A stretch of 64,000 nt of DNA. It comes from Leucobacter sp. OLIS6 (GTDB taxonomy: Bacteria; Actinomycetota; Actinomycetes; Actinomycetales; Microbacteriaceae). The DNA lies in assembly GCF_002752355.1 (NCBI RefSeq), contig NZ_MRAV01000003.1:1-64000 (forward strand), given 5' to 3'. A program made the translations under genes and the position numbers. Under the pieces are notes generated by a model, which ran no database searches, had not been told where the DNA came from, and saw only the letters and a list, made by a program, of their open reading frames with translations. Shown in pieces: positions 1 through 64,000 of this stretch (position 1 is the stretch's first letter; the number at the start of each line of letters is the position of its first letter).

Positions 1-75
1 AGGTCAGAGGTGCATAAGAGGCGGGGGCGGGGGTGCGGGACGGGGCAGGGGCGGGCAAGGCAGGGCGCCCGCCAT

Positions 76-1413
76 ATGCTGGATCGCATGCCAGACGCGT
101 CCCCCGATCCCTCGGCGTCCACCCCCGCGGCTCGTCCCGCCACGACCACCTCGAGGACCCCCGCCGCGCGCCCGGGCTCGCGGCGCGGACTGAAGATCGG
201 CCTCTCCGCCGCGCTCGTGGCCGTGCTCGCCGGCGGATACGTCGCTGCGTGCGCGGTCGCCCCGCTGCCCGACCTCGAGCCGCGACTGTCCGTCGACGCC
301 GAGCAGACCTACCGGCCGGATCCCGAGGTGAGCGCGCGGCGCACGGTGAACCAGCAGCAGAAGCCCACCGCGCTCGGGTGGGCCGGCGAATCCGGCGCCT
401 GGTCGAACGACTTCGACACTCCACGGCAGATCGCGAGCATCACCAAGCTCGTGACGGTGCTCGTCTGCCTCGACGCGAAGCCGGTGGAGGCCGGCTCGGA
501 CGGGCCGAGCTACGCGCTCACCGAGCAGGACGCGGAGATCCGGCGGACCGTGCTGGAGTCCGACGGCGTCGTCGCGGACGTGCCCGTCGGCCGCAAGCTC
601 ACCACCAGGCAGTTCATCGAGCTGGCGCTGCTCCCCTCGGCCAACAACTACGCGATCAGCTACGCCCGACACGTGTTCGGCACGAACGCGGGCTTCCAGA
701 AGGCCGTCGGCGAGTGGATCGCGAAGCACGGGCTGAAGACGCTGCGGGTCACGGAGCCGAGTGGCCTGTCGGAGGAGAACGTGGCGAGCGCGACCGAGCT
801 CGTCGAGATCGGCAGGCTCGCCCTCGCCGACCCCCTCGTCGCCGAGGTCGTGGCCGAGCCCTGGGCCGACATCCCCGGCATCGGGCCGATCGCGAACTCC
901 AATCCGCTCATCGGCGACGCGAACGTGATCGGGCTCAAGACGGGCACGCTCAGCAGCTCCGGATACAACCTGCTCGTCGCCCGCAAGGATCGCGTCGGCG
1001 ACCGCGAGGCCGTCACGATCGCCGCGGTGCTCGGCCGCCCCAGCGCAGCGGCCCGGGCGAAGGATGCCCGCGCCGTGCTGCGGGACGCTCCGAAGGCGTT
1101 CGCCGAGGTCGCGCTCGTCGATCAGGACTCGAAGATCGGCACCGTCCGCACCTGGCAGGGTGAGACGGTCGAGCTGCGGGCCGCCCGCCCCGCTTCGGCA
1201 GTGCTGCTCCCCGACGAGACCGCATCGCGGAAGGTGCGGGTCGGCGCGCTCGGGGCCGGAGCAGCCGGCCGCACGGTCGGGACGATCCTCACGGAGGCGC
1301 CCACCGGCAAGTCCTCGGTCCCGGTGGTCACCTCGCGGGCGATCGCGAAACCGGATCTCTGGTGGCGCGTGACCCACCCCGGGACGGTGTTCCAGGGGTA
1401 CTTCGGGGGCTGA
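76..1413 (+). CDS. D-alanyl-D-alanine carboxypeptidase (peptidase S11, low-molecular-weight PBP)
   Basis: Trims the terminal D-Ala from peptidoglycan stem peptides outside the membrane. All three penicillin-binding motifs are visible: SITK (about residues 121-124, catalytic Ser and Lys), SAN (188-190) and KTG (288-290). The N-terminus is a Pro/Ala/Thr-rich cytoplasmic tail followed by one hydrophobic segment (about 40-60), so the enzyme is membrane-anchored rather than released. The C-terminal about 120 residues lack further recognisable motifs. The start is uncertain: ATG at 76 has AGGCAGGG upstream and ATG at 88 is an alternative; an upstream ATG at 10 has no ribosome site. Length 445 aa fits the family. 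It ends 4 nt before the stop of the convergent gene. Single gene; no operon partner is visible. Confidence 0.9.
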   Translation: MLDRMPDASPDPSASTPAARPATTTSRTPAARPGSRRGLKIGLSAALVAVLAGGYVAACAVAPLPDLEPRLSVDAEQTYRPDPEVSARRTVNQQQKPTALGWAGESGAWSNDFDTPRQIASITKLVTVLVCLDAKPVEAGSDGPSYALTEQDAEIRRTVLESDGVVADVPVGRKLTTRQFIELALLPSANNYAISYARHVFGTNAGFQKAVGEWIAKHGLKTLRVTEPSGLSEENVASATELVEIGRLALADPLVAEVVAEPWADIPGIGPIANSNPLIGDANVIGLKTGTLSSSGYNLLVARKDRVGDREAVTIAAVLGRPSAAARAKDARAVLRDAPKAFAEVALVDQDSKIGTVRTWQGETVELRAARPASAVLLPDETASRKVRVGALGAGAAGRTVGTILTEAPTGKSSVPVVTSRAIAKPDLWWRVTHPGTVFQGYFGG

Positions 1414-1417
1414 AGCC

Positions 1418-2695
1418 TTACTCCCCCGCGACGAGCGCGCCGGCGGCGAGACGCCGCACGACGCCCGTCAGGTGGTCCACGCCGGCGACGAGGTCCTCGT
1501 CCCTCGTGAACTCCGCGAGGTTGTGCGAGATGCCGTCGACGCTCGGCACGAACAGCATCACGGTGGGCACCGCGTCCTTCATGTTCGTCGAGTCGTGCCC
1601 CGCGACCGTCATGACCCGGTCGTGCGTCAGCCCGAGCTCCTCCGCGACCTCGCGCGCCAGTTCCACGCCGCTCTCGGGGTACGGGTTCTGATCCCAGCTG
1701 TGCTCGGCGGTGATCTCGATCCCGACCCGGTCCTCGCGCTGCACCCGCTCCACGGTGCGCATGAGCGAGGCGTGCGCGGCGCGGATCACGTCGGCGCTCG
1801 GCGACCGCAGGTCGAGCAGCAGCTCCACGTCGCTCGCGACGACCACGGGCGAGTTCGGGTACACGTTCATCTCGCCGCAGGCGGTGTGCAGCATGCCGGG
1901 CTCGAACTCGTCGACGAGCTCGCGCGCCGCGACGACGAGGCGGGCGGCGCCGAGCAGCGCATCGCGCCGGTCGGCCATGAGCGTCGAGCCGCTGTGCGCC
2001 TGCTCGCCCGTCACCCGGAACTCGAACTTGTGCGCCGCCCAGGTCGCGTTCACGAGGCCGATCGTGACCCCGTCCTCCTCCATGCTGCGGCCCTGCTGCA
2101 CGTGGATCTCGGCGTACGAGGCGACATCGAGCCCGGCGAGGTCGCCGCGCTCGCCGATCGCGTCGAGCGCGTCTGCGACCGAGGTGCCCTGCGGATCGGT
2201 CGTCGCGAGCGCCGCGTCGAGCGGCAGCTTGCCGGTGAACACCGAGCTGCCCATCATCGACGGCTTGAAGCGCGACCCCTCCTCGTTGAACCAGTTGACG
2301 ACGGCGAGGTTGAACCGGGGCGTCCGCCCGGACGCGCGCAGCTCGTCGGCGACCCGGAAGCAGGCGTGCGCCGACGCCATCACGCCGAAGGCGCCGTCGA
2401 AGCGGCCGGCGGTCGGCTGGGAGTCCATGTGCGAGCCGGTGAGCACGTAGGGCGCGCCGGGCACGAGCTCGAGCAGGCCGAACTGGTTGCCGATCGCATC
2501 GCGGCGCACCGTGAACCCGCGCGATTCGAGCAGTTCGGCGAACCACGCGCGCTGCGCGCCGTCGGCCGCGCTCGCGGCCTGGCGCTCGACGCCGTTCGTG
2601 CCCGGGACCGCGCCGAAGCGCGAGTGCACTGCCCAGTCTGCGAGGAAGCGCTCGCCGTGCGCGTCGAAGGGGGTGCTCGTCTGCTGCGTCATCAT
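1418..2695 (-). CDS. M20-family Zn hydrolase, N-carbamoyl-L-amino-acid hydrolase / allantoate amidohydrolase type
   Basis: Predicted cytosolic binuclear-metal hydrolase that opens a carbamoyl or ureido amide and releases an amino acid or ureido product. Visible motifs: GSHMDS (H89, D91), GRFDGAFGV (D100), NWFNEEGS (E138/E139) and, near the end, GHDSTNMKD and ISHNLAEF, the pattern of the hydantoinase/carbamoylase branch. 425 aa is the normal size. The start ATG overlaps the upstream amidohydrolase stop (ATGA), and GGAAGGA lies just upstream, so translation is coupled. It is the last gene of the MFS-ThDP enzyme-amidohydrolase operon. True substrate (carbamoyl amino acid, allantoate or ureidoglycine-like) cannot be read from the sequence. 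Confidence 0.88.
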   Translation of the reverse strand: MMTQQTSTPFDAHGERFLADWAVHSRFGAVPGTNGVERQAASAADGAQRAWFAELLESRGFTVRRDAIGNQFGLLELVPGAPYVLTGSHMDSQPTAGRFDGAFGVMASAHACFRVADELRASGRTPRFNLAVVNWFNEEGSRFKPSMMGSSVFTGKLPLDAALATTDPQGTSVADALDAIGERGDLAGLDVASYAEIHVQQGRSMEEDGVTIGLVNATWAAHKFEFRVTGEQAHSGSTLMADRRDALLGAARLVVAARELVDEFEPGMLHTACGEMNVYPNSPVVVASDVELLLDLRSPSADVIRAAHASLMRTVERVQREDRVGIEITAEHSWDQNPYPESGVELAREVAEELGLTHDRVMTVAGHDSTNMKDAVPTVMLFVPSVDGISHNLAEFTRDEDLVAGVDHLTGVVRRLAAGALVAGE

Positions 2696-4356
2696 GCATC
2701 CTTCCGGGTGGTGCGGGAATCGTAGCTCAGGCGACCGCCGAGCACGGTGGCGACGACATCGAGGTCGGCGATGCGCGGGGCGTCGACGGGCGATGCCGAG
2801 AACACCGTGAAGTCGGCGAGCTTGCCCCGTTCGAGGGTGCCGACGTCGCCGATGCGCCCGGTCGCGATCGCGGCCCACTCGGTGTGCGTGCGCAGGGCCT
2901 CCTCGGGGGTGATCGCCTCGTCGGGTCCGAGCAGCGCGCCGCTGTCGGTGCGCCGATCGACGGCGGACTGCATGCCGCGGCGCAGATCGTTGTCGGCGAC
3001 GGGGAGGTCGGAGGATCCGGCGAGCACGATGCCCGCGTCGATCACCGAGCGTCCGCGGTAGAGCCAGGGCGCGCGATCCGGACCGACGCGATCGGCCATC
3101 TGGTCGCCGATGGGCCCGATGAAGCCCGCCTGCGGGGTGACGGCGACCGCGAGCCGGCCCGCGCGCTCCACCTGGTCGGGGCGGGCGATGCCGAAGTGCT
3201 CGATGCGGCAGGGGACGGCGAGCCGGCCGTACCGCTCCTGCGCCTCCTCGATGAGGTCGAGGGCGAGGTCGATCGCCGCGTCGCCGATGGCGTGCAGGGC
3301 GAGCGGCCAGCCCGCGCGGTAGGCGCCGAGGGCGCGCTCGCGGTAGACCGCGGGCTCGTCGAGCAGGTAGCCGGTGTTGTGGTCGTGCCCGCAGTAGTCC
3401 TCGGTGACCGCGGCGGTCGCGCCGAGCAGCGAACCGTCGAGGAACACCTTCACGTGCCCGAAGCGCACCGCGTCGTCGCCGAAGCCGAAGCGGATGCCGA
3501 GGTCGAGACCGGCCCCGGATCCCTCGCGGTGGAAGTCGGCGGCGTGCGCGGTGAGCGGCCGGAGCGCATCGATCGCGGGCATGAGCTGGGCGCGGGCGTG
3601 CAGCCGCCCCCGCTCCGCGGCGGCCTGGTAGGCCGCGACCTCGATCGGGCTGTGCCCGATCCAGCCGCCGCCGACACCCGCCTCCGAGAAGCTCGTGATG
3701 CCCTGCGCGGCGTAGCGCGAGGTGGCCGCATCGAGCGCTTCGACGAGGCGCTCGGTCGAGTACGGCAGCAGCAGCGCCTGCACGAGGCCCTGCGCCGCCT
3801 CCTCGACGAGCCCGGTCGGCCGCCCCTCGCCGTCGCGCACGACCACGCCGCCGACGGGGTTCTCGAAACCTGGCTCGAGCGCCCCGACGAGCCGCAGGGT
3901 CGCGGTGTTGGTGATCGACGCGTGACCGGAGGTGTGCCGCAGGTAGAGCGGGCGGCCGCCGGTCAGCTCGTCGAGCCGGCTGATCTCGGGGAAGCGGTCG
4001 CCGTGGTGCGCCTGGTTGAAGCCGGTGCCGTGCACCCAGGCGTCGGGATCGCCCGCGGCGTCGAGCCGCTCGACCTCGGCGGCGATCAGCGCGTAGAGCT
4101 CATCGAGCCCGCGGGCGCGGCTGAGGTCGATCGCGGCGAGGCCGAGCCCCCACCAGGCGGTGTGGCAGTGGGCGTCGATCAGGCCGGGCGTCACGCAGGC
4201 GTCGCCGAAGTCGAGCGTGCGCTCGGCGTCGAGCCCCGCGATCTCCTCGTCGAAGCCGACGATCCGGTCGCCGATCACGCCGACGGCGGTGGCGCGCGGG
4301 CGGATCGCATCGAGGGTGATGATCTCGGTCGCGCGCAGGATGAGGTCGAGTCGCAT
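2692..4356 (-). CDS. YtcJ-type amidohydrolase (amidohydrolase family 3)
   Basis: Metal-dependent hydrolase of the amidohydrolase superfamily, probably cutting a C-N bond in a small amide. Seen: the HxH strand-1 motif in DAHCHT (H63, H65), a GHVKVFLDGS segment where the family carries the bridging Lys, later histidines in LALHAIGDAA and CRIEHFGI, and a SSDLPVADND aspartate near the end. 554 aa is normal for YtcJ relatives. It overlaps the downstream carbamoylase gene by 4 bases and lies 70 bases after the ThDP enzyme gene; that gap contains a 14-base tandem duplication of a GC-rich unit. A second, related YtcJ-type protein occurs at 11110-12828. Substrate unknown. Confidence 0.85.
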   Translation of the reverse strand: MRLDLILRATEIITLDAIRPRATAVGVIGDRIVGFDEEIAGLDAERTLDFGDACVTPGLIDAHCHTAWWGLGLAAIDLSRARGLDELYALIAAEVERLDAAGDPDAWVHGTGFNQAHHGDRFPEISRLDELTGGRPLYLRHTSGHASITNTATLRLVGALEPGFENPVGGVVVRDGEGRPTGLVEEAAQGLVQALLLPYSTERLVEALDAATSRYAAQGITSFSEAGVGGGWIGHSPIEVAAYQAAAERGRLHARAQLMPAIDALRPLTAHAADFHREGSGAGLDLGIRFGFGDDAVRFGHVKVFLDGSLLGATAAVTEDYCGHDHNTGYLLDEPAVYRERALGAYRAGWPLALHAIGDAAIDLALDLIEEAQERYGRLAVPCRIEHFGIARPDQVERAGRLAVAVTPQAGFIGPIGDQMADRVGPDRAPWLYRGRSVIDAGIVLAGSSDLPVADNDLRRGMQSAVDRRTDSGALLGPDEAITPEEALRTHTEWAAIATGRIGDVGTLERGKLADFTVFSASPVDAPRIADLDVVATVLGGRLSYDSRTTRKDA

Positions 4357-4426
4357 GGCTGGGGTGTCTCCGGTTCGTTCAGCTCGGGCGGTACGTTCGG
4401 GGGCCGCGGCGCTCAGGCCGCGGCGC

Positions 4427-6067
4427 TCAGGCCGCGATCTCGGCCGACGCGGGCGGCATGACCCGCGAGTCGATGCGGACGTGGATCAGCGCGGGCCCGC
4501 CTGCGGCGAGCGCCCGGTCGAGGGCGTCGGCGAACTCCTCGGTCCGTTCGACGAGTTCGCCGTGCCCGCCGAAGGAGCGCATCCACGCCGCGAAATCGGG
4601 GTTCGCCATGCGGGTGCCCGAGGGGCGGCCGGGGTAGTGGTGCTCCTGGTGCTGCACGATGGTGCCGTAGATGCCGTTGTCGACGACGACCACGAGCGGT
4701 GATCCGCCGTGGGCGATGGCGGTCGCGATCTCCTGGCCGTTCATGAGGAAGTCGCCGTCGCCGCAGACGGCGACCGCCCGGCGGTCCGGGAAGGCGAGGG
4801 AGGCCGCGACCGCGGCGGGCACGGCGAGACCCATCGCACCGTTGCGCGCGCCGACGAGGCTCGCGGGATCGAGGTGCCGGACGAAGCGGTGCGCCCAGAT
4901 GGTCGCGTTGCCGGCTCCGAAGGTCAGGATCGCGCGACCGTCGAGCCGCGCGTCGAGCTCGCCGAACGCGATGCCGAGATCGACACCGGCGGCGATGGCA
5001 GCAGCGCCCCCGGGAGCGCCGGCCCCGCCGGCGACCGATGCGTCGGAGCGGTGGGCGGCGAAGCGCTGCTGCGCGGCGGCGCGGCCGCGCATCCAGGCGT
5101 CGCCTCGGGATCCGCGGGCGGCCGCGGGATCGGTCGCCGCGAGGGCGGTCGAGAACTCGGCGGGCGCGGCGAGGATCTGCTGGTCGACGCGGCCGGCGTG
5201 CTGCACGGCCTCGGGATCGAGCGAGACGAGCACCGTCTCGGCGTCGAAGCCGAGCGTGTATCCGTCGCTCAGCACGTCGGAGCGCGCGCAGCCGACGAAG
5301 ACGAGCAGGTCGGCCTCGGCGAAGCCGGACGCCACCGCGTCGGCGCGACCGTAGCCGAGCCAGCCGGCCCAGGCGCCGCCCGCGTGCGGCACCGCGTCGT
5401 AGGCGCGCCAGTCGCAGAACACGGGCACCCCGGCGGACTCCGCCCAGTCGAGCAGCGCGCGCCCCTCCCCGTCGTGCCAGCCGTCGCCGCCGGCCACGAT
5501 CGCGGGGCGCTCCGCGCTCGCGATCCGCGCGACGAGCGCGGTGAGCTCGGCCGGGGCCGAGTCGGTGCGGTGCACGAGCACGTCCTCGGGGAGCCCCACC
5601 ACCACGGGGCCGGGTCGGCCCGCGGCGGCGATCCGCATGGCCTCGGCGACGAGCTCGCCCGCCCGATCCGCGTCGTCGATCGTCATGACGCGCTTCGCGG
5701 TGGATCCGAACCAGCCGCTCAGGCTGAACTCCTGGAATGCCTCGCGCTCACGGTCGGCGACGGGCACGAGACCGACGAACAGCACGAGCGGGGTGGCGTC
5801 CTGCCAGGCCGTGTGGATCGCGATCATCGCGTTCGCAGCGCCCGGGCCCCGGGTCACCATGGCGACGCCGGGGCGGCCGGTGAGCCGCCCCTCGGCGAGC
5901 GCCATGAACCCGGCACCGCCCTCGTGGCGGCAGACCACCGTCTCGATCGACGAGTCGTGCAGGCCGTCGAGCACATCGAGGTAGCTCTCGCCGGGCACGG
6001 CGTAGACGCGGGAGACGCCGTGGGTCTCGAGCGTGCGAACGATCAGGTGTCCTGCCGACTGCGGCAT
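4427..6067 (-). CDS. thiamine diphosphate-dependent enzyme (acetolactate synthase-like fold)
   Basis: ThDP enzyme acting on a 2-oxo acid or similar carbonyl substrate. The N-terminal PYR domain carries VPGESYLDVLDGL and CRHEGGAGFMA with the cofactor-activating Glu at about 49. The C-terminal PP domain carries GDGDFLMNGQE (about 436-446) and DNGIYG (about 463-468), the GDG-x(24-27)-NN metal/ThDP motif in its common variant. 546 aa is typical. The catalytic Glu is present, which argues against glyoxylate carboligase, the enzyme expected if this were a purine-catabolism operon. Second gene of the operon started by the MFS carrier. Could be a decarboxylase or a C-C lyase/ligase; not resolvable here. 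Confidence 0.82.
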   Translation of the reverse strand: MPQSAGHLIVRTLETHGVSRVYAVPGESYLDVLDGLHDSSIETVVCRHEGGAGFMALAEGRLTGRPGVAMVTRGPGAANAMIAIHTAWQDATPLVLFVGLVPVADREREAFQEFSLSGWFGSTAKRVMTIDDADRAGELVAEAMRIAAAGRPGPVVVGLPEDVLVHRTDSAPAELTALVARIASAERPAIVAGGDGWHDGEGRALLDWAESAGVPVFCDWRAYDAVPHAGGAWAGWLGYGRADAVASGFAEADLLVFVGCARSDVLSDGYTLGFDAETVLVSLDPEAVQHAGRVDQQILAAPAEFSTALAATDPAAARGSRGDAWMRGRAAAQQRFAAHRSDASVAGGAGAPGGAAAIAAGVDLGIAFGELDARLDGRAILTFGAGNATIWAHRFVRHLDPASLVGARNGAMGLAVPAAVAASLAFPDRRAVAVCGDGDFLMNGQEIATAIAHGGSPLVVVVDNGIYGTIVQHQEHHYPGRPSGTRMANPDFAAWMRSFGGHGELVERTEEFADALDRALAAGGPALIHVRIDSRVMPPASAEIAA

Positions 6068-6119
6068 GGTGGGGTCCTTCCGGGATGTGCGGTCTGGTGG
6101 GCGGGCCGTGCGGCTCGGC

Positions 6120-7451
6120 TCAGTGCTTGAAGCCGGGCAGCCGGACGCTGAGGCGCGGGGCGATCACGCCGGCCACCGCGGTGAACAGCGAGAGGAAGAC
6201 GAGCATCGCGGCGGCCGGCCACCAGTGGTTCGCGGCGGAGGCGACGAAGCCGGTAGCGAGCAGCGGGATGAAGCCCGAGAGCATGCCGGCGACGTTCTGC
6301 GCGAGGCCGACGCCCGTGTAGCGCGTCTTCGCGGGGAACAGGCCGGTGAGCACGGTGCCCGATGCCGCGTAGGGCAGCGAGAGGGTGCAGACCGCGAGGG
6401 TCATCGCGATGACGACGAGCACGGGGTTGCCCGAGGCCAGCAGCAGGAACGCGGGGACCGCGACGACGGCCGAGGCCACTCCGCCCCACAGGATCACGCG
6501 GCTCGCGCCGTACTTGGTGCCGAGGTGCCCGCCCCAGAGCAGCGCGAGGATCTCGAAGGCGGCCGCGACCATGCTGCCGAGGAGCATGAGCGAGGAGTCG
6601 TAGTGCAGCACGTTCACGCCGTACCAGACGCAGAACGCGGTGACGAGGTAGAAGCCGCCGACGCCGAGCAGGGCCGCGGCCATGCCGACGATGATCTGCT
6701 TCCAGCTGTCGCGGAAGGTGGTGAGCACGGGGCTCTTCACGACCTCGCCCGATTCCTCGAGCTGGCGGAAGACGGGCGACTCCTCGAGGCGGCTGCGGAT
6801 GAAGACGGCGATGAGCAGCAGCGGCAGCGCGATGAGGAACGGGATGCGCCAGCCCCAGGCGTCGAAGTTCTGCTGCGAGAAGACGAGGGTCGCGACGAAG
6901 AATCCGCCGGACGAGAGGATCGTGCCGATGGGCGAGCCGATCTGCGGGATCGCGGCGTAGCGCGCCCGGAGGTGCAGCGGGGCGTTCTCGACCACGAGGG
7001 TCATGGCGCCCGACCACTCGCCGCCCACGAAGAGCCCCTGCAGCACGCGCAGCAGCACGAGCAGGATGGGCGCGGCGATGCCGATCGCGGCGTAGGTGGG
7101 CAGCAGGCCGATGAGTCCGGTGACGAGGCCGATGCCCACGATGGTGATCATGAGCACGACGCGTCGGCCGATGCGGTCGCCCATGCGTCCGAAGATCATG
7201 CCGCCGATGGGGCGGGCCGCGAGGCCGACGCCGAAGGTGGCGAACGAGGCGAGGGCCGCGGCGGTCGCGTTCTCGCTCGTGAAGTACTGGACGTTGAACA
7301 CGAGCGCCGCGGCGGCGCTGAACAGGAAGAAGTCGTACCACTCGAGCGCGGTGCCGATGAGTGCGCCGAGGGCGACCCTGTTGGCCTCCGCGACGGTCAG
7401 TTCCTGGGTGGCCTGGTATTCGATGGCCGATGTCTTCGTGGTCTCGCTCAT
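6120..7451 (-). CDS. MFS transporter, metabolite:H+ symporter type
   Basis: Proton-coupled carrier of the inner membrane with about 12 membrane segments in 443 aa. The loop motif GRMGDRIGRR and the N-terminal GTALEWYDFFLF signature place it with the MHS branch (ProP, ShiA, citrate and alpha-ketoglutarate carriers). Start ATG at 7451 has GGAGAGAG a few bases upstream; longer in-frame starts lack a ribosome site and would add a non-membrane tail. First gene of the operon with the ThDP enzyme (52-base gap), amidohydrolase and carbamoylase, so it probably imports the compound those enzymes degrade. It diverges from the PucR-type gene across 170 bases that hold a perfect palindrome. Confidence 0.88.
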   Translation of the reverse strand: MSETTKTSAIEYQATQELTVAEANRVALGALIGTALEWYDFFLFSAAAALVFNVQYFTSENATAAALASFATFGVGLAARPIGGMIFGRMGDRIGRRVVLMITIVGIGLVTGLIGLLPTYAAIGIAAPILLVLLRVLQGLFVGGEWSGAMTLVVENAPLHLRARYAAIPQIGSPIGTILSSGGFFVATLVFSQQNFDAWGWRIPFLIALPLLLIAVFIRSRLEESPVFRQLEESGEVVKSPVLTTFRDSWKQIIVGMAAALLGVGGFYLVTAFCVWYGVNVLHYDSSLMLLGSMVAAAFEILALLWGGHLGTKYGASRVILWGGVASAVVAVPAFLLLASGNPVLVVIAMTLAVCTLSLPYAASGTVLTGLFPAKTRYTGVGLAQNVAGMLSGFIPLLATGFVASAANHWWPAAAMLVFLSLFTAVAGVIAPRLSVRLPGFKH

Positions 7452-7596
7452 GTCTCTCTCCGTCGAGGGATCCGCAGGTGGGAATCCGGTGTGCAAGCGG
7501 GCCGGCTCGCGAGCGGGTCGCGGCGTCACCATCGAGCATGCCAGGGGATTCGCCCCGACTACGCCGCCCGATGCCGCTGTTTTGACGCGCGAATCA

Positions 7597-7608
7597 GTGC
7601 ATATGCAC
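7597..7608. promoter_or_regulatory. perfect 12-bp palindrome, candidate PucR-type operator
   Basis: GTGCATATGCAC is its own reverse complement. It lies 14 bases before the PucR-type ATG. TATTCT (7610-7615) matches a TANNNT -10 box exactly 6 bases before that ATG, so the mRNA is probably leaderless and the palindrome sits just upstream of the -10. This is an AT-rich island in GC-rich DNA. Autoregulation and control of the divergent MFS operon are inferred. Confidence 0.55.
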
Positions 7609-7621
7609 ATATTCTGGGGGA

Positions 7622-8809
7622 ATGACCGACTCCGTTCCGCATCGACTCACCGGTACCCCGATACCGGGAGACCGCTCGCGCTGGCTCGAACTGCTCGACC
7701 GGCTCGACGTCGACGAGCTGACCGACACCTTCCTCTCGCTCGTCGGCACGGTCCCCGGCTACGACCCGCCGCCGATCCCCGTATCCGAGATGCGGCGCAC
7801 GGGCCGGCTCTCGTTCATCGCGCTGGTCGACGGCCTGCGCTCGGGCGGCTTCACGAGCCCGATCCCCGTCTCGAGCGATGTCGGCGTCTCGCGCGCCCGG
7901 GCCGGGATCCCCCTCACCGCGCTCATGACCGCGATCCGCGGTGACTTCACCGTGCTCTGGGAGGCGCTCACCCGCGTCGCCGACGCCGACGACGCCGAGC
8001 TGATCGTGCGCCACACGGGCATCGTGCTCCGCACCGTCGACGAGTACGCGGGGCAGACGCAGCGGGCGTACCTCGCCGAGCAGCAGCGCATGCGGGAGGA
8101 GGCGGCCTCGGTGCGCCAGGGGCTCATCGCCTCGCTGTTCCAGGAGCCGCAGCCGACCGGGGAGCGCCTCAGCGCCATCGCGCACGAGCTGGGCCTCCCG
8201 CTCGAGGCGCCGCTCGTCGCGGTCGCGGCGGTCGGCGACGATATCCCGGCCCTGCGCGTGCTCGTCTCGGAGGTGGAGCGCGCCGGCGGGACGGTGCGCA
8301 CCCACCACCTCGGCGACACGCTCGTCGCCTTCTCGCAGCCCCAGGAGCTCCCGGGATCGCGCGTCGAGGCGCTGGTCGCGCAGCTCGTGCGCCTGCGCGT
8401 CGGGATCGTCGATGCGTCCACGGGCCTCGCGGAGCTGCGGCAGAGCGCCCGCACGGCCCAGGAGCTGGCTCGCCTGTTCCGGCCCGACGAGCAGGGTGCG
8501 ATGACCTGGTCGCGCGGGTGGGCGCGGCTCGCGGCCCGTCGCCTGCTGGCGTCGGGGTCGCCGATCATGGCCGACGTGCACGCCGCGCTCGCGCGCTGCG
8601 GCGACGCGGAGCGGACGCGCCTCGAGGAGGCCGTGCGCAGCTTCCTCCGTACGGGCAGCGTCGGGGCGTCGGCCGAGGAGCTGTTCTGCCACCGGAACAC
8701 CCTGGCGAATCGCCTCCGCCGCTTCGCCGAGCTGACGGGCGTCGATCCGCAGGTGCCCGAGCAGGCAGCGCGGCTCGTGATCGGCTGGGCCCAGGCCCCC
8801 GCCGGCTAG
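7622..8809 (+). CDS. PucR-family transcriptional regulator
   Basis: Cytosolic regulator, 395 aa. The C-terminal 55 residues carry the PucR helix-turn-helix with the family signature CHRNTLANRLRRF followed by LTGVDP and a final RLVIGWA stretch. The N-terminal about 300 residues resemble the middle/GGDEF-like ligand-sensing part of this family and show no extra catalytic motif. PucR-type proteins control purine, amino-acid and related nitrogen catabolism. It diverges from the MFS-led operon, the usual arrangement for a pathway-specific regulator. Only a G-tract touches the ATG, and TATTCT is 6 bases upstream, so a leaderless transcript is likely. Its TAG stop shares the tetranucleotide CTAG with the convergent M20 gene stop. 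Confidence 0.85.
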   Translation: MTDSVPHRLTGTPIPGDRSRWLELLDRLDVDELTDTFLSLVGTVPGYDPPPIPVSEMRRTGRLSFIALVDGLRSGGFTSPIPVSSDVGVSRARAGIPLTALMTAIRGDFTVLWEALTRVADADDAELIVRHTGIVLRTVDEYAGQTQRAYLAEQQRMREEAASVRQGLIASLFQEPQPTGERLSAIAHELGLPLEAPLVAVAAVGDDIPALRVLVSEVERAGGTVRTHHLGDTLVAFSQPQELPGSRVEALVAQLVRLRVGIVDASTGLAELRQSARTAQELARLFRPDEQGAMTWSRGWARLAARRLLASGSPIMADVHAALARCGDAERTRLEEAVRSFLRTGSVGASAEELFCHRNTLANRLRRFAELTGVDPQVPEQAARLVIGWAQAPAG

Positions 8810-10164
8810 GCGGGCGAAGGAGCGGGATCCGGCCCGATCCGATCCGCCACCACCCGGCGCAGCGCGCCGAGCGCGAGCCCGATGGATTCGAGGTCGATGC
8901 GCTCATCGTGCCCGTGCACGCCGTCGCGGTACCGCTCGTAGCTCCACTCGGGCCCGAGCAGGCCGAAGCCGTACGACGGGATGCCGAGCTCGCGGAAGTG
9001 CCGGGCGTCGGAGCCGCCCGCCGCAGCGATCGGCACGACCGGAGCGCCCGAGACTTCCCGGATCGCGCGTTCGAGCGCGCCGTACAGCGGTTCCTCGGTC
9101 GAGGATCCGGTCGCGACCCAGCCGCGCAGCGGCGTGATCTCGACACGGTCGGCGAGGTCGCCGAGCATGGTACGCAGCAGTTCGTCGACGTCGTCGTCGC
9201 TCGTGCCGGGCAGCGTGCGGATGTCGAGGTCAATCGTGCCGACGGCCGGGATCACGTTGTGCGCCGTCCCGGCGCGCAGCACCGTCGGCGAGATCGTGAC
9301 GCGCGACACGGCGTGCGCGTAGCCCGCGATCCGGCCGAGCTCGGGTAGCGCGGCGTCGAGCCGGACGGGATCGAGCAGCCGCTCCGCGAGCTCGGGATCC
9401 GCGACGCGGGCGCCCACGAACGCCGACCAGAGCGGCCCGAGCTGGATCGCCGGGGCGACCTCGCGCAGGCGGTGGAGCACCTCGCCGATGCCGTAGGCGG
9501 CGCTCGTCGCGCCGTAGGGGATCGAGGCGTGCCCGGGAACGCCGGCAAGCGTGAGACGCCGGCTGGCGGATCCCTTCTCTGCGACGCCCACGGCGACGTG
9601 CGCACCCATGCGCTGTCCGCCGGACTCCGAGAGCAGTTCGGTCACGCGCACGGCGGCGGGCTGCTCGCGCAGCAGCCACTTCACGCCGTAGTCGCCCCCG
9701 GCCTCCTCGTCGGCGACGGCCAGCAGCACGAGGTCGCCGCGGGGACGCTCGGCGGCGAGCGCGACCTCGCGCAGGATCACGGCGAACGAAGCGGTGAGGT
9801 ACAGCATGTCGACGGCGCCGCGGCCCCACACCTCGCCGTCGACGAGTTCGCCGCCGAACGGGTCGCGCCGCCAGCCGTCCGGATCGGCGGGGACGACGTC
9901 GAGGTGGCCGAGCAGTCCGAGCGCGGGCGCCTCGGGATCGGTGCCGCGCACGCGCGCGACGAGGGAGGCGCGGCCGGGGGCGGATTCGAATACCTGCAGG
10001 TCGAGCCGGCCGGCGCGCACGGCGTCGTCGAGGTAGCGCTGCAGCACGCGGACGCTGCGGATCTCCTGGCCGGACTCGGGGGCGCCCGTGTTGACGCACG
10101 CCTCGCGGATCATGGCCCGGAGCAGCGCGACCGCGTCTTCGAGACTGTTCTCCGGCCGGTCCAT
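8806..10164 (-). CDS. M20/M25/M40-family metallohydrolase (ArgE/DapE-like)
   Basis: Zn-dependent exopeptidase or deacylase. Motifs: LLGHLDVVP (H87, D89), GRGAVDM with bridging Asp at about 118, and ADEEAGGD with the catalytic/metal Glu pair at about 155. 452 aa matches the large M20 branch annotated as acetylornithine deacetylase or dipeptidase-like; an exact substrate cannot be set. It is convergent with the PucR-type gene and sharply abuts it, so it need not belong to the same pathway, although it could process a peptide or acyl-amino acid taken up by the nearby carriers. It is followed by a 7-bp-stem hairpin and then the tetR gene, same strand. Confidence 0.85.
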   Translation of the reverse strand: MDRPENSLEDAVALLRAMIREACVNTGAPESGQEIRSVRVLQRYLDDAVRAGRLDLQVFESAPGRASLVARVRGTDPEAPALGLLGHLDVVPADPDGWRRDPFGGELVDGEVWGRGAVDMLYLTASFAVILREVALAAERPRGDLVLLAVADEEAGGDYGVKWLLREQPAAVRVTELLSESGGQRMGAHVAVGVAEKGSASRRLTLAGVPGHASIPYGATSAAYGIGEVLHRLREVAPAIQLGPLWSAFVGARVADPELAERLLDPVRLDAALPELGRIAGYAHAVSRVTISPTVLRAGTAHNVIPAVGTIDLDIRTLPGTSDDDVDELLRTMLGDLADRVEITPLRGWVATGSSTEEPLYGALERAIREVSGAPVVPIAAAGGSDARHFRELGIPSYGFGLLGPEWSYERYRDGVHGHDERIDLESIGLALGALRRVVADRIGPDPAPSPA

Positions 10165-10186
10165 GCGCGCTCCTTCACCCTGCGTC

Positions 10187-10204
10187 CGGTCGCGCGGGCG
10201 ACCG
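10187..10204. terminator. weak hairpin after the tetR-type gene
   Basis: CGGTCGC and GCGACCG form a 7-bp stem with a 4-base loop just beyond the stop of the minus-strand tetR-type gene. No U-tract follows, which is common in high-GC actinomycetes. Weak support. Confidence 0.35.
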
Positions 10205-10235
10205 TCGTCCCAGCCTAGCGCCGGGCGCGGCGGCC

Positions 10236-10940
10236 TCAGGGCCGCTGCTCACCGGCCTGGCGTTCGACGGAGTCGAGCAGCGCGGCGATGCCGGCGCGGT
10301 AGACGTCCATGCCGTTCAGCGCGAAGAGGGCGTCGCGGTTGGCGTAGAGCTGGGGGTAGTCGGGCAGGTGCGCGGGCCCGAACGAGGTGATCCACGGCTC
10401 GGATCCCGCGGCGCCGGCCGCTCCGCCCGCGCGCATCACCTCGTGCGCCATCGCGGCGCTGAGCGAGAGGGCGAAGCCCGAGACGGCGGCGTAGGCGCGC
10501 ACGAGCGCCTCGCCCTCGAGCCCGGCCTCGTGCAGGGCCGCGAGCAGGAACTCCACGGCGGCCGCGTCGCCGGGACCGGCCGGATCGATCACGGCGCCCT
10601 CGGCACCGAGGGCCGGGTAGGTCAGGTAGAGCTCGGCGGTGGCGAGCAGGTGCGCTTCGAGGCGCGCGCGCCACCCGCCCGCGACGTCCTGGCCGGCTTC
10701 GACCGAGAGGCGGCTGAGCCGGTCGAGCGCGGCCTGGGTCATGGCCTCGCGGTTGCGGAAGTGCCGGTACATGGCCGTGGCGTCGACGCCGAGCTCCTCG
10801 CCGATGCGCTTGAAGGTGAGGCGCTCGTGGGGCTCGCGGCGCGCGAGTTCGAGCAGCGCGTCGACGATGCGCTCGGGGTCCAGCCGGACGCGCCGGGCGC
10901 CGGTGCTGCGCGTGCTGGCTGCGGCGGTTTCGCTCGCCAT
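10236..10940 (-). CDS. TetR-family repressor
   Basis: 234 aa DNA-binding regulator. The N-terminal helix-turn-helix occupies about residues 20-65, with LTFKRIGEELGVDATAMYRH the characteristic recognition-helix region (A-x-Y-x-H-F). The C-terminal ligand pocket is poorly conserved, as usual. The start ATG at 10940 has GGGAGG 5 bases upstream. It diverges from the amidohydrolase/ABC importer operon, and the 169-base gap contains a perfect 19-bp palindrome over the operon's -35 box, so it probably represses that operon, relieved by the imported substrate or its product. Confidence 0.85.
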   Translation of the reverse strand: MASETAAASTRSTGARRVRLDPERIVDALLELARREPHERLTFKRIGEELGVDATAMYRHFRNREAMTQAALDRLSRLSVEAGQDVAGGWRARLEAHLLATAELYLTYPALGAEGAVIDPAGPGDAAAVEFLLAALHEAGLEGEALVRAYAAVSGFALSLSAAMAHEVMRAGGAAGAAGSEPWITSFGPAHLPDYPQLYANRDALFALNGMDVYRAGIAALLDSVERQAGEQRP

Positions 10941-11031
10941 GTGGGCCTCCCGTTCGCGGGGCGAGCCGCGTCGTCGCGCGTCGGCCCCGGTATCGATTCA
11001 ATCACTACAGCGTCACACGTCGTCAATTCGA

Positions 11032-11050
11032 ATGTCAATGACATTGACAT
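11032..11050. promoter_or_regulatory. TetR-type operator: perfect 9-1-9 inverted repeat
   Basis: ATGTCAATG-A-CATTGACAT is a perfect inverted repeat around a single base, the size typical of TetR-family operators. It overlaps the -35 box TTGACA of the rightward promoter and lies 91 bases from the tetR-type start, so one site could control both directions. Assignment to this repressor is inferred from position. Confidence 0.75.
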
Positions 11051-11073
11051 GAGCCGTGACTCCTGCGTATGGT
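11044..11073 (+). promoter_or_regulatory. sigma-A-type promoter of the amidohydrolase/ABC operon
   Basis: TTGACA (11044-11049), an 18-base spacer and TATGGT (11068-11073) form a near-consensus promoter. The predicted start near 11080 leaves a leader of about 30 bases before ATG 11110 with its GGAGG. The right half of the palindromic operator covers the -35 box. Confidence 0.65.
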
Positions 11074-11109
11074 GCTGCTGAATCGATGACGATCAGCCCG
11101 GAGGACGCC

Positions 11110-12828
11110 ATGCCCGAAACCGCAGCCCGCACCGCCCAGCCCGAGACGGGACCGGGCGCGCCCCGGGTCGACACCGTCCTCGAGAACGGCTGGATCTACA
11201 CCGGCACCGAGGAGACGCCGCACCGCGGCGGCATCGCGATCGCCGACGGCCGGATCCTCTCGACCGACCCCGCCGAGGTCGCCCGGCTGGCCGAGATCGC
11301 CGCCGAGCGGATCGACCTCGCCGGCCGCCTGCTCGTCCCGGGCTTCCAGGACGCCCACGTGCACCCCGTCAGCGGCGGCGTCGAGCTGCTCAGCTGCGAC
11401 CTGACCGGCTGCGATACGGCCGAGGAGACCGTCGAGACCATCCGCGCCTACGCCGAGGCCCACCCCGAACTCGACTGGATCCTCGGCGCCGGCTGGTCGA
11501 TGGACATGTTCCCCGGCGGCACCCCGACCCGCGAACTGCTCGACGCGGTCGTCCCCGACCGCCCGGTGCTCCTCGAGAACCGCGATCACCACGGCGCGTG
11601 GGCGAACTCCCGCGCGTTCGAGGTCGCCGGGATCGACGCGCACACCCCCGACCCCGCGGACGGCCGCTTCGAGCGCCGCCCCGACGGCACCCCCGCGGGC
11701 ACCGCGCACGAGGGCGCGATGAATCTCTTCGACCACGTGCGCCCCCGCCCGACCGAGGACGCCGCCTACGCGGGCCTCCTCGCGGCCCAGGACTACCTGC
11801 TCTCCCACGGCATCACCGCGTGGCAGGACGCCGCCGTCGGCGTCTTCATGGGCAGCCTCGACACCCTCCCGATCTACCGTCGCGCGGTGCGCGAGGGCAC
11901 CCTGGCCGTCCGGGTGCGCGGCGCCCAGTGGTGGGATCGCGCCAACGGCGAGGGCCAGCTCGCCGACGTCCTCGCCCGGCGCGACGAGGTCGCGGCGGAA
12001 ACGGATCCCGATCGCTTCTCGATCGCGAGCGTCAAGGTGATGGTCGACGGCGTGGCCGAGAACCAGACCGCGGCCATGCACGACGCCTACAAGGACCCGC
12101 ACGGTCACACCACGAGCAATCGCGGCATCTCGTTCTTCGACCCCACCGAGATGACCGAGTTCGTGACCGAGCTCGACGCGAACGGCGTCCAGGTGCACTT
12201 CCACGCCCTCGGCGATCGCGCCGTGACCGAGGCGCTGAACGCGCTCGAGGCGGCCCGGGCGGCGAACGGCGACACCGGCAACCGGCACCACCTCGCGCAC
12301 TTGCAGCTCGTGCGGCAGGCCGATCTGCCCCGCTTCGCCGAGCTCGGCGCGACCGCCAACCTGCAGGCACTCTGGGCCTGCCACGAGGACCAGCTCGACC
12401 AGCTCACGCTGCCGTTCCTGCGCGACGACGCCGAACGCGACCACTACCCCTTCGGCGAGCTGGTCGCTGCCGGCGCGCAGCTCGCCGCCGGCAGCGACTG
12501 GTCGGTGTCGACGCCCGACCCGATCGCGGCGATCCACATCGCGGTGAACCGACGTTCTCCCGGGTCCGAGCTGTCGCAGCTCGGACCCGACTCGCAGAAG
12601 CTCACCCTGAAGCAGGCCCTCGACGCCTACACGCAGGGCACGGCACGGGTGAACCACCTCGACCACGCGACCGGAACGCTCGAGCCCGGCAAGTACGCCG
12701 ACTTCGCGATCCTCGACCGCAACCTCTTCGAGCTGCCCGCGGCCGAGTTGCACGGTGCGCGGATCGACGAGACCTGGATCGACGGCGCGCGCCGGTTCCG
12801 CCGCGCCGCGGACGGGGCGGTCGCGTGA
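11110..12828 (+). CDS. YtcJ-type amidohydrolase (family 3), second copy
   Basis: Metal-dependent amide or imide hydrolase, 572 aa. Seen: FQDAHVHPVSGG with HxH at about 83/85, SVKVMVDGVAENQTA (bridging Lys region), VHFHALGDRAV and HHLAHLQLV histidines, and AAGSDWSVSTPDP with the catalytic-type Asp. ATG 11110 was chosen because GGAGG sits 5 bases upstream; earlier in-frame ATGs at 11056 and 11086 have no ribosome site and would precede the predicted transcription start or lie right beside it. First gene of a five-gene operon with a peptide-type ABC importer, so the importer probably supplies its substrate. Paralogous in type to the gene at 2692-4356. Confidence 0.85.
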   Translation: MPETAARTAQPETGPGAPRVDTVLENGWIYTGTEETPHRGGIAIADGRILSTDPAEVARLAEIAAERIDLAGRLLVPGFQDAHVHPVSGGVELLSCDLTGCDTAEETVETIRAYAEAHPELDWILGAGWSMDMFPGGTPTRELLDAVVPDRPVLLENRDHHGAWANSRAFEVAGIDAHTPDPADGRFERRPDGTPAGTAHEGAMNLFDHVRPRPTEDAAYAGLLAAQDYLLSHGITAWQDAAVGVFMGSLDTLPIYRRAVREGTLAVRVRGAQWWDRANGEGQLADVLARRDEVAAETDPDRFSIASVKVMVDGVAENQTAAMHDAYKDPHGHTTSNRGISFFDPTEMTEFVTELDANGVQVHFHALGDRAVTEALNALEAARAANGDTGNRHHLAHLQLVRQADLPRFAELGATANLQALWACHEDQLDQLTLPFLRDDAERDHYPFGELVAAGAQLAAGSDWSVSTPDPIAAIHIAVNRRSPGSELSQLGPDSQKLTLKQALDAYTQGTARVNHLDHATGTLEPGKYADFAILDRNLFELPAAELHGARIDETWIDGARRFRRAADGAVA

Positions 12829-14459
12829 GGCGGCGGCTGAGCCGCGCGATCGCCGGGGCCGGCGTCGCGGCGGTCGCCCTCGCCGCGCTCACGGGCTGCG
12901 GCCAGAGCGCGGTCGGCAAGCAGGCCGGCAGCTACGAGCTCACCGCGCACACGCCGGCTGCGAAGGGCGGCATCGACTCCTTCACATGGGCGCTCGCGAC
13001 CGAGCCGTTCTCGCTCGACCCGGCCTACGCCTTCGACTACGCCGACAACACCGTGCTGTCGAACATGTGCGAGTCGCTGCTGCGCTGGAACTCGGACCTC
13101 TCGGTCTCGCCCGGGCTCGCGACGAAGGTCGATCACCCGGATCCGCAGACCTGGGTCTACACGATCCGCGAGGGCGTGAAGTTCCACGACGGCAGCCTCA
13201 TGCGCCCGAGCGACGTCGTGTTCTCGCTCGAGCACCACCTCGACCCCGAAGTCGGATCCTTCTGGTTCGACACGTTCAAGAACGTCGACTCGATCCGCCA
13301 GACGAGCGCCGATCAGGTCACGGTGCACACGAAGATCCCCGATCCGTCGTTCAACAAGCTGATGTCGGCCGCGCCGGGCGTCGTGTTCTCGGAGAAGGCC
13401 GCGAAGGCGGCCGGACGCGACTACGGCAACGCCTCCACGGGCGTCGACTGCACGGGCCCCTTCACATTCAAGGAGTGGCGCTCGGGCGAATCGATCACGA
13501 TGGAGCGCTTCGCCGACTACTGGGATCCCGAGTACCGGGCGAAGGCGGAACAGGTGCGGTTCGTGATCCTCAACGACCCGAATGCGCGCGTGAACGCGCT
13601 GCGCACGGGCGAGATCGACGGATCCTGGCAGGTGCCGACCAACGCCATCGACCTGATGCGCGCGAGCGACACCGGAAAGATGTACTTCGGCGTCAACACG
13701 ACCGTGCAGAGCCTCATCGTCGGCGACATGCAGGGCCCGCTCGGCGACGTGCGCGTGCGCAAGGCGCTCGCGCTCTCCCTCGACCGGCAGGCCCTCATCA
13801 AGGCTGCCGTGCAGGGGTACGCGAAGCCCACCGATGCCCTGACCACCAAGTCGGTCTGGACCGACGCGAGCTCCGAGACGATCACCCGGGCCTTCGACCA
13901 GCTGCCGAAGCTCGACTACGACCTCGCCGAGGCGAAACGCCTCGTCAAGGAGGCCGGAGCCGAGGGCAAGAAGATCACCTACGTGACCGCCCCCATCGAC
14001 TCGTCGTTCGATGTGATCTCGCAGGCCGTCGCATCGGCGGGCAAGGAGATCGGGCTCGACATCCGCATCGAGACCCGCACACCCAACGCGTACACGCTGC
14101 TGTTCTCGGACCCGAACGCGGTCAAGGGCGTCGACCTGTTCACCACGCAGTGGTACCTGTCGAGCACCGATCCGCTCGAGATGTACGCGGTGATCCGCAC
14201 CGGGGAGTTCTCGAACTACGGCCACTGGTCTGACCCCGCGTACGACGCCCTCACCAACCGCGCGCTCGTCACCGACGACGGCGGCGAGCGCGCGAAGCTC
14301 TCGGCACAGGTGCAGCGGCTCGCCACCGAGCAGCTGCCGTGGATCCCGCTGTTCGAGATCCCCACGGGCCTGTGGCTCGGCAAGAAGATCACGGGCGTCG
14401 ACCCCTCGATCTCCTACATGTACGCGCCGTGGGCCGCGAAGATCGGAAAGGCGGACTGA
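12825..14459 (+). CDS. ABC importer substrate-binding lipoprotein (SBP family 5)
   Basis: Extracytoplasmic receptor of a dipeptide/oligopeptide-type importer, 544 aa. It begins with a basic n-region, a hydrophobic stretch and the lipobox LTGC (Cys at about 25). The mature part shows the family 5 hallmarks: FSLDPAYAFDYADNTV, the MCESLLRW segment and the KFHDGSLMRPSDVVFS motif. The start is GTG at 12825, overlapping the amidohydrolase stop as GTGA, so translation is coupled. Family 5 receptors bind peptides but also opines, nickel complexes, glycosides and amides; given the amidohydrolase partner, a small amide ligand is plausible. Confidence 0.9.
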   Translation: MRRRLSRAIAGAGVAAVALAALTGCGQSAVGKQAGSYELTAHTPAAKGGIDSFTWALATEPFSLDPAYAFDYADNTVLSNMCESLLRWNSDLSVSPGLATKVDHPDPQTWVYTIREGVKFHDGSLMRPSDVVFSLEHHLDPEVGSFWFDTFKNVDSIRQTSADQVTVHTKIPDPSFNKLMSAAPGVVFSEKAAKAAGRDYGNASTGVDCTGPFTFKEWRSGESITMERFADYWDPEYRAKAEQVRFVILNDPNARVNALRTGEIDGSWQVPTNAIDLMRASDTGKMYFGVNTTVQSLIVGDMQGPLGDVRVRKALALSLDRQALIKAAVQGYAKPTDALTTKSVWTDASSETITRAFDQLPKLDYDLAEAKRLVKEAGAEGKKITYVTAPIDSSFDVISQAVASAGKEIGLDIRIETRTPNAYTLLFSDPNAVKGVDLFTTQWYLSSTDPLEMYAVIRTGEFSNYGHWSDPAYDALTNRALVTDDGGERAKLSAQVQRLATEQLPWIPLFEIPTGLWLGKKITGVDPSISYMYAPWAAKIGKAD

Positions 14460-15502
14460 TGCCGCAATCGCAGACCACCGAGACGGCGACCCGCGCCGTC
14501 CGGCTCCAAGAGGCTTCGCGGGCGAAGGGCGGATCCGGCGCCGGTGCGCGCACGGCGAAGTTCATCGGCGGCCGGGTGCTGGGCCTCGCGGCCACCCTCT
14601 TCGCCGCGTCGCTCGTCGTGTTCTTCTCGCGCTTCGTCGTGCCGGGCGATCCCGCCCGCTTCCTGCTGCGCGGCCGCAGCCCGAGCAAGGAGGCCATCGC
14701 CGAGGTGACGAAGCAGTACGGCCTCGACAAGTCGCCCGTCGAGCAGTATCTGAACTGGATCGGCGGCGTGCTGCACGGCGATTTCGGCCGCTCCTTGCAG
14801 TACCGCGACGCGGTCTCGAACGTGCTGCTCGACCGGCTGCCGGTCACGCTGCAGCTCGTCGCGCTCGCGGCCGTGTTCATCACCGTGTTCGGTCTCGCGG
14901 CGGGCATCATCGCGAGCCTGCGCCGCGGCCGCTTCACCGACCGCGCGATCCTCATCTCGTCGACCGCGCTGGGCGCGATCCCGTCGTTCGTGATCGCGAT
15001 CCTGCTGATCGCGCTGTTCGCGGTGCAGCTGGGCTGGTTCCCGTCGTTCGGCAGCGGGGATCCCGGCATCGACCGCTTCGGCCACCTCGTGCTCCCCGCG
15101 CTCGCGCTGGGTCTCGCGTTCGTCGCGCTCATCGCCCGCGTCACCCGCTCGTCGATGAACGAGCAGTTCGTACGTGAGCACGTCGAGGTGGCGACGAGCC
15201 GGGGCCTCACGAAGCCCTCGGTGCTCCTGCGGCACGTGCTGCGCAACGCCATCAGCCCGATCCTGCTGGTCAGCGGCGTGCTCGTCGCCGGCCTGCTCGT
15301 GTCGAGCTCGATCGTCGAGCAGACCTTCGGGCTCTCGGGCATCGGATCGCTGCTCGTGCAGTCGGTCGACCGGCTCGACTTCCCCGTCGTGCAGGCCATC
15401 GTCATGATCGTCGTCATCGCCTTCGTCACGGTGAACACGATCGTCGACCTCCTCCAGCCGCTGATCGATCCGCGCATCGCCGCGGGAACGGAGACCCGAT
15501 GA
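14459..15502 (+). CDS. ABC importer permease, DppB/OppB type
   Basis: Inner-membrane permease, 347 aa, about six membrane segments. It has the DppB pattern: an N-terminal membrane helix, the extracytoplasmic GDPARFLLRG region, and the cytoplasmic coupling loop with TSRGLTKPSVLLRHVLRNA, followed by FGLSGIGSLLVQ. The first about 45 residues form a polar cytoplasmic extension unusual for DppB. ATG 14459 overlaps the receptor gene stop by one base (TGATG). Confidence 0.92.
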   Translation: MPQSQTTETATRAVRLQEASRAKGGSGAGARTAKFIGGRVLGLAATLFAASLVVFFSRFVVPGDPARFLLRGRSPSKEAIAEVTKQYGLDKSPVEQYLNWIGGVLHGDFGRSLQYRDAVSNVLLDRLPVTLQLVALAAVFITVFGLAAGIIASLRRGRFTDRAILISSTALGAIPSFVIAILLIALFAVQLGWFPSFGSGDPGIDRFGHLVLPALALGLAFVALIARVTRSSMNEQFVREHVEVATSRGLTKPSVLLRHVLRNAISPILLVSGVLVAGLLVSSSIVEQTFGLSGIGSLLVQSVDRLDFPVVQAIVMIVVIAFVTVNTIVDLLQPLIDPRIAAGTETR

Positions 15503-16371
15503 GCACCGCACCTCTCACCGGAACGCGGGCCCTCACGGTCCCCGTCAAGCTGAAGCGCCGGCGCCTGCTGACGCCCGTCGGCCGGATCTCGCTGGGCTTC
15601 GTCGCCGTCGTGGTCGTCGCGGCCGCGCTCGCGCCGCTGATCGCGCCGTACGACCCCGACCACGTCGATCTGCAGAACGTGCTCGCGGGCCCCTCCGCCG
15701 CGCACTGGTTCGGCACCGACTCCCTCGGTCGCGATCTGCTCACGCGCGTGCTGTTCGGCGCGCGCACCTCGCTCATCGGGCCGCTCATCGTGGTCGTCGG
15801 ATCCACCGTGCTGGGCCTCGTGCTCGGCCTCGTCGCCGCATGGCGCGGGGGCTGGGTCGACGCGGTGCTGTCGCGGGTGTTCGACTTCCTGTTCTCGTTC
15901 CCCGCGATGCTGCTCGCGATCCTCGCGGTCGCGCTGTTCGGCAAGGGCATGTTCGCACCGGTGCTCGCCATGACCATCGCCTACGTCCCGTACGTCGCCC
16001 GGCTCGCCAGAGGCCTCATCGTCGCGGAGCGCGCCCGCCCCTACGTGCAGGCCTATCGGGTGCTCGGGTTCCGCAGCAGCTGGATCGCGTTCACGCGCGT
16101 ACTGCCCAACGTGGTGCCGACCGTCGGCGCCCAGTCCACCCTCAACTTCGGCTACGTGCTCGCCGACCTCGCCGCCCTGTCGTTCATCGGTCTCGGCGTG
16201 CAGGCGCCGACCGCCGACTGGGGCTCCATGATCAACGAGAGCCGCGGCGCGCTCATGAGCGGCGACCTGCTGCCCACGTTCGTCCCCGCGCTCGTCGTCG
16301 TGCTCGTCGTCGTCGCGATCAACGTGATCGGCGAGGAACTGTCCGACCGCATCGGAGGCAACTTCTCATGA
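15499..16371 (+). CDS. ABC importer permease, DppC/OppC type
   Basis: Second permease, 290 aa. It shows the DppC N-terminal helix, then the conserved FGTDSLGRDLLTRVLFGAR segment, and the coupling loop with YRVLGFRSSWIAFTRVLPN. The ATG overlaps the stop of the dppB-type gene (ATGA) and its own stop overlaps the ATPase start (ATGA), so all three are translationally linked. Confidence 0.92.
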   Translation: MSTAPLTGTRALTVPVKLKRRRLLTPVGRISLGFVAVVVVAAALAPLIAPYDPDHVDLQNVLAGPSAAHWFGTDSLGRDLLTRVLFGARTSLIGPLIVVVGSTVLGLVLGLVAAWRGGWVDAVLSRVFDFLFSFPAMLLAILAVALFGKGMFAPVLAMTIAYVPYVARLARGLIVAERARPYVQAYRVLGFRSSWIAFTRVLPNVVPTVGAQSTLNFGYVLADLAALSFIGLGVQAPTADWGSMINESRGALMSGDLLPTFVPALVVVLVVVAINVIGEELSDRIGGNFS

Positions 16372-18041
16372 CCGAACTGCTGCAGATCGACGATCTGACC
16401 CTGCGCGTTCCCGGCCGCGGGCCGCTGCTGCACGGCGTCTCGCTCACGGTGGGCTCGGGCGAGGCCGTCGCCCTCGTCGGCGAATCCGGATCAGGCAAGT
16501 CCCTCACCACCCGGGCCGCGCTCGGCCTGTTCCCCGAGCAGGCGAGCCTCACGGGCTCGGTGCGGGTCGACGGCGTCGACACCGTCACGGCCGATGCGGG
16601 GGCGCTCCGCCGGATCCGCCGGGTGAAGGCCTCGATGATCTTCCAGGATCCCCGCTCCGGCATCAACCCCGTGCGCACCGTCGGCGACTTCCTCACCGAG
16701 ACCCTCGTGCGCTGGCACGGGCTCTCGAAGGCGGACGCCGCCGCCCGCGCCGTCGCGCAGCTCGAGCAGGTCGGGCTCCCCCGCGCCGCCGCGCTGCTCG
16801 ACCAGTATCCGCACCAGCTCTCGGGCGGCATGCTGCAGCGCGTCATGATCGCCGCGGCCCTGCTCGACGAGCCCGAGCTGCTGCTCTGCGACGAACCGAC
16901 CACGGCGCTCGACGTCACCACCCAGGCGGGCATCGTCGAACTGCTGCGCGAGCAGCAGCAGGCGCGCGGCATGGGCATGCTCTTCATCACCCACGACCTC
17001 GGCCTCGCCGCGTCGCTGTGCGAGCGCGTCGTGGTGCTGCGCGGCGGCCTCGTCGTCGAGGAGGGCGCGACCGCCGACGTGTTCCGGGACCCGCGCGAGA
17101 CGTACACCCGCGAGCTGCTCGCGGCGACGCCCCGCATCGACCTCGACCGCTTCGGCGACGCGGGCGGCGCACCGGATTCCGCCGGTGCGGCCGGTTCCGC
17201 CGGTGCGGCCGGTTCCGCCGGTGCGGCCGGTTCGGCCGACGGCGTCGTGCCCGAGATCGTCGCCGAGGGCATCGTCAAGCGCTACCGGATCCCCGGCCGC
17301 GACGACGTCGTCGCCCTCGACGGGGTGAGCTTCGCCCTCGAGCGCGGCGGGTCCCTCGGCATCGTCGGCGAATCGGGCTCGGGCAAGTCGACCCTCGCGC
17401 GGATCCTCGTGGGCCTCGAGGAGGCCACCGAGGGCGAGCTGACGATCGACGGCACCGTGCGGCCCCAGCGCCCGCTGAACACCGCCGAGCGCCGCCTCTT
17501 CGCCGCGACCACGCAGATGGTGTTCCAGGATCCGTACCTGTCGCTCGATCCCCGCATCGCTGTCGGCCGCGCCGTCTCCGACGTGGTGCGCCTGCACCGC
17601 GGCCAGAACCGCACCGACGCCGAGCGCACGGCCACCGAGCTGCTCGGCCGGGTCGGGATCCTGCCCGAGCACCTCGCATCGCGACCCAAGGGGCTCTCGG
17701 GCGGGCAGCGGCAGCGCGTCGCACTCGCGAAGGCGCTCGCGGCCTCGCCCTCGATGCTGGTGCTCGACGAGGCGACCAGCGCGCTCGACGTGTCGGTGCA
17801 GGCGCAGGTGCTGTCGCTCGTCGAGGAGGTGCGCGACCAGTTCGGCCTCACGATCGTGTTCGTCTCGCACGACCTCGCGGTCGTGTCGCGCATCTGCGAG
17901 CACACCCTCGTGATGCAGCGCGGCATCGCCGTCGAGCAGGGTCGCACGGCCCGGATCCTCGGCGCACCGCAGGATCCCTACACCGTGCAGCTGCTCGAAT
18001 CGCGGCCGCAGCCCCTGTGGGAGCGCGAACTGGCCGCGTAG
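16368..18041 (+). CDS. fused two-domain ABC importer ATPase (DppD-DppF fusion)
   Basis: Both ATPase halves of the peptide-type importer in one 557 aa chain. Domain 1 (about 1-255) has Walker A GESGSGKS, signature LSGGMLQRV and Walker B LLLCDEP. Domain 2 (about 290-545) has GESGSGKS, LSGGQRQRV and LVLDEATSALD; the AxxxxxS-type variation of Asp-Glu-Pro to Asp-Glu-Ala is mild. The linker holds three AGAAGS units coded by an 18-bp tandem repeat. Fusion enforces pairing of the two halves; most Dpp systems code them separately. Last gene of the operon, followed by a strong hairpin. Confidence 0.93.
   Translation: MTELLQIDDLTLRVPGRGPLLHGVSLTVGSGEAVALVGESGSGKSLTTRAALGLFPEQASLTGSVRVDGVDTVTADAGALRRIRRVKASMIFQDPRSGINPVRTVGDFLTETLVRWHGLSKADAAARAVAQLEQVGLPRAAALLDQYPHQLSGGMLQRVMIAAALLDEPELLLCDEPTTALDVTTQAGIVELLREQQQARGMGMLFITHDLGLAASLCERVVVLRGGLVVEEGATADVFRDPRETYTRELLAATPRIDLDRFGDAGGAPDSAGAAGSAGAAGSAGAAGSADGVVPEIVAEGIVKRYRIPGRDDVVALDGVSFALERGGSLGIVGESGSGKSTLARILVGLEEATEGELTIDGTVRPQRPLNTAERRLFAATTQMVFQDPYLSLDPRIAVGRAVSDVVRLHRGQNRTDAERTATELLGRVGILPEHLASRPKGLSGGQRQRVALAKALAASPSMLVLDEATSALDVSVQAQVLSLVEEVRDQFGLTIVFVSHDLAVVSRICEHTLVMQRGIAVEQGRTARILGAPQDPYTVQLLESRPQPLWERELAA
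17181..17234 (+). repeat. 18-bp tandem repeat (3 copies) inside the ATPase linker
   Basis: The unit GCCGGTGCGGCCGGTTCC occurs three times head to tail (the last copy ends in G), encoding AGAAGS repeats between the two ABC domains. It is in frame, so copy number changes only lengthen or shorten the linker. Confidence 0.9.
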
Positions 18042-18049
18042 CGACGCTG

Positions 18050-18118
18050 CCCGAGCGCTCGAGGGGCGCGATCCGGACGTCGTCCACGACGCCGGGTTGC
18101 GCCCCTCGTGCGCTCGGG
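18050..18118 (+). terminator. strong inverted repeat ending the ABC operon
   Basis: Arms at 18050-18069 and 18099-18118 are complementary over 20 positions with one mismatch, separated by 29 bases. It starts 9 bases after the ATPase stop and precedes the M-box. No U-run follows. Confidence 0.75.
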
Positions 18119-18131
18119 GCTACTCTGTCGG

Positions 18132-18302
18132 CGTAGCGCTTCGTTCGGCGAGGCTCCTGCGTGAACACAGTCCGCTCATCCCACGACGTCGAGAGACGCC
18201 CAGGCTGAGGACAGGCCTTCCCGGCTTAAGGGTCGGCCCCAAGCGGATTCCGAACTCTTCGGATACGTCATGCAGTGCCAAAGCTCTGACGTGGGGGTGT
18301 TC
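18132..18302 (+). promoter_or_regulatory. M-box (ykoK) Mg2+ riboswitch
   Basis: The 5' part GCTTCGTT (18138-18145) followed by GAGGCTCCT (18150-18158), the internal ACGTCGAGAGACGCC (about 18185-18199) and the 3' part AGTGCCAAAGCTCTGAC (18274-18290) match the conserved blocks of the M-box aptamer in order and spacing over about 170 bases. M-box RNAs bind Mg2+ and lower expression of Mg2+ transporters when Mg2+ is plentiful. It lies upstream of mgtA and mgtC, the expected targets. Ends are approximate; no clear U-tailed terminator is visible, so the expression platform may act through a hairpin near 18560-18580, the short ORF, or Rho. Confidence 0.9.
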
Positions 18303-18366
18303 GCTCGGAACCATCGGTTCCGGCCCGCTCGATCTGTCGAGCGCTGCCGAGCCGAGGAGGTGACCC

Positions 18367-18453
18367 GTGAGCGACGACCATAGTCGATCTGCCGACCCGC
18401 ACGGCGCCGCCTCCGAGCGCCCCGCCGAGCCCCGCTCCGCCGCCCAGGCCTGA
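18367..18453 (+). CDS. 28-codon upstream ORF between M-box and mgtA
   Basis: A GTG codon at 18367 is preceded at ideal distance (6 bases) by the best Shine-Dalgarno of the region, GAGGAGG (18354-18360). The frame runs 28 codons to TGA at 18451-18453. The peptide has acidic residues at 3, 4, 10, 17 and 21 and prolines at 11, 19 and 22, three of them as DP, RP and EP. It has no similarity I recognise. Position and composition recall the mgtL leader peptide of enteric mgtA, where acidic/proline stretches destabilise ribosomes at low Mg2+. Whether it is translated is unproven; it could be a small protein or a chance frame. Confidence 0.5.
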   Translation: MSDDHSRSADPHGAASERPAEPRSAAQA

Positions 18454-18559
18454 GCGCGGACTCGGCTCCGGCGCCGAAGCTCTTCACGAGCCCGGCCCCC
18501 GCCGTGCGGATCGAGCGAGACGACCTCGTTCCCCTCTCGTTCCGACGCTGCCTACCGGC

Positions 18560-18580
18560 GCGCGCCGCTCTTCGGCGCGC
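18560..18580 (+). promoter_or_regulatory. hairpin in the mgtA leader
   Basis: GCGCGCCG and CGGCGCGC form a perfect 8-bp stem with loop CTCTT, 40 bases before the mgtA start. It could be the expression platform or a terminator for the leader RNA. No U-tract follows. Confidence 0.45.
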
Positions 18581-18619
18581 CCGCGATGAGCCGCGTCCGC
18601 GTGCAAAGGACCGCGCATC

Positions 18620-21433
18620 ATGACCTTCCGCATCGATCCGACTCCGACGGATCAGACCCCCATCATCAGCCCCGGCCAGGAGGCCGCCGCGACCCGCACC
18701 GACGTGCGGCCCGGCACCCCGCCCCGGCCCGAGAAGCCCCGCCGCGCGCGCACCGCGCGTCGCGGCCGCACCGCCGACGCCCAGGTCGACACCCGCCTGC
18801 TCGCGCAGGCCATGACCGCGACGCCGAAGGCGGCCCTGCGGCTCGTCGACGCCGACCGCCACGGTCTCACCCCCGACGAGGTCGCCGAGCGGCTCGATCG
18901 CTTCGGCACCAATGAGGTGCGCCATTCGCGACGCCTGCCGCCGATCCTGCAGTACCTGAAGACCCTCGCGAACCCCTTCATCCTGATCCTCATCGGGCTC
19001 GCCTCGATCATGTTCGTCACCGACGTCGTGCTCGCCGACCCGGCCGAGGGCCCCGACTTCACGGGCGTCATCACGATCAGCATCATGGTGCTCGTGAGCT
19101 CGGGCCTGCGGTTCTGGCAGGAGTACCGCTCGGGTCGCTCCGCCGACAAGCTCGCGGCGCTCGTGAGCACCACCGCGGCCGTGACCCGGCTCGTGGGCGG
19201 CGTGCCCGTGACCGGCGAGCGCCCCATCGAGCAGATCGTGCCCGGCGACATCGTCGAGCTCGCCGCCGGCGACATGCTGCCGGCCGACGTGCGGCTGATC
19301 CGCACCAAGGATCTGCAGGTGAACCAGGCGATGCTCACGGGCGAGGCGCTGCCCGTCGAGAAGCGCGCGGAGGCGGCTCCTGATCCGAGCGACCCCCTGC
19401 AGGCCGAGAACCTCGGCTTCATGGGCACGTCGGTCGTGTCGGGATCCGGCACCGCGCTCGTGCTGCAGACCGGCGACCGCACCGCGTTCGGCGGCCTCGC
19501 CGCCTCGATCCAGGGCGCGCGCCCGCAGACCGCGTTCGACCGCGGCATCTCGAAGGTCACCTGGACCCTGATCCGCTTCATGGCCGTCGTCGTGCCGGCC
19601 GTGTTCATCATCAACGGCCTCACGAAGGACTGGGGCAGCGCGTTCCTGTTCGCCGTCGTCACCGCCGTCGGGCTCACGCCCGAGATGCTGCCGCTCGTCG
19701 TCACCGCGAACCTCGCGAAGGGCGCCCAGCTCATGGCGAAGCGCCGCGTCATCGTGAAGCGCCTGCCCGCGATCCAGGATCTCGGCGCGATGGACGTGCT
19801 CGCGACCGACAAGACCGGCACGCTGACCGAGGACCGGATCGTGCTCGAGCGGCACCTCGACACCGCCGGGCGCTCGAGCGACCGCACGCTCGGCTGGGCG
19901 ACCGCGAACGCGCACTTCCAGACGGGGCTGCGCAACCTGCTCGACGAGGCGATCCTGCGTGCCGCCGGCGACGACCTCGACCGCACCGTCGGCCGGTTCC
20001 AGCTGGTCGACGAGATGCCGTTCGACTTCGCGCGCCGCCGCATGTCGGTCGTCGTCGCCGACCGCGACGTGCACACGATCGTGACGAAGGGCGCGGTCGA
20101 GGAGATCCTGAAGATCGCCGAGTGGGAGCTCGTGCGCGGCGAGCGCCGCCCGCTGAGCGACGAGCGCCGCAGCGAGATCGACGCGCTCGTCGCCGAGCAG
20201 AACGCGCTCGGCATGCGCGTGCTCGGCGTCGCGATCCGCGAGATCCCGGTCGACGGCGGCCAGGGCGACATCTTCGAGTACGCCGTCACCGACGAGCGCG
20301 AGATGACCCTCGTCGGGCTCCTCACGTTCCTCGACCCGCCGAAGAGTTCGGCGAAGCCCGCGCTGCGCAGCCTCGCCGCGCACGGCATCGACGTCAAGGT
20401 GATCACGGGCGACAACCCGCTCGTCGCCGCGACCGTGTGCCGCGAGGTCGGGATCGACGCGACCCGCGTCGTGCTCGGCGAGGAGACCGAGGGGCTCTCG
20501 CTCGAAGAGCTCGGCGAACTGGCCGAGCGGACGCACGTGTTCGCGAAGGCGAATCCGGCGCAGAAGGCGCGCATCATCGAGGCCATGCGCGAGCACGGCC
20601 ACACCGTCGGGTACCTGGGCGACGGCATCAACGACGCCCCCGCGCTGCGCACCGCCGACGTCGGCATCTCGGTCGACACCGCCGTGGACATCGCCAAGGA
20701 GTCCGCCGACATCATCCTGCTCGAGAAGGACCTGACCGTGCTCGAGGACGGCGTGATCGAGGGCCGCCGCACCTTCGTGAACACCATGAAGTACCTCAAG
20801 ATGACCGCGTCGTCGAACTTCGGCAACGTCTTCTCGGTGCTCGTCGCGAGCGCGATGCTGCCGTTCCTGCCGATGATCCCGATCGTCGCGCTGATCCAGA
20901 ACCTCGCCTACGACCTGTCGATGCTCACCCTCGCGTGGGATCGGGTCGACCGCGAGCAGGTGCGCAAGCCCCGCGTGTGGGAGGCCGACAGCCTCGCCAA
21001 GTTCATGGTGCGCATCGGGCCGCTGTCGTCGATCTTCGACCTCACGACCTACGCGCTCATGTGGTTCGTCTTCGCGGCGAACAGCCCCGCCCACGCGGCC
21101 CTGTTCCAGTCCGGCTGGTTCATCGAGTCGATCATCTCGCAGACGCTCATCGTGCACCTGCTGCGCACCCGCCGCCTGCCCTTCGCGGGCCTCTTCGAAC
21201 GCCGCAGCGGCGGCGCCCCGGGATCGCGTCCGGGCACGGCACTGCTCATCGCGACCCTCGCCGTGTGCGTGTTCGGCCTCGTGCTGCCCTTCACCGGATT
21301 CGGGGCGACGCTCGGGCTCGTGCCGCTGCCGTGGACCTACTTCCCCTGGCTGATCGGCACCCTCGTCGCGTACTGCCTCGTGGTCGAGTTCGCGAAGCGC
21401 CGCTTCGTGCGCCGCTTCGGCGTTTGGATCTGA
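18620..21433 (+). CDS. mgtA: Mg2+-importing P-type ATPase (type IIIB)
   Basis: 937 aa membrane pump that brings Mg2+ into the cell at the cost of ATP. The phosphorylation motif DKTGTLT starts at D397. Other P-type landmarks: MLTGEALPVEK (actuator domain TGE), GLTPEMLP (membrane helix 4 typical of MgtA/MgtB), VKVITGDNP, and the hinge GDGINDAPALR. A basic Pro/Arg-rich N-terminal extension of about 50 residues precedes the cation ATPase N-domain. The start ATG has AAAGGA 9 bases upstream. It lies behind an M-box riboswitch and 12 bases ahead of an MgtC-like gene, which fixes the Mg2+ assignment. Confidence 0.95.
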   Translation: MTFRIDPTPTDQTPIISPGQEAAATRTDVRPGTPPRPEKPRRARTARRGRTADAQVDTRLLAQAMTATPKAALRLVDADRHGLTPDEVAERLDRFGTNEVRHSRRLPPILQYLKTLANPFILILIGLASIMFVTDVVLADPAEGPDFTGVITISIMVLVSSGLRFWQEYRSGRSADKLAALVSTTAAVTRLVGGVPVTGERPIEQIVPGDIVELAAGDMLPADVRLIRTKDLQVNQAMLTGEALPVEKRAEAAPDPSDPLQAENLGFMGTSVVSGSGTALVLQTGDRTAFGGLAASIQGARPQTAFDRGISKVTWTLIRFMAVVVPAVFIINGLTKDWGSAFLFAVVTAVGLTPEMLPLVVTANLAKGAQLMAKRRVIVKRLPAIQDLGAMDVLATDKTGTLTEDRIVLERHLDTAGRSSDRTLGWATANAHFQTGLRNLLDEAILRAAGDDLDRTVGRFQLVDEMPFDFARRRMSVVVADRDVHTIVTKGAVEEILKIAEWELVRGERRPLSDERRSEIDALVAEQNALGMRVLGVAIREIPVDGGQGDIFEYAVTDEREMTLVGLLTFLDPPKSSAKPALRSLAAHGIDVKVITGDNPLVAATVCREVGIDATRVVLGEETEGLSLEELGELAERTHVFAKANPAQKARIIEAMREHGHTVGYLGDGINDAPALRTADVGISVDTAVDIAKESADIILLEKDLTVLEDGVIEGRRTFVNTMKYLKMTASSNFGNVFSVLVASAMLPFLPMIPIVALIQNLAYDLSMLTLAWDRVDREQVRKPRVWEADSLAKFMVRIGPLSSIFDLTTYALMWFVFAANSPAHAALFQSGWFIESIISQTLIVHLLRTRRLPFAGLFERRSGGAPGSRPGTALLIATLAVCVFGLVLPFTGFGATLGLVPLPWTYFPWLIGTLVAYCLVVEFAKRRFVRRFGVWI

Positions 21434-21445
21434 GCGGAGCCGCGC

Positions 21446-22153
21446 ATGGATCCCATCGATCTCGCGCTGCGCATCGCCGTCGGCCTCGGCCTCGGGGCGG
21501 CGATCGGGCTGGAGCGCCAGCTCCGATCCCGCACCGCGGGCGTGCGCACCAACGCGCTCGTCAGCCTCGGCGCCGCCCTCTTCGTGATCATGGGCGCGTT
21601 CAGCTTCGACGGCGCCGGGGCCGACCCCACCCGCGTGGCCGCCCAGATCGTCTCGGGCATCGGCTTCCTCGGTGCCGGCGTGATCATGAAGCAGGGCGCC
21701 TCCGTGTCGGGGCTCAACACCGCGGCCACGCTCTGGGCGTCGGCCGCGGTGGGCGCCCTCTCCGGCGGCGGGCTGCTGCTCGTCGCCGTAGGCGGCACCG
21801 CCGCGATCATGCTCTCGAACACGCTGCTCCGGCCGCTCGGTCGCCTGCTCGACCGCCGCGGCGAGCGCGCGCTCGAATCCGTCGCGACCGAGTACGTGTT
21901 CGTCGTGCGGTCGGTCGCGGCCGCCGAGGTGTCGGTGCGCTCCGCCGTGGTGCGGGCGCTGCAGCGTCCGGAGTTCACCGTCCACTCGCTCGAGGCCAGC
22001 GACCTCAGCGACGGGCAGGTGGAACTCACCGCGCGCATGACCGCGCTGGAACGCAATGACGGATTCCTTGAGGAGGCGATCGCCGACGTGGTCCCCATCG
22101 CCGAGGTCACCTCGGTGCGGTGGCACGCGACCGAGCTGCGCGGGGAGGACTGA
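21446..22153 (+). CDS. MgtC/SapB-family membrane protein
   Basis: 235 aa. The N-terminal about 140 residues are the MgtC membrane domain with four or five helices and the hallmark motifs GLGLGAAIGLERQ, RTNALVSLGAALF and SGIGFLGAGVIMK, followed by LNTAATLWASAAVG. The C-terminal about 85 residues look like the cytosolic ACT-like domain of this family. MgtC proteins modulate membrane energetics and survival at low Mg2+. Co-transcribed with mgtA (12-base gap) and so under the same M-box. Followed by an 11-bp hairpin. Confidence 0.92.
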   Translation: MDPIDLALRIAVGLGLGAAIGLERQLRSRTAGVRTNALVSLGAALFVIMGAFSFDGAGADPTRVAAQIVSGIGFLGAGVIMKQGASVSGLNTAATLWASAAVGALSGGGLLLVAVGGTAAIMLSNTLLRPLGRLLDRRGERALESVATEYVFVVRSVAAAEVSVRSAVVRALQRPEFTVHSLEASDLSDGQVELTARMTALERNDGFLEEAIADVVPIAEVTSVRWHATELRGED

Positions 22154-22222
22154 TCCCGATCGTTCTGCGGCCTCCCGTGGCCGCGATCCCGGTGCGCGGT
22201 TCGTGCCGGGATCACGGCCGTT

Positions 22223-22249
22223 CCGCGGCCCGCGAACTGCGGGCCGCGG
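22223..22249 (+). terminator. terminator of the mgtA-mgtC unit
   Basis: Perfect 11-bp stem, CCGCGGCCCGC and GCGGGCCGCGG, with loop GAACT, 70 bases after the mgtC-type stop. No U-tract. Confidence 0.65.
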
Positions 22250-22299
22250 CTCAGGCTCCGCCGCTAGGCTCGGCAGCAGAACGAGCAGGGAGGCCCGCT

Positions 22300-22860
22300 A
22301 TGACCTGGGAAGTGGTACCGGAGAGCACGGGACCGCGCGCCGAGACGCGTCGATTCCCCTGGTGGATCCTGCTCGTCGTGGGCATCCTCGTGACCGCGGC
22401 CGGCGTGGGCCTGCTGTTCTGGCCGTTCATCGCGGCCAGCTGGTTCCTCGTGGTCGTGCTCGGCTCGGCGCTCATCGCGAACGGCCTCGCGATCCTGGTC
22501 CGGCGCCCCTCGGGCGCGGCCGTCGCGGCGGGGATCGTGCTCATCGCGGGCGGCGTGCTCGCGATGGTCTTCTCCGACTTCACGGTGACGGCGCTCGTCA
22601 CCTTCGTCGGCGTCTCGGTGCTGTTCGTCGGGGCGTTCTGGCTGGTCCTCGCGATCCGCGCCGGCGGTCGCAGCGGGCTCGTGCTCATGCCGGCGATCCT
22701 CGCGATCCTCGCCGGTGTCGTCACGCTCGTCTGGCCCGACTTCGCGCTGAAGTTCGTCGCCGTGATCGCCGGCATCTTCACGCTGTTCATCGGCATCTCG
22801 CTGATCCTCTCGGCTACTGCGTTGCGCAGGCTGCTCGCCTCCGGCACGCGCGCGCCCTGA
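22300..22860 (+). CDS. HdeD-like (DUF308) six-helix membrane protein
   Basis: 186 aa, about six hydrophobic helices in three pairs, with the repeating pattern of a glycine/valine-rich helix followed by a short charged turn seen in HdeD/DUF308 proteins. ATG 22300 has AGGGAGG 6 bases upstream. Function in Gram-positive bacteria is not known; the enteric namesake is linked to acid stress. Separated from mgtC by a terminator, so probably independent. Its product shows no enzymatic motif. Confidence 0.75.
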   Translation: MTWEVVPESTGPRAETRRFPWWILLVVGILVTAAGVGLLFWPFIAASWFLVVVLGSALIANGLAILVRRPSGAAVAAGIVLIAGGVLAMVFSDFTVTALVTFVGVSVLFVGAFWLVLAIRAGGRSGLVLMPAILAILAGVVTLVWPDFALKFVAVIAGIFTLFIGISLILSATALRRLLASGTRAP

Positions 22861-22964
22861 GCTCCCGATCCGCCCAATCGGCCTGATCCGCCTGATCCGT
22901 CCGTTCCGCACAGATCCCCACCCGTTCCCCGCCCGTTCCGTCCCCGCAGCGAAGGATGTCGACG

Positions 22965-23549
22965 ATGACCGACCCGCTCACCGATTTCACCAGCCTTCCC
23001 GCAGGGCTGCCAGTGCCCGAGGACGACGGTGCCGCGGCGCACCTCGTGGGTGCGGTGCTGCCGCCGCTCGCCCTGCATACGAGCTCGTGCGAGACGGTCG
23101 CGCTGCAGGATCTCGGCCCCGGCCGCACGGTGATCTACCTGTACCCGATGACCGGCCGCCCCGGTGTCGCGCTGCCCGACGGCTGGGACGAGATCCCCGG
23201 CGCGCGCGGCTGCTCCACCGAGGCGTGCGACTTCCGCGACCACCACGCCGAACTCGTCGAGGCGGGCGCGGCGCGGGTGTTCGGGCTGTCGAGCCAGGAC
23301 CCCGGCTACCAGCGGGAGGCCGCCGAACGGTTGCGCCTGCCGTTCCCCATGCTCTCCGACCCCGAGTTCGACCTCGGCGAGGCGCTCGACCTGCCGACGT
23401 TCGCCGCGCCGCCGCACCCGCGCCTCTACTCGCGGCTCACGCTCATCGTGCGTGACGGACGCATCGAGCACGTCTTCTATCCGGTGTTCCCGCCGAACGA
23501 GCACGCGCAGCAGGTGCTGGGCTGGCTGCGGGAGCACCCGGTGGCGTAG
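22965..23549 (+). CDS. BCP/PrxQ-type peroxiredoxin
   Basis: Thiol peroxidase that reduces peroxides. 194 aa from ATG 22965, which has GAAGGA 8 bases upstream; the nearer ATG at 22956 overlaps that site. The active-site segment GCSTEACDFRDH resembles the PrxQ/BCP pattern with peroxidatic Cys at about 83 and resolving Cys five residues on. The C-terminal half has FPMLSDPEFDLGEALDLP, typical of AhpC/TSA folds. The region before the Cys contains an insertion relative to BCP (GRPGVALPDGWDEIPGA). A 58-bp palindrome follows. Confidence 0.85.
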   Translation: MTDPLTDFTSLPAGLPVPEDDGAAAHLVGAVLPPLALHTSSCETVALQDLGPGRTVIYLYPMTGRPGVALPDGWDEIPGARGCSTEACDFRDHHAELVEAGAARVFGLSSQDPGYQREAAERLRLPFPMLSDPEFDLGEALDLPTFAAPPHPRLYSRLTLIVRDGRIEHVFYPVFPPNEHAQQVLGWLREHPVA

Positions 23550-23568
23550 GGCGCGGGTCTCGCGCCTC

Positions 23569-23626
23569 TCGACCGGACCCAAATTGACCTTTCCTCGCGA
23601 GGAATGGTCAATTTGGGTCCGGTCGA
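23569..23626. repeat. 58-bp near-perfect palindrome between convergent genes
   Basis: Outer arms of 21 bp (TCGACCGGACCCAAATTGACC and its complement) enclose one T:T mismatch and then a self-complementary TTCCTCGCGAGGAA. The whole forms one long hairpin. It lies 20 bases after the peroxiredoxin stop and 59 bases after the DUF1304 gene's 3' end, so it can terminate both. AT-rich arms are unusual for this genome. Confidence 0.85.
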
Positions 23627-23684
23627 TGCGCGTGGCGAGTGCACACACGCGGGCACGCGGGCATGCGCACCCGCGCTCATCCGA

Positions 23685-24071
23685 TCAGCCCGCGAGCAGT
23701 CCGATCGCGAGCACGGCGACCGCGAGCAGCGGGATCGTGCCCTGCTTGATCGCCGCGGCGCGCTTCCCGGGCGACGAGACGAACAGCACGAGCGCCGCCG
23801 CGAGCATCGATCCAGTGCCCGCGAAGACCAGCGCGTAGCCGACGCCGGCGGCGGGCCCCACGAGGATGATCCCGATCACCGTCACGATCGCGAGGAACAG
23901 GTTGTAGAAGCCCTGATTGAAGGCGAGCTCCTTCGTCGCTTCGGCCTCCTCGGACGAAGTTCCGAAGGTCTTGAGCGCGGCTGGCTTCGTCCACAGCACC
24001 GATTCGAGCGCGAAGATGTAGACGTGCAGCAGCGCGGCGATAGCCGCGAGTACGAGTCCGGCGATGATCAT
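23685..24071 (-). CDS. DUF1304 family membrane protein
   Basis: 128 aa with four hydrophobic helices. The first helix ends in HVYIFALESVLW and the second begins NQGFYNLFLA, both conserved in the DUF1304 family, which has no known function. Single gene on the minus strand, preceded by a minus-strand hydrolase gene 55 bases upstream. Confidence 0.85.
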   Translation of the reverse strand: MIIAGLVLAAIAALLHVYIFALESVLWTKPAALKTFGTSSEEAEATKELAFNQGFYNLFLAIVTVIGIILVGPAAGVGYALVFAGTGSMLAAALVLFVSSPGKRAAAIKQGTIPLLAVAVLAIGLLAG

Positions 24072-24125
24072 CAGGGTCTCCTCGGGTCGTCCGATGTCTG
24101 AGCCGAGACTACTCCGCGGCGCCCG

Positions 24126-24926
24126 TCAGGCGGCGACGCCGGCCCGCAGGAACTCGATGCCGAGCTCGCGGAACTGCCGCGATCCCGGTGCGTTGAAGTG
24201 GTGGCGCTTGTCGAGCTCGGCGAAGGTGCCGTTCGGCAGCCGCGCGGCGAGCTGCTTCGAGTCCTCGAAGATCGCGTCGAGCGTGCCCGTCGCGACGAGC
24301 ACCGGCTGGATCGGGGCGTTGCCGAGGTCGAGCTCCTCCTCGCCGAAGCGCATCCCTCCGGCGAGGGCGACGAGGGCGGGGAGGCTGTTCTCGGGCACCC
24401 GCTCCGCGAGCCGCACGTAGTTCTGCGTCGCCCGGTCGGTGACCGGGGTGCCGAACGCGATGTAGGCGCGGGCCTGGTCCAGGTCCAGACGGCCGAGCGG
24501 GCGACCATCGGGGATCCCGCCGAGCACGGCCCGTTCGATGCGGTGCTCGAGGTCGGCGCAGACGTGCCACCCCACCCGCGCGCCGAGCGAGTACCCGAGG
24601 TACAGCACCGGGTCGACCATGTAGGTGTCGAGCACCGTCTCGATGTCGCTGACGAGCAGCGGCATCGTGTAGTCGCGCGGATCGGTCGGCTTCTCGCTGC
24701 GCCCGTGCCCGCGCTGGTCGACGCCGAGCACGCGGAACCCGGCCTGCAGCAGGCTGCCGACCCAGCCGGTGTCGACCCACGTGTCCTTGCAGCTCGAGGC
24801 GAAGCCGTGCACGGCGATCACGGTCGGCGCCTCGTCGTCGCCCCACATATACGTCGCGATGCGGTAGCCCTCCTGCGACATCACGTACAGGGGTTCGGGC
24901 ACCTCGGGGAACTGCAGACTGGGCAT
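24126..24926 (-). CDS. alpha/beta-hydrolase
   Basis: 266 aa cytosolic hydrolase. The oxyanion-hole segment VHGFASSC (about 39-46), VDQRGHGRS, the nucleophile elbow GYSLGAR (Ser at about 113), a late Asp in ATGTLDAIF and a His in KRHHFNAPG complete the triad. Start ATG 24926 has only a weak GACGG upstream; longer in-frame starts run through the neighbouring gene in another frame and are rejected. Substrate unknown; resembles ester or peroxide hydrolases. Four bases separate it from the upstream NTF2-like gene, so they form an operon. Confidence 0.85.
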   Translation of the reverse strand: MPSLQFPEVPEPLYVMSQEGYRIATYMWGDDEAPTVIAVHGFASSCKDTWVDTGWVGSLLQAGFRVLGVDQRGHGRSEKPTDPRDYTMPLLVSDIETVLDTYMVDPVLYLGYSLGARVGWHVCADLEHRIERAVLGGIPDGRPLGRLDLDQARAYIAFGTPVTDRATQNYVRLAERVPENSLPALVALAGGMRFGEEELDLGNAPIQPVLVATGTLDAIFEDSKQLAARLPNGTFAELDKRHHFNAPGSRQFRELGIEFLRAGVAA

Positions 24927-24930
24927 CCGT

Positions 24931-25380
24931 CTATTGTGCCCCGCCCAGCGGCTCGCGCACATCCTCGTGGATGTGCGCGATGGTGAGCGCGCCGTCCGCG
25001 CCTCGGGTGAGCACCGCCGTGTTGCGCGAGCGCTCGGGCGAGACCGAGCGACCGTTCGCGTCCTCCGCGTCGACACGCAGCCACCACGTCGCGACGATCG
25101 TGCCCCCGATCGTTCGCGCCTCGATCGATTCGACGACGAGCGCCGTCTCGGTGACCGGGTTCACGGCCGGCGCATCCGAGCCGGATCCGCGCCGCGCACG
25201 CAGCGCCTGCAACTCGTCCATGCCGTGCACGAGCGCATCCTCCGACGAGTCGAACATGGTCAGCTCGGGCGACAGCAGCGCGTCGATCGCAGAGGTGTCG
25301 CGGCTCAGATACCCCGCGTACATCGTTTCCACGAGCGCCAGCACTTCGGCGGCGGGATCGGTCAGGGGCTCCATCGGCAC
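24931..25380 (-). CDS. NTF2-like / SnoaL-like small protein (DUF4440 type)
   Basis: 149 aa cone-shaped fold protein: an N-terminal helix ETMYAGYLSRDTSAIDALLSP-like segment, then ELTMFDSSEDALVHGMDEL and late strands ending AVLTRGADGALTIAHIHED. This family includes ketosteroid-isomerase-like enzymes and ligand binders; no catalytic residues can be assigned. Start GTG 25380 is favoured since GAGGA lies 6 bases upstream; ATG 25374 is the alternative. Operon with the alpha/beta hydrolase and divergent from the ABC-F gene. Confidence 0.7.
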   Translation of the reverse strand: MPMEPLTDPAAEVLALVETMYAGYLSRDTSAIDALLSPELTMFDSSEDALVHGMDELQALRARRGSGSDAPAVNPVTETALVVESIEARTIGGTIVATWWLRVDAEDANGRSVSPERSRNTAVLTRGADGALTIAHIHEDVREPLGGAQ

Positions 25381-25495
25381 TGCGGGTCCTCACGTCGGGG
25401 GTTCGGCCGCCGACCAGCGCGCGGCCCCGATCCATCGTAGTGAGACCCGGACAGGCCGGTCGACGAAGGCGAGGGTTCCGCTCCGCGACTCATCC

Positions 25496-25504
25496 TGTTA
25501 GAGT
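25496..25504 (+). promoter_or_regulatory. extended -10 promoter of the ABC-F leader
   Basis: TG-T-TAGAGT fits TGN-TANNNT exactly. The predicted start, 7-8 bases on, coincides with the GTG at 25512, so the transcript would begin with a start codon. No good -35 is visible. Confidence 0.6.
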
Positions 25505-25511
25505 CCCGGTC

Positions 25512-25532
25512 GTGGGCACTCTGATTCGCTAG
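25512..25532 (+). CDS. 6-codon leader ORF upstream of the ABC-F gene
   Basis: GTG GGC ACT CTG ATT CGC TAG would make the peptide MGTLIR. It starts where transcription is predicted to begin, so it could be read as a leaderless ORF. A hairpin (25537-25571) begins 4 bases after the stop. Very short ORFs followed by alternative hairpins are the classic layout for ribosome-stalling control of antibiotic-resistance genes. Translation is inferred, not shown. Confidence 0.5.
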   Translation: MGTLIR

Positions 25533-25536
25533 ATCT

Positions 25537-25657
25537 GGACGCTGCGTCGAGCCCTGCTCCGCAGCGGGTCCTGAGCGCGCGCCGCTGCCCGGCGCCCGAG
25601 GTCCGGATCCGATCCCGCATCTGCGATGCGCTTCCCCGCGCGACCCTCCGTCGCGCG
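25537..25657 (+). promoter_or_regulatory. hairpin-rich attenuator-like leader of the ABC-F gene
   Basis: Three hairpins are visible: 25537-25571 (GGAC-GCTGCG pairing with CGCAGC-GG-GTCC, a two-base bulge), about 25578-25594 (GCGCCG with CGGCGC) and 25637-25657 (CGCGCGAC with GTCGCGCG, loop CCTCC). The last stem ends 2 bases before the AGAGGAG ribosome site of the ABC-F gene. Ribosome stalling on the 6-codon ORF could refold this RNA. No U-tract is present. Confidence 0.5.
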
Positions 25658-25670
25658 CAGAGGAGTCCCC

Positions 25671-27425
25671 ATGTTCCCGTCTTCCGTTCATTCCCCGTCC
25701 CCGGCCCGCTCCGCGGTCCGGTCGCAAGCAGCGCGCAGCCACCGGGTCTGCGAGCTCCGATCCGCGACGGTCCGCTTCGCGGATCGGGTCGTGCTCGACC
25801 GGGTCGATCTCGTCGTCAGCCCCACCGCCAGGGTCGCCCTGGTCGGCGACAACGGCGCCGGAAAGTCCACCCTGCTCGGGCTGCTCTCGGGCACCGTCCG
25901 CCCGGTCGCCGGCGAGGCCCGAGTCGTCCTCCCCGGCGGTCTCGCGCACGCCGCGCAGGATCCCCGCTTCCCCGCAGGATCCACGGTGGCGCAGGCGATC
26001 GATCTGCTCCTCGCCGATCTGCGGGCGGTCGAGGCCGAGATCCAACACGTGTCGGATCGCCTCGCGGCGGTCGGCCCGGATGAGCAGTCGGCGCTGCTCG
26101 ACCGGCTCGGCGAACTGATCGATCGGTTCGAGGCCCGCGATGGCCACGACGTGGATCTGCGGGTCGACGCCGGGCTCGAGCAGCTCGGCCTCGGCGGCCT
26201 CGACCGCTCGCGGCAGGTCGCGTCGCTCTCGGGCGGGGAACGCGCACGCCTCGCGCTCGCGACCGCACTGGCCTCACGGGCGGAGCTGCTGCTGCTCGAC
26301 GAACCCACGAACGACCTCGACGACCAGGCGCTCGCCTGGCTCGAGGGCCGGCTCACAGCGCACCGCGGTGCGCTGGTGGTCGCGACCCACGATCGCGCGT
26401 TCCTCGATCGTTTCGCCGACGACATCGTGCAGGTGCGCGACGGCGGCCTGCGCCGGTCGGGCGATGGCTACGCCGGGTACCTCGCGGCGCGCGCCGCAGA
26501 GCGCCGGCGACAGGCCGAGCTCCACGAGGAGTGGCGCACCGAACTGGCACGGAGCGAGGCGCTCGTGTCGGCGAACGCCTCGCGTCTCGCCGCGATCCCC
26601 CGCAAGCTCGAGCTCGACGGCTTCGGGCACGGGGCGTTCCGCGCGCGGAGCCGCGAGCACGGCGCGGTCAGCCGGATCCGCATGGCGAAGGCGCGCGTCG
26701 CGGCGCTGCGCGCGTCGCCCGTGCCGCCCCCGCCCGAACCGCTGCGCTTCGACCCCGGCTTCGCCGAGACGGCGGACGGGATCGCGGCCTCGGCTCCGAC
26801 CGGCGCCGAGGCACAGCGCCCCGACACGGGCGCGCTGATCTCGTTGAGCGGGATCCGGTGCACGGACGGCGCGGCCCTGCGGATGGACGCGTGGACGGTC
26901 CGCCGCGGCGACCGCTGGCTCGTGACGGGGCCGAACGGCGCCGGGAAGACGACGCTGCTGCGCCTGCTCGCGGGCGAGCTGGGCGCCCAGCATGGCACGA
27001 TCGAGCGCCACGACGCGCTGCGTACGAGCTGGCTGCGGCAGGAGGTCGCCTCCGCGCCGGCGCGCTCGGTCGTCGAGCACTTCGGCGGTGCGGTCGGCCT
27101 GCATCGGGTCGATGCGGTGGATCGGCTCGGCCGGTTCGGATTGCTGCCCGAGCACGCGTTCGAGCGACCGGTGGCGGCGCTCTCGGTCGGGCAGCGGCGC
27201 CGGCTGGATCTCGCGATCGCGCTCGCGGCGCCCGGCGACCTGATCCTGCTCGACGAGCCGACCAACCACCTCGCGCCCGAGCTCGTCGAACAGCTGGAGG
27301 ACGCGCTCGACGCGTTCGACGGCGCCGTCGTCACCGTCACGCACGACCGCCGCTGGATCGAGCGCGCGAGCGGATCCTCGCGGGTAGGGGTTGCGGATGG
27401 GCTGGCGACCCCGGCCGCCGAATAG
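25671..27425 (+). CDS. ABC-F family ATPase (ribosome-associated; possible antibiotic-resistance type)
   Basis: 584 aa with two ABC domains and no membrane segment. Domain 1 has Walker A GDNGAGKST (about 59-67), signature LSGGERARLALA and LLLDEPTNDLDD. Domain 2 has GPNGAGKTT (about 420) , LSVGQRRRLDLA (a Gly to Val change in the signature) and LLDEPTNHLAPE. The interdomain linker is long and Arg-rich (AGYLAARAAERRRQAELHEE onward). Such proteins bind the ribosomal E site and either aid translation or dislodge antibiotics. ATG 25671 has AGAGGAG 6 bases upstream. The leader with a tiny ORF argues for drug-responsive control, as in resistance-type members. Confidence 0.88.
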   Translation: MFPSSVHSPSPARSAVRSQAARSHRVCELRSATVRFADRVVLDRVDLVVSPTARVALVGDNGAGKSTLLGLLSGTVRPVAGEARVVLPGGLAHAAQDPRFPAGSTVAQAIDLLLADLRAVEAEIQHVSDRLAAVGPDEQSALLDRLGELIDRFEARDGHDVDLRVDAGLEQLGLGGLDRSRQVASLSGGERARLALATALASRAELLLLDEPTNDLDDQALAWLEGRLTAHRGALVVATHDRAFLDRFADDIVQVRDGGLRRSGDGYAGYLAARAAERRRQAELHEEWRTELARSEALVSANASRLAAIPRKLELDGFGHGAFRARSREHGAVSRIRMAKARVAALRASPVPPPPEPLRFDPGFAETADGIAASAPTGAEAQRPDTGALISLSGIRCTDGAALRMDAWTVRRGDRWLVTGPNGAGKTTLLRLLAGELGAQHGTIERHDALRTSWLRQEVASAPARSVVEHFGGAVGLHRVDAVDRLGRFGLLPEHAFERPVAALSVGQRRRLDLAIALAAPGDLILLDEPTNHLAPELVEQLEDALDAFDGAVVTVTHDRRWIERASGSSRVGVADGLATPAAE

Positions 27426-27433
27426 CCGCAACG

Positions 27434-27474
27434 CGCAGGGCCCGGGATCGCAGTGCGCGATCCCGGGCCCTGCG
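27434..27474 (+). terminator. terminator after the ABC-F gene
   Basis: Perfect 18-bp stem (27434-27451 and 27457-27474) with loop AGTGC, 8 bases after the stop. It lies between the convergent ABC-F and nrdF genes and can serve both. Confidence 0.85.
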
Positions 27475-27514
27475 GGAGCTCCGCGCGAGCGCGGACGGGG
27501 TCAACGGATCGGGA

Positions 27515-28726
<1,212 letters not shown>

Positions 28727-28728
28727 CA

Positions 28729-30216
28729 CTACTGGAACGACGGGAAGATGCCCATGTCGCAGATGTAGTAGCTCATGTTGTTCGGGGCGATCGCCCGGAG
28801 GTCGGGCAACTGGAAGGTCGTCCGACCGTCACCCCCGTAGGTGGTGCCGATCAACGCGAAGAGCGCAGAGTTCTGCTGAATGGAGACCAACTGGCCCTTG
28901 GCCGGCACGCCGTCGGTGCGGTTCGCAGCGCTCAAGTACACCTCGCCCATGACGCACTCACCGGATCCGCGACCCGGCTGGCCGTTGCCGGTGTTCTGCC
29001 CGAAGTAGCTCGACAGCAGGCTGTTACCCGCGGGACCCTGCTGCCCGGGAAGCCCTGGAATGCCCTGCGGCCCTGCGGGCCCGGTCGCGCCCGGAGCGCC
29101 GGCCGATCCGGCGGCCGCGAGCACGGCCCACGCGCTCGTGTCGGTCGGCACCAGCGCCGAGAACGCACCCGGTTTGGTCGCGATGTAGGTCGCCCCCTGG
29201 TAGGTCACGACGCTTGCCGGGGTCGTGCCCGAGTAGATCGCAGTCGGCTCGAACGCGCCGCGAAAGGTCCAGGGCGTCACGCCGTCCTGACCGGCAGCAC
29301 CGGTCGCACCGATGGCGCCGGTGAGGCCGACCACACCCTGCACGCCCTGGATTCCCTGAACACCCTGCAGCCCCTGCTCACCGGTATCGCCCTTGTCGCC
29401 CTTGTCGCCCTTCGCGCCCGCGGCGGCGACGAGGATCCAGTCCGAGGGAGAGACGGCGGGCGCGGCCGCGACGGAGGAGCGGGCAGCGACGTAGGTCGAT
29501 CCCTGGTAGACGACGAGCGATGCCGGCGGGCCGGCGGTGTAGGTGGCCGTCGCCGACCACTCCCCGACCGTCGCCCACGGCGTGTCGCCAGTGTCGCCCT
29601 TCACGCCCTGAATGCCCTGGATCCCCTGCAGGCCGGGATCGCCCTTGTCGCCCTTCGCCCCGGGGGCACCGGCGACGCCGGGATCGCCCTTGTCCCCCTT
29701 GACGCCTTGGAGACCGGGGTCTCCCTGGTCGCCCTTCGCGCCGGGAGCCCCGGCCTGGCCCGGCGCGCCGTCCTTGCCTGCGGCTCCCGGCGTCCCGGTC
29801 CGGCCGGTGGCCCCGATGCGGCCCGGCGCCCCCGGGGCTCCGGTCGATCCGGGCGTTCCCGCGACGCCCGGGGTTCCGGTCGCTCCCGGGGTTCCGGATT
29901 CTCCGGCCTTCCCGGCTTCGCCCGGCTTGCCGGTCGGCCCCGGCTTGCCGGCGTCGCCCTTCTCGCCCGCCGCGCCGGCCTTGCCGGCCTCGGCTTCGCT
30001 CGTCTGCCAGACCACGGGCACGGTCCCGCTTCCGCAGGCGCCGCCCGCGGAGCTCAGTTCCAGGGTGCCCTCGCTCGCATCGAGACACCCCTGCAGCGCG
30101 GCCCCCGCGCGCACGCTGTTCGCCTGCATCAGCCCCGTCGCAGCGAATGCGCCGCCGCCTCCGGCCAATAGCGCGACCAGCGCGCACGTGATCAGCGTCT
30201 TCGTCGACCCGTTCAT
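28729..30216 (-). CDS. secreted collagen-like protein with tail-collar-like C-terminus
   Basis: 495 aa. Residues 1-30 form a signal peptide or N-terminal anchor. Gly-X-Y collagen repeats occupy about 80-210, 266-312 and 370-398, many with GDKGDP-type charged triplets. Two similar modules of about 50 residues sit between them (about 215-265 and 316-368), each with YxxG...VVYQGxTYxA...W, resembling chitin/carbohydrate-binding modules. The C-terminus (about 415-490) has GEVYLSA, SIQQNSALFALIGTTYGGDG and TTFQLPDLR, the phage tail-collar domain pattern, here likely a trimerisation or foldon unit. No LPxTG signal is present. Function is unknown; adhesion or sugar binding is likely. ATG 30216 has GGGGGAG close upstream. 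Confidence 0.85.
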   Translation of the reverse strand: MNGSTKTLITCALVALLAGGGGAFAATGLMQANSVRAGAALQGCLDASEGTLELSSAGGACGSGTVPVVWQTSEAEAGKAGAAGEKGDAGKPGPTGKPGEAGKAGESGTPGATGTPGVAGTPGSTGAPGAPGRIGATGRTGTPGAAGKDGAPGQAGAPGAKGDQGDPGLQGVKGDKGDPGVAGAPGAKGDKGDPGLQGIQGIQGVKGDTGDTPWATVGEWSATATYTAGPPASLVVYQGSTYVAARSSVAAAPAVSPSDWILVAAAGAKGDKGDKGDTGEQGLQGVQGIQGVQGVVGLTGAIGATGAAGQDGVTPWTFRGAFEPTAIYSGTTPASVVTYQGATYIATKPGAFSALVPTDTSAWAVLAAAGSAGAPGATGPAGPQGIPGLPGQQGPAGNSLLSSYFGQNTGNGQPGRGSGECVMGEVYLSAANRTDGVPAKGQLVSIQQNSALFALIGTTYGGDGRTTFQLPDLRAIAPNNMSYYICDMGIFPSFQ

Positions 30217-30355
30217 ATCTCCCCCAGTACAGACGCCGGAACGCGACACGGATCGTGCGCGGGCGCGAACAATGAGCGTAGTGCCGAAGTTGCTTGAACG
30301 GTGAACCAATTTGCGCACCAGTTTGCGCACTCGACGCAGCCGGGCGCACACACGC

Positions 30356-30395
30356 CGACGGCGGGCGGTCACCGCACGGTGACCGCCCGCCGTCG
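30356..30395 (-). terminator. terminator after nrdE
   Basis: CGACGGCGGGCGGTCACCG pairs with its complement over 19 bp with a 2-base loop, 26 bases beyond the nrdE stop on the minus strand. It separates nrdE from the collagen-like gene. Confidence 0.85.
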
Positions 30396-30421
30396 CGGGA
30401 ACGCGCTGTGCGCGTGCTGTC

Positions 30422-32557
30422 TCAGAGCATGCAGCTGACGCACTCGGACATGTCGGTGCCCTCGAGCGCGAGCTGACGCAGGCGGATGTAGTAGATCGTC
30501 TTGATCCCCTTGCGCCACGCGTAGATCTGCGCCTTGTTGATGTCGCGGGTGGTCGCGGTGTCCTTGAAGAACAGCGTGAGCGACAGGCCCTGATCGACAT
30601 GCTGCGTCGCCGCGGCGTAGGTGTCGATGATCTTCTCGGGGCCGATCTCGTAGGCGTCCTCGTAGTAGGCGAGGTTCTCGTTCGTCATGAACGGGGCCGG
30701 GTAGTAGACGCGACCCAGCTTGCCTTCCTTGCGGATCTCGATCTTCGAGGCGATCGGGTGGATCGACGAGGTCGAGTTGTTGATGTACGAGATCGAGCCC
30801 GTGGGCGGTACGGCCTGCAGGTTCTGGTTGTAGATGCCGTGCTCCATGACCGAAGCCTTGAGCTCGAGCCAGTCGGCCTGGGTCGGGATCTCGATGCCGG
30901 CGTTCGCGAACAGTTCGCGGACCCGCTCGGTCTCGGGCTCCCACGCCTGCTCGGTGTACTTGTCGAAGAACTCGCCCGACGCGTACTTCGAGTCCTCGAA
31001 TCCGCCGAACACGGAGTCGCGCTCGATCGCGATGCGGTTCGAGGCCCGCAGCGCGTGGTACAGCACCGTGTAGAAGTAGATGTTCGTGAAGTCGATGCCT
31101 TCTTCGGAGCCGTAGTGGACGTGCTCGCGAGCGAGGTATCCGTGCAGGTTCATCTGGCCGAGGCCGATGGCGTGCGACTGGTCGTTGCCGTCCTCGATGG
31201 AGCGCACCGACGTGATGTGGCTCTGGTCGCTCACCGAGGTGAGCGCGCGGATCGCGAGCTCGACGGAGCCGGCGAGGTCGCCGCCGTCCATCGCCAGCGC
31301 GATGTTCATCGAGCCGAGATTGCACGAGATGTCCTTGCCGATCTGGTCGTAGGACAGGTCCTCGTTGTAGGTCGTCGGCGTATTGACCTGCAGGATCTCG
31401 GAGCACAGGTTCGACATGTTGATGCGGCCCTTGATGGGGTTCGCGTTGTTGACCGTGTCCTCGAAGACGATGTAGGGGTAGCCCGACTCGAACTGCAGTT
31501 CGGCGATGGTCTGGAAGAACTGGCGCGCATTGATCTTCGTCTTCTTGATGCGCGGGTCGTCGACCATCTCGCGGTACTTCTCGGAGACCGAGATGTCGCC
31601 GAAGGGTACGCCGTAGACGCGCTCGACGTCGTAGGGCGAGAAGAGGTACATGTCCTCGCCCTTCTTAGCCAGTTCGAAGGTGATGTCGGGCACGACGACG
31701 CCCAGCGAGAGCGTCTTGATGCGGATCTTCTCGTCCGCGTTCTCGCGCTTGGTGTCGAGGAACTTCATGATGTCGGGGTGGTGCGCGTTGAGGTACACCG
31801 CGCCCGCGCCCTGGCGTGCGCCGAGCTGGTTGGCGTAGCTGAAGCTGTCTTCGAGCAGCTTCATCACGGGAATGATGCCCGAGGACTGGTTCTCGATCTT
31901 CTTGATCGGGGCGCCCGCCTCGCGGATGTTGGAGAGCGAGAGCGCCACGCCGCCGCCGCGCTTCGAGAGCTGCAGCGAGGAGTTGATGCCACGCGAGATC
32001 GACTCCATGTTGTCTTCGATGCGCAGCAGGAAGCACGAGACGAGCTCGCCGCGTTGCGCCTTGCCGAGGTTGAGGAAGGTGGGGGTGGCCGGCTGGAAGC
32101 GACCCGAGACGATCTCGCGGACCAGACCGCGCGCCAGCTCCTCGTCGCCCTGAGCGAGCCCGAGGGCGACCATGACGACGCGATCCTCGAAGCGCTCGAG
32201 GTACCGCTTGCCGTCGAACGTCTTGAGCGCGTACGAGGTGAAGAACTTGAAGGCGCCGAGGAACGTCGGGAAGCGGAACTTCATCGCGTACGCCTCGTCG
32301 GTCAGCCGCTCGACGAACTTGACCGAGTACTGCTCGAAGAGGTCCTTCTCGTAGTAGTCGTTGTCGATGAGGTACCGCACACGCTCTTCGAAGTTGTGGA
32401 AGAAGACCATGTTCTGGTTGACGTGCTGCAGGAAGTACTGGCGCGCCGCCTCGCGGTCCTTGTCGAACTGGATCTTGCCGTCGGCGTCGTACAGGTTCAG
32501 CATCGCGTTCAGCGAGTGGTAGTCCATCTCGCTGATCTTCGAGGACTCGTGCTCCAT
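30422..32557 (-). CDS. nrdE: class Ib ribonucleotide reductase, large subunit
   Basis: 711 aa catalytic subunit reducing ribonucleoside diphosphates. Seen: [10 protein letters not shown]-type NrdE segment after ISCNLGS (active-site Cys), [39 protein letters not shown] and the C-terminal redox pair in ECVSCML. There is no N-terminal ATP cone, as expected for NrdE. The start ATG overlaps the nrdI stop (TGATG) and has GGAAG upstream; a much longer open frame upstream is a shadow over nrdI and nrdH. Part of the nrdHIE operon; its partner nrdF lies beyond one intervening gene. Confidence 0.96.
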
Positions 32558-32958
32558 CACTGCTGCTTCCAAAACTGGTCCAATCCTTCTCGGACGGCGG
32601 TGACGTCGTCCGGTGTTCCAAAGAGTTCGAATCGATAGAGGAACGGCACTCGGCACTTGCGGGCGACGATGTCGCCCGCAATGCCGTAGGCCTCCCCGAA
32701 GTTGGTGTTCCCCGCGGCGATCACCCCGCGCAGCTGGGTCCGGTTGCGCTCGTCGTTGAGGAACCGGATGACCTGCTTCGGCACGGCCCGGGTTTCGGGG
32801 CCGCCGCCGTAGGTGGGGAGCAGGAGCACGAACGGATCGGTGACGACCAGCGGTTCCTCCCGCGAGTAGAGCGGGATCCGCAGAGCCGGCCGATCGAGCT
32901 TCTCGACGAAGCGGTGCGTGTTCCCCGAGATGCTGGAGAAATAGACCAGGTCGGCCAT
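32557..32958 (-). CDS. nrdI: flavodoxin-like protein required for class Ib RNR
   Basis: 133 aa. The N-terminal [17 protein letters not shown] is the FMN phosphate-binding loop, followed by [11 protein letters not shown] and [16 protein letters not shown], all conserved in NrdI. It supplies the oxidant for assembling the NrdF dimanganese-tyrosyl cofactor. It lies between nrdH (18-base gap) and nrdE (1-base overlap). Confidence 0.97.
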
Positions 32959-32976
32959 GCTCTCCTCCCTGCGGCG

Positions 32977-33213
32977 CTAGTCGGCGAGGCGGTTCGCGAG
33001 CTCCGAGATCTTGTCGGGACGGAAGCCCGACCAGTGCTCGTCGTCGGCCACCACGACGGGCGCCTGCAGGTAGCCGAGCTCCTTGACGGCCTGGAGCGCC
33101 GCCTCGTCCTGCGAGAGGTCCAGGACTTCGTACTCGATGCCCTTGCTGTCGAGCGCCCGGTACGTCGCGGTGCACTGCACGCACGACGGCTTCGTGTAGA
33201 CCGTGATAGCCAT
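32977..33213 (-). CDS. nrdH: NrdH glutaredoxin-like electron donor
   Basis: 78 aa redoxin. Redox motif CVQC at residues 11-14, then the conserved [20 protein letters not shown] typical of NrdH. It reduces NrdE and is itself reduced by thioredoxin reductase. First gene of the operon; AAGGG upstream of its ATG serves as ribosome site. Confidence 0.97.
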
Positions 33214-33252
33214 TTTGAGCCCTTCGCTAAAATCTGACGCACCCCGCTCGGG

Positions 33253-33300
33253 GCACTACATCTAGTGTCCCACACGAGCGGCAAACACAACATGCTGTAG
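33253..33300 (-). promoter_or_regulatory. paired NrdR boxes upstream of nrdHIE
   Basis: GCACTACATCTAGTGT (33253-33268) and ACACAACATGCTGTAG (33285-33300) match the 16-base NrdR box; their start-to-start distance is 32 bases, three helical turns. They lie 40-87 bases upstream of the nrdH start. NrdR represses nrd genes when dATP is high. A third partial match overlaps 33303-33317. Confidence 0.85.
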
Positions 33301-33314
33301 TTACACGAATGTAG

Positions 33315-33479
33315 TTTTCCACGCGTCGTCCACGGGCGGGAGGCCCGACCTGGGGACAACTTTCGGCGCGTTTCCGCCACCGCGGGCGGGTTATCCACAG
33401 GGCCGGCGACCCTGGGGAAATTCTCTGTCCACGGTTCCCTCGGCGTGTCGCGCTCGGGTGCCGCCGAGGGGTTTCCACA
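33315..33479. promoter_or_regulatory. cluster of DnaA-box-like 9-mers upstream of nrdH
   Basis: TTATCCACA (33391-33399) is a perfect DnaA box. Around it lie TTTTCCACG (33315), TCGTCCACG (33326), TTGTCCCCA (minus strand, 33351-33359), CTGTCCACG (33425) and GTTTCCACA (33471), each 7-8 of 9 to the TTrTCCACA consensus. This fills the 317-base gene-free gap between nrdH and an HTH gene. DnaA control of nrd genes is known elsewhere; dnaA and dnaN are absent here, so this is not the main origin. Binding is inferred. Confidence 0.55.
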
Positions 33480-33530
33480 GGGCGAAAACGCCCCGTGCGC
33501 GGTGGGGCCCGGACCCCCGAGCGTTGGGGC

Positions 33531-33848
33531 ATGGATCTTCACCCACTGCACTCCCCGTCCCTGGCCGTCGGCACCCGGATCAAGGCCCTGCGCGCGAGGC
33601 TCGGGCTCAGCCAGACCCGCCTGGCGGAGCTCGCCCGTCTGCACCCTTCGAACCTCGGCCGGTTGGAGCGCGGCACCTCGAACCCGAACCTCGACACGCT
33701 CGTCCGCGTCGCGACGGCGCTGGGCACGACGGTCTCGGAGCTGACCCGGAGCATCGCCACACGCGCCCACGAGCAGCCCGCGCCCGCGCCCGGCCCGCTG
33801 CTGCCCCGCGAACCCCGGCACTGGACCCACGACGAATGGGACGCCTAG
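33531..33848 (+). CDS. small XRE-family helix-turn-helix protein
   Basis: 105 aa. A single HTH_3 domain covers about residues 13-68 (IKALRARLGLSQTRLAELA, then SNLGRLERGTSNPNLDTLVR). The C-terminal about 35 residues are Pro/Ala-rich and end in HWTHDEWDA. Its ATG follows the DnaA-box cluster by about 50 bases, divergent from nrdHIE. Target unknown. The stop shares CTAG with the convergent gene. Confidence 0.8.
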   Translation: MDLHPLHSPSLAVGTRIKALRARLGLSQTRLAELARLHPSNLGRLERGTSNPNLDTLVRVATALGTTVSELTRSIATRAHEQPAPAPGPLLPREPRHWTHDEWDA

Positions 33849-34213
33849 AGCGCGATGGGCCACAGCAGCTCGGTCCCGTCGGGCTGGAACCAGCGCAGGA
33901 CCAGCATGGCGTCGGGCGCGGTCCCCGCACGATCCGCGGATCCGCCGCGCAGCACCGCCCGCACCCGCTCGCCCGGGTACACCGTACGCGGGAGCGACAG
34001 GCCCAGGAGCCCGGATCCGGCGAGCGCGAAGCGCACCGCGCGCAACGGCCCGTCGGCGCGCTGCTCGACCTCCACCACGCCGTCCTCGGAGCGGTGGACC
34101 ACGCACCAGGGGACGGCGACCGGGACGCGCAGTCGGGCCGGGTCAGGGGGAGGCGCGCCGGACGCGATGGTGCCTGCGGGAACGATGCGGCTGGAGATGC
34201 GGAAGGGATTCAT
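33845..34213 (-). CDS. hypothetical protein (likely soluble, beta-rich)
   Basis: 122 aa, no family recognised. It starts with MNPFRISSRIVPAG, has alternating hydrophobic segments (VPVAVPWCVVH, GVVEVEQR, GLLGLSLP) suggesting a beta-sandwich, and ends in a RWFQPDGTELLWPIAL tail. There is no signal peptide or membrane helix. No clear Shine-Dalgarno precedes ATG 34213, and an upstream in-frame extension to about 34390 would run into the rlmH gene, so the short form is preferred but unsure. Confidence 0.55.
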   Translation of the reverse strand: MNPFRISSRIVPAGTIASGAPPPDPARLRVPVAVPWCVVHRSEDGVVEVEQRADGPLRAVRFALAGSGLLGLSLPRTVYPGERVRAVLRGGSADRAGTAPDAMLVLRWFQPDGTELLWPIAL

Positions 34214-34278
34214 GGCGACACGATAGGCGCGACCACTGACATTCGGACCGCGCGCGATCCGCCCCCTGGGCCCCGTGC

Positions 34279-34737
34279 TCAGACGTGGTGGTACGGGCGG
34301 CCGCCGGCGATCTCCTGCGCCCGATAGAGCTGCTCGGCGACAATCAGTCGGACGAGCTGGTGCGGGAACACCAAGCGCGACAGGCTCCACACGAGATCGG
34401 CGCGGTCCCGCACGCGGTCGTCGACGCCGAACGCCCCGCCGATCACGAGCGCGACCGGCCGCGAACGGTCGAAGGCCTCGCGCAGCGCGCGCGACAGCTC
34501 CGGGGAATCCAGATTGCGCCCGCGCTCATCGAGCAGCACCACGAATTCATCGGCGCCGAGCTTTCCGAGGATCCGGTCCGATTCCTCGGCGCGGGCCGCC
34601 TCGCCGTCGCGTGAGGAGTGCGGCAGCAGCTGCCAGGAGGTATCGAAGGGTTTGCGCAGTCGCTTCTCGTAGCGGGAGATCCCGTCGACCACCCAGCCCT
34701 CGTGCTTCTTCCCGACGGCGAGCACGCGGACGCTCAC
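34279..34737 (-). CDS. rlmH: 23S rRNA (pseudouridine-1915-N3)-methyltransferase RlmH
   Basis: 152 aa SPOUT-type methyltransferase modifying helix 69 of 23S rRNA. It has SVRVLAVGKKHEGWVVDGI at the start, VVLLDERGRNLDSPELSRAL in the middle and the knot motif ALVIGGAFGVDDRVRDRADL followed by SLSRLVFPHQLVRLIVAEQL and YRAQEIAGGRPYHH at the end, all RlmH hallmarks. It starts with GTG at 34737, overlapping the aminotransferase stop (GTGA). Usual length is 155-160 aa. Confidence 0.96.
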   Translation of the reverse strand: MSVRVLAVGKKHEGWVVDGISRYEKRLRKPFDTSWQLLPHSSRDGEAARAEESDRILGKLGADEFVVLLDERGRNLDSPELSRALREAFDRSRPVALVIGGAFGVDDRVRDRADLVWSLSRLVFPHQLVRLIVAEQLYRAQEIAGGRPYHHV

Positions 34738-35969
34738 GCCCGTGCCCCGTTCCGCACACCCTCGAGGAACTCCGCGATCCGCCCGATCGCCTCGGAGAGC
34801 ACGCCGACCTCGGGCAGCGAGACGAACCGCAGATGGTCCGGCGTGGGCAGGTTGAAGCCGCGGCCGTTGGTCACGAGCACCCGGGTCGCGCGGAGCAGAT
34901 CGATCACGAACGCCTGGTCGTCGGCGATGGGGTAGACCTCGGGATCGAGCTTCGGGAACAGGTACATCGCTCCCCCGGGGAGCGCGCAGCTCACCCCGGG
35001 GATCGCGGTCAGCAGACGGTGCGCCGTATCGCGTTGCTCGCGCAACCGCCCGCCCGGCGCGCAGAGCTCGCCGATCCCCGAATCCCGCCACTCGGGCGCG
35101 AGCGCGACCGGGATCGCGTACTGCGCGGGCACGTTCGCGCACATGCGCATGTTGGCGAGCAGCGTCAGCCCCTCGAGGAAGTCCGCCGCCCGTGCGCGGT
35201 TGCCGGAGGCCACCACCCAGCCCGAGCGGAACCCGGCGATGCGCTGCGCCTTCGACAGGCCGCTGAAGGTGAGGCAGAGCGTCTCGCTCACGTGCTTCGC
35301 CGCGTGCTCGTGCACCGCACCGTCGTAGAGGATCCGCTCGTAGATCTCGTCGGCGAACAGCACGAGGCCGTGCCGCTCGGCGAGCGCCGCGAAGCCCCGC
35401 ACGAGTTCAGCGGGGTAGACCGCTCCGGTCGGATTGTTGGGGTTGATCAGTACGATCCCCCGCGTGCGCGGCGTGATGAGCTCCTCGATGCGGGCGAGGT
35501 CGGGCACCCAGCCGTTCGCCTCGTCGCACGGGTAGTGCACGGCGTCCCCGCCCGACAGCGTCACCTGCGCGGTCCACAGCGGGTAGTCGGGTGCGGGCAC
35601 CAGGATCTCGTCGCCGGGGCTCACGAGCGCCTGCAGCACGAGGGAGATCATCTCGCTGACGCCGTTGCCGATGAATACGTCCTCGGGGCCGACGTCGGCG
35701 ATCCCCTCCTCGACGTAGCGGCGGGCGACGGCCTCGCGGGCCTCGGGGATCCCCTGCGACGCGCTGTACCCCTGCGCGTGCGGAAGCGCGGCCCGGATCG
35801 CCTCGACGATCTCGGGCGGCGCGTCGAAGCCGAACGGCGCCGGGTTGCCGATGTTCAGCTTCAGGATCCGGTGGCCGGCGCGTTCGAGCCGCTCGGCCTC
35901 CTGCAGGATCGGGCCTCGGACGTCGTACCGCACACCGCGAAGCCGGTGCGACTGGGTGATCGGCTGCAC
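34734..35969 (-). CDS. PLP-dependent class I aminotransferase (AlaA-like)
   Basis: 411 aa fold-type I aminotransferase. Seen: LNIGNPAPFGFDAPPE, YSASQGIPEAREAVA, NPNNPTGAVY (substrate carboxylate site), VLFADEIYERILYDG and the Schiff-base lysine in FSGLSKAQRIAGFRSGW, with the later SGNRARA-type helix. This pattern is that of alanine/glutamate-pyruvate transaminases of the AlaA group. It overlaps rlmH by 4 bases and follows the ABC exporter gene by 8 bases, so it may be co-transcribed from further upstream. Confidence 0.9.
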   Translation of the reverse strand: MQPITQSHRLRGVRYDVRGPILQEAERLERAGHRILKLNIGNPAPFGFDAPPEIVEAIRAALPHAQGYSASQGIPEAREAVARRYVEEGIADVGPEDVFIGNGVSEMISLVLQALVSPGDEILVPAPDYPLWTAQVTLSGGDAVHYPCDEANGWVPDLARIEELITPRTRGIVLINPNNPTGAVYPAELVRGFAALAERHGLVLFADEIYERILYDGAVHEHAAKHVSETLCLTFSGLSKAQRIAGFRSGWVVASGNRARAADFLEGLTLLANMRMCANVPAQYAIPVALAPEWRDSGIGELCAPGGRLREQRDTAHRLLTAIPGVSCALPGGAMYLFPKLDPEVYPIADDQAFVIDLLRATRVLVTNGRGFNLPTPDHLRFVSLPEVGVLSEAIGRIAEFLEGVRNGARA

Positions 35970-35977
35970 GATCCCGA

Positions 35978-37888
35978 TTATTCCACTTCTCCGACGCGGT
36001 CCCGCCCGGCCTGGGCCGCATACAGCTCGGCGTACGCGCCTCCCGCGGCCAGCAGTTCGTCGTGGGTGCCCCGCTCGAGCACACGGCCCGCGCCCAGCAC
36101 GTAGATGCGGTCGGCATCGACGATGGTCGACAGGCGGTGCGCGATCGCGATCGTGGTGCGCCCGCTGCGGGCGCCGTCGAGCGCCTGCTGCACGATCCGC
36201 TCGCTCACGGTGTCGAGCGCGCTCGTCGCCTCGTCGAGGATCAGGATCCTCGGGTTCTTGAGCAGCACGCGCGCGATCGCGATGCGCTGCTTCTCTCCGC
36301 CGGACAACCGGTAGCCCCGCTCCCCGACCACCGTGTCGTAGCCCTCGGCGAAGGAGGCGATGGTCGCATGGATGTTGGCCATGCGCGCGGCCGCCTCCAG
36401 CTCCTCGTCGCTCGCATCCGGCTTGCCGTACCGCAGGTTCTCGGCGATCGTCGCGTGGAAGAGGTAGGGCTCCTGGGTGACCACGCCGATGTCGGCCATG
36501 AGCGAATCGTGCTGCAGCTCGCGCACGTCGACGCCCGAGACCCGCAGGGCGCCGTCGGTCACGTCGTAGAGGCGAGGGATCAGGGACCCGATCGTCGTCT
36601 TGCCGGATCCCGACGCGCCGACCAGCGCGACGAACTCGCCGGGGGCGACCTCGAACGACACGCGGTCGAGCGTCGGCGGCGCGTCCTCCGCCGCATCCTC
36701 GTAGGCGAACGACACCCGATCGAGCTCGACCCGGCCCGCGAGACCCGGCTCCTCCGGGATCGGCCTCGCGTCGGGCGCGTCGACGATCCGGGGGCGGAGG
36801 TCCAGGTACTCGAAGATGCGGGCGAACAGGGCCTGCGAGGTCTGCAGGTCGAGCGCGATCCGCAGCAGCGCCATCATCGGGAACAGCAGCCGGGACTGCA
36901 CGGTGGTGAAGGCCACAATCGTTCCCGCCGTGATGCCGGCGTCGAACCCCTGCCCCTGGGCGGAGGCGATGAGCCAGCCCGAGACGAGGTACACGATCGC
37001 GGGCACGGCCGACATGAACACCTGCACCATCGCGAAGAACGCCTGGCCGCTCATGGTCAGCCGCACCTGGAGGCCGATCTGGTTGCGGTTCTCGGCCGCG
37101 TAGCGCTCGGTCTCGGCGCCCTGGCGCGAGTACGTCTTCGCGAGCAGCACTCCCGAGATCGAGAGCGCCTCCTGCGTGATCGCGGTCATCTCCGACAACG
37201 ATTCCTGAGTCTGGCCGGCGATCTTGGCCCGCACCTGGCCGACCCGCCGCTGCGCGATGACCAGGACGGGCAGCAGCACGATCGCGATCAGGGTCAGCTG
37301 CCAGCTGAGCATCAGCATGGCCACGAGCGCGGCGATCACCGTGACCGTGTTGCCCACGATGTTCGAGACCGTATTGGTCAGCACGTTGGCCACGCCGCCG
37401 ACGTCGTTCTGCAGGCGGGACTGGATCACGCCCGTCTTGGTCCGGGTGAAGAAGCCCAGCTCCATCGACTGCAGGTGCGAGAACAGCCGCTCTCGGAGGT
37501 CGCCCATGACCCGGTTGCCGACCCGGGCCGTGATCAGCGTCTGCACCACGCCCAGCCCGGACGAGGCCACGAACACCGCGATCATGCCGCCGACCAGCCA
37601 GGCGAGCAGCGTCAGCTGCGGATGCCCGTCCTTGGGGAACAGCGCATCGTCGAAGACGCGCTGCGTGATGAGCGGCGGGATGACGGAGAGCGCAGCGGCG
37701 ACGAGCACGAGGGCCGCGATCACGACGAGCTGCCGGCGATAGGGCCGGAACAGCGCGATGATGCGTTTCCCGAGATCGGGGACCACGGGGGCCTGGCGGT
37801 TCAGCTCGCGCTGCGCGTCGGCATCGGCCGCCGAAACTCGACCGCCTCCGCCGCCGCGTCCTCCCCCGCCGGGCCTGCCCATACTCAT
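35978..37888 (-). CDS. ABC exporter, fused permease-ATPase (multidrug/lipid type)
   Basis: 636 aa half-transporter. A Gly-rich basic N-terminal tail (about 1-25) is followed by a six-helix permease (about 45-330) and an ATPase domain with Walker A GASGSGKTT (about 425), signature LSGGEKQRIAIA, Walker B ILILDEATSALD and the H-loop IAHRLST. Works as a dimer to export lipids, peptides or drugs. Its ATG overlaps the esterase gene stop (ATGA), so the two are translated together. Substrate unknown. Confidence 0.93.
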   Translation of the reverse strand: MSMGRPGGGGRGGGGGRVSAADADAQRELNRQAPVVPDLGKRIIALFRPYRRQLVVIAALVLVAAALSVIPPLITQRVFDDALFPKDGHPQLTLLAWLVGGMIAVFVASSGLGVVQTLITARVGNRVMGDLRERLFSHLQSMELGFFTRTKTGVIQSRLQNDVGGVANVLTNTVSNIVGNTVTVIAALVAMLMLSWQLTLIAIVLLPVLVIAQRRVGQVRAKIAGQTQESLSEMTAITQEALSISGVLLAKTYSRQGAETERYAAENRNQIGLQVRLTMSGQAFFAMVQVFMSAVPAIVYLVSGWLIASAQGQGFDAGITAGTIVAFTTVQSRLLFPMMALLRIALDLQTSQALFARIFEYLDLRPRIVDAPDARPIPEEPGLAGRVELDRVSFAYEDAAEDAPPTLDRVSFEVAPGEFVALVGASGSGKTTIGSLIPRLYDVTDGALRVSGVDVRELQHDSLMADIGVVTQEPYLFHATIAENLRYGKPDASDEELEAAARMANIHATIASFAEGYDTVVGERGYRLSGGEKQRIAIARVLLKNPRILILDEATSALDTVSERIVQQALDGARSGRTTIAIAHRLSTIVDADRIYVLGAGRVLERGTHDELLAAGGAYAELYAAQAGRDRVGEVE

Positions 37889-39183
37889 CCGGCGTCGAGC
37901 CCCATTCGCTTCGCCAGGATCGGGATGGCCTGTTCGAACACGCTCGTCACCGTGCGCCAGTCGTGCCCCGTCGGCTCCTCCATCAGCTGCGAGTCCATGC
38001 CCGCCGCGACCGAGGCCTGATGCAGTTCGTGCGCGTACTTGGTGTACTTGTGATCCGTGGTGCCGACCCCGTAGATCATCATCGTGTCGCGGTAGGGTGC
38101 GTTGGCCTGCATGATCGCGCGCGGCTGCGCGGCCTCGTAGGCGGCCTTCGAGCCGTCGAAGCCCTCGGCGATGGTGTTCGGCACAGTGTTCAGGATAGGC
38201 CCGATCTGGCCCTGGACCGAGATGCCCGAACCGTACAGCTGGGGGAACTTGGCGACGAGCTGCGTCGTGCAGGTTCCGCCCTGCGAGAAGCCGGTCACGG
38301 CCCACATCCGAGGATCGCTGCTGACGCGGTAGTTCGCCTTCACCCAGTTGGTCACGTCTTGAGTGAGATAGGTCTCCGAGTTGCCGAACTTCTTCGAGTC
38401 GACGCACATCGGGTTCACCGCGGGGTCGGTCAGCTGGTCCGGCGAGATCACGATCGGCGCGAGGCCGTTGTGCGCCGCCGCGTACTCGTCGAGGGTCCGA
38501 CCGAGCGCACCCGAGGAGAACGGAGTACCCGGGCTCCCCGGCTGGCCCGACAGCGCGATCAGCACGGGGAGCACGGGCGGGTTCTTCACGAGCGCGGCCG
38601 GCGGCAGATAAATCACAGCGGGTCGCGCCTTGAAGTGCGACACGGCACCGGCGATGGGAACCTGCCCGATCTGCCCCTGTTTCGGCATGTCGGCGGGGGC
38701 GCGCCACGTGGAGTAGTCGACCATGCCCTTCACGACCTCGCCCCGCTGCCCGGTCGTGTCCTTCAGCTGGGCGAACTTGACCCCGCCGATGACCTCGTTC
38801 AGCGTCTGGTAGGCGCCGAAGTCGGCGTTGATCCCGACCGCCGACGTCGCGAGCATCGCCGGGATCGCGATGATCGCGACGGCCTTGCGCCACCAGCGCG
38901 ACTTGAACAGGTTCACGATGGCGAGCCCGAGCCCGGCGAAGCCGATGATCGTCCAGAGGCGGACCACCTGCGAGAGATCGACGCCGAAGATGTTCTGCGC
39001 GTCCACCACCCACCAGAACACGAGCGCGCCGATGCCGCCGCCGACGACGGCACCGATGATCGAGAGCAGGGTCCGCTTCCAGGTCGGCCGGATCAGCAGG
39101 TAGAGCGCGAACACGCCCATGACGATCGCCGCGGCGAGCATGACTCGCGGGCTGGTCAGCGGGTGCTTCAGCAGCCAATCCAT
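37885..39183 (-). CDS. membrane-anchored esterase with four N-terminal helices
   Basis: 432 aa. Four membrane segments occupy about residues 10-115. The remaining about 315 residues form an outward-facing esterase domain of the antigen-85/esterase D type: ALSGQPGSPGTPFS, PIVISPDQ, the nucleophile elbow GFSQGGTC, MMIYGVGTTDHKY and the His in TGHDWRTV. ATG 39183 begins just before the first helix. Coupled by ATGA overlap to the ABC exporter, suggesting export and acyl transfer or hydrolysis of the same envelope component. A mycolyltransferase role is unlikely in a mycolate-free actinomycete. Confidence 0.8.
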   Translation of the reverse strand: MDWLLKHPLTSPRVMLAAAIVMGVFALYLLIRPTWKRTLLSIIGAVVGGGIGALVFWWVVDAQNIFGVDLSQVVRLWTIIGFAGLGLAIVNLFKSRWWRKAVAIIAIPAMLATSAVGINADFGAYQTLNEVIGGVKFAQLKDTTGQRGEVVKGMVDYSTWRAPADMPKQGQIGQVPIAGAVSHFKARPAVIYLPPAALVKNPPVLPVLIALSGQPGSPGTPFSSGALGRTLDEYAAAHNGLAPIVISPDQLTDPAVNPMCVDSKKFGNSETYLTQDVTNWVKANYRVSSDPRMWAVTGFSQGGTCTTQLVAKFPQLYGSGISVQGQIGPILNTVPNTIAEGFDGSKAAYEAAQPRAIMQANAPYRDTMMIYGVGTTDHKYTKYAHELHQASVAAGMDSQLMEEPTGHDWRTVTSVFEQAIPILAKRMGLDAG

Positions 39184-39362
39184 AGATGTTCCGATCGACG
39201 AGGACGTGCGGGGTACCGCAGATCAGCATGCTCGGACCCCGAATGAGGAAGCTGCGCGGACGCTGTGAGACTGCCGACAGCGGGCGGGGCGCCCACCGCC
39301 CGGCGACGACGATCCCCTTCCTGGGAGGATGATAGAGGTCCGTCGAAATCGGAGGGGGATCC

Positions 39363-39833
39363 ATGCCGGAACAGCACGCCCGAGTGCGGGAGGCGGCCGC
39401 CGAACGCGGCCTCGAGATCGAGATCCGCGAACGCCCGGCCGCCCGCTCCCTTCCGGAGGCGGCGGAGCTGCTCGGCATCGATCCCTCGGGGATCGTCAAG
39501 ACCCTGGTCGTGAAGCGCTCCGACGGCTCCTATCTCTTCGCCCTCGTCCCCGGTGGGCGGTCTATCTCGTGGCCGAAGCTGCGGGCCGTCGTCGGGGTGA
39601 ACAAGCTCCGACTGCCCGAGGCGGAGCTCGCGCTCGAGGCGACCGGGTACGAGCGCGGCACCATCACCCCCGTCGGCAGCTCCACCGCGTGGCCGGTGTT
39701 CGCCGACGAGACGATCGTCGGGCAGCGGGTGGCCATGGGAGCGGGCGCGCACGGTTTCAGCCTGTTCGTCGATGCCGACGACCTGATCCGCGCCTACGAC
39801 GCGACCGTGGCCGACATCACGGTGCCCGAGTAG
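39363..39833 (+). CDS. YbaK/EbsC-type aminoacyl-tRNA deacylase
   Basis: 156 aa trans-editing enzyme that removes mischarged amino acids from tRNA. It shows IVKTLVVKRSDGSYLFALVPGG with the family's conserved Lys, then AVVGVNKLRLPEAELA and GTITPVG...TAWPVFAD and GAGAHGFSLFVDADDLI, matching the YbaK fold throughout. CGGAGGGGG 3-9 bases upstream of the ATG is a strong ribosome site. Single gene; convergent with the next. Confidence 0.88.
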   Translation: MPEQHARVREAAAERGLEIEIRERPAARSLPEAAELLGIDPSGIVKTLVVKRSDGSYLFALVPGGRSISWPKLRAVVGVNKLRLPEAELALEATGYERGTITPVGSSTAWPVFADETIVGQRVAMGAGAHGFSLFVDADDLIRAYDATVADITVPE

Positions 39834-39860
39834 CGGGGATCGCGCGGCGGTGCGGCGGGA

Positions 39861-40187
39861 CTACTCCGCGGCGTCGATCGCCCGCTCGAGGCGCTCGAGC
39901 TTGCCATCGATCTCGCCCACGTGACCGGGGCGGATATCTGCCTTCATGACGAGGGAGATGCGCGACCCGAAGGGTGCGACGGCCTCGGTGGCGCGCTTCA
40001 CCACGTCGAACACCTCGTCCCACTCGCCCTCGATCTCGGTGAACATCGAACTCGTCCGGTTCGGCAGACCCGACTCGCGCACCACGCGCACCGCCGCCGC
40101 GACGGCGGCCGACACCGACCCGTCCTCGTTCATGGCGGGACCTGCGGGGCCGACCCCGCTCGGGGCGACGGAGAATGCGAGGATCAT
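39861..40187 (-). CDS. thiamine-binding MTH1187/YqgV family protein
   Basis: 108 aa ferredoxin-like fold protein. It begins LAFSVAPSGVG and carries VRESGLPNRTSSMFTEIEGEWDEVFDVV, the hallmark of the MTH1187/YkoF-like thiamine-binding family. ATG 40187 with AGAAGGAG 8 bases upstream is preferred over an upstream in-frame start. It may buffer or deliver thiamine; no TPP riboswitch is visible in the 76-base divergent gap. Confidence 0.85.
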   Translation of the reverse strand: MILAFSVAPSGVGPAGPAMNEDGSVSAAVAAAVRVVRESGLPNRTSSMFTEIEGEWDEVFDVVKRATEAVAPFGSRISLVMKADIRPGHVGEIDGKLERLERAIDAAE

Positions 40188-40263
40188 GCGGTTGGCTCCT
40201 TCTGAACTGCTCGTTCCTTCAAGCGTATGTGACACGTGGATCGAGCGCCGCTAGCCTCGTCCC

Positions 40264-40716
40264 GTGCGTGCCATCCTGACCCGATACCGCAGACCGCTGT
40301 TCCTCATCGCCTCGATCCTGCTGCTCGCGCTCTCCTGCTGGGCCGGCTACAGCTTCGCCTACGCGGCGGACCTGATCGAGTGGGACTGCGGCGGCGGCAG
40401 CTGCGCGACCAACGACGCTCGATCGCTCGGTCTGCCCGTCGCGCTCCTCGGCACCGTCGGCGCCGTGCTGCTGAGCGGCTTCGCGGTCGGACTCCTCGGG
40501 CCGGCCGTCGCGATCGCCGCCTCGGCGTTCTGGTTCCGCCGCGGGCTCGAGGATGCGATCGCCGCGGGTCACACGCCGGCGTCATCGGTCGGCACGCCCA
40601 TGACCTTCACGATCATCGCGTTCGTCGTGGCCGGGCTGTGCGTCGTCGGCTGGGTCTGGATGCTGATCGGCCGCGCGCAGGGTCGTCGGCTGGTCGCGAA
40701 GCACCGCGCCGAATAG
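40264..40716 (+). CDS. hypothetical membrane protein, three to four helices
   Basis: 150 aa. Hydrophobic helices lie at about 10-30, 55-90 (probably two) and 110-137. A short extracytoplasmic loop holds two cysteines in WDCGGGSCATND, which could form a disulfide. The C-terminus is basic. Starts with GTG at 40264. No family recognised and no partner gene. Confidence 0.6.
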   Translation: MRAILTRYRRPLFLIASILLLALSCWAGYSFAYAADLIEWDCGGGSCATNDARSLGLPVALLGTVGAVLLSGFAVGLLGPAVAIAASAFWFRRGLEDAIAAGHTPASSVGTPMTFTIIAFVVAGLCVVGWVWMLIGRAQGRRLVAKHRAE

Positions 40717-40795
40717 CGCGCGCTTCGGATGACCGGGATCGCCCCCTACGTCCGGAACAGAGTCGGCGGGAAACGCGCGCCGGCCGGAAACGCGT

Positions 40796-40859
40796 GAGGC
40801 GGGCACCGGTCGATCCCGGTGCCCGCCTCGCGCCGGTCGATCCCGGTGCCCGCCTCGCG
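40796..40859. terminator. terminator with a duplicated right half
   Basis: GAGGCGGGCACCGG (40796-40809) and CCGGTGCCCGCCTC (40816-40829) form a perfect 14-bp hairpin between convergent genes. The 27-base segment 40806-40832 is then repeated exactly at 40833-40859, giving a second possible 3' arm. Confidence 0.8.
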
Positions 40860-40875
40860 CGTCGAGAGACGCGCG

Positions 40876-42405
40876 CTACTCGGCGCGCTGCGCGGGGGCG
40901 TCGGCCGACGCCTCGGCAGCGGCGTCGTCGGCCTCCCCGACGACCGGGGTGCTGCGGGTCGACGCGGGGCGCGCGCCGAAGAGCAGCGTGACGACCACGC
41001 CGATGACGATCGCTCCCACCGGCAGGTAGAGCGACTCGGCCATGGCCTGCGCGAAGGGCTCCCGAACCTGCTCGGGCAGCTGCGAGAGCGTGCCGTGCTC
41101 GGATCCCGAGGCACCCGCGGCACCGAGGTGGGAGGTGAGTCGGGCCTGCATGATCACGGCCATGAGCGCCGAGCCGAGCACCGCGCCGACCTGGCGGCTG
41201 GTGTTGTAGACGCCGGAGCCGGCGCCGGCCAGCTGCGGCGGCAGACCGAAGGTGGTGATGGACGCGAGCGGCCCCCACATGAAGGCGTTGGCGACGCCCA
41301 GGACCGCGCTCGGGATGAGCAGCAGCCAGATGTCGGTGTCGGGCTTCATCAGCAGGATGTAGAGCAGCATGCCCGCGGCGAACACCGCGAGGCCGATGGT
41401 CGAGAGGCGTCGGGGGTCGCTACGGTCGATGAGCAGGCCGACCGGTCGCGCGAGGCCCGCGGAGAGCAGCGCCATCGGCACCAGCATGAGCGCCGACTGC
41501 GTCGGGGTGAGTCCGCGCACCAGCTGGAAGTAGAACATCAGCGGCAGACCCATGGCGGTGACCGACAGCCCCACCGTGGTGATGGCGCCGGTGCCGACCG
41601 AGAAGTTGCGGTCGCGGAAGATGCTGAGCGGCAGCAGCGGCTCGCCCTTCTGCACGGCCTGCCAGACCACGAAGAGCGCGAGCACGACGGCCCCGGCGAT
41701 GATGAGCAGCCAGACCGAGATGGGCCCCCAGATGATGCCCCAGTCGTAGGTCTCGCCCTCCTGGATGCCGAAGACGAGCAGGAACATGCCGAGCGCGCTC
41801 AGCACGACGCCCACCCAGTCGAAGCGGTGCGCGTGGGTCTCGAGCTTCGGCACGTACCGCATCGCGAGGATGAAGCCGACGATGCCGACGGGCACGTTGA
41901 TAAAGAAGATCCACTCCCAGCTCAGCGCGTCGAGCAGGAAGCCGCCCAGGATGGGGCCGACCAGGGTCGCGACGCCCGCGGTGATGCCCCAGACGGCCAT
42001 CGCGGATCCCCGCTGGCGCGGCGGGAAGATGCGCGTGATGACCGCCATGGTCTGCGGGGTCATGAGTGCGGCGCCGAGCCCCTGGAAGACGCGGGCGATG
42101 ATGAGCGAGCCGATCTCGGTCGACAGGCCGCAGGCGAGCGAGGAGAGCGTGAAGACGACGAGACCGATGAGGTAGAGACGACGCGGGCCGAAGCGGTCGC
42201 CCAAGCGGCCCGTGATGAGCAGCGGGACCGCGTACGCGAGCAGGTAGGCGCTCGTGGCCCACAGCGTGGCGTTCATGGTCGTGCCGAGTCCGAGCATGAT
42301 CGAGGGGTTCGCGACCGACACGATCGTCGTGTCCATCAGGATCATGAAGAAGCCCAGCACCATGGACCAGAGAGCGGCCCATGGACGGATTTCAGTTGTG
42401 CGCAT
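40876..42405 (-). CDS. MFS drug exporter of the DHA2 (14-helix) type
   Basis: 509 aa proton-driven efflux pump. It shows the DHA2 pattern: FMILMDTTIVSVANPSI in helix 1 (motif D1), TGRLGDRFGPRRLY (motif A), IARVFQGLGAALM and TAGVATLVGPILGGFLL (motif C). About 14 hydrophobic helices are present. ATG 42405 has GAAAGG 5 bases upstream; the earlier in-frame ATG at 42435 lacks a good site. Divergent from an AraC/GyrI-like regulator that probably responds to the same compounds. Confidence 0.9.
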   Translation of the reverse strand: MRTTEIRPWAALWSMVLGFFMILMDTTIVSVANPSIMLGLGTTMNATLWATSAYLLAYAVPLLITGRLGDRFGPRRLYLIGLVVFTLSSLACGLSTEIGSLIIARVFQGLGAALMTPQTMAVITRIFPPRQRGSAMAVWGITAGVATLVGPILGGFLLDALSWEWIFFINVPVGIVGFILAMRYVPKLETHAHRFDWVGVVLSALGMFLLVFGIQEGETYDWGIIWGPISVWLLIIAGAVVLALFVVWQAVQKGEPLLPLSIFRDRNFSVGTGAITTVGLSVTAMGLPLMFYFQLVRGLTPTQSALMLVPMALLSAGLARPVGLLIDRSDPRRLSTIGLAVFAAGMLLYILLMKPDTDIWLLLIPSAVLGVANAFMWGPLASITTFGLPPQLAGAGSGVYNTSRQVGAVLGSALMAVIMQARLTSHLGAAGASGSEHGTLSQLPEQVREPFAQAMAESLYLPVGAIVIGVVVTLLFGARPASTRSTPVVGEADDAAAEASADAPAQRAE

Positions 42406-42561
42406 CGCTGCCTTTCGTGAGAAGAACGCGCTCATCCTACGCCCGGGGTCCGACATCGGATCCGAGCAAGTGGAACCGGCACCCGATCGAGTCGGACCGG
42501 AACGATCGGGCACCGCTCTGCACAATCGGCGACGATGAAGGGGAACGGAAAGGAGCAGCCC

Positions 42562-43425
42562 ATGATCGCTGCGCTCAACGCGCTGACGGACCTCGTCGAG
42601 CGGGACCTCGGCGCGGAGTTCGACGTCGCCGCGGTCGCCGCCGAGCACGCCACGACGGAGTACCACCTCCGTCGGATGTTCTCCTCGCTCGCGGGCATGC
42701 CGTTCTCGGAATACGCGAAGCGGCGCCGCATGGCCCGAGCCGGGGCGGAGCTCGCCACGGGCGAGGCCCGGGTGCTCGACGTCGCCGTGCGCTGCGGCTA
42801 CGGATCGACCGAGGCCTTCGGTCGAGCGTTTCGAGCGGTGCACGGCATCGCCCCCGCCGAAGCCGTACGGAACGGCGGCCCGCTCCGCACCCAGGCCGTG
42901 CTCAGGTTCCGCCTGAGCGTCGAAGGAAGGATCCCGATGGACGTCACCATCATCCAGCAGCCCGAGCTCGTGCTCGCGGGGTACTCGACCGAGGTCCCGC
43001 TCGTGCACTCGGGCGTCAACCCGAAGATCCAGGAGCACATCGCCGGGATCCCGCCGGAGGAGCACGACCGGCTCAAGCGCCTCGGCGACGCCGATCCGTC
43101 CGGGATCCTCGCGGTCACCGCCGGAATCGACCCGGAGGCCCCGGAAGGATCGATGCTCACCTATCTGCACGGCGTCGCCCTCGAAGCGACGACCCCCGTG
43201 CCGGACGATCTCGACGCGATCCGGGTGGAGGCCGGCCGCTGGGCCGTGTTCGCCGCCGACGGCCCCTTCCCGGAGACTCTCCAACAGGTATGGGCGGCGA
43301 CGGCCGCCGACTGGTTCCCCTCGCAGCCGTGGCGGTTGCGGCCGGGGCCGTCGATCGTCCGCTATCTGGAGTTCACGGGGACGAGCGCCAGGTGCGAGCT
43401 CCGGCTCCCCGTCGAGCCCGCCTGA
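42562..43425 (+). CDS. AraC-family regulator with GyrI-like effector domain
   Basis: 287 aa. The N-terminal about 100 residues have two AraC helix-turn-helix units (YHLRRMFSSLAGMPFSEYAK and VALDVAVRCGYGSTEAFGRAF-like text), followed by the GyrI-like/SOUL-type ligand-binding domain (about 130-285) with its VEAGRWAVFAADGP and IVRYLEF segments. Similar proteins (Rob/BmrR-like) sense hydrophobic drugs. ATG 42562 has AAAGGAG 6 bases upstream; ATG 42535 is weaker. It diverges from the drug exporter across 156 bases. Confidence 0.85.
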   Translation: MIAALNALTDLVERDLGAEFDVAAVAAEHATTEYHLRRMFSSLAGMPFSEYAKRRRMARAGAELATGEARVLDVAVRCGYGSTEAFGRAFRAVHGIAPAEAVRNGGPLRTQAVLRFRLSVEGRIPMDVTIIQQPELVLAGYSTEVPLVHSGVNPKIQEHIAGIPPEEHDRLKRLGDADPSGILAVTAGIDPEAPEGSMLTYLHGVALEATTPVPDDLDAIRVEAGRWAVFAADGPFPETLQQVWAATAADWFPSQPWRLRPGPSIVRYLEFTGTSARCELRLPVEPA

Positions 43426-43427
43426 CC

Positions 43428-43468
43428 GGGAGGTGCGGTCGGGACGGTCCGTTCCGACCGCACCTCCC
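43428..43468 (+). terminator. terminator after the AraC-type gene
   Basis: GGGAGGTGCGGTCGG and CCGACCGCACCTCCC form a perfect 15-bp stem with an 11-base loop, 2 bases after the stop codon. Confidence 0.85.
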
Positions 43469-43506
43469 ATATCCGGATGTCAGCGGCGCCAATTAGGATG
43501 GTGGGC

Positions 43507-44370
43507 ATGACCCAAACCCTGCGTGTCGCATCCGTCAACGTCAACGGTGTCCGTGCCGCTTTCCGCAAGGGCATGGGCGACTGGCTCACCTCGCGCGGCG
43601 TCGATGTGCTCGCCATGCAGGAGGTCCGGGCAGACGACAGCCACCTGGCAGAACTCTTCGGCGACGAGTGGCAGATCCTGCACGACCCCTGCAACATCAA
43701 GGGCCGTGCGGGCGTCGCCATCGCCAGCCGGGTGCCGGCCGTCGCGCACCGCGTCGGCCTCGGCTCCGCGGAGGATCAGGAGCAGATCCAGTCGAGCGGG
43801 CGTTGGATCGAAGCTGATTTCGAGGTGGGCGGCGAGCTCGTCACGGTGATCAGCAACTACACCCACTCGGGCGAGGTCGATACTCCCCGTCAGGAGGCCA
43901 AGTGGGCCTTCCTCGACGCGATGGGCGTGCGCCTCGACCAGCTGGCCGCAGAGCGCGAACTCGTCACCATCGTGGGCGACTTCAATGTCGGCCACCGCGA
44001 GTTCGACATCAAGAACTGGAAGGGCAACGTGAAGCGTTCCGGCTTCCTGCCCCGCGAGCGGGCCTACTTCGACCGCTTCTTCGGGCCGCGCGGCGAGACC
44101 GTCGTCGGCGTCGACGGTTCAGAGGGCGTCGGCCACGGCTGGATCGACGTGGGGCGCCGCTGGGCCGGCGAGGTCGACGGCCCGTACTCCTGGTGGTCCA
44201 ACCGCGGCCAGGCCTTCGACAACGACACGGGCTGGCGTATCGACTACCACGTGGTCACCCCGCAGCTCGGCGAGCGGGTCGAGAACTACGTGATCGATCG
44301 CGCCGCCTCCTACGACGAGCGATGGTCGGATCACGCTCCCGTCGTCGTCGACTACCGAGTCGGCGCCTAA
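43507..44370 (+). CDS. xth: exodeoxyribonuclease III (AP endonuclease)
   Basis: 287 aa Mg2+-dependent EEP-fold nuclease for base-excision repair. Catalytic landmarks: ASVNVNGVRAA (N), MQEVRAD (metal Glu), IVGDFNVGHREFDIKNWKGN (Asp/Asn) and DERWSDHAPVVVDY (Asp-His). ATG 43507 is chosen on family N-termini; the ribosome site AGGATGG is a little distant. Followed by trpS after 84 bases, possibly one transcript. Confidence 0.93.
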   Translation: MTQTLRVASVNVNGVRAAFRKGMGDWLTSRGVDVLAMQEVRADDSHLAELFGDEWQILHDPCNIKGRAGVAIASRVPAVAHRVGLGSAEDQEQIQSSGRWIEADFEVGGELVTVISNYTHSGEVDTPRQEAKWAFLDAMGVRLDQLAAERELVTIVGDFNVGHREFDIKNWKGNVKRSGFLPRERAYFDRFFGPRGETVVGVDGSEGVGHGWIDVGRRWAGEVDGPYSWWSNRGQAFDNDTGWRIDYHVVTPQLGERVENYVIDRAASYDERWSDHAPVVVDYRVGA

Positions 44371-45462
<1,092 letters not shown>

Positions 45463-45616
45463 CGCCGACACCGATCGCATGAGCGCGAAGGCCTGAAACG
45501 CGAGGATCTGCACACGACGGTCTGAGCGCGAGGGTCCGAGCGCGACGACGCGAGGCCGACAACGCGTGGCCGGTGGCGTGACCTCGGGCGTCTGAACGAA
45601 TGAAGGCCCGCATATT

Positions 45617-45660
45617 CGGAGAGGCCCGCGAACCCCGCAGCGGGTTCGCGGGCCTCTCCG
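45617..45660 (+). terminator. terminator downstream of trpS
   Basis: Perfect 19-bp stem (45617-45635 and 45642-45660) with a 6-base loop, 155 bases after trpS. The 380-base gap 45463-45842 otherwise holds only this and a degenerate palindromic repeat; I see no gene there. Confidence 0.85.
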
Positions 45661-45740
45661 TGTGCCCGGGCCTCTCAGCGCGCGCCCTTCGCGTGCGCGT
45701 GCTGCCGAGAATGCGCGCGTCTCCGCGTGCCCGTGCCCGC

Positions 45741-45799
45741 CGAGTGGCGTCATTCCGCTCCATCGGGGTCGCTGTTCCAGCCGTTTGCCGCCTCTCGAC
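45741..45799. repeat. degenerate member of the CGAGTGGCG palindromic repeat family
   Basis: Starts CGAGTGGCGTC, carries CCGCTCC and ends GTTTGCCGCCTCTCGAC. Length and landmark spacing match the exact repeats at 54014 and 63761, but the arms have several mismatches, so it looks decayed. Confidence 0.6.
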
Positions 45800-45842
45800 G
45801 TGGGACCGCGAAGGATGGGCGAGGAAGCTGGGTGGTGGAGGT

Positions 45843-46358
45843 TCAGCTCCGCAGCTCCCACACCGATTCGCCGTCGATCGTGCGCTCCGTCCGGGTGAAG
45901 CCGAGGCGCCGAGCGACCCTGGCGGAGGCGAGGTTCTCGGGGTGGATGCACGCGACGACGGCCGATACCTCCTGTCGGCGCAGCCAGTCGAGCATGGCCC
46001 CGGCCGCCTCGGTTGCGAAGCCCGCCCCTTGCTCCGAGACACCGAGCACCCAGGCCGCGTCGGCGACCATCGCTCCGTCCGTTTCCGAGACCGTGGCCTG
46101 GACGTACCCGACAGCGGATCGCGTGTCCCGTCTCCGGATGATCCAGTTCAGCCACCCCGCGTCACCCGCCGGCGACTGTCCTGCGGACTGCCGGAGGTAC
46201 CTGGCCCGCAGATCGCCCTCGGTCGGGGGCTCTCCTCCGGTGAAGACGTACAGCTCGGGTGACGACAGCACCGACTGCATCTCGACCGCGTGCTCGACGC
46301 GAAGCGGTTCCAGGTGCAGACGCTCGGTCTCGATCGGTAGCGCGCGCATCCAGGGCAT
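45843..46358 (-). CDS. GNAT-family N-acetyltransferase (RimJ/RimL type)
   Basis: 171 aa. It opens with LPIETERLHLEPLRVEHAV and has WIIRRRDTRSAVGYVQATV, then the acetyl-CoA loop GVSEQGAGFATEAAGAML and CIHPENLASARVARRLGF, the usual RimJ/RimL order. Target unknown; proteins of this group acetylate ribosomal proteins, antibiotics or small metabolites. ATG 46358 has AGGA 8 bases upstream. Single gene. Confidence 0.85.
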   Translation of the reverse strand: MPWMRALPIETERLHLEPLRVEHAVEMQSVLSSPELYVFTGGEPPTEGDLRARYLRQSAGQSPAGDAGWLNWIIRRRDTRSAVGYVQATVSETDGAMVADAAWVLGVSEQGAGFATEAAGAMLDWLRRQEVSAVVACIHPENLASARVARRLGFTRTERTIDGESVWELRS

Positions 46359-46436
46359 GGCCCTCATCCTGTCAGCCTCTGCTCCCCGCACACCCGAACG
46401 CACGCGAACGCACGCGCGCGCCAACGCCCGCGCCCC

Positions 46437-46500
46437 TCATCGAGTGGCGTCGAACAGCTCCTATCGAGCGCCATTCCCGACGTTTGGCGCCACTCGATGA
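46437..46500. repeat. diverged member of the CGAGTGGCG palindromic repeat family
   Basis: Arms TCATCGAGTGGCG and CGCCACTCGATGA pair perfectly over 13 bp at the ends. The inner part keeps CAGCTCC and CGTTTGG but does not pair. It lies between two minus-strand genes and may terminate the upstream one. Confidence 0.7.
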
Positions 46501-46542
46501 AGAAGAGTGAGGGAAAGGGCGAGGCAGGGAGGGAGAGGTTCC

Positions 46543-47715
46543 TCACCCTTCGCCGCGGAGCAGCGCGGGTGCTTCTTCGACGAGGGTCGCGAGCAGCGCC
46601 ACGCGCTGCGGCACGCTCGCGAGGTCGAGCCATTCGACGGGGCTGTGGTCTCCGCCACCGACCGGGCCCAGCCCGTCGAGCGTCGGCACGCCCAGCGCGG
46701 CGACCCGGTTCGCGTCCGACACTCCGCCGGTCCGCGCGAGCGCCGGCGCGAAGCCGAGCTCCCCCGCGACCTCGAGCGCCAGGTCGCCGACCCGCAGCGC
46801 GCCGGAGCCTGCTTCCATCGGTGGGCAATGGTCGACTTCGCGCACCGTGATCCGGGCGCCGGGCACCGCCGGATCGGCGCAACGCGCACGGATCCGGTCG
46901 ATGACCCCGTTCAGCACCGCGGCCTCGGCGGCGCGCGCCTCGACGTGCAGCACGGCGCGATCGGGCACCACGTTGGTGCGCTCCCCGGCCCGCAGCATGC
47001 CCACGTTGACGGTGAGCCGCGCGGCGGGATCCGCGAGCGCCTGCAGGAACACGGTGAGATGCGCGGCCTCCAGCCCGGCATGCACGCCCCGCTCGGGTTC
47101 GATGCCGGAGTGCGCGGCCACGCCGTCGACCTCCAGCACGAGGTCGACGGCACCCTTGCGCGCGAGCACCAGGTCGCCGTTCTCGCGTGCGCACTCGAGG
47201 CACAGCGCGACGTCTGCGCCTCGGGCGACCGACTGCAGCGCCGGACCGCCGACGGGCGAGCCGATCTCCTCGTCGGGCGTGAACACGAGCACGAGTTCGC
47301 CGTAGCGCTCGTCGCCCGCGGCGATGAGGTGCGCCGCCGCGTGCAGGCCTGCGACGACGCCGGCCTTGTCGTCGCACACGCCGGGACCGTGCGCGAGGCC
47401 GTCCGCGTCGATCGAGAACGGCCGCTGGACGGCATCGCCGCGCTCGAACACGGTGTCCATGTGCCCGAACAGCACGACGGTGCCGGAGCCCGCCCCTCGA
47501 CGGCGCCCCACGAGCACATCGCCGTAGGCGGGGTCGGTGGAGCTGCGCGACACCGCGAAGCCGAGGCTGCGCAGCCGGGTTTCGATCCAGTCGGCGACCC
47601 GGTTCACTCCGTCGGGGTCGTCGGATCCCGAATCGATCGCGACCAGCGCGGCGAGATCCCGCGCGTAGTCCTCCTGCATCGTCTGAGCTCGTTCGAGCAG
47701 CTCGCCTGCGCGCAT
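46543..47715 (-). CDS. M20-family metallopeptidase (glutamate carboxypeptidase-like)
   Basis: 390 aa Zn peptidase. Metal and catalytic residues: FGHMDTVFERGD (His/Asp), GVCDDKAGV (bridging Asp) and TPDEEIGSP (Glu pair). GGVSDANRVAALGVPTLDGLG is the CPG2-like C-terminal ligand region. It could cut C-terminal Glu/Asp from peptides or acyl-amino acids. ATG 47715 is chosen; GTG 47739 is possible, and neither has a strong Shine-Dalgarno, so a leaderless start is conceivable. Divergent from the amino-acid importer, suggesting joint use in peptide or amino-acid scavenging. Confidence 0.85.
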   Translation of the reverse strand: MRAGELLERAQTMQEDYARDLAALVAIDSGSDDPDGVNRVADWIETRLRSLGFAVSRSSTDPAYGDVLVGRRRGAGSGTVVLFGHMDTVFERGDAVQRPFSIDADGLAHGPGVCDDKAGVVAGLHAAAHLIAAGDERYGELVLVFTPDEEIGSPVGGPALQSVARGADVALCLECARENGDLVLARKGAVDLVLEVDGVAAHSGIEPERGVHAGLEAAHLTVFLQALADPAARLTVNVGMLRAGERTNVVPDRAVLHVEARAAEAAVLNGVIDRIRARCADPAVPGARITVREVDHCPPMEAGSGALRVGDLALEVAGELGFAPALARTGGVSDANRVAALGVPTLDGLGPVGGGDHSPVEWLDLASVPQRVALLATLVEEAPALLRGEG

Positions 47716-47795
47716 ACCTACGGGGTCCCCATCGTCCACGGATCTACGGATTTACTGAAACGATCGCGTCACTAGCGATCTGAATACCCAACAGT

Positions 47796-47809
47796 GAAAC
47801 ACAGGTTTC
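47796..47809. promoter_or_regulatory. GAAA-N6-TTTC inverted repeat, candidate RpiR-type site
   Basis: TGAAACACAGGTTTCG lies in the divergent gap between the M20 peptidase and the amino-acid receptor gene. The same GAAA-N6-TTTC with the same flanks occurs at 51843-51856 before the S51 gene. Two genes away is an RpiR regulator. Assignment is inferred. Confidence 0.45.
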
Positions 47810-47865
47810 GACGTCGCGCCAGCCGCGAAACCCGCATCACGAAGCCGTAACGAATATTTCAGAGA

Positions 47866-47894
47866 TTGCGATCAATCGTTCTACATGAAACACT
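47866..47894 (+). promoter_or_regulatory. candidate promoter of the amino-acid ABC operon
   Basis: TTGCGA (47866-47871), a 17-base spacer and AACACT (47889-47894). The -10 lies in TGAAACACTTTGC, which resembles TGAAATACTTGCG at the same place in the S51 promoter. Confidence 0.45.
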
Positions 47895-47925
47895 TTGCTC
47901 ACCTCAGTGTCGAGAAAGGACCACC

Positions 47926-48864
47926 ATGCACCTCCCCCGCCTCGCGCCCGCGGCTCTCGCCGCGTCGGCGATCCTCGCGCTCACCCTGACCGGCTGCACC
48001 AACGCCGCCGAGGAATCCGCGAAGCAGACGGACGGCAAGACCGCGTCCACCCAGGCCCCCGACACCATCGAGAAGCTCAGCGTCGACGCATCCGCGCAGA
48101 AGCTGCTCCCCGCCGACGTGTCGAAGCGCGGCACGCTGCGCATCGCCACCGACCCCACCTACCTCCCCTTCGAGGGCTACGCCGACGACAACAAGACCTT
48201 CATCGGTCTCGACGTCGACCTCGCCGACTCCGTCGGCCAGCTGCTCGGCCTCAAGGTCGAGTTCACGCCGTCCGGCTTCGACGCCATCATCCCCGGCCTC
48301 TCTTCTGGCAAGTACGACATGTCGATGTCGGCCTTCTCGGTCACCGACGAGCGCAAGAAGAACGCCGACTTCGTCGTCTACCACCAGTCGGGCAGCGGGC
48401 TCGCCGTGCCGACCGGCAACCCCGACAAGCTCAAGATGGAGGCCATGAGCCTCTGCGGGCGCACCATCGGCGCAGAGTCGGGCACCACGCAGGGCCAGGA
48501 GATCCTGCCCGCATTCAGTGAGGAGTGCACGAAGGCCGGCAAGAAGGCCATCGACATCAAGCTCTTCCCGGGATCCGACAAGGCGATCACCGCCCTCAGC
48601 TCGGGCCGCGTCGAGGCCGTCTCCTCCGGCGCGACCGGGCTCGGCTACCAGGCGAAGAAGACCGGCGCGTTCGAGCTCGCGGCGGGCGGCGACTACGCCC
48701 CCAAGCCGACCGGACTCGTACTGCCCAAGGGATCCGCGCTGACCCCGGCCGTCACCGCCGCGTTCGAGAAGCTCGTCACCACGAACGCCTACAAGCAGGC
48801 CTTCGCCAAGTGGGGCATCAACGAGAGCAACTACGTGTCCCCGGATCAGGTCCCCGTCCAGTAG
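47926..48864 (+). CDS. amino-acid ABC importer substrate-binding lipoprotein (SBP family 3)
   Basis: 312 aa receptor. Lipobox LTGC with Cys at about 24. Mature domain: KRGTLRIATDPTYLPFEGY, FIGLDVDLADSVGQLLG, FDAIIPGLSSGKYDMSMSAFSVTDERKK, the standard polar-amino-acid receptor pattern. The ligand is uncertain; the type covers Gln, Glu, Arg, Cys and others. GAAAGGA 5 bases before the ATG. First gene of a three-gene importer operon. Confidence 0.93.
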   Translation: MHLPRLAPAALAASAILALTLTGCTNAAEESAKQTDGKTASTQAPDTIEKLSVDASAQKLLPADVSKRGTLRIATDPTYLPFEGYADDNKTFIGLDVDLADSVGQLLGLKVEFTPSGFDAIIPGLSSGKYDMSMSAFSVTDERKKNADFVVYHQSGSGLAVPTGNPDKLKMEAMSLCGRTIGAESGTTQGQEILPAFSEECTKAGKKAIDIKLFPGSDKAITALSSGRVEAVSSGATGLGYQAKKTGAFELAAGGDYAPKPTGLVLPKGSALTPAVTAAFEKLVTTNAYKQAFAKWGINESNYVSPDQVPVQ

Positions 48865-48901
48865 TCGACCCCAGGCCCCACCACTCGAAGGACGCATCGA
48901 C

Positions 48902-49834
48902 ATGAGCAGTACCTCCGTGAAACCGCTGCGCGCGGACGAGGACTACGCGATCGCCAACAAGAAGTACCCGTGGCGCTGGGTCTCGGCGATCGTCATCATC
49001 GCCCTGTTCGGCCTGCTGCTGTACTCGGCGGTCACGAACCCCCGCTTCCACTGGGACGTCATCGGACTCTATTTCCGCGACGTCTCCATCGCCCGCGGGA
49101 TCCAGATCACGCTGCTCCTCACCGTCGTCTGCATGCTGCTCGGCATCGTGCTGGGCATCATCCTCGCGGTGATGCGCCTCTCCGTGAACCCGGTGGTGCG
49201 CGCCGCCGCCGGGTTCTACGTGTTCGCGTTCCGCGGCACCCCCGTGCTGGTGCAGCTCCTGCTCTGGTACAACCTCGCCGCGCTCTACCCCGACATCACC
49301 TTCGGGATCCCCGGCCTGCACCTCGACGCGAACCAGATCGTGACGCCGCTCATGGCCGCGATCCTCGGTCTCGGCCTCAACGAGGCCGCGTACATGTCCG
49401 AGATCGTGCGCGCCGGGATCCTGTCGGTCGATGCCGGGCAGAGCGAGGCCGCGGGCGCGCTCGGCCTCAACCGCATGCAGACCATGCTGAAGGTCGTGCT
49501 GCCGCAGGCGATGCGCGTCATCATTCCGCCGACCGGCAACGAGGCGATCGGCATGCTCAAGCAGACCTCGCTGGTCAGCGTGCTCGCCGTCTCCGAGCTG
49601 CTGTACTCCACGCAGGTGATCTACGCGAAGAACTTCCAGGTGATCCCGATGCTGATCGTCGCGAGCCTCTGGTACATCATCATGACGACCGTGTTCACCC
49701 TCGGGCAGGGCTGGCTGGAGCGCCGCTTCTCGCGCGGCACCTCCCGCCACGCCCCGACCTCGTGGATCGACCGCCTGCGCAAGGCGATGCGGGTCCACGC
49801 CCCCGAGGCGACCGGAAAGGCGGCCACGCTGTGA
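48902..49834 (+). CDS. amino-acid ABC importer permease (HisM/GlnP type)
   Basis: 310 aa membrane protein with about five helices and the HisMQ signature [18 protein letters not shown] plus coupling loop [24 protein letters not shown]. Its N-terminal about 35 residues are cytosolic. It is a single permease, so the channel would be a homodimer. Overlaps the ATPase start (GTGA). Confidence 0.94.
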
Positions 49835-50640
49835 GCACCGATACGATCACCACCGCCGGGGCCGGGATCGCGGCCCCGGGCGAACCCATGGTGCGCACCG
49901 CCGGCGTGCGCAAGCACTTCGGATCCCTGCAGGTGCTGCAGGGCGTCGACCTCGAAGTGCAGCGCGGCGAGGTCGTCTGCCTCATCGGCGCGTCCGGATC
50001 CGGCAAGAGCACGCTGCTGCGCTGCATCAACCACCTCGAGAAGCTCGACGGCGGCCGCATCTGGATCGACGGCGACGTCGTCGGCTACGAGCTGCGCGGC
50101 CGCACCCTGCACGAGAAGAGCCACAACGACATCTGCCAGGATCGCACCCAGACCGGCATGGTGTTCCAGCACTTCAACCTGTTCGGGCACATGACGGTGC
50201 TCGAGAACATCATGCTCGCGCCGCGCACCGTGCTGAAGCAGAAGACGTCGGAGGTGCTGCCGCGCGCGCTCGCGCTGCTCGACCAGGTCGGTCTCGCCGA
50301 CAAGGCGAAGTCGTACCCGCGGCAGCTCTCGGGCGGTCAGCAGCAGCGCGTCGCGATCGCGCGCGCCCTCTGCATGGAGCCGAAGCTCATGCTGTTCGAC
50401 GAGCCGACCTCGGCACTCGACCCGGAGCTCGTCGGCGACGTGCTGAAGGTGATGCGGGACCTCGCCGCGTCGGGCATGACCATGATCGTCGTGACGCACG
50501 AGATGGGCTTCGCCCGCGAGGTCGCCGACCGGGTCGTGTTCATGCACGGCGGGCAGATCATCGAGCAGGGCACTCCGGCCGAGGTCCTCGGGGATCCGCA
50601 GCACGAGCGAACCCGCGCGTTCCTCTCGGCGGTGCGCTGA
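49831..50640 (+). CDS. amino-acid ABC importer ATPase
   Basis: 269 aa. Walker [10 protein letters not shown] (about 53-61), Q-loop in [18 protein letters not shown], signature [12 protein letters not shown] and [14 protein letters not shown]. It carries the ENIMLAP segment typical of polar-amino-acid ATPases (GlnQ group). Starts with GTG overlapping the permease stop. A long inverted repeat closes the operon. Confidence 0.95.
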
Positions 50641-50655
50641 ATCGTGGGTCCGATC

Positions 50656-50789
50656 TGATCTGAGGCGAGGCGGCGGCCTGAACCGGTTCGCGTCGCCTGG
50701 CGGTTCTGGCGGGAGCGATCGGAGCGAAGCGACGATTGCGGATGGATCGGTGCGCGAACCGGTTCAGGCCGCCGCCCCGCCTCAGATCA
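50656..50789. terminator. 37-bp near-perfect inverted repeat between convergent genes
   Basis: Arms at 50656-50692 and 50753-50789 match over 37 bases with one mismatch and enclose 60 bases. The right arm extends 8 bases into the rpiR-type coding region. Likely bidirectional terminator for the ATPase and rpiR-type genes. Confidence 0.8.
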
Positions 50790-51687
50790 CCTCGAGCTGC
50801 TGCGCCGTCCGCTCGATGCGGGCGATCCGGTCGCGGGCCGGATCGCCGATGCGGGTGACGAGGGTCTCGAACAGCGCCTCGATGAGCGCCATGACGGGCA
50901 GTACGGAATCGAAGGGGCCGCGCTCGGAGGCGACGCTCGTGAGCACGGCGTCGGCATCGGTCGCGCACGGCGACACCCAGCGGTCGGTGACGACCACGAC
51001 GGTCGACTTGCGTGCCTTCGCGAGCTGCACGACGGATCGGGTGGCGGCCTCGTAGCGGCGGAAATCGAACGCGATCACGACATCCTTCGCGTCGAAACCG
51101 GTGACTGCCGCGGCGCGCAGGCTGGCCATCGTCGGCACCATCTGCACCGCGGGGCGGAGCTGCTGCAGGCTGGCGGCGAGATACTCGGCGAGGAAGGTGC
51201 TGTAGCGGCCGCCCACGAGCCAGACCCGGTGCTTGGGGTTGGCGATCGCCTCGACCGTCGTGCCGAAATCGTGGTCGGAGAGGCTCGCGAACGTGGCGCG
51301 CAGATCCTCGACCGGATCCTCGGCCAGCCCCGCGAGATCACCGGGCGCGACGGCGCGACGCGCGAGTCCGGTGCGCTCGTAGAGCGCCATGGGCGACGCG
51401 CTGCGCTGCTCGAGCTCGCCGCGCAGCGCGCGCTGGAAGTCGGGGAACCCGCTGTAGCCGAGGCGGGTGGTGAAGCGAACGACGGTGGCGCCGCTGACCT
51501 CGGCGAGCTCGGCGAGCCCGGCGACGGTCTCGAAGCCGGCGACGGGGTAGGCGGCGAGCAGAGTGCGGGCGACCTTGCGCTCGGAGGGCGTGCAGTCGCC
51601 CATGCGTTCGCGGATCCGCGCCGCCACGGAGTCGGTGCCCGGCAGCGCCTCCGCTGCCGGCCCGTTCGCCTCGCGAGATCCTGTCAT
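50782..51687 (-). CDS. RpiR-family regulator (HTH plus SIS domain)
   Basis: 301 aa. The N-terminal HTH_6 domain spans about 20-95 (LAELAEVSGATVVRFTTRLG is the recognition part). The SIS sugar-phosphate-binding domain spans about 130-280, with WLVGGRYSTFLAEYLA and DFRRYEAATRSVVQLAK segments. ATG 51687 is preferred as GGAGAGG lies 9 bases upstream; ATG 51696 touches it. Flanked by the amino-acid importer and the S51 peptidase gene, both with GAAA-N6-TTTC motifs nearby, so it may control the locus. Effector unknown. Confidence 0.85.
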   Translation of the reverse strand: MTGSREANGPAAEALPGTDSVAARIRERMGDCTPSERKVARTLLAAYPVAGFETVAGLAELAEVSGATVVRFTTRLGYSGFPDFQRALRGELEQRSASPMALYERTGLARRAVAPGDLAGLAEDPVEDLRATFASLSDHDFGTTVEAIANPKHRVWLVGGRYSTFLAEYLAASLQQLRPAVQMVPTMASLRAAAVTGFDAKDVVIAFDFRRYEAATRSVVQLAKARKSTVVVVTDRWVSPCATDADAVLTSVASERGPFDSVLPVMALIEALFETLVTRIGDPARDRIARIERTAQQLEVI

Positions 51688-51842
51688 GCGTCGCATCCTC
51701 TCCGTCCGGCGCCCGCCGCGCGAGCGAGCGGCGCCGCGGGTCTGCCCGTACCGGCAGCGCGGGCCGCCTGAGCGCCGCGTTGCACGTGAAACGCCGTCAG
51801 TCTATCGACGGAGGCTCCACCGACGCGGTCGCCACCGGTCTT

Positions 51843-51890
51843 GAAATGTTTGTTTCGATTATTGCAGGCATTCGGTTTGCGTGAAATACT
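51843..51890 (+). promoter_or_regulatory. promoter of the S51 peptidase gene with GAAA-N6-TTTC element
   Basis: GAAATGTTTGTTTC (51843-51856) is followed by TTGCAG (51862-51867), a 17-base spacer and AATACT (51885-51890), 40 bases before the ATG. The inverted repeat is shared with 47796-47809. Confidence 0.55.
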
Positions 51891-51930
51891 TGCGCCGTCC
51901 ACCCCTCAACGACGAGACCGGAGATCCCGC

Positions 51931-53961
51931 ATGCCCCTTCCCCCACGCCGCGCGCGCCTCGGCACCGCCGTCGCCGTCGCGCTCACCGCGGGCGCGCTCT
52001 GCGCCACCGCCATCGCCCCCGCCGCGACGGCCGCACCGCAGCCGCGCGCCGCCGAGCCGAACGCACCGGCGGCACCGGCTACGCCGACGGCGTCCACCGC
52101 GCAGAACGGCAGCATCGTGCTGATCGGCGGAGCCATCAAGCCGGGCGAGGCCAACAGCGAGGCGATCATCCAGCGGATCGTCGACCTCGCGAAGCAGCAC
52201 GCGGGCGACAAGAAGCCCCGCATCGCGATCGTCACGACCGCCTCGGAGGTCGCGCCGAACGCCACCGAAGCGGCCGACGGCAACACCTACGACAACGCGA
52301 CCGCCAACGGTCTCTACTACTCCGACTGGTTCGCCGCGCACGGCGCCGACGTGTACCCGGTGCCCGTCGACGTGAACCCCGGGGAGGACTACCCCGGCGA
52401 TCCCTACAGCGCCGACAACGCGAAGAGCGCCGCCGTCGCGCAGGAGGTGCGCGACTCCGACGCCGTCTACTTCGGCGGCGGCGATCAGATCAACTACGTC
52501 CGCGCGTTCATGGACTGCACCGCGCCCGACCAGGCCGCGGCCGACATCTACGCGTTCACCTCCTGCACCGACACCCCAGTCATGGCCGCGATCCGCGGGG
52601 TCGTCGAGTCGGGCGGCGTGACCGCCGGCACGAGCGCCGGCCTCACGATCCAGCAGGGCGCCGACATGATCTCGGGCGGGGACCCCTACCCCTCGTGGCG
52701 CGACGGCGCGACCGTCGGCTGGTTCGAGGACGACCGTCTCGCCTCGATCCCGTCGGGCGGCTTCGGCTTCTTCACCGAGGGCATGCTCGACTCCCACTTC
52801 GCGCGCCGCGACCGCCAGCCCCGCATCGTGCGCCTCGCGATCGCCACGGGCCACGACCGCAGCTTCGGCGTGGAGGAGAAGACCGCGCTCGTCGTGGATC
52901 GCGCCGCCCGCACCGGCGAGGTGATCGGGCAGCTCGGAGCCAGCCTGCTCGATACGAGCGCCGCGACCTCCGACGGACGCAACGCCGCCGGCGTGCGGTA
53001 CTCCTACTTCACGACCGGATCCACCATCGACTTCGCGACCGGCGCGATCACCCTCGCGGGCACGGCGCACAGCGGGGCCGGATCCGCCGAGGCGCCCGCG
53101 GCGCCCACCGACATCTGGGGCTCGTACGAGTGCGAGGGCGGCATCTTCGGAACGCTGGACCTGGCGCAGGGACTCGTGAAGTCCTCGGCGTCGACCGCGA
53201 CCGGCGACACCTGCGATTCGCCGGCCGAGTCCCCGCGCTTCCGCACCACCTTCACCCGCACGGCGGACACGCGGTGGAACGATGACGGCGGTTTCACCGA
53301 CCTCGCCATGAGCATCACCGGGATCCCCTCGTTCTCGGCCGCGGCGCGCGCCACCGGATCGACCGGCACCACGAACCCGCAGGTCCCCGCGGGTTCGCAG
53401 GCCGGGATCACCGTGACCGTGACCAACACCGGTAGCACCCCGCTCACCGGGTTCCGGATCGCCTCCGATGCGTCGGTCTCGTCCGCAGCGGCGGCTTCGG
53501 ATCCGGCGTCCAACGCGGTCGTCGCCCCCGGCGGCACCCTGCAGCTGCAGACGACCCGCACCGTCGCGAAGGGCTCGCAGACCTTCGCTCTGCGGATCAT
53601 CGCGACCGCCGTCGATGCGAACGGAGCCGAGCTCGGCGTCGCGACCGCACCGCAGACCGCGTCGATCACGTTCGTCGGGGTCGGTTCGGGCGCCGAGGCG
53701 AGTGCGAACGCCGGTGCGAACGCGAACGGGTCGAGCGATTCGGGTGGATCGAGCTCGGACGCGAAGGGATCGGCGACCGGCAGCACGTCGGCGGGCGCGA
53801 ACGGGGCGGCAGACGGGACGGGAGCCGGTGCCAAGGGCCAGGGCTCGCTCGCGCAGACCGGCACCCCCGCGGACGGCCTCGCGCTTCCCGCTGCGGGCAT
53901 CCTGCTGCTCGCGGGAGCCGCCGCGCTGATCGCCCGCGCACGCCTCCGCGCCCGCGCGTAG
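51931..53961 (+). CDS. secreted, sortase-anchored cyanophycinase-like peptidase (S51)
   Basis: 676 aa. Signal peptide at about 1-35 (AXA-like end TAAPA region), then an S51 serine peptidase domain (about 58-400): SIVLIGGAIKPGE, GGGDQINYVRAF and the nucleophile elbow AGTSAG with Ser at about 235, followed by FGFFTEGMLDSHFARRDRQPR. A beta-rich domain (about 470-600, TVTNTGSTPLTGFRI) follows. The end is LAQTG (about 640-644), a hydrophobic stretch and Arg-rich tail, the LAXTG class E sorting signal of actinomycetes. S51 enzymes cut cyanophycin or acidic dipeptides. Start ATG has GGAG 7 bases upstream. Confidence 0.85.
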   Translation: MPLPPRRARLGTAVAVALTAGALCATAIAPAATAAPQPRAAEPNAPAAPATPTASTAQNGSIVLIGGAIKPGEANSEAIIQRIVDLAKQHAGDKKPRIAIVTTASEVAPNATEAADGNTYDNATANGLYYSDWFAAHGADVYPVPVDVNPGEDYPGDPYSADNAKSAAVAQEVRDSDAVYFGGGDQINYVRAFMDCTAPDQAAADIYAFTSCTDTPVMAAIRGVVESGGVTAGTSAGLTIQQGADMISGGDPYPSWRDGATVGWFEDDRLASIPSGGFGFFTEGMLDSHFARRDRQPRIVRLAIATGHDRSFGVEEKTALVVDRAARTGEVIGQLGASLLDTSAATSDGRNAAGVRYSYFTTGSTIDFATGAITLAGTAHSGAGSAEAPAAPTDIWGSYECEGGIFGTLDLAQGLVKSSASTATGDTCDSPAESPRFRTTFTRTADTRWNDDGGFTDLAMSITGIPSFSAAARATGSTGTTNPQVPAGSQAGITVTVTNTGSTPLTGFRIASDASVSSAAAASDPASNAVVAPGGTLQLQTTRTVAKGSQTFALRIIATAVDANGAELGVATAPQTASITFVGVGSGAEASANAGANANGSSDSGGSSSDAKGSATGSTSAGANGAADGTGAGAKGQGSLAQTGTPADGLALPAAGILLLAGAAALIARARLRARA

Positions 53962-54012
53962 CTCGCGGGCTCGCGGGCCCGCGGACGAGCCACCCCTCGC
54001 CCGAAACCTGCA

Positions 54013-54072
54013 TCGAGTGGCGCCAAACCGCTCCTTCGCGCCCTGCGAAACAGCGGTTTGGCGCCACTCGAC
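54013..54072. repeat. palindromic repeat, exact copy of 63761-63819
   Basis: Perfect 20-bp arms (54013-54032 and 54052-54071) around an inner TTCGC/GCGAA stem. The 59 bases 54014-54072 are identical to 63761-63819. It lies in a 280-base gene-free gap between the convergent S51 and C45 genes; the gap also holds a 15-base direct repeat GGAGAGCAGGACAGC at 54074 and 54220. It probably terminates both genes. Confidence 0.9.
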
Positions 54073-54241
54073 AGGAGAGCAGGACAGCCAGAGGGGCAGG
54101 ATCCGCGCGGCGGCAGCGACCCATGCGGAAAACCGGAGTCGGGAGGCCCGGCCTTCTCGACAACACGCTCAAACCGGGAGCGCTCAAATCGGAGCGCTCA
54201 CACCAGACACGCTCGAGGGGAGAGCAGGACAGCTCGGGTCG

Positions 54242-55375
54242 CTAGTCTCCGAAGCGCTCGGCTCCGCGAGCGACGAGCTCCGCGGGCGATCCCGCCCGGT
54301 ATTCGAGCCGGCCCCGTTCGAGGTCCAGGCCGATCGTCAGCAGCGTCGTCCACTGATCGTGCGGCGGCAGCGACGGGTCCGGCCGCATGCACACCGGCGC
54401 GTGCGCACCCTCGGGCCCGCAGAAATCAGCGGCCCGTTCCTCGATGCTCGCCCCGGCGCCGCGCAGATCCCCGAGGCCCCCGATCCGCGAGAGGTGCGCG
54501 AACCGCGTCCGCGTCGTGGAGGCGGCGCTCGCGGCTTCTCCCGCGGCGAGCTCGGGCGCCAAGAAGTGATTGGTGTGCACGAGCACCCCGTCGGGGTCCG
54601 GGAGCACCTCGGCGACCCGCTCCGGCGAGATCTCGAAGCAGACCGCACGCCGTGCACCGCGGTCGGCCACGACGGTGAGCACCGTCGACGCGCTCACCGG
54701 AGCGGACCTGATGATCGACGCGGCCTCCTCGACGGTGCTCGCCTCGTCCAGCACCCGGCGCGCGATCGCGTGCACGGGCACTCCGCCGGCGTCCGTGTCG
54801 CTCGCGTGATGCAGGATGTTGAAGTGGACCCCGAGTCCGGCATCGTTGACGCCGATCTTTCCGAGCATCCCCGCTTCGGTGAACAGCCGCACGCGCCCCA
54901 CGCGACCCACGCGGCCACGACCACGACCGCGCTCGGCCTCCGGGGGATCGGGGGCGACGGAGAGCAGCAGTCCGGTCGGGCACAGGTCCGCGTGCCAGTC
55001 CCAGGTCTGCAGGGTCAGCGGGGATCGAGCGCTTTCCGGCGCGAGGACCAGGGTGGAGCATTCCCCTTCGCGATCGGGTTCGCCCGCGGCGAGGATCTCG
55101 GTGCGCGCGTTGAGCGCCGCGAGTTCGAGAGTCGGCACGCCACCCGCCGCCGCCGTGGCTTCGATCTCCTGCGCGAGGCCGGGAGCCCAGGCGCGCAGGG
55201 CCGCGAGGCTGCGCTCCGCGATCCCGTCGACCCGGGCCCGTGAGAGCCCGCTCAGCGCGAAGAACTCGAGGTATCTCGCGACTGTGTCGCGGATCTCGGC
55301 GCCGAAGCGCGTTCCGATCTCCGCTCCCCGTTGCTCCGGCCCGTGTCCCTCGATCTCGGCGGTTCTGATCTGCAC
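54242..55375 (-). CDS. C45-family Ntn hydrolase / acyltransferase
   Basis: 377 aa protein of the penicillin-V/isopenicillin-N acyltransferase-like C45 group, which self-cleave before a Cys that becomes the nucleophile. The likely site is GECSTLV with Cys at about 106. Downstream: TLQTWDWHADL, EAGMLGKIGVNDAGLGVHFN and the THNHFL-like VHTNHFL motif, all C45 marks. A loop at about 145-160 carries RGRGRGRVGRVGRV repeats. Starts with GTG; AAGGAGG lies 6 bases upstream. It is the last gene of the nylC operon (73-base gap), so probably hydrolyses or transfers an acyl amide. Confidence 0.82.
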   Translation of the reverse strand: MQIRTAEIEGHGPEQRGAEIGTRFGAEIRDTVARYLEFFALSGLSRARVDGIAERSLAALRAWAPGLAQEIEATAAAGGVPTLELAALNARTEILAAGEPDREGECSTLVLAPESARSPLTLQTWDWHADLCPTGLLLSVAPDPPEAERGRGRGRVGRVGRVRLFTEAGMLGKIGVNDAGLGVHFNILHHASDTDAGGVPVHAIARRVLDEASTVEEAASIIRSAPVSASTVLTVVADRGARRAVCFEISPERVAEVLPDPDGVLVHTNHFLAPELAAGEAASAASTTRTRFAHLSRIGGLGDLRGAGASIEERAADFCGPEGAHAPVCMRPDPSLPPHDQWTTLLTIGLDLERGRLEYRAGSPAELVARGAERFGD

Positions 55376-55448
55376 GCCGATCCTCCTTCCTGCGGGGTCC
55401 TCCCGCGCTCGCGCCGGTCGACTCGCCCGGCGCGATCCCTCGACCGAT

Positions 55449-56516
55449 CTACTTCGCTGCTTCGAGCAGCGCGTCCCACATCACCTCGGACGCGATCGCG
55501 CCGAGCGCGGTCGCGTTGACCGACAGTCGTCCGCGCGAGGAGTCCGGCGTAGCGGGGAGCTCGATTTCGTCGGTCGTGACCGCGAAGAGGGTGTCTCCGT
55601 CCATATCGGTGTGGAACGGCTGGATCCCGCGGTGCATGGAGCTGTGCACCTGGCGCGCGAACTGGCCGAGCTCGGTCGCGCTCATCCTCACGTTCGTGAC
55701 GAGCGCACTGATGGTCGTATTGCCGGCCTGGGTGACGGGCGGCACCCGCTCGGCGAACGCCTCCTGGTAGTCGTAGACGGGGTGCCGTCGCTCCCCCGTG
55801 GCGGCATCGTAGTTCCCGCGCACCACGGCGCCCGAGCGGTCGACGATCACTCCGACCGGGTTCGGCACGACCACCGCGAGGATCCGCACATCGCCGAGCT
55901 GCCGGAAGGCCGCACCCTGACCCGTGATCTCGGTGCGCCCCCAGTCCACCTTTCCGGAGGAGGCGCTCATGCCCGCGCCTGCGCGCCCCTGGGCGAACTC
56001 GCCCTCGACGGCGTGCTCGAGCGCCGCACGGCCCAGCGCCTTGTCGGGGTAGACGGCGGTCGAGCGGGCGGAGAAGTCGTAGATGATGGCGGAGGACACG
56101 AGCTGCAGATCCGCGAATCCGGTGCGCTGCTCCGCGCGCTGCAGCAGCAGATCGCCGACGCCCGCCGCGGCCTCCAGCCCGTACACCGATCCGCCGGCGA
56201 GGCAGATGGCGTGGTTGAAGTCGTACCCTCCCGAGAGGCCGACGGCACCGCCGCGCGCATCGACGGCGGTGCGTGCTCCGGCCGGCAGGTGGATCACCGT
56301 GGCGCCCGTGGGCCCTTCCTCATAGTGGGCCGATCCGATGCGGACCCCGGGGAAGTCGAATCGGAGGGTGTCGCGGCCGGTGCTGCGGTGCGGCACGAGG
56401 TCGAAGTCGTCGTTGCCGGGGCCGCCGAAGACCGGCTGGCCGGCGAGCCGCGGGGCGGGATCGGGGACGATGCCGGAGTCGATCGCGCTGAGCGCGTGCG
56501 CAGGTGCGGTGTTCAT
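55449..56516 (-). CDS. nylC: 6-aminohexanoate-oligomer hydrolase NylC-type (P1-family Ntn hydrolase)
   Basis: 355 aa, the size I recall for NylC. Autocleavage is expected between N266 and T267 in AGNTTIS, freeing Thr267 as nucleophile. The other NylC catalytic positions fall at exactly the same numbers: Y146, K189, N219, D306 and D308. The text also has DFNHAICLAGGSVYGLEAAAG-like and ITGQGAAFRQLGDVRIL segments of the P1 family. NylC cuts nylon-6 oligomers internally; its natural substrate is unknown. It overlaps the upstream ATPase stop (ATGA), so it is translationally coupled to a peptide-type importer. Family-level call is very sure; the substrate is not. Confidence 0.9.
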   Translation of the reverse strand: MNTAPAHALSAIDSGIVPDPAPRLAGQPVFGGPGNDDFDLVPHRSTGRDTLRFDFPGVRIGSAHYEEGPTGATVIHLPAGARTAVDARGGAVGLSGGYDFNHAICLAGGSVYGLEAAAGVGDLLLQRAEQRTGFADLQLVSSAIIYDFSARSTAVYPDKALGRAALEHAVEGEFAQGRAGAGMSASSGKVDWGRTEITGQGAAFRQLGDVRILAVVVPNPVGVIVDRSGAVVRGNYDAATGERRHPVYDYQEAFAERVPPVTQAGNTTISALVTNVRMSATELGQFARQVHSSMHRGIQPFHTDMDGDTLFAVTTDEIELPATPDSSRGRLSVNATALGAIASEVMWDALLEAAK

Positions 56517-57292
56517 AGGGTCTCCAGGAGTTTCTGCGAGTAGGGATGGGTCGGAGTGCGGAAGAAGTCGTCCGTCGCGGCGGTCTCGACGAGGTCGCCG
56601 CGGTAGAGCACGGCCACGCGGTCGGCGACGCGGTGGACCGCCCCCAGGTCGTGCGAGATGAAGAGGGCGCCGAAGCGGTGCTCGAGCTGCAGGTCGCGGA
56701 TGAGCGCGAGGATCTGCATCTGCACCGCAACGTCGAGGGCGCTGACGGCCTCGTCGAAGACGATGAACCGCGGCTCGGTGATGAGCGCTCGGGCCACCGA
56801 GACACGCTGCCGCTGCCCGCCCGAGAGCTCGTGCGGATACCGCTCCGCGAGCGCGGGGTTGAGGCCGACCTGTTCGAGCATGCGCTGCACCCGCTGCCGC
56901 TGCTCGGAGCGGGAGAGCCCGGCGCGCACCACCGTGAGGGGTTCGCGCACCGACTCTCCGACGCGGCGGCGCGGGTTCAACGACCAGTGGGGATGCTGGA
57001 GCACGGCCTGCAGGGAGCCGGCCGTGGCCCGACGCGATCGGGGGAAGGGCGCGCCGAGCAGGCGGACCTCGCCCCGATCGGGTCGCCGCAGTCCCAGCGC
57101 GACCGCCGCGGTCGTCGTCTTGCCCGAGCCTGACTCGCCGACGAGCCCGAGGGTCTCGCCCGGGGCGACGGAGAGGCTGACGCCGTTCATCGCGCGCACC
57201 GTCCGGCGTTTGGCTCCGGCGCCGGAGGTGAACGCCACCTCGACGTCACGCAGTTCGAGCACGGGGCTCTCGCCCGTGGTGGGGTCGTTCAT
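56513..57292 (-). CDS. ABC importer ATPase, OppF/DppF type
   Basis: 259 aa. Walker A GESGSGKTT (about 44-52), RRRVGESVREPLTV, signature LSGGQRQRVSVA and FIVFDEAVSALDVA. It pairs with the next ATPase to power the importer. Overlaps both neighbours by 4 bases (ATGA). Confidence 0.93.
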   Translation of the reverse strand: MNDPTTGESPVLELRDVEVAFTSGAGAKRRTVRAMNGVSLSVAPGETLGLVGESGSGKTTTAAVALGLRRPDRGEVRLLGAPFPRSRRATAGSLQAVLQHPHWSLNPRRRVGESVREPLTVVRAGLSRSEQRQRVQRMLEQVGLNPALAERYPHELSGGQRQRVSVARALITEPRFIVFDEAVSALDVAVQMQILALIRDLQLEHRFGALFISHDLGAVHRVADRVAVLYRGDLVETAATDDFFRTPTHPYSQKLLETL

Positions 57293-58209
57293 CGCTGCTC
57301 CTCTGGGGTCGGCCCGGTACGGTCGGGACGGTCGGCGCGGTCGGTGCGGTCCGGCCGGTGCGGTCGGGTCGGCATCGCGGCGACGAGCGTGCGGGTGTAG
57401 TCGTCCTGCGGATCATCGAGCACGTTCGCGGTCGGGCCGTCCTCGACGATCCGACCGCGGTGCATCACGACGACGCGATCGCACCACCGCCGCACGGCGC
57501 CGAGGTCGTGGCTGATCCAGATGAGGCTCGCCCCGGAGCTCTCGACGACTTCGAACAGCAGCGCGAGGATCTCGTCCCGCACCTGCGCGTCGAGCGAGGC
57601 GGTGGGTTCGTCGGCGATCAGGATCCGCGGCTCCCGCGCCATCGCCAGGGCGATCGCGATGCGCTGGGCCATCCCGCCGGACACCTCGTGCGGGAAGAGC
57701 CGCAGGACGCGCGCCGGTTCCAGGATCCGGACCCGTTCGAGAAGCTGCGTCAGCGCGGGAGCATCGACCGGTTTGCCGAGCGGCTGCAGCGCCAGCTGGA
57801 GCTGGCGCCCGATCCGCATCGTCGGGTCGAGCGACGCGATCGGATCCTGCGGGATGAACCCCAGCGCCTCGCGGCGGAGAGCCCGCAGCCGGTCGGCGGC
57901 GAGGCCGTCGAGCCGCTGCCCCAGCACCTCCACCGTCCCCGCCGTGACCGTGCAGGCCCGCGGCAGGAGCCGCCCGATCGCCTGCGAGACCGTCGACTTG
58001 CCCGAGCCGGACTCGCCGATGATCGCGAGGCGCTCCCCGGCCGAGACCGTGAGGTCGATGTCCGCGAGCGCCGGAGCGACCCCGAGCCGCGTCCGGTATT
58101 CGGCGCAGAGTCCGCGGATCGAGACGGTCGGCGCTCCCGCAGCCGCACCGGAGACGACCGCGGCATCCGGCGCCGTCAGCCGGAGGACGTCTGCTGCGTT
58201 CGAGTTCAT
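57289..58209 (-). CDS. ABC importer ATPase, OppD/DppD type
   Basis: 306 aa. Walker A GESGSGKST, signature VSGGMAQRIAIA and ILIADEPTASLD. The C-terminus, where OppD usually carries its [4Fe-4S]/Cys motif, ends instead in a repeat-like Pro/Asp/Arg tail (HRPDRTDRADRPDRTGP) coded by a degenerate GGTCGG-rich repeat at about 57310-57365. ATG 58209 overlaps the permease stop. Confidence 0.92.
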   Translation of the reverse strand: MNSNAADVLRLTAPDAAVVSGAAAGAPTVSIRGLCAEYRTRLGVAPALADIDLTVSAGERLAIIGESGSGKSTVSQAIGRLLPRACTVTAGTVEVLGQRLDGLAADRLRALRREALGFIPQDPIASLDPTMRIGRQLQLALQPLGKPVDAPALTQLLERVRILEPARVLRLFPHEVSGGMAQRIAIALAMAREPRILIADEPTASLDAQVRDEILALLFEVVESSGASLIWISHDLGAVRRWCDRVVVMHRGRIVEDGPTANVLDDPQDDYTRTLVAAMPTRPHRPDRTDRADRPDRTGPTPEEQR

Positions 58210-59078
58210 ACGAGGCTCCTCGTCTCGCGGGGATCGAGGCGATCGCGCATCGCGTCCCCGATCAGGTTGATGGAGAGGATCGCGACGACCAGGACGATCG
58301 CCGGCGCGAAGAGCAGCCAGGGCGCCTGGACCATGTAGCTGCCGCCCTCCTGGATCAGCAGGCCGAGCGACGAGCCCGGCAGCTGCACGCCGTAGCCGAG
58401 GAAGCTCAGCCCGCCCTCGACGAGGATGCCGACCGACAGGGCGTAGGTGCCCTGCACCGCGATGGTGCCGCTCACGTTCGGCAGCAGGTGCCGGAACAGG
58501 ATCACCGGAGCGGAGACGCCGCTGATCCGGGCGGTCGTGACGAAGTCGCGCTGGGCGACGGCCATCGCCGCCGAGCTGACCATGCGGGTCATCAGCGGCA
58601 CGGTGACGAGCACGATGCTCGAGAGCGCCGCCGCCTGCCCGGGCCCGATGACCGCGGCGATGAGGATCGCGAGCACGATCGAGGGGAAGGAGTAGAGCAC
58701 GTCGACGACGCGCATGATGCCCTCGCGCGCCCAGCCGCCGGCGTACCCCGCGACCAGGCCGAGCACGACGCTGATCACGGCCGTGCACAGCACCGCGACG
58801 GTCGACAGCACGAGCGTGGTGCCGATCCCTTCGAGCAGGCGGGGCAGCAGCGAGCGCCCGAGCGCGTCGGTCCCGAGCGGGAAGAGCGTCGTCGGCGCGC
58901 TGAGCCGGGGGCCGACGATGCGCTGCGGGTCGCCGGCGAAGGGGACGACCGCGGCGACGACCGCGACCGCGACGATCAGACCGAGCACACTCGCCGACGC
59001 GATGAGGAGCGGATCCCGCGGCGGCCGGACCCGGTCCGGGTGCTTGCGCCGGACGAGCGGGAGCGAGTAGGTGGTCAT
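58206..59078 (-). CDS. ABC importer permease, OppC/DppC type
   Basis: 290 aa, about six helices. FPLGTDALGRSLLPRLLEG and the coupling loop ARISGVSAPVILFRHLLPNV are typical of DppC. It overlaps both the upstream permease gene and the ATPase gene by 4 bases. Confidence 0.93.
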   Translation of the reverse strand: MTTYSLPLVRRKHPDRVRPPRDPLLIASASVLGLIVAVAVVAAVVPFAGDPQRIVGPRLSAPTTLFPLGTDALGRSLLPRLLEGIGTTLVLSTVAVLCTAVISVVLGLVAGYAGGWAREGIMRVVDVLYSFPSIVLAILIAAVIGPGQAAALSSIVLVTVPLMTRMVSSAAMAVAQRDFVTTARISGVSAPVILFRHLLPNVSGTIAVQGTYALSVGILVEGGLSFLGYGVQLPGSSLGLLIQEGGSYMVQAPWLLFAPAIVLVVAILSINLIGDAMRDRLDPRETRSLV

Positions 59079-60046
59079 GATCGTGCCTTCCCGGTGACGG
59101 CGACCCGCGGGTCGAGGGCGCTCGTGACGAGGTCGAGCACGAGGCTGACGGTCACGAACACGGTTGCTGCGAACAGCACGGTGGCCTGCACGACGGCGAA
59201 GTCCCGCCGACCGAGGCCCGTCACCATGAACGATCCGAGGCCCGGGATGTTGAACAGGGTCTCGACGATCACGGCCCCGCCGAGCAGGTACGCCGTGATG
59301 GTGCCGAGCAGGGTGAGGATCGGGATCCCGGCGTTGCGCAGCACGTGGTGCCTGACGATCCGCCAGGGGGTCTCGCCGCGCGCCACCGCGGCGGCGATGT
59401 GCGGTTCCACGAGCACCGACATGGTCGCGTCCCGGGTGGTCCTGGCCGCGGCCGCGACGCAGAACACCGAGAGCACGAGCGCCGGGAGCAGGAGGGCCTG
59501 CGCCGTGGCACCGAACCCCGATCCGACCTGCGCGAAGCCGCCGACCTGCAGACCGAGCGCGAGCCGGGAGAAGACGAAGATGACGATGCTGCCGAGCACG
59601 AACTCGGGCACGCTGATGCCGAGACCCGAGATCAGTCGCCCGAGCAGCCCTCCGCGCTTCGCTCCCGAGCGGACGCCCGTCCAGACGCCGAGCGGGACGC
59701 CGACGATCACGGTGACCGCCATCGCCATCGCGGCGAGCAGCGCGGTGACCGGGATCCGCTTCGCCAGCTCGTCCGCGACGGGGCTCTGCGTGACGAGGGA
59801 GACCCCGAGGTCGCCGCGGAGCACCTGACCGATCCACGCGAAGTACTGCACGAAGACGGGCTGGTCCAGGCCGTAGGTCCGAGCGAGCTCGGCTTTCGCC
59901 TCGGGGGTCGCGAAGGATCCCAGAATCATGTCCTCGAAGCTCCCCGGCATGAGCCGGACGGCCGCGAAGATGAGGATGGAGACGCCGAGGAGCGTGACGA
60001 GCGCGGTGAGCACCCGTCCGCCCGACCATCGGAGCATGCGGATCAT
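59075..60046 (-). CDS. ABC importer permease, OppB/DppB type
   Basis: 323 aa, about six helices. It has the N-terminal membrane helix, the RLMPGSFEDMILG loop, RTYGLDQPVFVQYFAWIGQVLRG-type text, and the coupling loop ARGETPWRIVRHHVLRNA. Starts 4 bases after the receptor gene stop. Confidence 0.93.
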   Translation of the reverse strand: MIRMLRWSGGRVLTALVTLLGVSILIFAAVRLMPGSFEDMILGSFATPEAKAELARTYGLDQPVFVQYFAWIGQVLRGDLGVSLVTQSPVADELAKRIPVTALLAAMAMAVTVIVGVPLGVWTGVRSGAKRGGLLGRLISGLGISVPEFVLGSIVIFVFSRLALGLQVGGFAQVGSGFGATAQALLLPALVLSVFCVAAAARTTRDATMSVLVEPHIAAAVARGETPWRIVRHHVLRNAGIPILTLLGTITAYLLGGAVIVETLFNIPGLGSFMVTGLGRRDFAVVQATVLFAATVFVTVSLVLDLVTSALDPRVAVTGKARS

Positions 60047-60050
60047 CGCG

Positions 60051-61691
60051 TCACTTCCCGACGACCCGGTAGTCGGTGAGGTTCCGCAGGATGTCGCCGT
60101 AGCCCTCGTTGCTCGCGATCGTCGGGCTCACCGATTTCGTGCTGTAGCCGATGATCGACGGGCGGTGCACGAGCGGGACGATCTCCGAGTACCGGTCGGC
60201 GCTGGCGCAGAGCTCGGTCAGGACCTTCGCGCGCTCCTTCGGGTCGAGCGTCGAGGCCCCCTGGTCGATGAGCCGGTTCAGGTCCTCGTGCACGCCGACG
60301 AAGCCCGTGTTGAAGAGCGCCTGCTCGGGGTTCCACCACTTGGTCACCATCGACGGGTCGCCGTATCCCGCGTACCAGCCGAGCGCCAGATCGAAGTCGC
60401 CCGGCTTCGCGGTCTCGATCTTCGCGCGGTATGTCGCCGCGTCGTACTGCTCGATCGTCACGGCGACGCCGACCTCGGCGAGCTGCTGCTGGATCAGCTG
60501 GGCCATCTGCGCGAGCACGGGCTCGGAGGTGTAGACCAGCAGGCTCAGCTTGCGGCCGCCGAGCTTCGCTCCGTCGATCGCGCGCTTCGCCTCCTCGACG
60601 GTCGCGCGCTCGGACGGCAGGTCGCCGACCGCGCACGCACCGGGCAGGTTCGACGGGGTGATCCCGGTCGGCGACGCGGTGCCCGCGAAGACGATGTCCG
60701 AGATCGCCTTGCGGTCGACGGCGGTGTTGATGGCGAAGCGCACGTCCTGGTCCTGCAACGGGGAGCCCGGGCGCTGGGAGTTCTCGTAGAGATAGTAGAA
60801 ATCGCTCTGCGTCTGGTTGACGACCTTGACGCCGGCGGTGCCGGCCAGCTGCGTGAGCGCGTCGATGTTCACGAAGTTCGCCATGCCTGCGCTGCCCTCC
60901 CGCAGTCCGGCCTGGCGCGTGGACTCCTGCGCGACGATCTGCAGCTCGAGGTCGCGGACGGGGATCTCGCCGCCGCGCCAAGCGGGGTTGGCCGCGAACT
61001 TCCAGGACTGATCCTGCCGGTGCGAGACCACGGTGTAGGGGCCGGTTCCGAGCATCGCGGTCTTGGGGTCGAGCGTCCCCTGCTCGATCTCCTGCATCGG
61101 CAGGATCGCGGCGGGAGTGTTGGCGAGCGCGGCGAGGAACGGCGCGTAGGGTGCGCTGAGCTTCACGGTCACCTCGTTCGCGCCGGTCGCCGTGATCGAC
61201 GACACAGGCCCCAGCTGACCGGTCCAGATACTCTTCCCGCCGGCGAGGCGCTTGAGGCTGCCGACCACGTCGGCGGTGCTGAGCGCCCGACCGTTCGAGA
61301 ATTTGGCGGAGGTGTCGATCGTGAAGACGTAGGTGGTGTCGTCCGGCCGCTTCCACGAGGTGGCGAGGCCGGGGGCGATCGCGAACTTCTCATCCGTGGT
61401 GACGAGCGTCTCGTAGACGAGCCCCATGATCATCCAGGACCGTGCGGTCTGGGCCGTCTGCGGGTCGAGCCCGTCGGCCTCGCTCGTGTCGTAGTCGAGC
61501 TGCACGGTGAGCGCGCCCGAGCCCGTGAGCGCGTCGTCGGCGACGGCCAGGAAGCCCGGGGCGGCCTCGTGCTGCTCGGTACCGCCCGCGGGAGCGCTCG
61601 GGGATGAGCAGGAGGACAGCGCGAGCGCGAGTCCGGCCGCGAACGCGGCGGCGGCGATGGCCCGTGAACGGACCCGATGTGTGTTCAGCAC
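60051..61691 (-). CDS. ABC importer substrate-binding lipoprotein (SBP family 5)
   Basis: 546 aa receptor. Lipobox LSSC with Cys at about 28. Mature part: GLDPQTAQTARSWMIMGLVYETLV, the SAKFSNGRALSTADVVGSL site motif and FAINTAVDRKAI, typical of peptide-type receptors. Starts with GTG at 61691; AAGGAG lies 8 bases upstream. First gene of the nylC operon and directly behind a LacI-type operator. If the operon degrades amide oligomers, this protein would capture them outside the cell. Confidence 0.92.
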   Translation of the reverse strand: MLNTHRVRSRAIAAAAFAAGLALALSSCSSPSAPAGGTEQHEAAPGFLAVADDALTGSGALTVQLDYDTSEADGLDPQTAQTARSWMIMGLVYETLVTTDEKFAIAPGLATSWKRPDDTTYVFTIDTSAKFSNGRALSTADVVGSLKRLAGGKSIWTGQLGPVSSITATGANEVTVKLSAPYAPFLAALANTPAAILPMQEIEQGTLDPKTAMLGTGPYTVVSHRQDQSWKFAANPAWRGGEIPVRDLELQIVAQESTRQAGLREGSAGMANFVNIDALTQLAGTAGVKVVNQTQSDFYYLYENSQRPGSPLQDQDVRFAINTAVDRKAISDIVFAGTASPTGITPSNLPGACAVGDLPSERATVEEAKRAIDGAKLGGRKLSLLVYTSEPVLAQMAQLIQQQLAEVGVAVTIEQYDAATYRAKIETAKPGDFDLALGWYAGYGDPSMVTKWWNPEQALFNTGFVGVHEDLNRLIDQGASTLDPKERAKVLTELCASADRYSEIVPLVHRPSIIGYSTKSVSPTIASNEGYGDILRNLTDYRVVGK

Positions 61692-61787
61692 CGGAGTGAC
61701 TCCTTCGACAGTCGGTGGTGCGGTCGGTGGTGCGGCAGTGCCCCGTGCGACCGGCGGAGGCTCCCCCTTCGGAGCTCCACGCGAGAC

Positions 61788-61816
61788 AAGCTACATACAC
61801 AAAACGTTTTATACAA
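61788..61816 (-). promoter_or_regulatory. nylC-operon promoter with LacI-type operator in the spacer
   Basis: On the minus strand: -35 TTGTAT (61811-61816), 17-base spacer, -10 TAGCTT (61788-61793). The spacer contains the perfect palindrome AAAACGTTTT (61801-61810), the CG-centred form typical of LacI-family operators. The LacI-family gene starts 105 bases away in the opposite direction. Confidence 0.8.
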
Positions 61817-61914
61817 GCGTTCCCCGAGACGGTTCACCCAGCCGCCGCCCGCCCCGACCGGCGCGACCCCGGGCGCTCCGGGCGCTATTCTCGGAGCAGA
61901 CCCCAGGGAGACCG

Positions 61915-62946
61915 ATGTCCGACTATCGCAGCGTCACGATCAAGGACGTCGCCGCGCGCGCGGGCGTCTCCATCACCGCCGTCTCGCACGCTCTGAACGA
62001 GAAGGGCACGCTCTCGGACGAGACCCGTCAGCGGATCCGCGAGATCGCGACGGCCATGGGGTACCAGGCCGACGCCCTCGCCCGGGGCCTCCGACGGTCG
62101 CGCATCGGCGTCATCGGGATCGTGCTCCGCCCGCTCGACGCGCTCGAAGATTACAGCCCGCCCGGGATCGACTACTTCCTGCGATTCGCCGGCGCCGCGG
62201 CGGTCAGCGCCCTGGGCAAGGGCCTGAGCCTGATGCACGTCGCCGACCTCGTCAGGGGCCCCGTGACTCCTCTGGCGTTCTCCCTCGACGGGTACATCGT
62301 CACCGATCCCGTTCGAGACGACCCGGTCGTCGCGTTGCTCGAACGGAGATCGATCCCCTACGTCACCCTCGGGCGGGATCTCAGCAAGCCCGAAGCGACG
62401 AACTGGGTGGCTTCCGCGGACGCCGATGCGGCCCGCCAGGGCCTGCGGCACCTCGAGGAGCAGGGAGCCCGATCGATCGCGTTCGTCGGCGGCACGGACG
62501 ACAACTCCTGGAACGCCGACGGCGAGACCGCCTACCGGGAGTGGTGCGAGCAGCACGGGGTGCGGCAGCGCATGTTCCGGCTGCCCGAGGGTCTCGGCGA
62601 GCAGGGCGGGCACGACCTCGTCCCGAACCTGCTCAACGGCGGGGTACCCGATGCGATCTACTCGCTCACCGGGCGGCACGCCGCCGGGATCCAGGCCGGC
62701 ATGCGCGAGCGGGGGCTTCTCGCCCCCGACGACTACCTGCTCGCCTGCGGCACCGACGCCGATCAGACGCGCACCGCCGATCCGCCGATCACCGCGATCG
62801 ACCTGCGCCCCGAGATCCTCGCACGGGAGACCGTCGATCTGCTCGCCGGCATCACCCGGGGCGAGGATCCCGCCGGACGCCGCATGGTGCAGTCCCGCCT
62901 CATCGTCCGACGGTCGTCCGACCGGGGCATCGCGCCCGGCGCCTAG
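61915..62946 (+). CDS. LacI-family repressor
   Basis: 343 aa. The N-terminal HTH (about 7-28, TIKDVAARAGVSITAVSHAL) and hinge helix (ADALARGLRRSRIG) are standard, followed by a periplasmic-binding-like effector domain (VGGTDDNSWNADGETAYREW and AIDLRPEILARETVDLL). ATG 61915 is chosen because AGGGAG lies 4 bases upstream and the HTH begins 7 residues in. Divergent from the nylC operon and convergent with the PaiB-like gene, both with AAAACGTTTT operators. Its effector is presumably a product of the imported substrate. The stop shares CTAG with the convergent gene. Confidence 0.93.
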   Translation: MSDYRSVTIKDVAARAGVSITAVSHALNEKGTLSDETRQRIREIATAMGYQADALARGLRRSRIGVIGIVLRPLDALEDYSPPGIDYFLRFAGAAAVSALGKGLSLMHVADLVRGPVTPLAFSLDGYIVTDPVRDDPVVALLERRSIPYVTLGRDLSKPEATNWVASADADAARQGLRHLEEQGARSIAFVGGTDDNSWNADGETAYREWCEQHGVRQRMFRLPEGLGEQGGHDLVPNLLNGGVPDAIYSLTGRHAAGIQAGMRERGLLAPDDYLLACGTDADQTRTADPPITAIDLRPEILARETVDLLAGITRGEDPAGRRMVQSRLIVRRSSDRGIAPGA

Positions 62947-63620
62947 TCCCCCTCGGAGTCGCCGGAGGCGGGGGCCTTGCGCGGTCGGGTCACTCCGACC
63001 TGCGCCATCAGCTCGGCCACGTCCGGGTGGCGATGATCCCCACCGAGCAGGTCCTCGCGCACGCGCTCGTGGACGTCCTTCGGCATGTCCTGACTGAGCT
63101 TGAACATGGCGGATTCCGTGTCGATGTCGATCGTGAACGAGACGACGCCGTGGAGGATCTTGCGGAACACCGCCTTCGACGGGTCCGGATTCCAGCGCTT
63201 CGTGCGGAGCCCCTCGAGCTGCTCGACCGTGCGCTCCACGACGGCCAGGTTCTCCTCCTCGGACTCGATCACCGAGATCCGGCCGGTCAGGTGCACGGTG
63301 GCGTAGTCGAGGGTCGGCACGGCCGGCGAGAAGTGGTAGGTGCTCGGGGAGACGTAGGCGTGCGAGGACGCGAAGACGAGCAGCGCGTCCGGTCGCTCCG
63401 CGAAGCGCCTCCAATGCTCGTTCGCCCGCCCGAGATGCCCCCAGAGACGGGTGCCGACGAGCGTCTCGCCGGGTTCCGCACCGGGCGGGAACACGATCGG
63501 GACGTGCGTGGCGAGGGGCGCGCCGTCGCTCGATGTCGCGACGACCGCGAACGGGTGATTCCTGACGAAATCGACGATGGCGCGACCCGATGGCGCGACG
63601 TAGCTCGAATAGGTGTGCAT
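62943..63620 (-). CDS. PaiB-like FMN-binding split-barrel protein
   Basis: 225 aa of the PaiB/transcriptional-regulator flavin family: FVRNHPFAVVATSSDGAPLATHVPIV at the start, GHLGRANEHWR, the FASSHAYVSPSTYHF segment and VPTLDYATVHLTGRI. The last about 75 residues (HGVVSFTIDIDTESAMFKLSQDMPKDV) match the PaiB C-terminus. PaiB proteins are linked to polyamine and sporulation control in Bacillus. Its promoter has the same LacI-type operator as the nylC operon, so it belongs to that regulon. Confidence 0.85.
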   Translation of the reverse strand: MHTYSSYVAPSGRAIVDFVRNHPFAVVATSSDGAPLATHVPIVFPPGAEPGETLVGTRLWGHLGRANEHWRRFAERPDALLVFASSHAYVSPSTYHFSPAVPTLDYATVHLTGRISVIESEEENLAVVERTVEQLEGLRTKRWNPDPSKAVFRKILHGVVSFTIDIDTESAMFKLSQDMPKDVHERVREDLLGGDHRHPDVAELMAQVGVTRPRKAPASGDSEGD

Positions 63621-63700
63621 GTGTTCCTGCCTTCTCGTGGGGTGGAACGAGCGGTCGCTGCTCGCCCTCGAGCGGATCGGTGCACCGATTCGCGAGCGTC

Positions 63701-63729
63701 ACGCTAACAAAGTAAAACGTTTTATGCCA
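63701..63729 (-). promoter_or_regulatory. promoter of the PaiB-like gene with LacI-type operator
   Basis: On the minus strand: -35 TGGCAT (63724-63729), 17-base spacer, -10 TAGCGT (63701-63706). AAAACGTTTT (63714-63723) fills the spacer next to the -35 exactly as in the nylC promoter. Confidence 0.75.
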
Positions 63730-63760
63730 GGGGATCTCGCGATATTTGCCGAGCCTGCAC

Positions 63761-63819
63761 CGAGTGGCGCCAAACCGCTCCTTCGCGCCCTGCGAAACAG
63801 CGGTTTGGCGCCACTCGAC
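63761..63819. repeat. palindromic repeat, exact copy of 54014-54072
   Basis: 19-bp arms CGAGTGGCGCCAAACCGCT and its complement around an inner hairpin. All 59 bases equal the other copy. It lies between the PaiB-like promoter and the 3' end of the partial gene at the window edge. Confidence 0.9.
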
Positions 63820-63855
63820 GGAAGATCCGGCGGCGGGCGGCGGGGGGGGGCGGGC

Positions 63856-64000
63856 CTACGCCCCGAGGCCCGAGCCCGAACCCGCACCCGAGCCCGAGCC
63901 CGCACCACCCCGCGCACGCCACAGCGCGATGCCCGCACCCAGCTGCCAGACCATGAACAGGTCGACCGCGCCGCGCTCCGAGATGCCGTCGGGGAGCAGC
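63856..64000 (-). CDS. C-terminal part of an unidentified protein (cut by the window end)
   Basis: Only the last 47 codons are present, ending in TAG at 63856-63858. The visible text reads LPDGISERGAVDLFMVWQLG, then AGIALWRARGG, followed by a Gly/Ser/Ala repeat tail (GSGSGAGSGSG). The hydrophobic part might be a last membrane helix. Coding phase and the absence of any other open frame support it being real, but no family can be named. A run of nine G lies just beyond the stop. Confidence 0.55.
   Translation of the reverse strand, partial: LLPDGISERGAVDLFMVWQLGAGIALWRARGGAGSGSGAGSGSGLGA

Follow-up and report, generated by a model that had tools for sequence, protein, structure and literature searches.

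NylC, the 6-aminohexanoate-oligomer endohydrolase, is the classic example of an enzyme that attacks a synthetic polymer. The 1995 paper on pOAD2, the plasmid of Arthrobacter KI72, reportedly also lists opp and penDE-like genes, and penDE belongs to the C45 family. The region that holds nylB and nylC in Arthrobacter and Agromyces has already been described as containing opp genes (PMC7019077); the adjacency of opp genes and nylC is thus already in print and is not presented here as a new finding. The literature searched stated neither a role for NylC before nylon nor a wider conservation of the importer, a regulon or a clue to the substrate.

The DNA analyzed here is a 64,000-nucleotide stretch from Leucobacter sp. 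OLIS6 (the window). By sequence, one operon within it encodes a family-5 solute-binding protein (SBP), two permeases, two ATPases, an orthologue of NylC and a C45 Ntn hydrolase. The NylC proteins of pOAD2, Agromyces KY5R and Kocuria KY2 have the same catalytic residues and cleavage site as the window protein, which is a candidate nylon hydrolase. Unlike the plasmid-borne NylC of pOAD2, window-type NylC is chromosomal in relatives with long contigs and is accompanied by a LacI regulator and putative operators. The pOAD2-type nyl set (nylA, nylB and nylC) is not reproduced around nylC here: eight beta-lactamase-family (NylB-like) and nine amidase (NylA-like) family-level matches were found genome-wide, none of them on the window's contig. 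Neither pOAD2 nor a near-identical plasmid was found in PLSDB, where the near search returned 2 weak records and the protein search 11, none from Arthrobacter.

Organization and putative regulation of the locus

Table 1. Features of the nylC locus, in positions of the window
Feature	Position	Strand	Basis or remark
C45-family autoproteolytic acyltransferase/hydrolase, second Ntn hydrolase	54242..55375	-	Pfam AAT
NylC orthologue, S58 Ntn amide hydrolase	55449..56516	-	Peptidase_S58; autocleavage site N266/T267
ATPase 2, OppF/DppF type	56513..57292	-	Pfam ABC_tran
ATPase 1, OppD/NikD type	57289..58209	-	Pfam ABC_tran, on N-terminally shorter stretch
Permease 2, OppC/DppC type	58206..59078	-	Pfam BPD_transp_1
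Permease 1, OppB/DppB type	59075..60046	-	Pfam BPD_transp_1 and BPD_transp_1_N
SBP, family-5 solute-binding protein, first importer-operon gene	60051..61691	-	Pfam SBP_bac_5, E 2.6e-65
Putative palindromic LacI-type operator AAAACGTTTT, between LacI and SBP	61801..61810		3 sites genome-wide
LacI-family regulator, divergent from operon	61915..62946	+	Pfam LacI and Peripla_BP_3
FMN_bind_2 (PaiB-like) protein	62943..63620	-	Pfam FMN_bind_2
Second putative operator AAAACGTTTT, upstream of FMN_bind_2 gene	63714..63723		

All gene positions of a sequence-only reading of this DNA were borne out, as were the complete SBP-permease-permease-ATPase-ATPase importer and the second Ntn hydrolase after NylC that it had described. 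The start of ATPase 1 was set at the ATG at 58209, which overlaps the permease 2 stop, and the start chosen for LacI lies within a longer ORF beginning at 61507. The proposed coupling of NylC to the importer was seen as an ATGA overlap of ATPase 2 and NylC, with three more such overlaps inside the importer (permease 1/permease 2, permease 2/ATPase 1 and ATPase 1/ATPase 2); the SBP and permease 1 genes are separated by 4 nt, and NylC and C45 by 73 nt. The SBP N terminus was judged by eye to be lipoprotein-like. NylC has no obvious signal peptide and is therefore probably cytosolic. A cyanophycinase-like gene at 51841-53961 was rejected as an operon partner, having no homologue at the compared loci.

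The importer shares its five-gene layout and Pfam domains with Opp/Dpp/Nik-type (peptide/nickel) ABC importers, but its best listed NCBIfam equivalog scores fell far below the cut-offs (NikD, CntF, CntD and OppD for ATPase 1; dipeptide/oligopeptide ATP-binding proteins for ATPase 2). Among solved structures none is close to the SBP, and the best match (AgaA, 94 bits) is too distant for a substrate to be deduced from it.

A LacI helix-turn-helix and CG-centered palindromes in front of the putatively regulated genes are present, which supports, by sequence, the earlier claim of LacI control. The three sites of AAAACGTTTT in the 3.33-Mb genome lie before the NylC operon, before the adjacent FMN-type gene and at a paralogous LacI/importer cluster; a control pattern had none. 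Lineage-specific palindromes recur in the loci of relatives, and the placement of an operator before the FMN_bind_2 gene was the same at 9/9 Leucobacter loci with that gene outside the operon. The regulon thus seems also to take in the gene at 62943-63620, and we infer that the operon is a LacI-repressed catabolic regulon.

Ancestry of NylC and conservation of the importer

The window protein (355 residues) is identical to the NylC crystal chain 5xyg at 306 of 355 positions (86.2%), and its match to the NylC crystal chains scored 672 bits (E 1e-201). It carries Y146, K189, N219, N266, T267, D306 and D308 at NylC numbering. All seven catalytic or autocleavage residues named by the sequence-only reading are therefore present, as they are, without exception, in 29/29 importer-linked sequences; as a marker of NylC, however, the set is not diagnostic except for Y146. 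Among 30 general S58 proteins, N219, T267, D306 and D308 occurred in all 30, N266 in 27 and K189 in 23, whereas position 146, a Tyr typical of the NylC clade, was Phe in 26. The residue numbers were accordingly ruled out as proof, and it is the 86% identity, not the residue set, by which the protein is confirmed as a NylC orthologue.

In a PDB search with a profile of the clade, NylC scored highest (605 bits), followed by Nyl12 (264), 9cxr (156), 9yys (112) and ThnT (89). The nylonases Nyl12 and 9cxr, as well as ThnT, belong to the same Pfam family but lie at a great distance from the NylC clade. The closest characterized relative is thus NylC, and no DmpA or BapA chain was listed up to E 10; chains of both are presumably present in the PDB. 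In the tree, crystallized NylC grouped with proteins from a Microcella MAG (96.3%), L. celer (93.2%) and a further genome, G050 (91.8%), with support of 99/98, and so nests among chromosomal copies of Microbacteriaceae. This Microbacteriaceae operon lineage is the probable source of the plasmid nylC known from bacteria of nylon waste.

NylC is under purifying selection (dN/dS of 0.10 to 0.17). In 4/6 comparisons its dN/dS was below that of each of the other six operon genes; ATPase 2 was lower for L035 (0.158 versus 0.159) and L008 (0.159 versus 0.168). Since the operon is also common to lineages whose NylC is only 52 to 62% identical to the window's, its age, given this selection, should lie far beyond that of nylon.

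A same-strand importer with all five proteins was found at 33 of 34 NylC-clade loci (Actinomycetota and Variovorax), whereas an SBP or permease match was found at none of 30 general S58 control loci by tblastn with the window proteins (E 1e-12, within 9.5 kb), a setting that very distant importers could escape. These controls were hand-picked, at sites with room for flanks, from 186 genomes matched for S58 with five candidates scored per genome. Placed on the tree, the importer label required 3 changes against a mean of 20.6 after shuffling (0/500 shuffles as low). Homologues at the 34 loci numbered 33 each for SBP, permease 1 and permease 2, all on the same strand, 31 for LacI (one of them distant), 29 for C45 and 24 for the FMN-type protein. 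Six non-Leucobacter genomes of the family, checked afterwards, all had importer, NylC, C45 and LacI. Within the genus, presence was patchy (11/54 genomes, one weak 28% match left out).

The sole clade locus lacking an Opp-type importer, L039, has LacI and NylC beside a Peripla_BP_2 binding protein, a FecCD permease and an ATPase, which by their domains form an importer of the iron-siderophore type; no operator motif was found there. A Sinorhizobium relative (L028; 39%) had no importer and joined Variovorax in the tree with weak support (87/39). The window's own genome holds three further S58 paralogues, one of which is convergent to another Opp-type importer, so that S58/Opp neighbors are not wholly peculiar to NylC. 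L028, the own-genome paralogue regions (L031-L033) and plasmid matches of 27 to 33% identity (H7-H13) lie outside both locus counts. Duplicates (L034, equal to L023, and L038, equal to L011) were dropped from the 34, as were short copies of own-genome places (L001-L004 and L025). The contig of L005 begins at the SBP; the LacI counted there is the distant homologue (28%), and its own LacI and FMN-type genes sit on L099. At L006, a 26-residue LacI start fell below threshold.

Plasmid NylC therefore sits inside a clade of old, apparently regulated chromosomal operons paired with an importer at nearly every locus, which suggests that NylC had a natural job before nylon. A short substrate list, a pair of operator motifs and a putatively co-regulated enzyme now make that job testable, and the 31 actinobacterial genomes with the operon offer further candidate nylonases together with the importers that belong to them.

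Partner enzymes and catabolic neighbors

The putatively co-regulated FMN-type protein resembles the N-hydroxylamine dehydratase NohD (174 bits) and piperazate synthase (144 bits), which are PaiB relatives, and is nearer to them in sequence than to PaiB itself (58 bits); three PDB chains named FMN-binding protein or regulator scored between NohD and PaiB, at 139 to 110. It is 46% identical to NohD over 206 residues, and 43 columns are invariant across 25 sequences, NohD included. NohD in turn is 85 to 86% identical to the product of the gene beside nylC at two Nonomuraea loci (L013 and L014); its printed chains differ among themselves at several residues and may be engineered. An FMN-type gene near NylC was absent at four tandem-NylC loci, L016, L039 and both Variovorax loci, and at E 1e-15 no FMN-type match was found in 4/10 genomes searched. 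The C45 protein scored 226.6 bits with NCBIfam NF040521 (cut-off, 85), and its cysteine 106 (in GECST), which we take to be the nucleophile, aligns with the GCT of the acyltransferase 2x1d.

At Streptosporangiaceae loci, a copper amine oxidase (CuAO) was present in 11/11, an aldehyde dehydrogenase (ALDH) in 10/11 and a glutaryl-CoA dehydrogenase (GCDH) in 9/11. GCDH was set aside as specific proof, because its gene is on the other strand and its linkage was confined to Nonomuraea-type loci, and was kept as supporting evidence. This support is strengthened because the copy is an extra one in Nonomuraea (a second GCDH of 64 to 65% identity lies elsewhere in each of 5 genomes searched) and because of a cluster in Thermocatellispora. 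There, the nylC locus is without FMN-type and C45 genes, and a second site, not far from a GCDH gene, has an uninterrupted run of ALDH, FMN-type and C45 genes; neither operator motif was found at that site. The one Streptosporangiaceae CuAO tested had phenylethylamine oxidases as its best matches (802 bits); lysyl oxidases scored 116. No substrate could be deduced from ALDH, which has no close solved relative. No CuAO, ALDH or GCDH turned up in the vicinity of the Leucobacter operons; a single CuAO, 42% identical to that of Nonomuraea, is encoded at another place in the window's genome.

Candidate natural substrates

Leaving the exact substrate aside, it is quite probable that the locus is an import-and-hydrolyze catabolic operon and, jointly, that NylC has the ancestry outlined above. 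With an amide compound present, LacI would leave its operators and the importer would carry the compound into the cell, where NylC would cut internal amide bonds and C45 a second amide or a hydroxamate bond. NylC reportedly acts on amides that have their amine part on the outside (PMC13343204). The products would enter amine catabolism, encoded in or beside the cluster in Streptosporangiaceae (CuAO, ALDH and the extra GCDH).

The NohD-like gene and the CuAO/ALDH/GCDH set of the relatives favor lysine- or cadaverine-derived amides, possibly hydroxamates, over beta-peptides or nylon oligomers, and a lysine- or cadaverine-derived oligoamide is, on gene content, the most likely natural substrate. 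The native importer context first proposed for NylC stands, whereas the beta-peptides named with it among the possible substrates are disfavored.

Desferrioxamine-type hydroxamate siderophores are the leading candidate, although a tentative one. Desferrioxamines, in which succinate alternates with N-hydroxycadaverine, are in effect natural nylon. The LacI operon would import them, NylC would cut their amide bonds and C45 their hydroxamate bonds, the NohD-like protein would dehydrate the released N-hydroxycadaverine, and the amine oxidase, aldehyde dehydrogenase and glutaryl-CoA dehydrogenase would finish the C5 unit. The idea gains weight because L039 adjoins an importer of the iron-siderophore type; the flank scan for iron genes covered L039 alone, prompted by its binding protein, and the finding is thus a single-locus observation rather than a test. 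NylC might, then, have evolved for the breakdown of these natural polyamides, with nylon cleavage captured on a plasmid; if this is true, nylon degradation is incidental to an enzyme that consumes siderophores.

Beta- or omega-amino-acid peptides, on which NylC would act like a beta-aminopeptidase once short peptides were imported, are an unlikely substrate. Beta-aminopeptidases belong to family S58, the importer is of the Opp/Dpp type, and the Variovorax cluster further encodes an M81/MlrC-type peptidase as well as another S58 protein; however, the profile search listed no DmpA or BapA chain, and beta-peptides need no amine oxidase, GCDH or NohD-like partner.

Import and degradation of epsilon-linked lysine polymers or peptides is less likely still. 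Epsilon-poly-lysine, for example, has the backbone of nylon-6 and differs from it in bearing an alpha-amino group; NylC would cut its internal amides, and lysine would pass through an amine oxidase and ALDH to 2-oxoadipate and then glutaryl-CoA. This route would employ the CuAO, ALDH and extra GCDH of Streptosporangiaceae and agrees with the endo mode of NylC on oligomers given in PMC6021441, but it leaves the NohD-like gene unexplained and sits poorly with a CuAO nearest phenylethylamine oxidases. A literature search pairing nylon hydrolase with poly-lysine returned no match.

That CuAO, present at every Streptosporangiaceae locus, would instead fit the scavenging of N-acyl or peptidyl aromatic amines, with NylC freeing phenylethylamine, tyramine or histamine for it, and PMC13343204 describes NylC as preferring amides with the amine part at the outer end. 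This reading is equally doubtful, as it accounts for neither GCDH nor the NohD-like gene, and the Leucobacter operons have no adjacent CuAO.

Recent adaptation to nylon waste, in which industrial oligomers drove the spread of the cluster, is highly improbable: it would suit the hydrolysis of Ahx oligomers by NylC (PMC6021441) and the patchy presence in the genus, but the contig carries no NylB-like or NylA-like match, and the operon is shared, under purifying selection, by lineages with strongly diverged NylC.

Operon layout and identity of the hydrolase

The operon, its regulator and the FMN-type gene together span positions 54242-63620 of the window, in a genome of 22 contigs and 3.33 Mb. 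ATGA overlaps were present at four junctions (Perm1/Perm2, Perm2/ATP1, ATP1/ATP2, and ATP2/NylC), and the intergenic gaps were 4 nt at SBP/Perm1 and 73 nt at NylC/C45.

Coordinates of the operon genes, the adjoining genes and the AAAACGTTTT sites
Feature	Position	Strand	Remark
SBP	60051-61691	-	operon gene
Perm1	59075-60046	-	operon gene
Perm2	58206-59078	-	operon gene
ATP1	57289-58209	-	operon gene
ATP2	56513-57292	-	operon gene
NylC	55449-56516	-	operon gene
C45	54242-55375	-	operon gene
LacI regulator	61915-62946	+	divergent from operon
FMN_bind_2 (FMN-type) gene	62943-63620	-	convergent with LacI
AAAACGTTTT site 1	61801		between LacI and SBP
AAAACGTTTT site 2	63714		upstream of FMN-type gene
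AAAACGTTTT site 3	C20:98834		between paralogous LacI (43%) and SBP of second importer cluster

The identification of the hydrolase as NylC was borne out. A PDB search matched it to NylC crystal chains with 672 bits, and 306 of 355 positions were identical to 5xyg, one of several PDB NylC sequences. When a profile built from 22 members of the NylC clade was used, NylC ranked first (about 600 bits), followed by Nyl12 (264), 9cxr (156), 9yys (112), and ThnT (89). No DmpA or BapA chain appeared up to E 10 in that profile search, which argues against these as the nearest relatives. The residues that the sequence-only reading cited for NylC are present, but most are common across the wider S58 family: all 30 general S58 proteins have N219, T267, D306, and D308, 27 have N266, and 23 have K189. 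Y146 was found in 29/29 importer-linked sequences, with F at this position in 26/30 of the general set, and E196, Q200, Q289, S293, M294, and F301 were likewise invariant in the 29 and rare or absent outside.

Convergent with the operon, a plus-strand gene at 51841-53961 matched Peptidase_S51 (cyanophycinase-like) weakly, at E 5.7e-4 and short of the cut-off. Its protein appears to have a secretion signal and ends in a hydrophobic tail, and no homologue was found at the loci compared.

Conservation of the importer with NylC

NylC-clade loci were counted at 47% identity or more (n = 34); these comprise the window, 20 first-round loci, L026 (Nonomuraea gerenzanensis), L027 and L029 (Variovorax plasmids), three same-genus genomes, six same-family genomes, and L039 (from genome G257). 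Five importer proteins, all on the same strand, were encoded at 33 of the 34 loci, C45 at 29, LacI at 31, and the FMN-type gene at 24; one locus, L006, is truncated by the end of its contig. The importer exception, L039 (NylC 51% identity), has LacI and lacks both an Opp-type importer and C45. Among 30 general S58 control loci, picked from 186 matched genomes, none had an SBP or permease match within 9.5 kb, and the proposed association of importer and hydrolase held in the neighborhood survey. The six family genomes (NylC 52-62%), which were fetched only after the pattern had been noticed, all carried importer, NylC, C45, and LacI, and four carried the FMN-type gene. On a 61-row tree, in which near-copies favor clustering, the importer label required 3 changes versus a shuffled mean of 20.6, and 0/500 shuffles were as low. 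As counter-evidence, a Sinorhizobium relative at 39% identity (L028, outside the 34) lacked the importer. Clade members were found in 11/54 genus genomes (a twelfth match was a weak 28% fragment), in 9/398 family genomes (E 1e-60), and, at over 400 bits, in 2/396 phylum genomes, the window's genome being one.

Several loci differed in layout. At four (L021, L022, L092, and L093), NylC genes occur as tandem pairs (54-62% to the window), with no FMN-type gene nearby; their LacI gene is not divergent but follows C45 in the same orientation. The importer and a NylC-like protein (48%) are also encoded on a Variovorax boronicumulans plasmid (L027, 2573-11526). An M81/MlrC-type metallopeptidase gene lies downstream there, a further S58 gene is divergent, and neither C45 nor LacI gave a match at this locus. 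Luciferase-like monooxygenase and amidohydrolase genes (L007, 12320-13603; L009, 11064-12716) flank the operon in several Leucobacter loci. Also counting against a pairing peculiar to NylC, the window's genome has three S58 genes besides nylC, one of which (L031, about 9132-13864, contig C18) adjoins, convergently, an Opp-type importer with 31-44% identity to that of the window.

Putative operator sites, ancestry and earlier reports

The palindrome AAAACGTTTT occurs three times in the genome (six when both strands are listed), and the reversed control gave 0. The third site lies in a paralogous LacI-SBP-permeases-ATPases-C45 cluster (L090, 8720-16267, contig C20), which terminates in a C45 homologue (34%) and gave no NylC match; at several further Leucobacter loci, an importer-C45 end of this kind is the neighbor of the FMN-type gene. 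AAAWCGWTTT sites were present in 11 of 12 Leucobacter/Microcella loci, the twelfth (L005) being cut at the SBP, and every site was in the LacI-SBP gap or immediately before the FMN-type gene. Where the FMN-type gene is outside the operon, a site was upstream in 9/9 loci. In other actinobacterial clade loci, GCCGGAWCGWTCCGGC preceded the first operon gene in 19 of 20, only L039 lacking it, and no occurrence was found across 20 first-order Markov shuffles.

In a tree of 23 sequences, crystal NylC clustered (support 99/98) with the copies of a Microcella MAG (96.3%; contig of only 7.4 kb, with misbinning possible), L. celer (93.2%), and another same-genus genome (91.8%); identity between crystal NylC and the window copy is 86.2%. 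The operon is present on 2.8 to 3.5 Mb contigs of three same-genus genomes (G009, G025, and G050) and is therefore chromosomal in them. Compared with six relatives, the window's NylC had a dN/dS of 0.10-0.17, ATP2 0.16-0.19, Perm2 0.18-0.26, Perm1 0.21-0.25, ATP1 0.24-0.33, and SBP 0.27-0.41; C45, compared with five, had 0.33-0.41. NylC was lowest in 4/6 comparisons, and ATP2 was below it by 0.001 (L035) and 0.009 (L008) in the others.

The 1995 pOAD2 paper reportedly lists opp and penDE-like genes on that plasmid. No literature linking NylC with Leucobacter was found, and the 1995 pOAD2 and 2007 Agromyces/Kocuria descriptions may cover parts of these findings. PMC7019077 places the Opp genes of Arthrobacter and Agromyces in one region with nylB and nylC, so the arrangement is an additional chromosomal case of a nylC-opp grouping already on record. 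According to PMC10858056, NylC variants from a homology search at about 50% were active on nylon-6, so that nylonase activity among NylC relatives is in part established. PMC5408104 makes no statement on a native role of NylC or a conserved operon, and none was found in the accessible parts of PMC6021441, PMC6752018, PMC11879879, and PMC13343204. The observation was right, and it extends beyond what the sequence-only reading could see. A direct test of what this classic nylon-degrading enzyme does in nature is now possible, given the apparently conserved LacI regulon, the partner enzymes, and the plasmid copy's ancestry.

Partner enzymes and the candidate substrate

In PDB searches, the apparently co-regulated FMN-type protein matched NohD (N-hydroxylamine dehydratase) best, at 174 bits, followed by piperazate synthase (144), three chains whose names call them an FMN-binding protein or a regulator (139, 134, and 110), and PaiB (58). 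The name NohD is the depositors', and the NohD chains listed differ from one another. NohD is 85-86% identical to the product of a gene between nylC and C45 at two Nonomuraea loci (L013 and L014). In Streptosporangiaceae, a copper amine oxidase gene lies between LacI and SBP at 11/11 loci (phenylethylamine oxidase was nearest to the one searched), and C45 is followed by genes for an aldehyde dehydrogenase (10/11) and a glutaryl-CoA dehydrogenase (GCDH; 9/11), the one linked GCDH searched giving 629 bits to 3sf6. Each of five Nonomuraea genomes searched that have the linked copy encodes a second GCDH (64-65%) elsewhere, and the operon-linked GCDH is therefore an extra copy. No matches to these three enzymes were found near the Leucobacter operons. 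In Thermocatellispora, FMN-type and C45 genes are missing from the nylC locus; at another site (L098, 6869-12598), aldehyde dehydrogenase, FMN-type, and C45 genes stand in a row, with a GCDH gene about 1.3 kb on, and neither operator motif was found there.

At L039 (3481-10372), which lacks the palindrome, the NylC-clade gene and its divergent LacI gene adjoin genes for a Peripla_BP_2 binding protein, a FecCD permease, and an ABC ATPase. The best NCBIfam matches were enterobactin, ferric dicitrate, and hydroxamate binding proteins for the first and Fe-siderophore and FhuB models for the permease, all below the cut-off; this is a single locus, noticed in passing and not the outcome of a test.

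PMC13343204 describes tests in which NylC prefers amides with the amine part at the outer end. This preference, combined with the likeness of the FMN-type protein to NohD, the copper amine oxidase, the aldehyde dehydrogenase/GCDH pair, the Thermocatellispora cluster, and L039, suggests that the substrate is a lysine- or cadaverine-derived oligoamide. A C5 amine or N-hydroxylamine set free by NylC and C45 would then end as glutaryl-CoA. Desferrioxamines are N-hydroxycadaverine/succinate siderophores, and we infer that, among such oligoamides, they may fit best.
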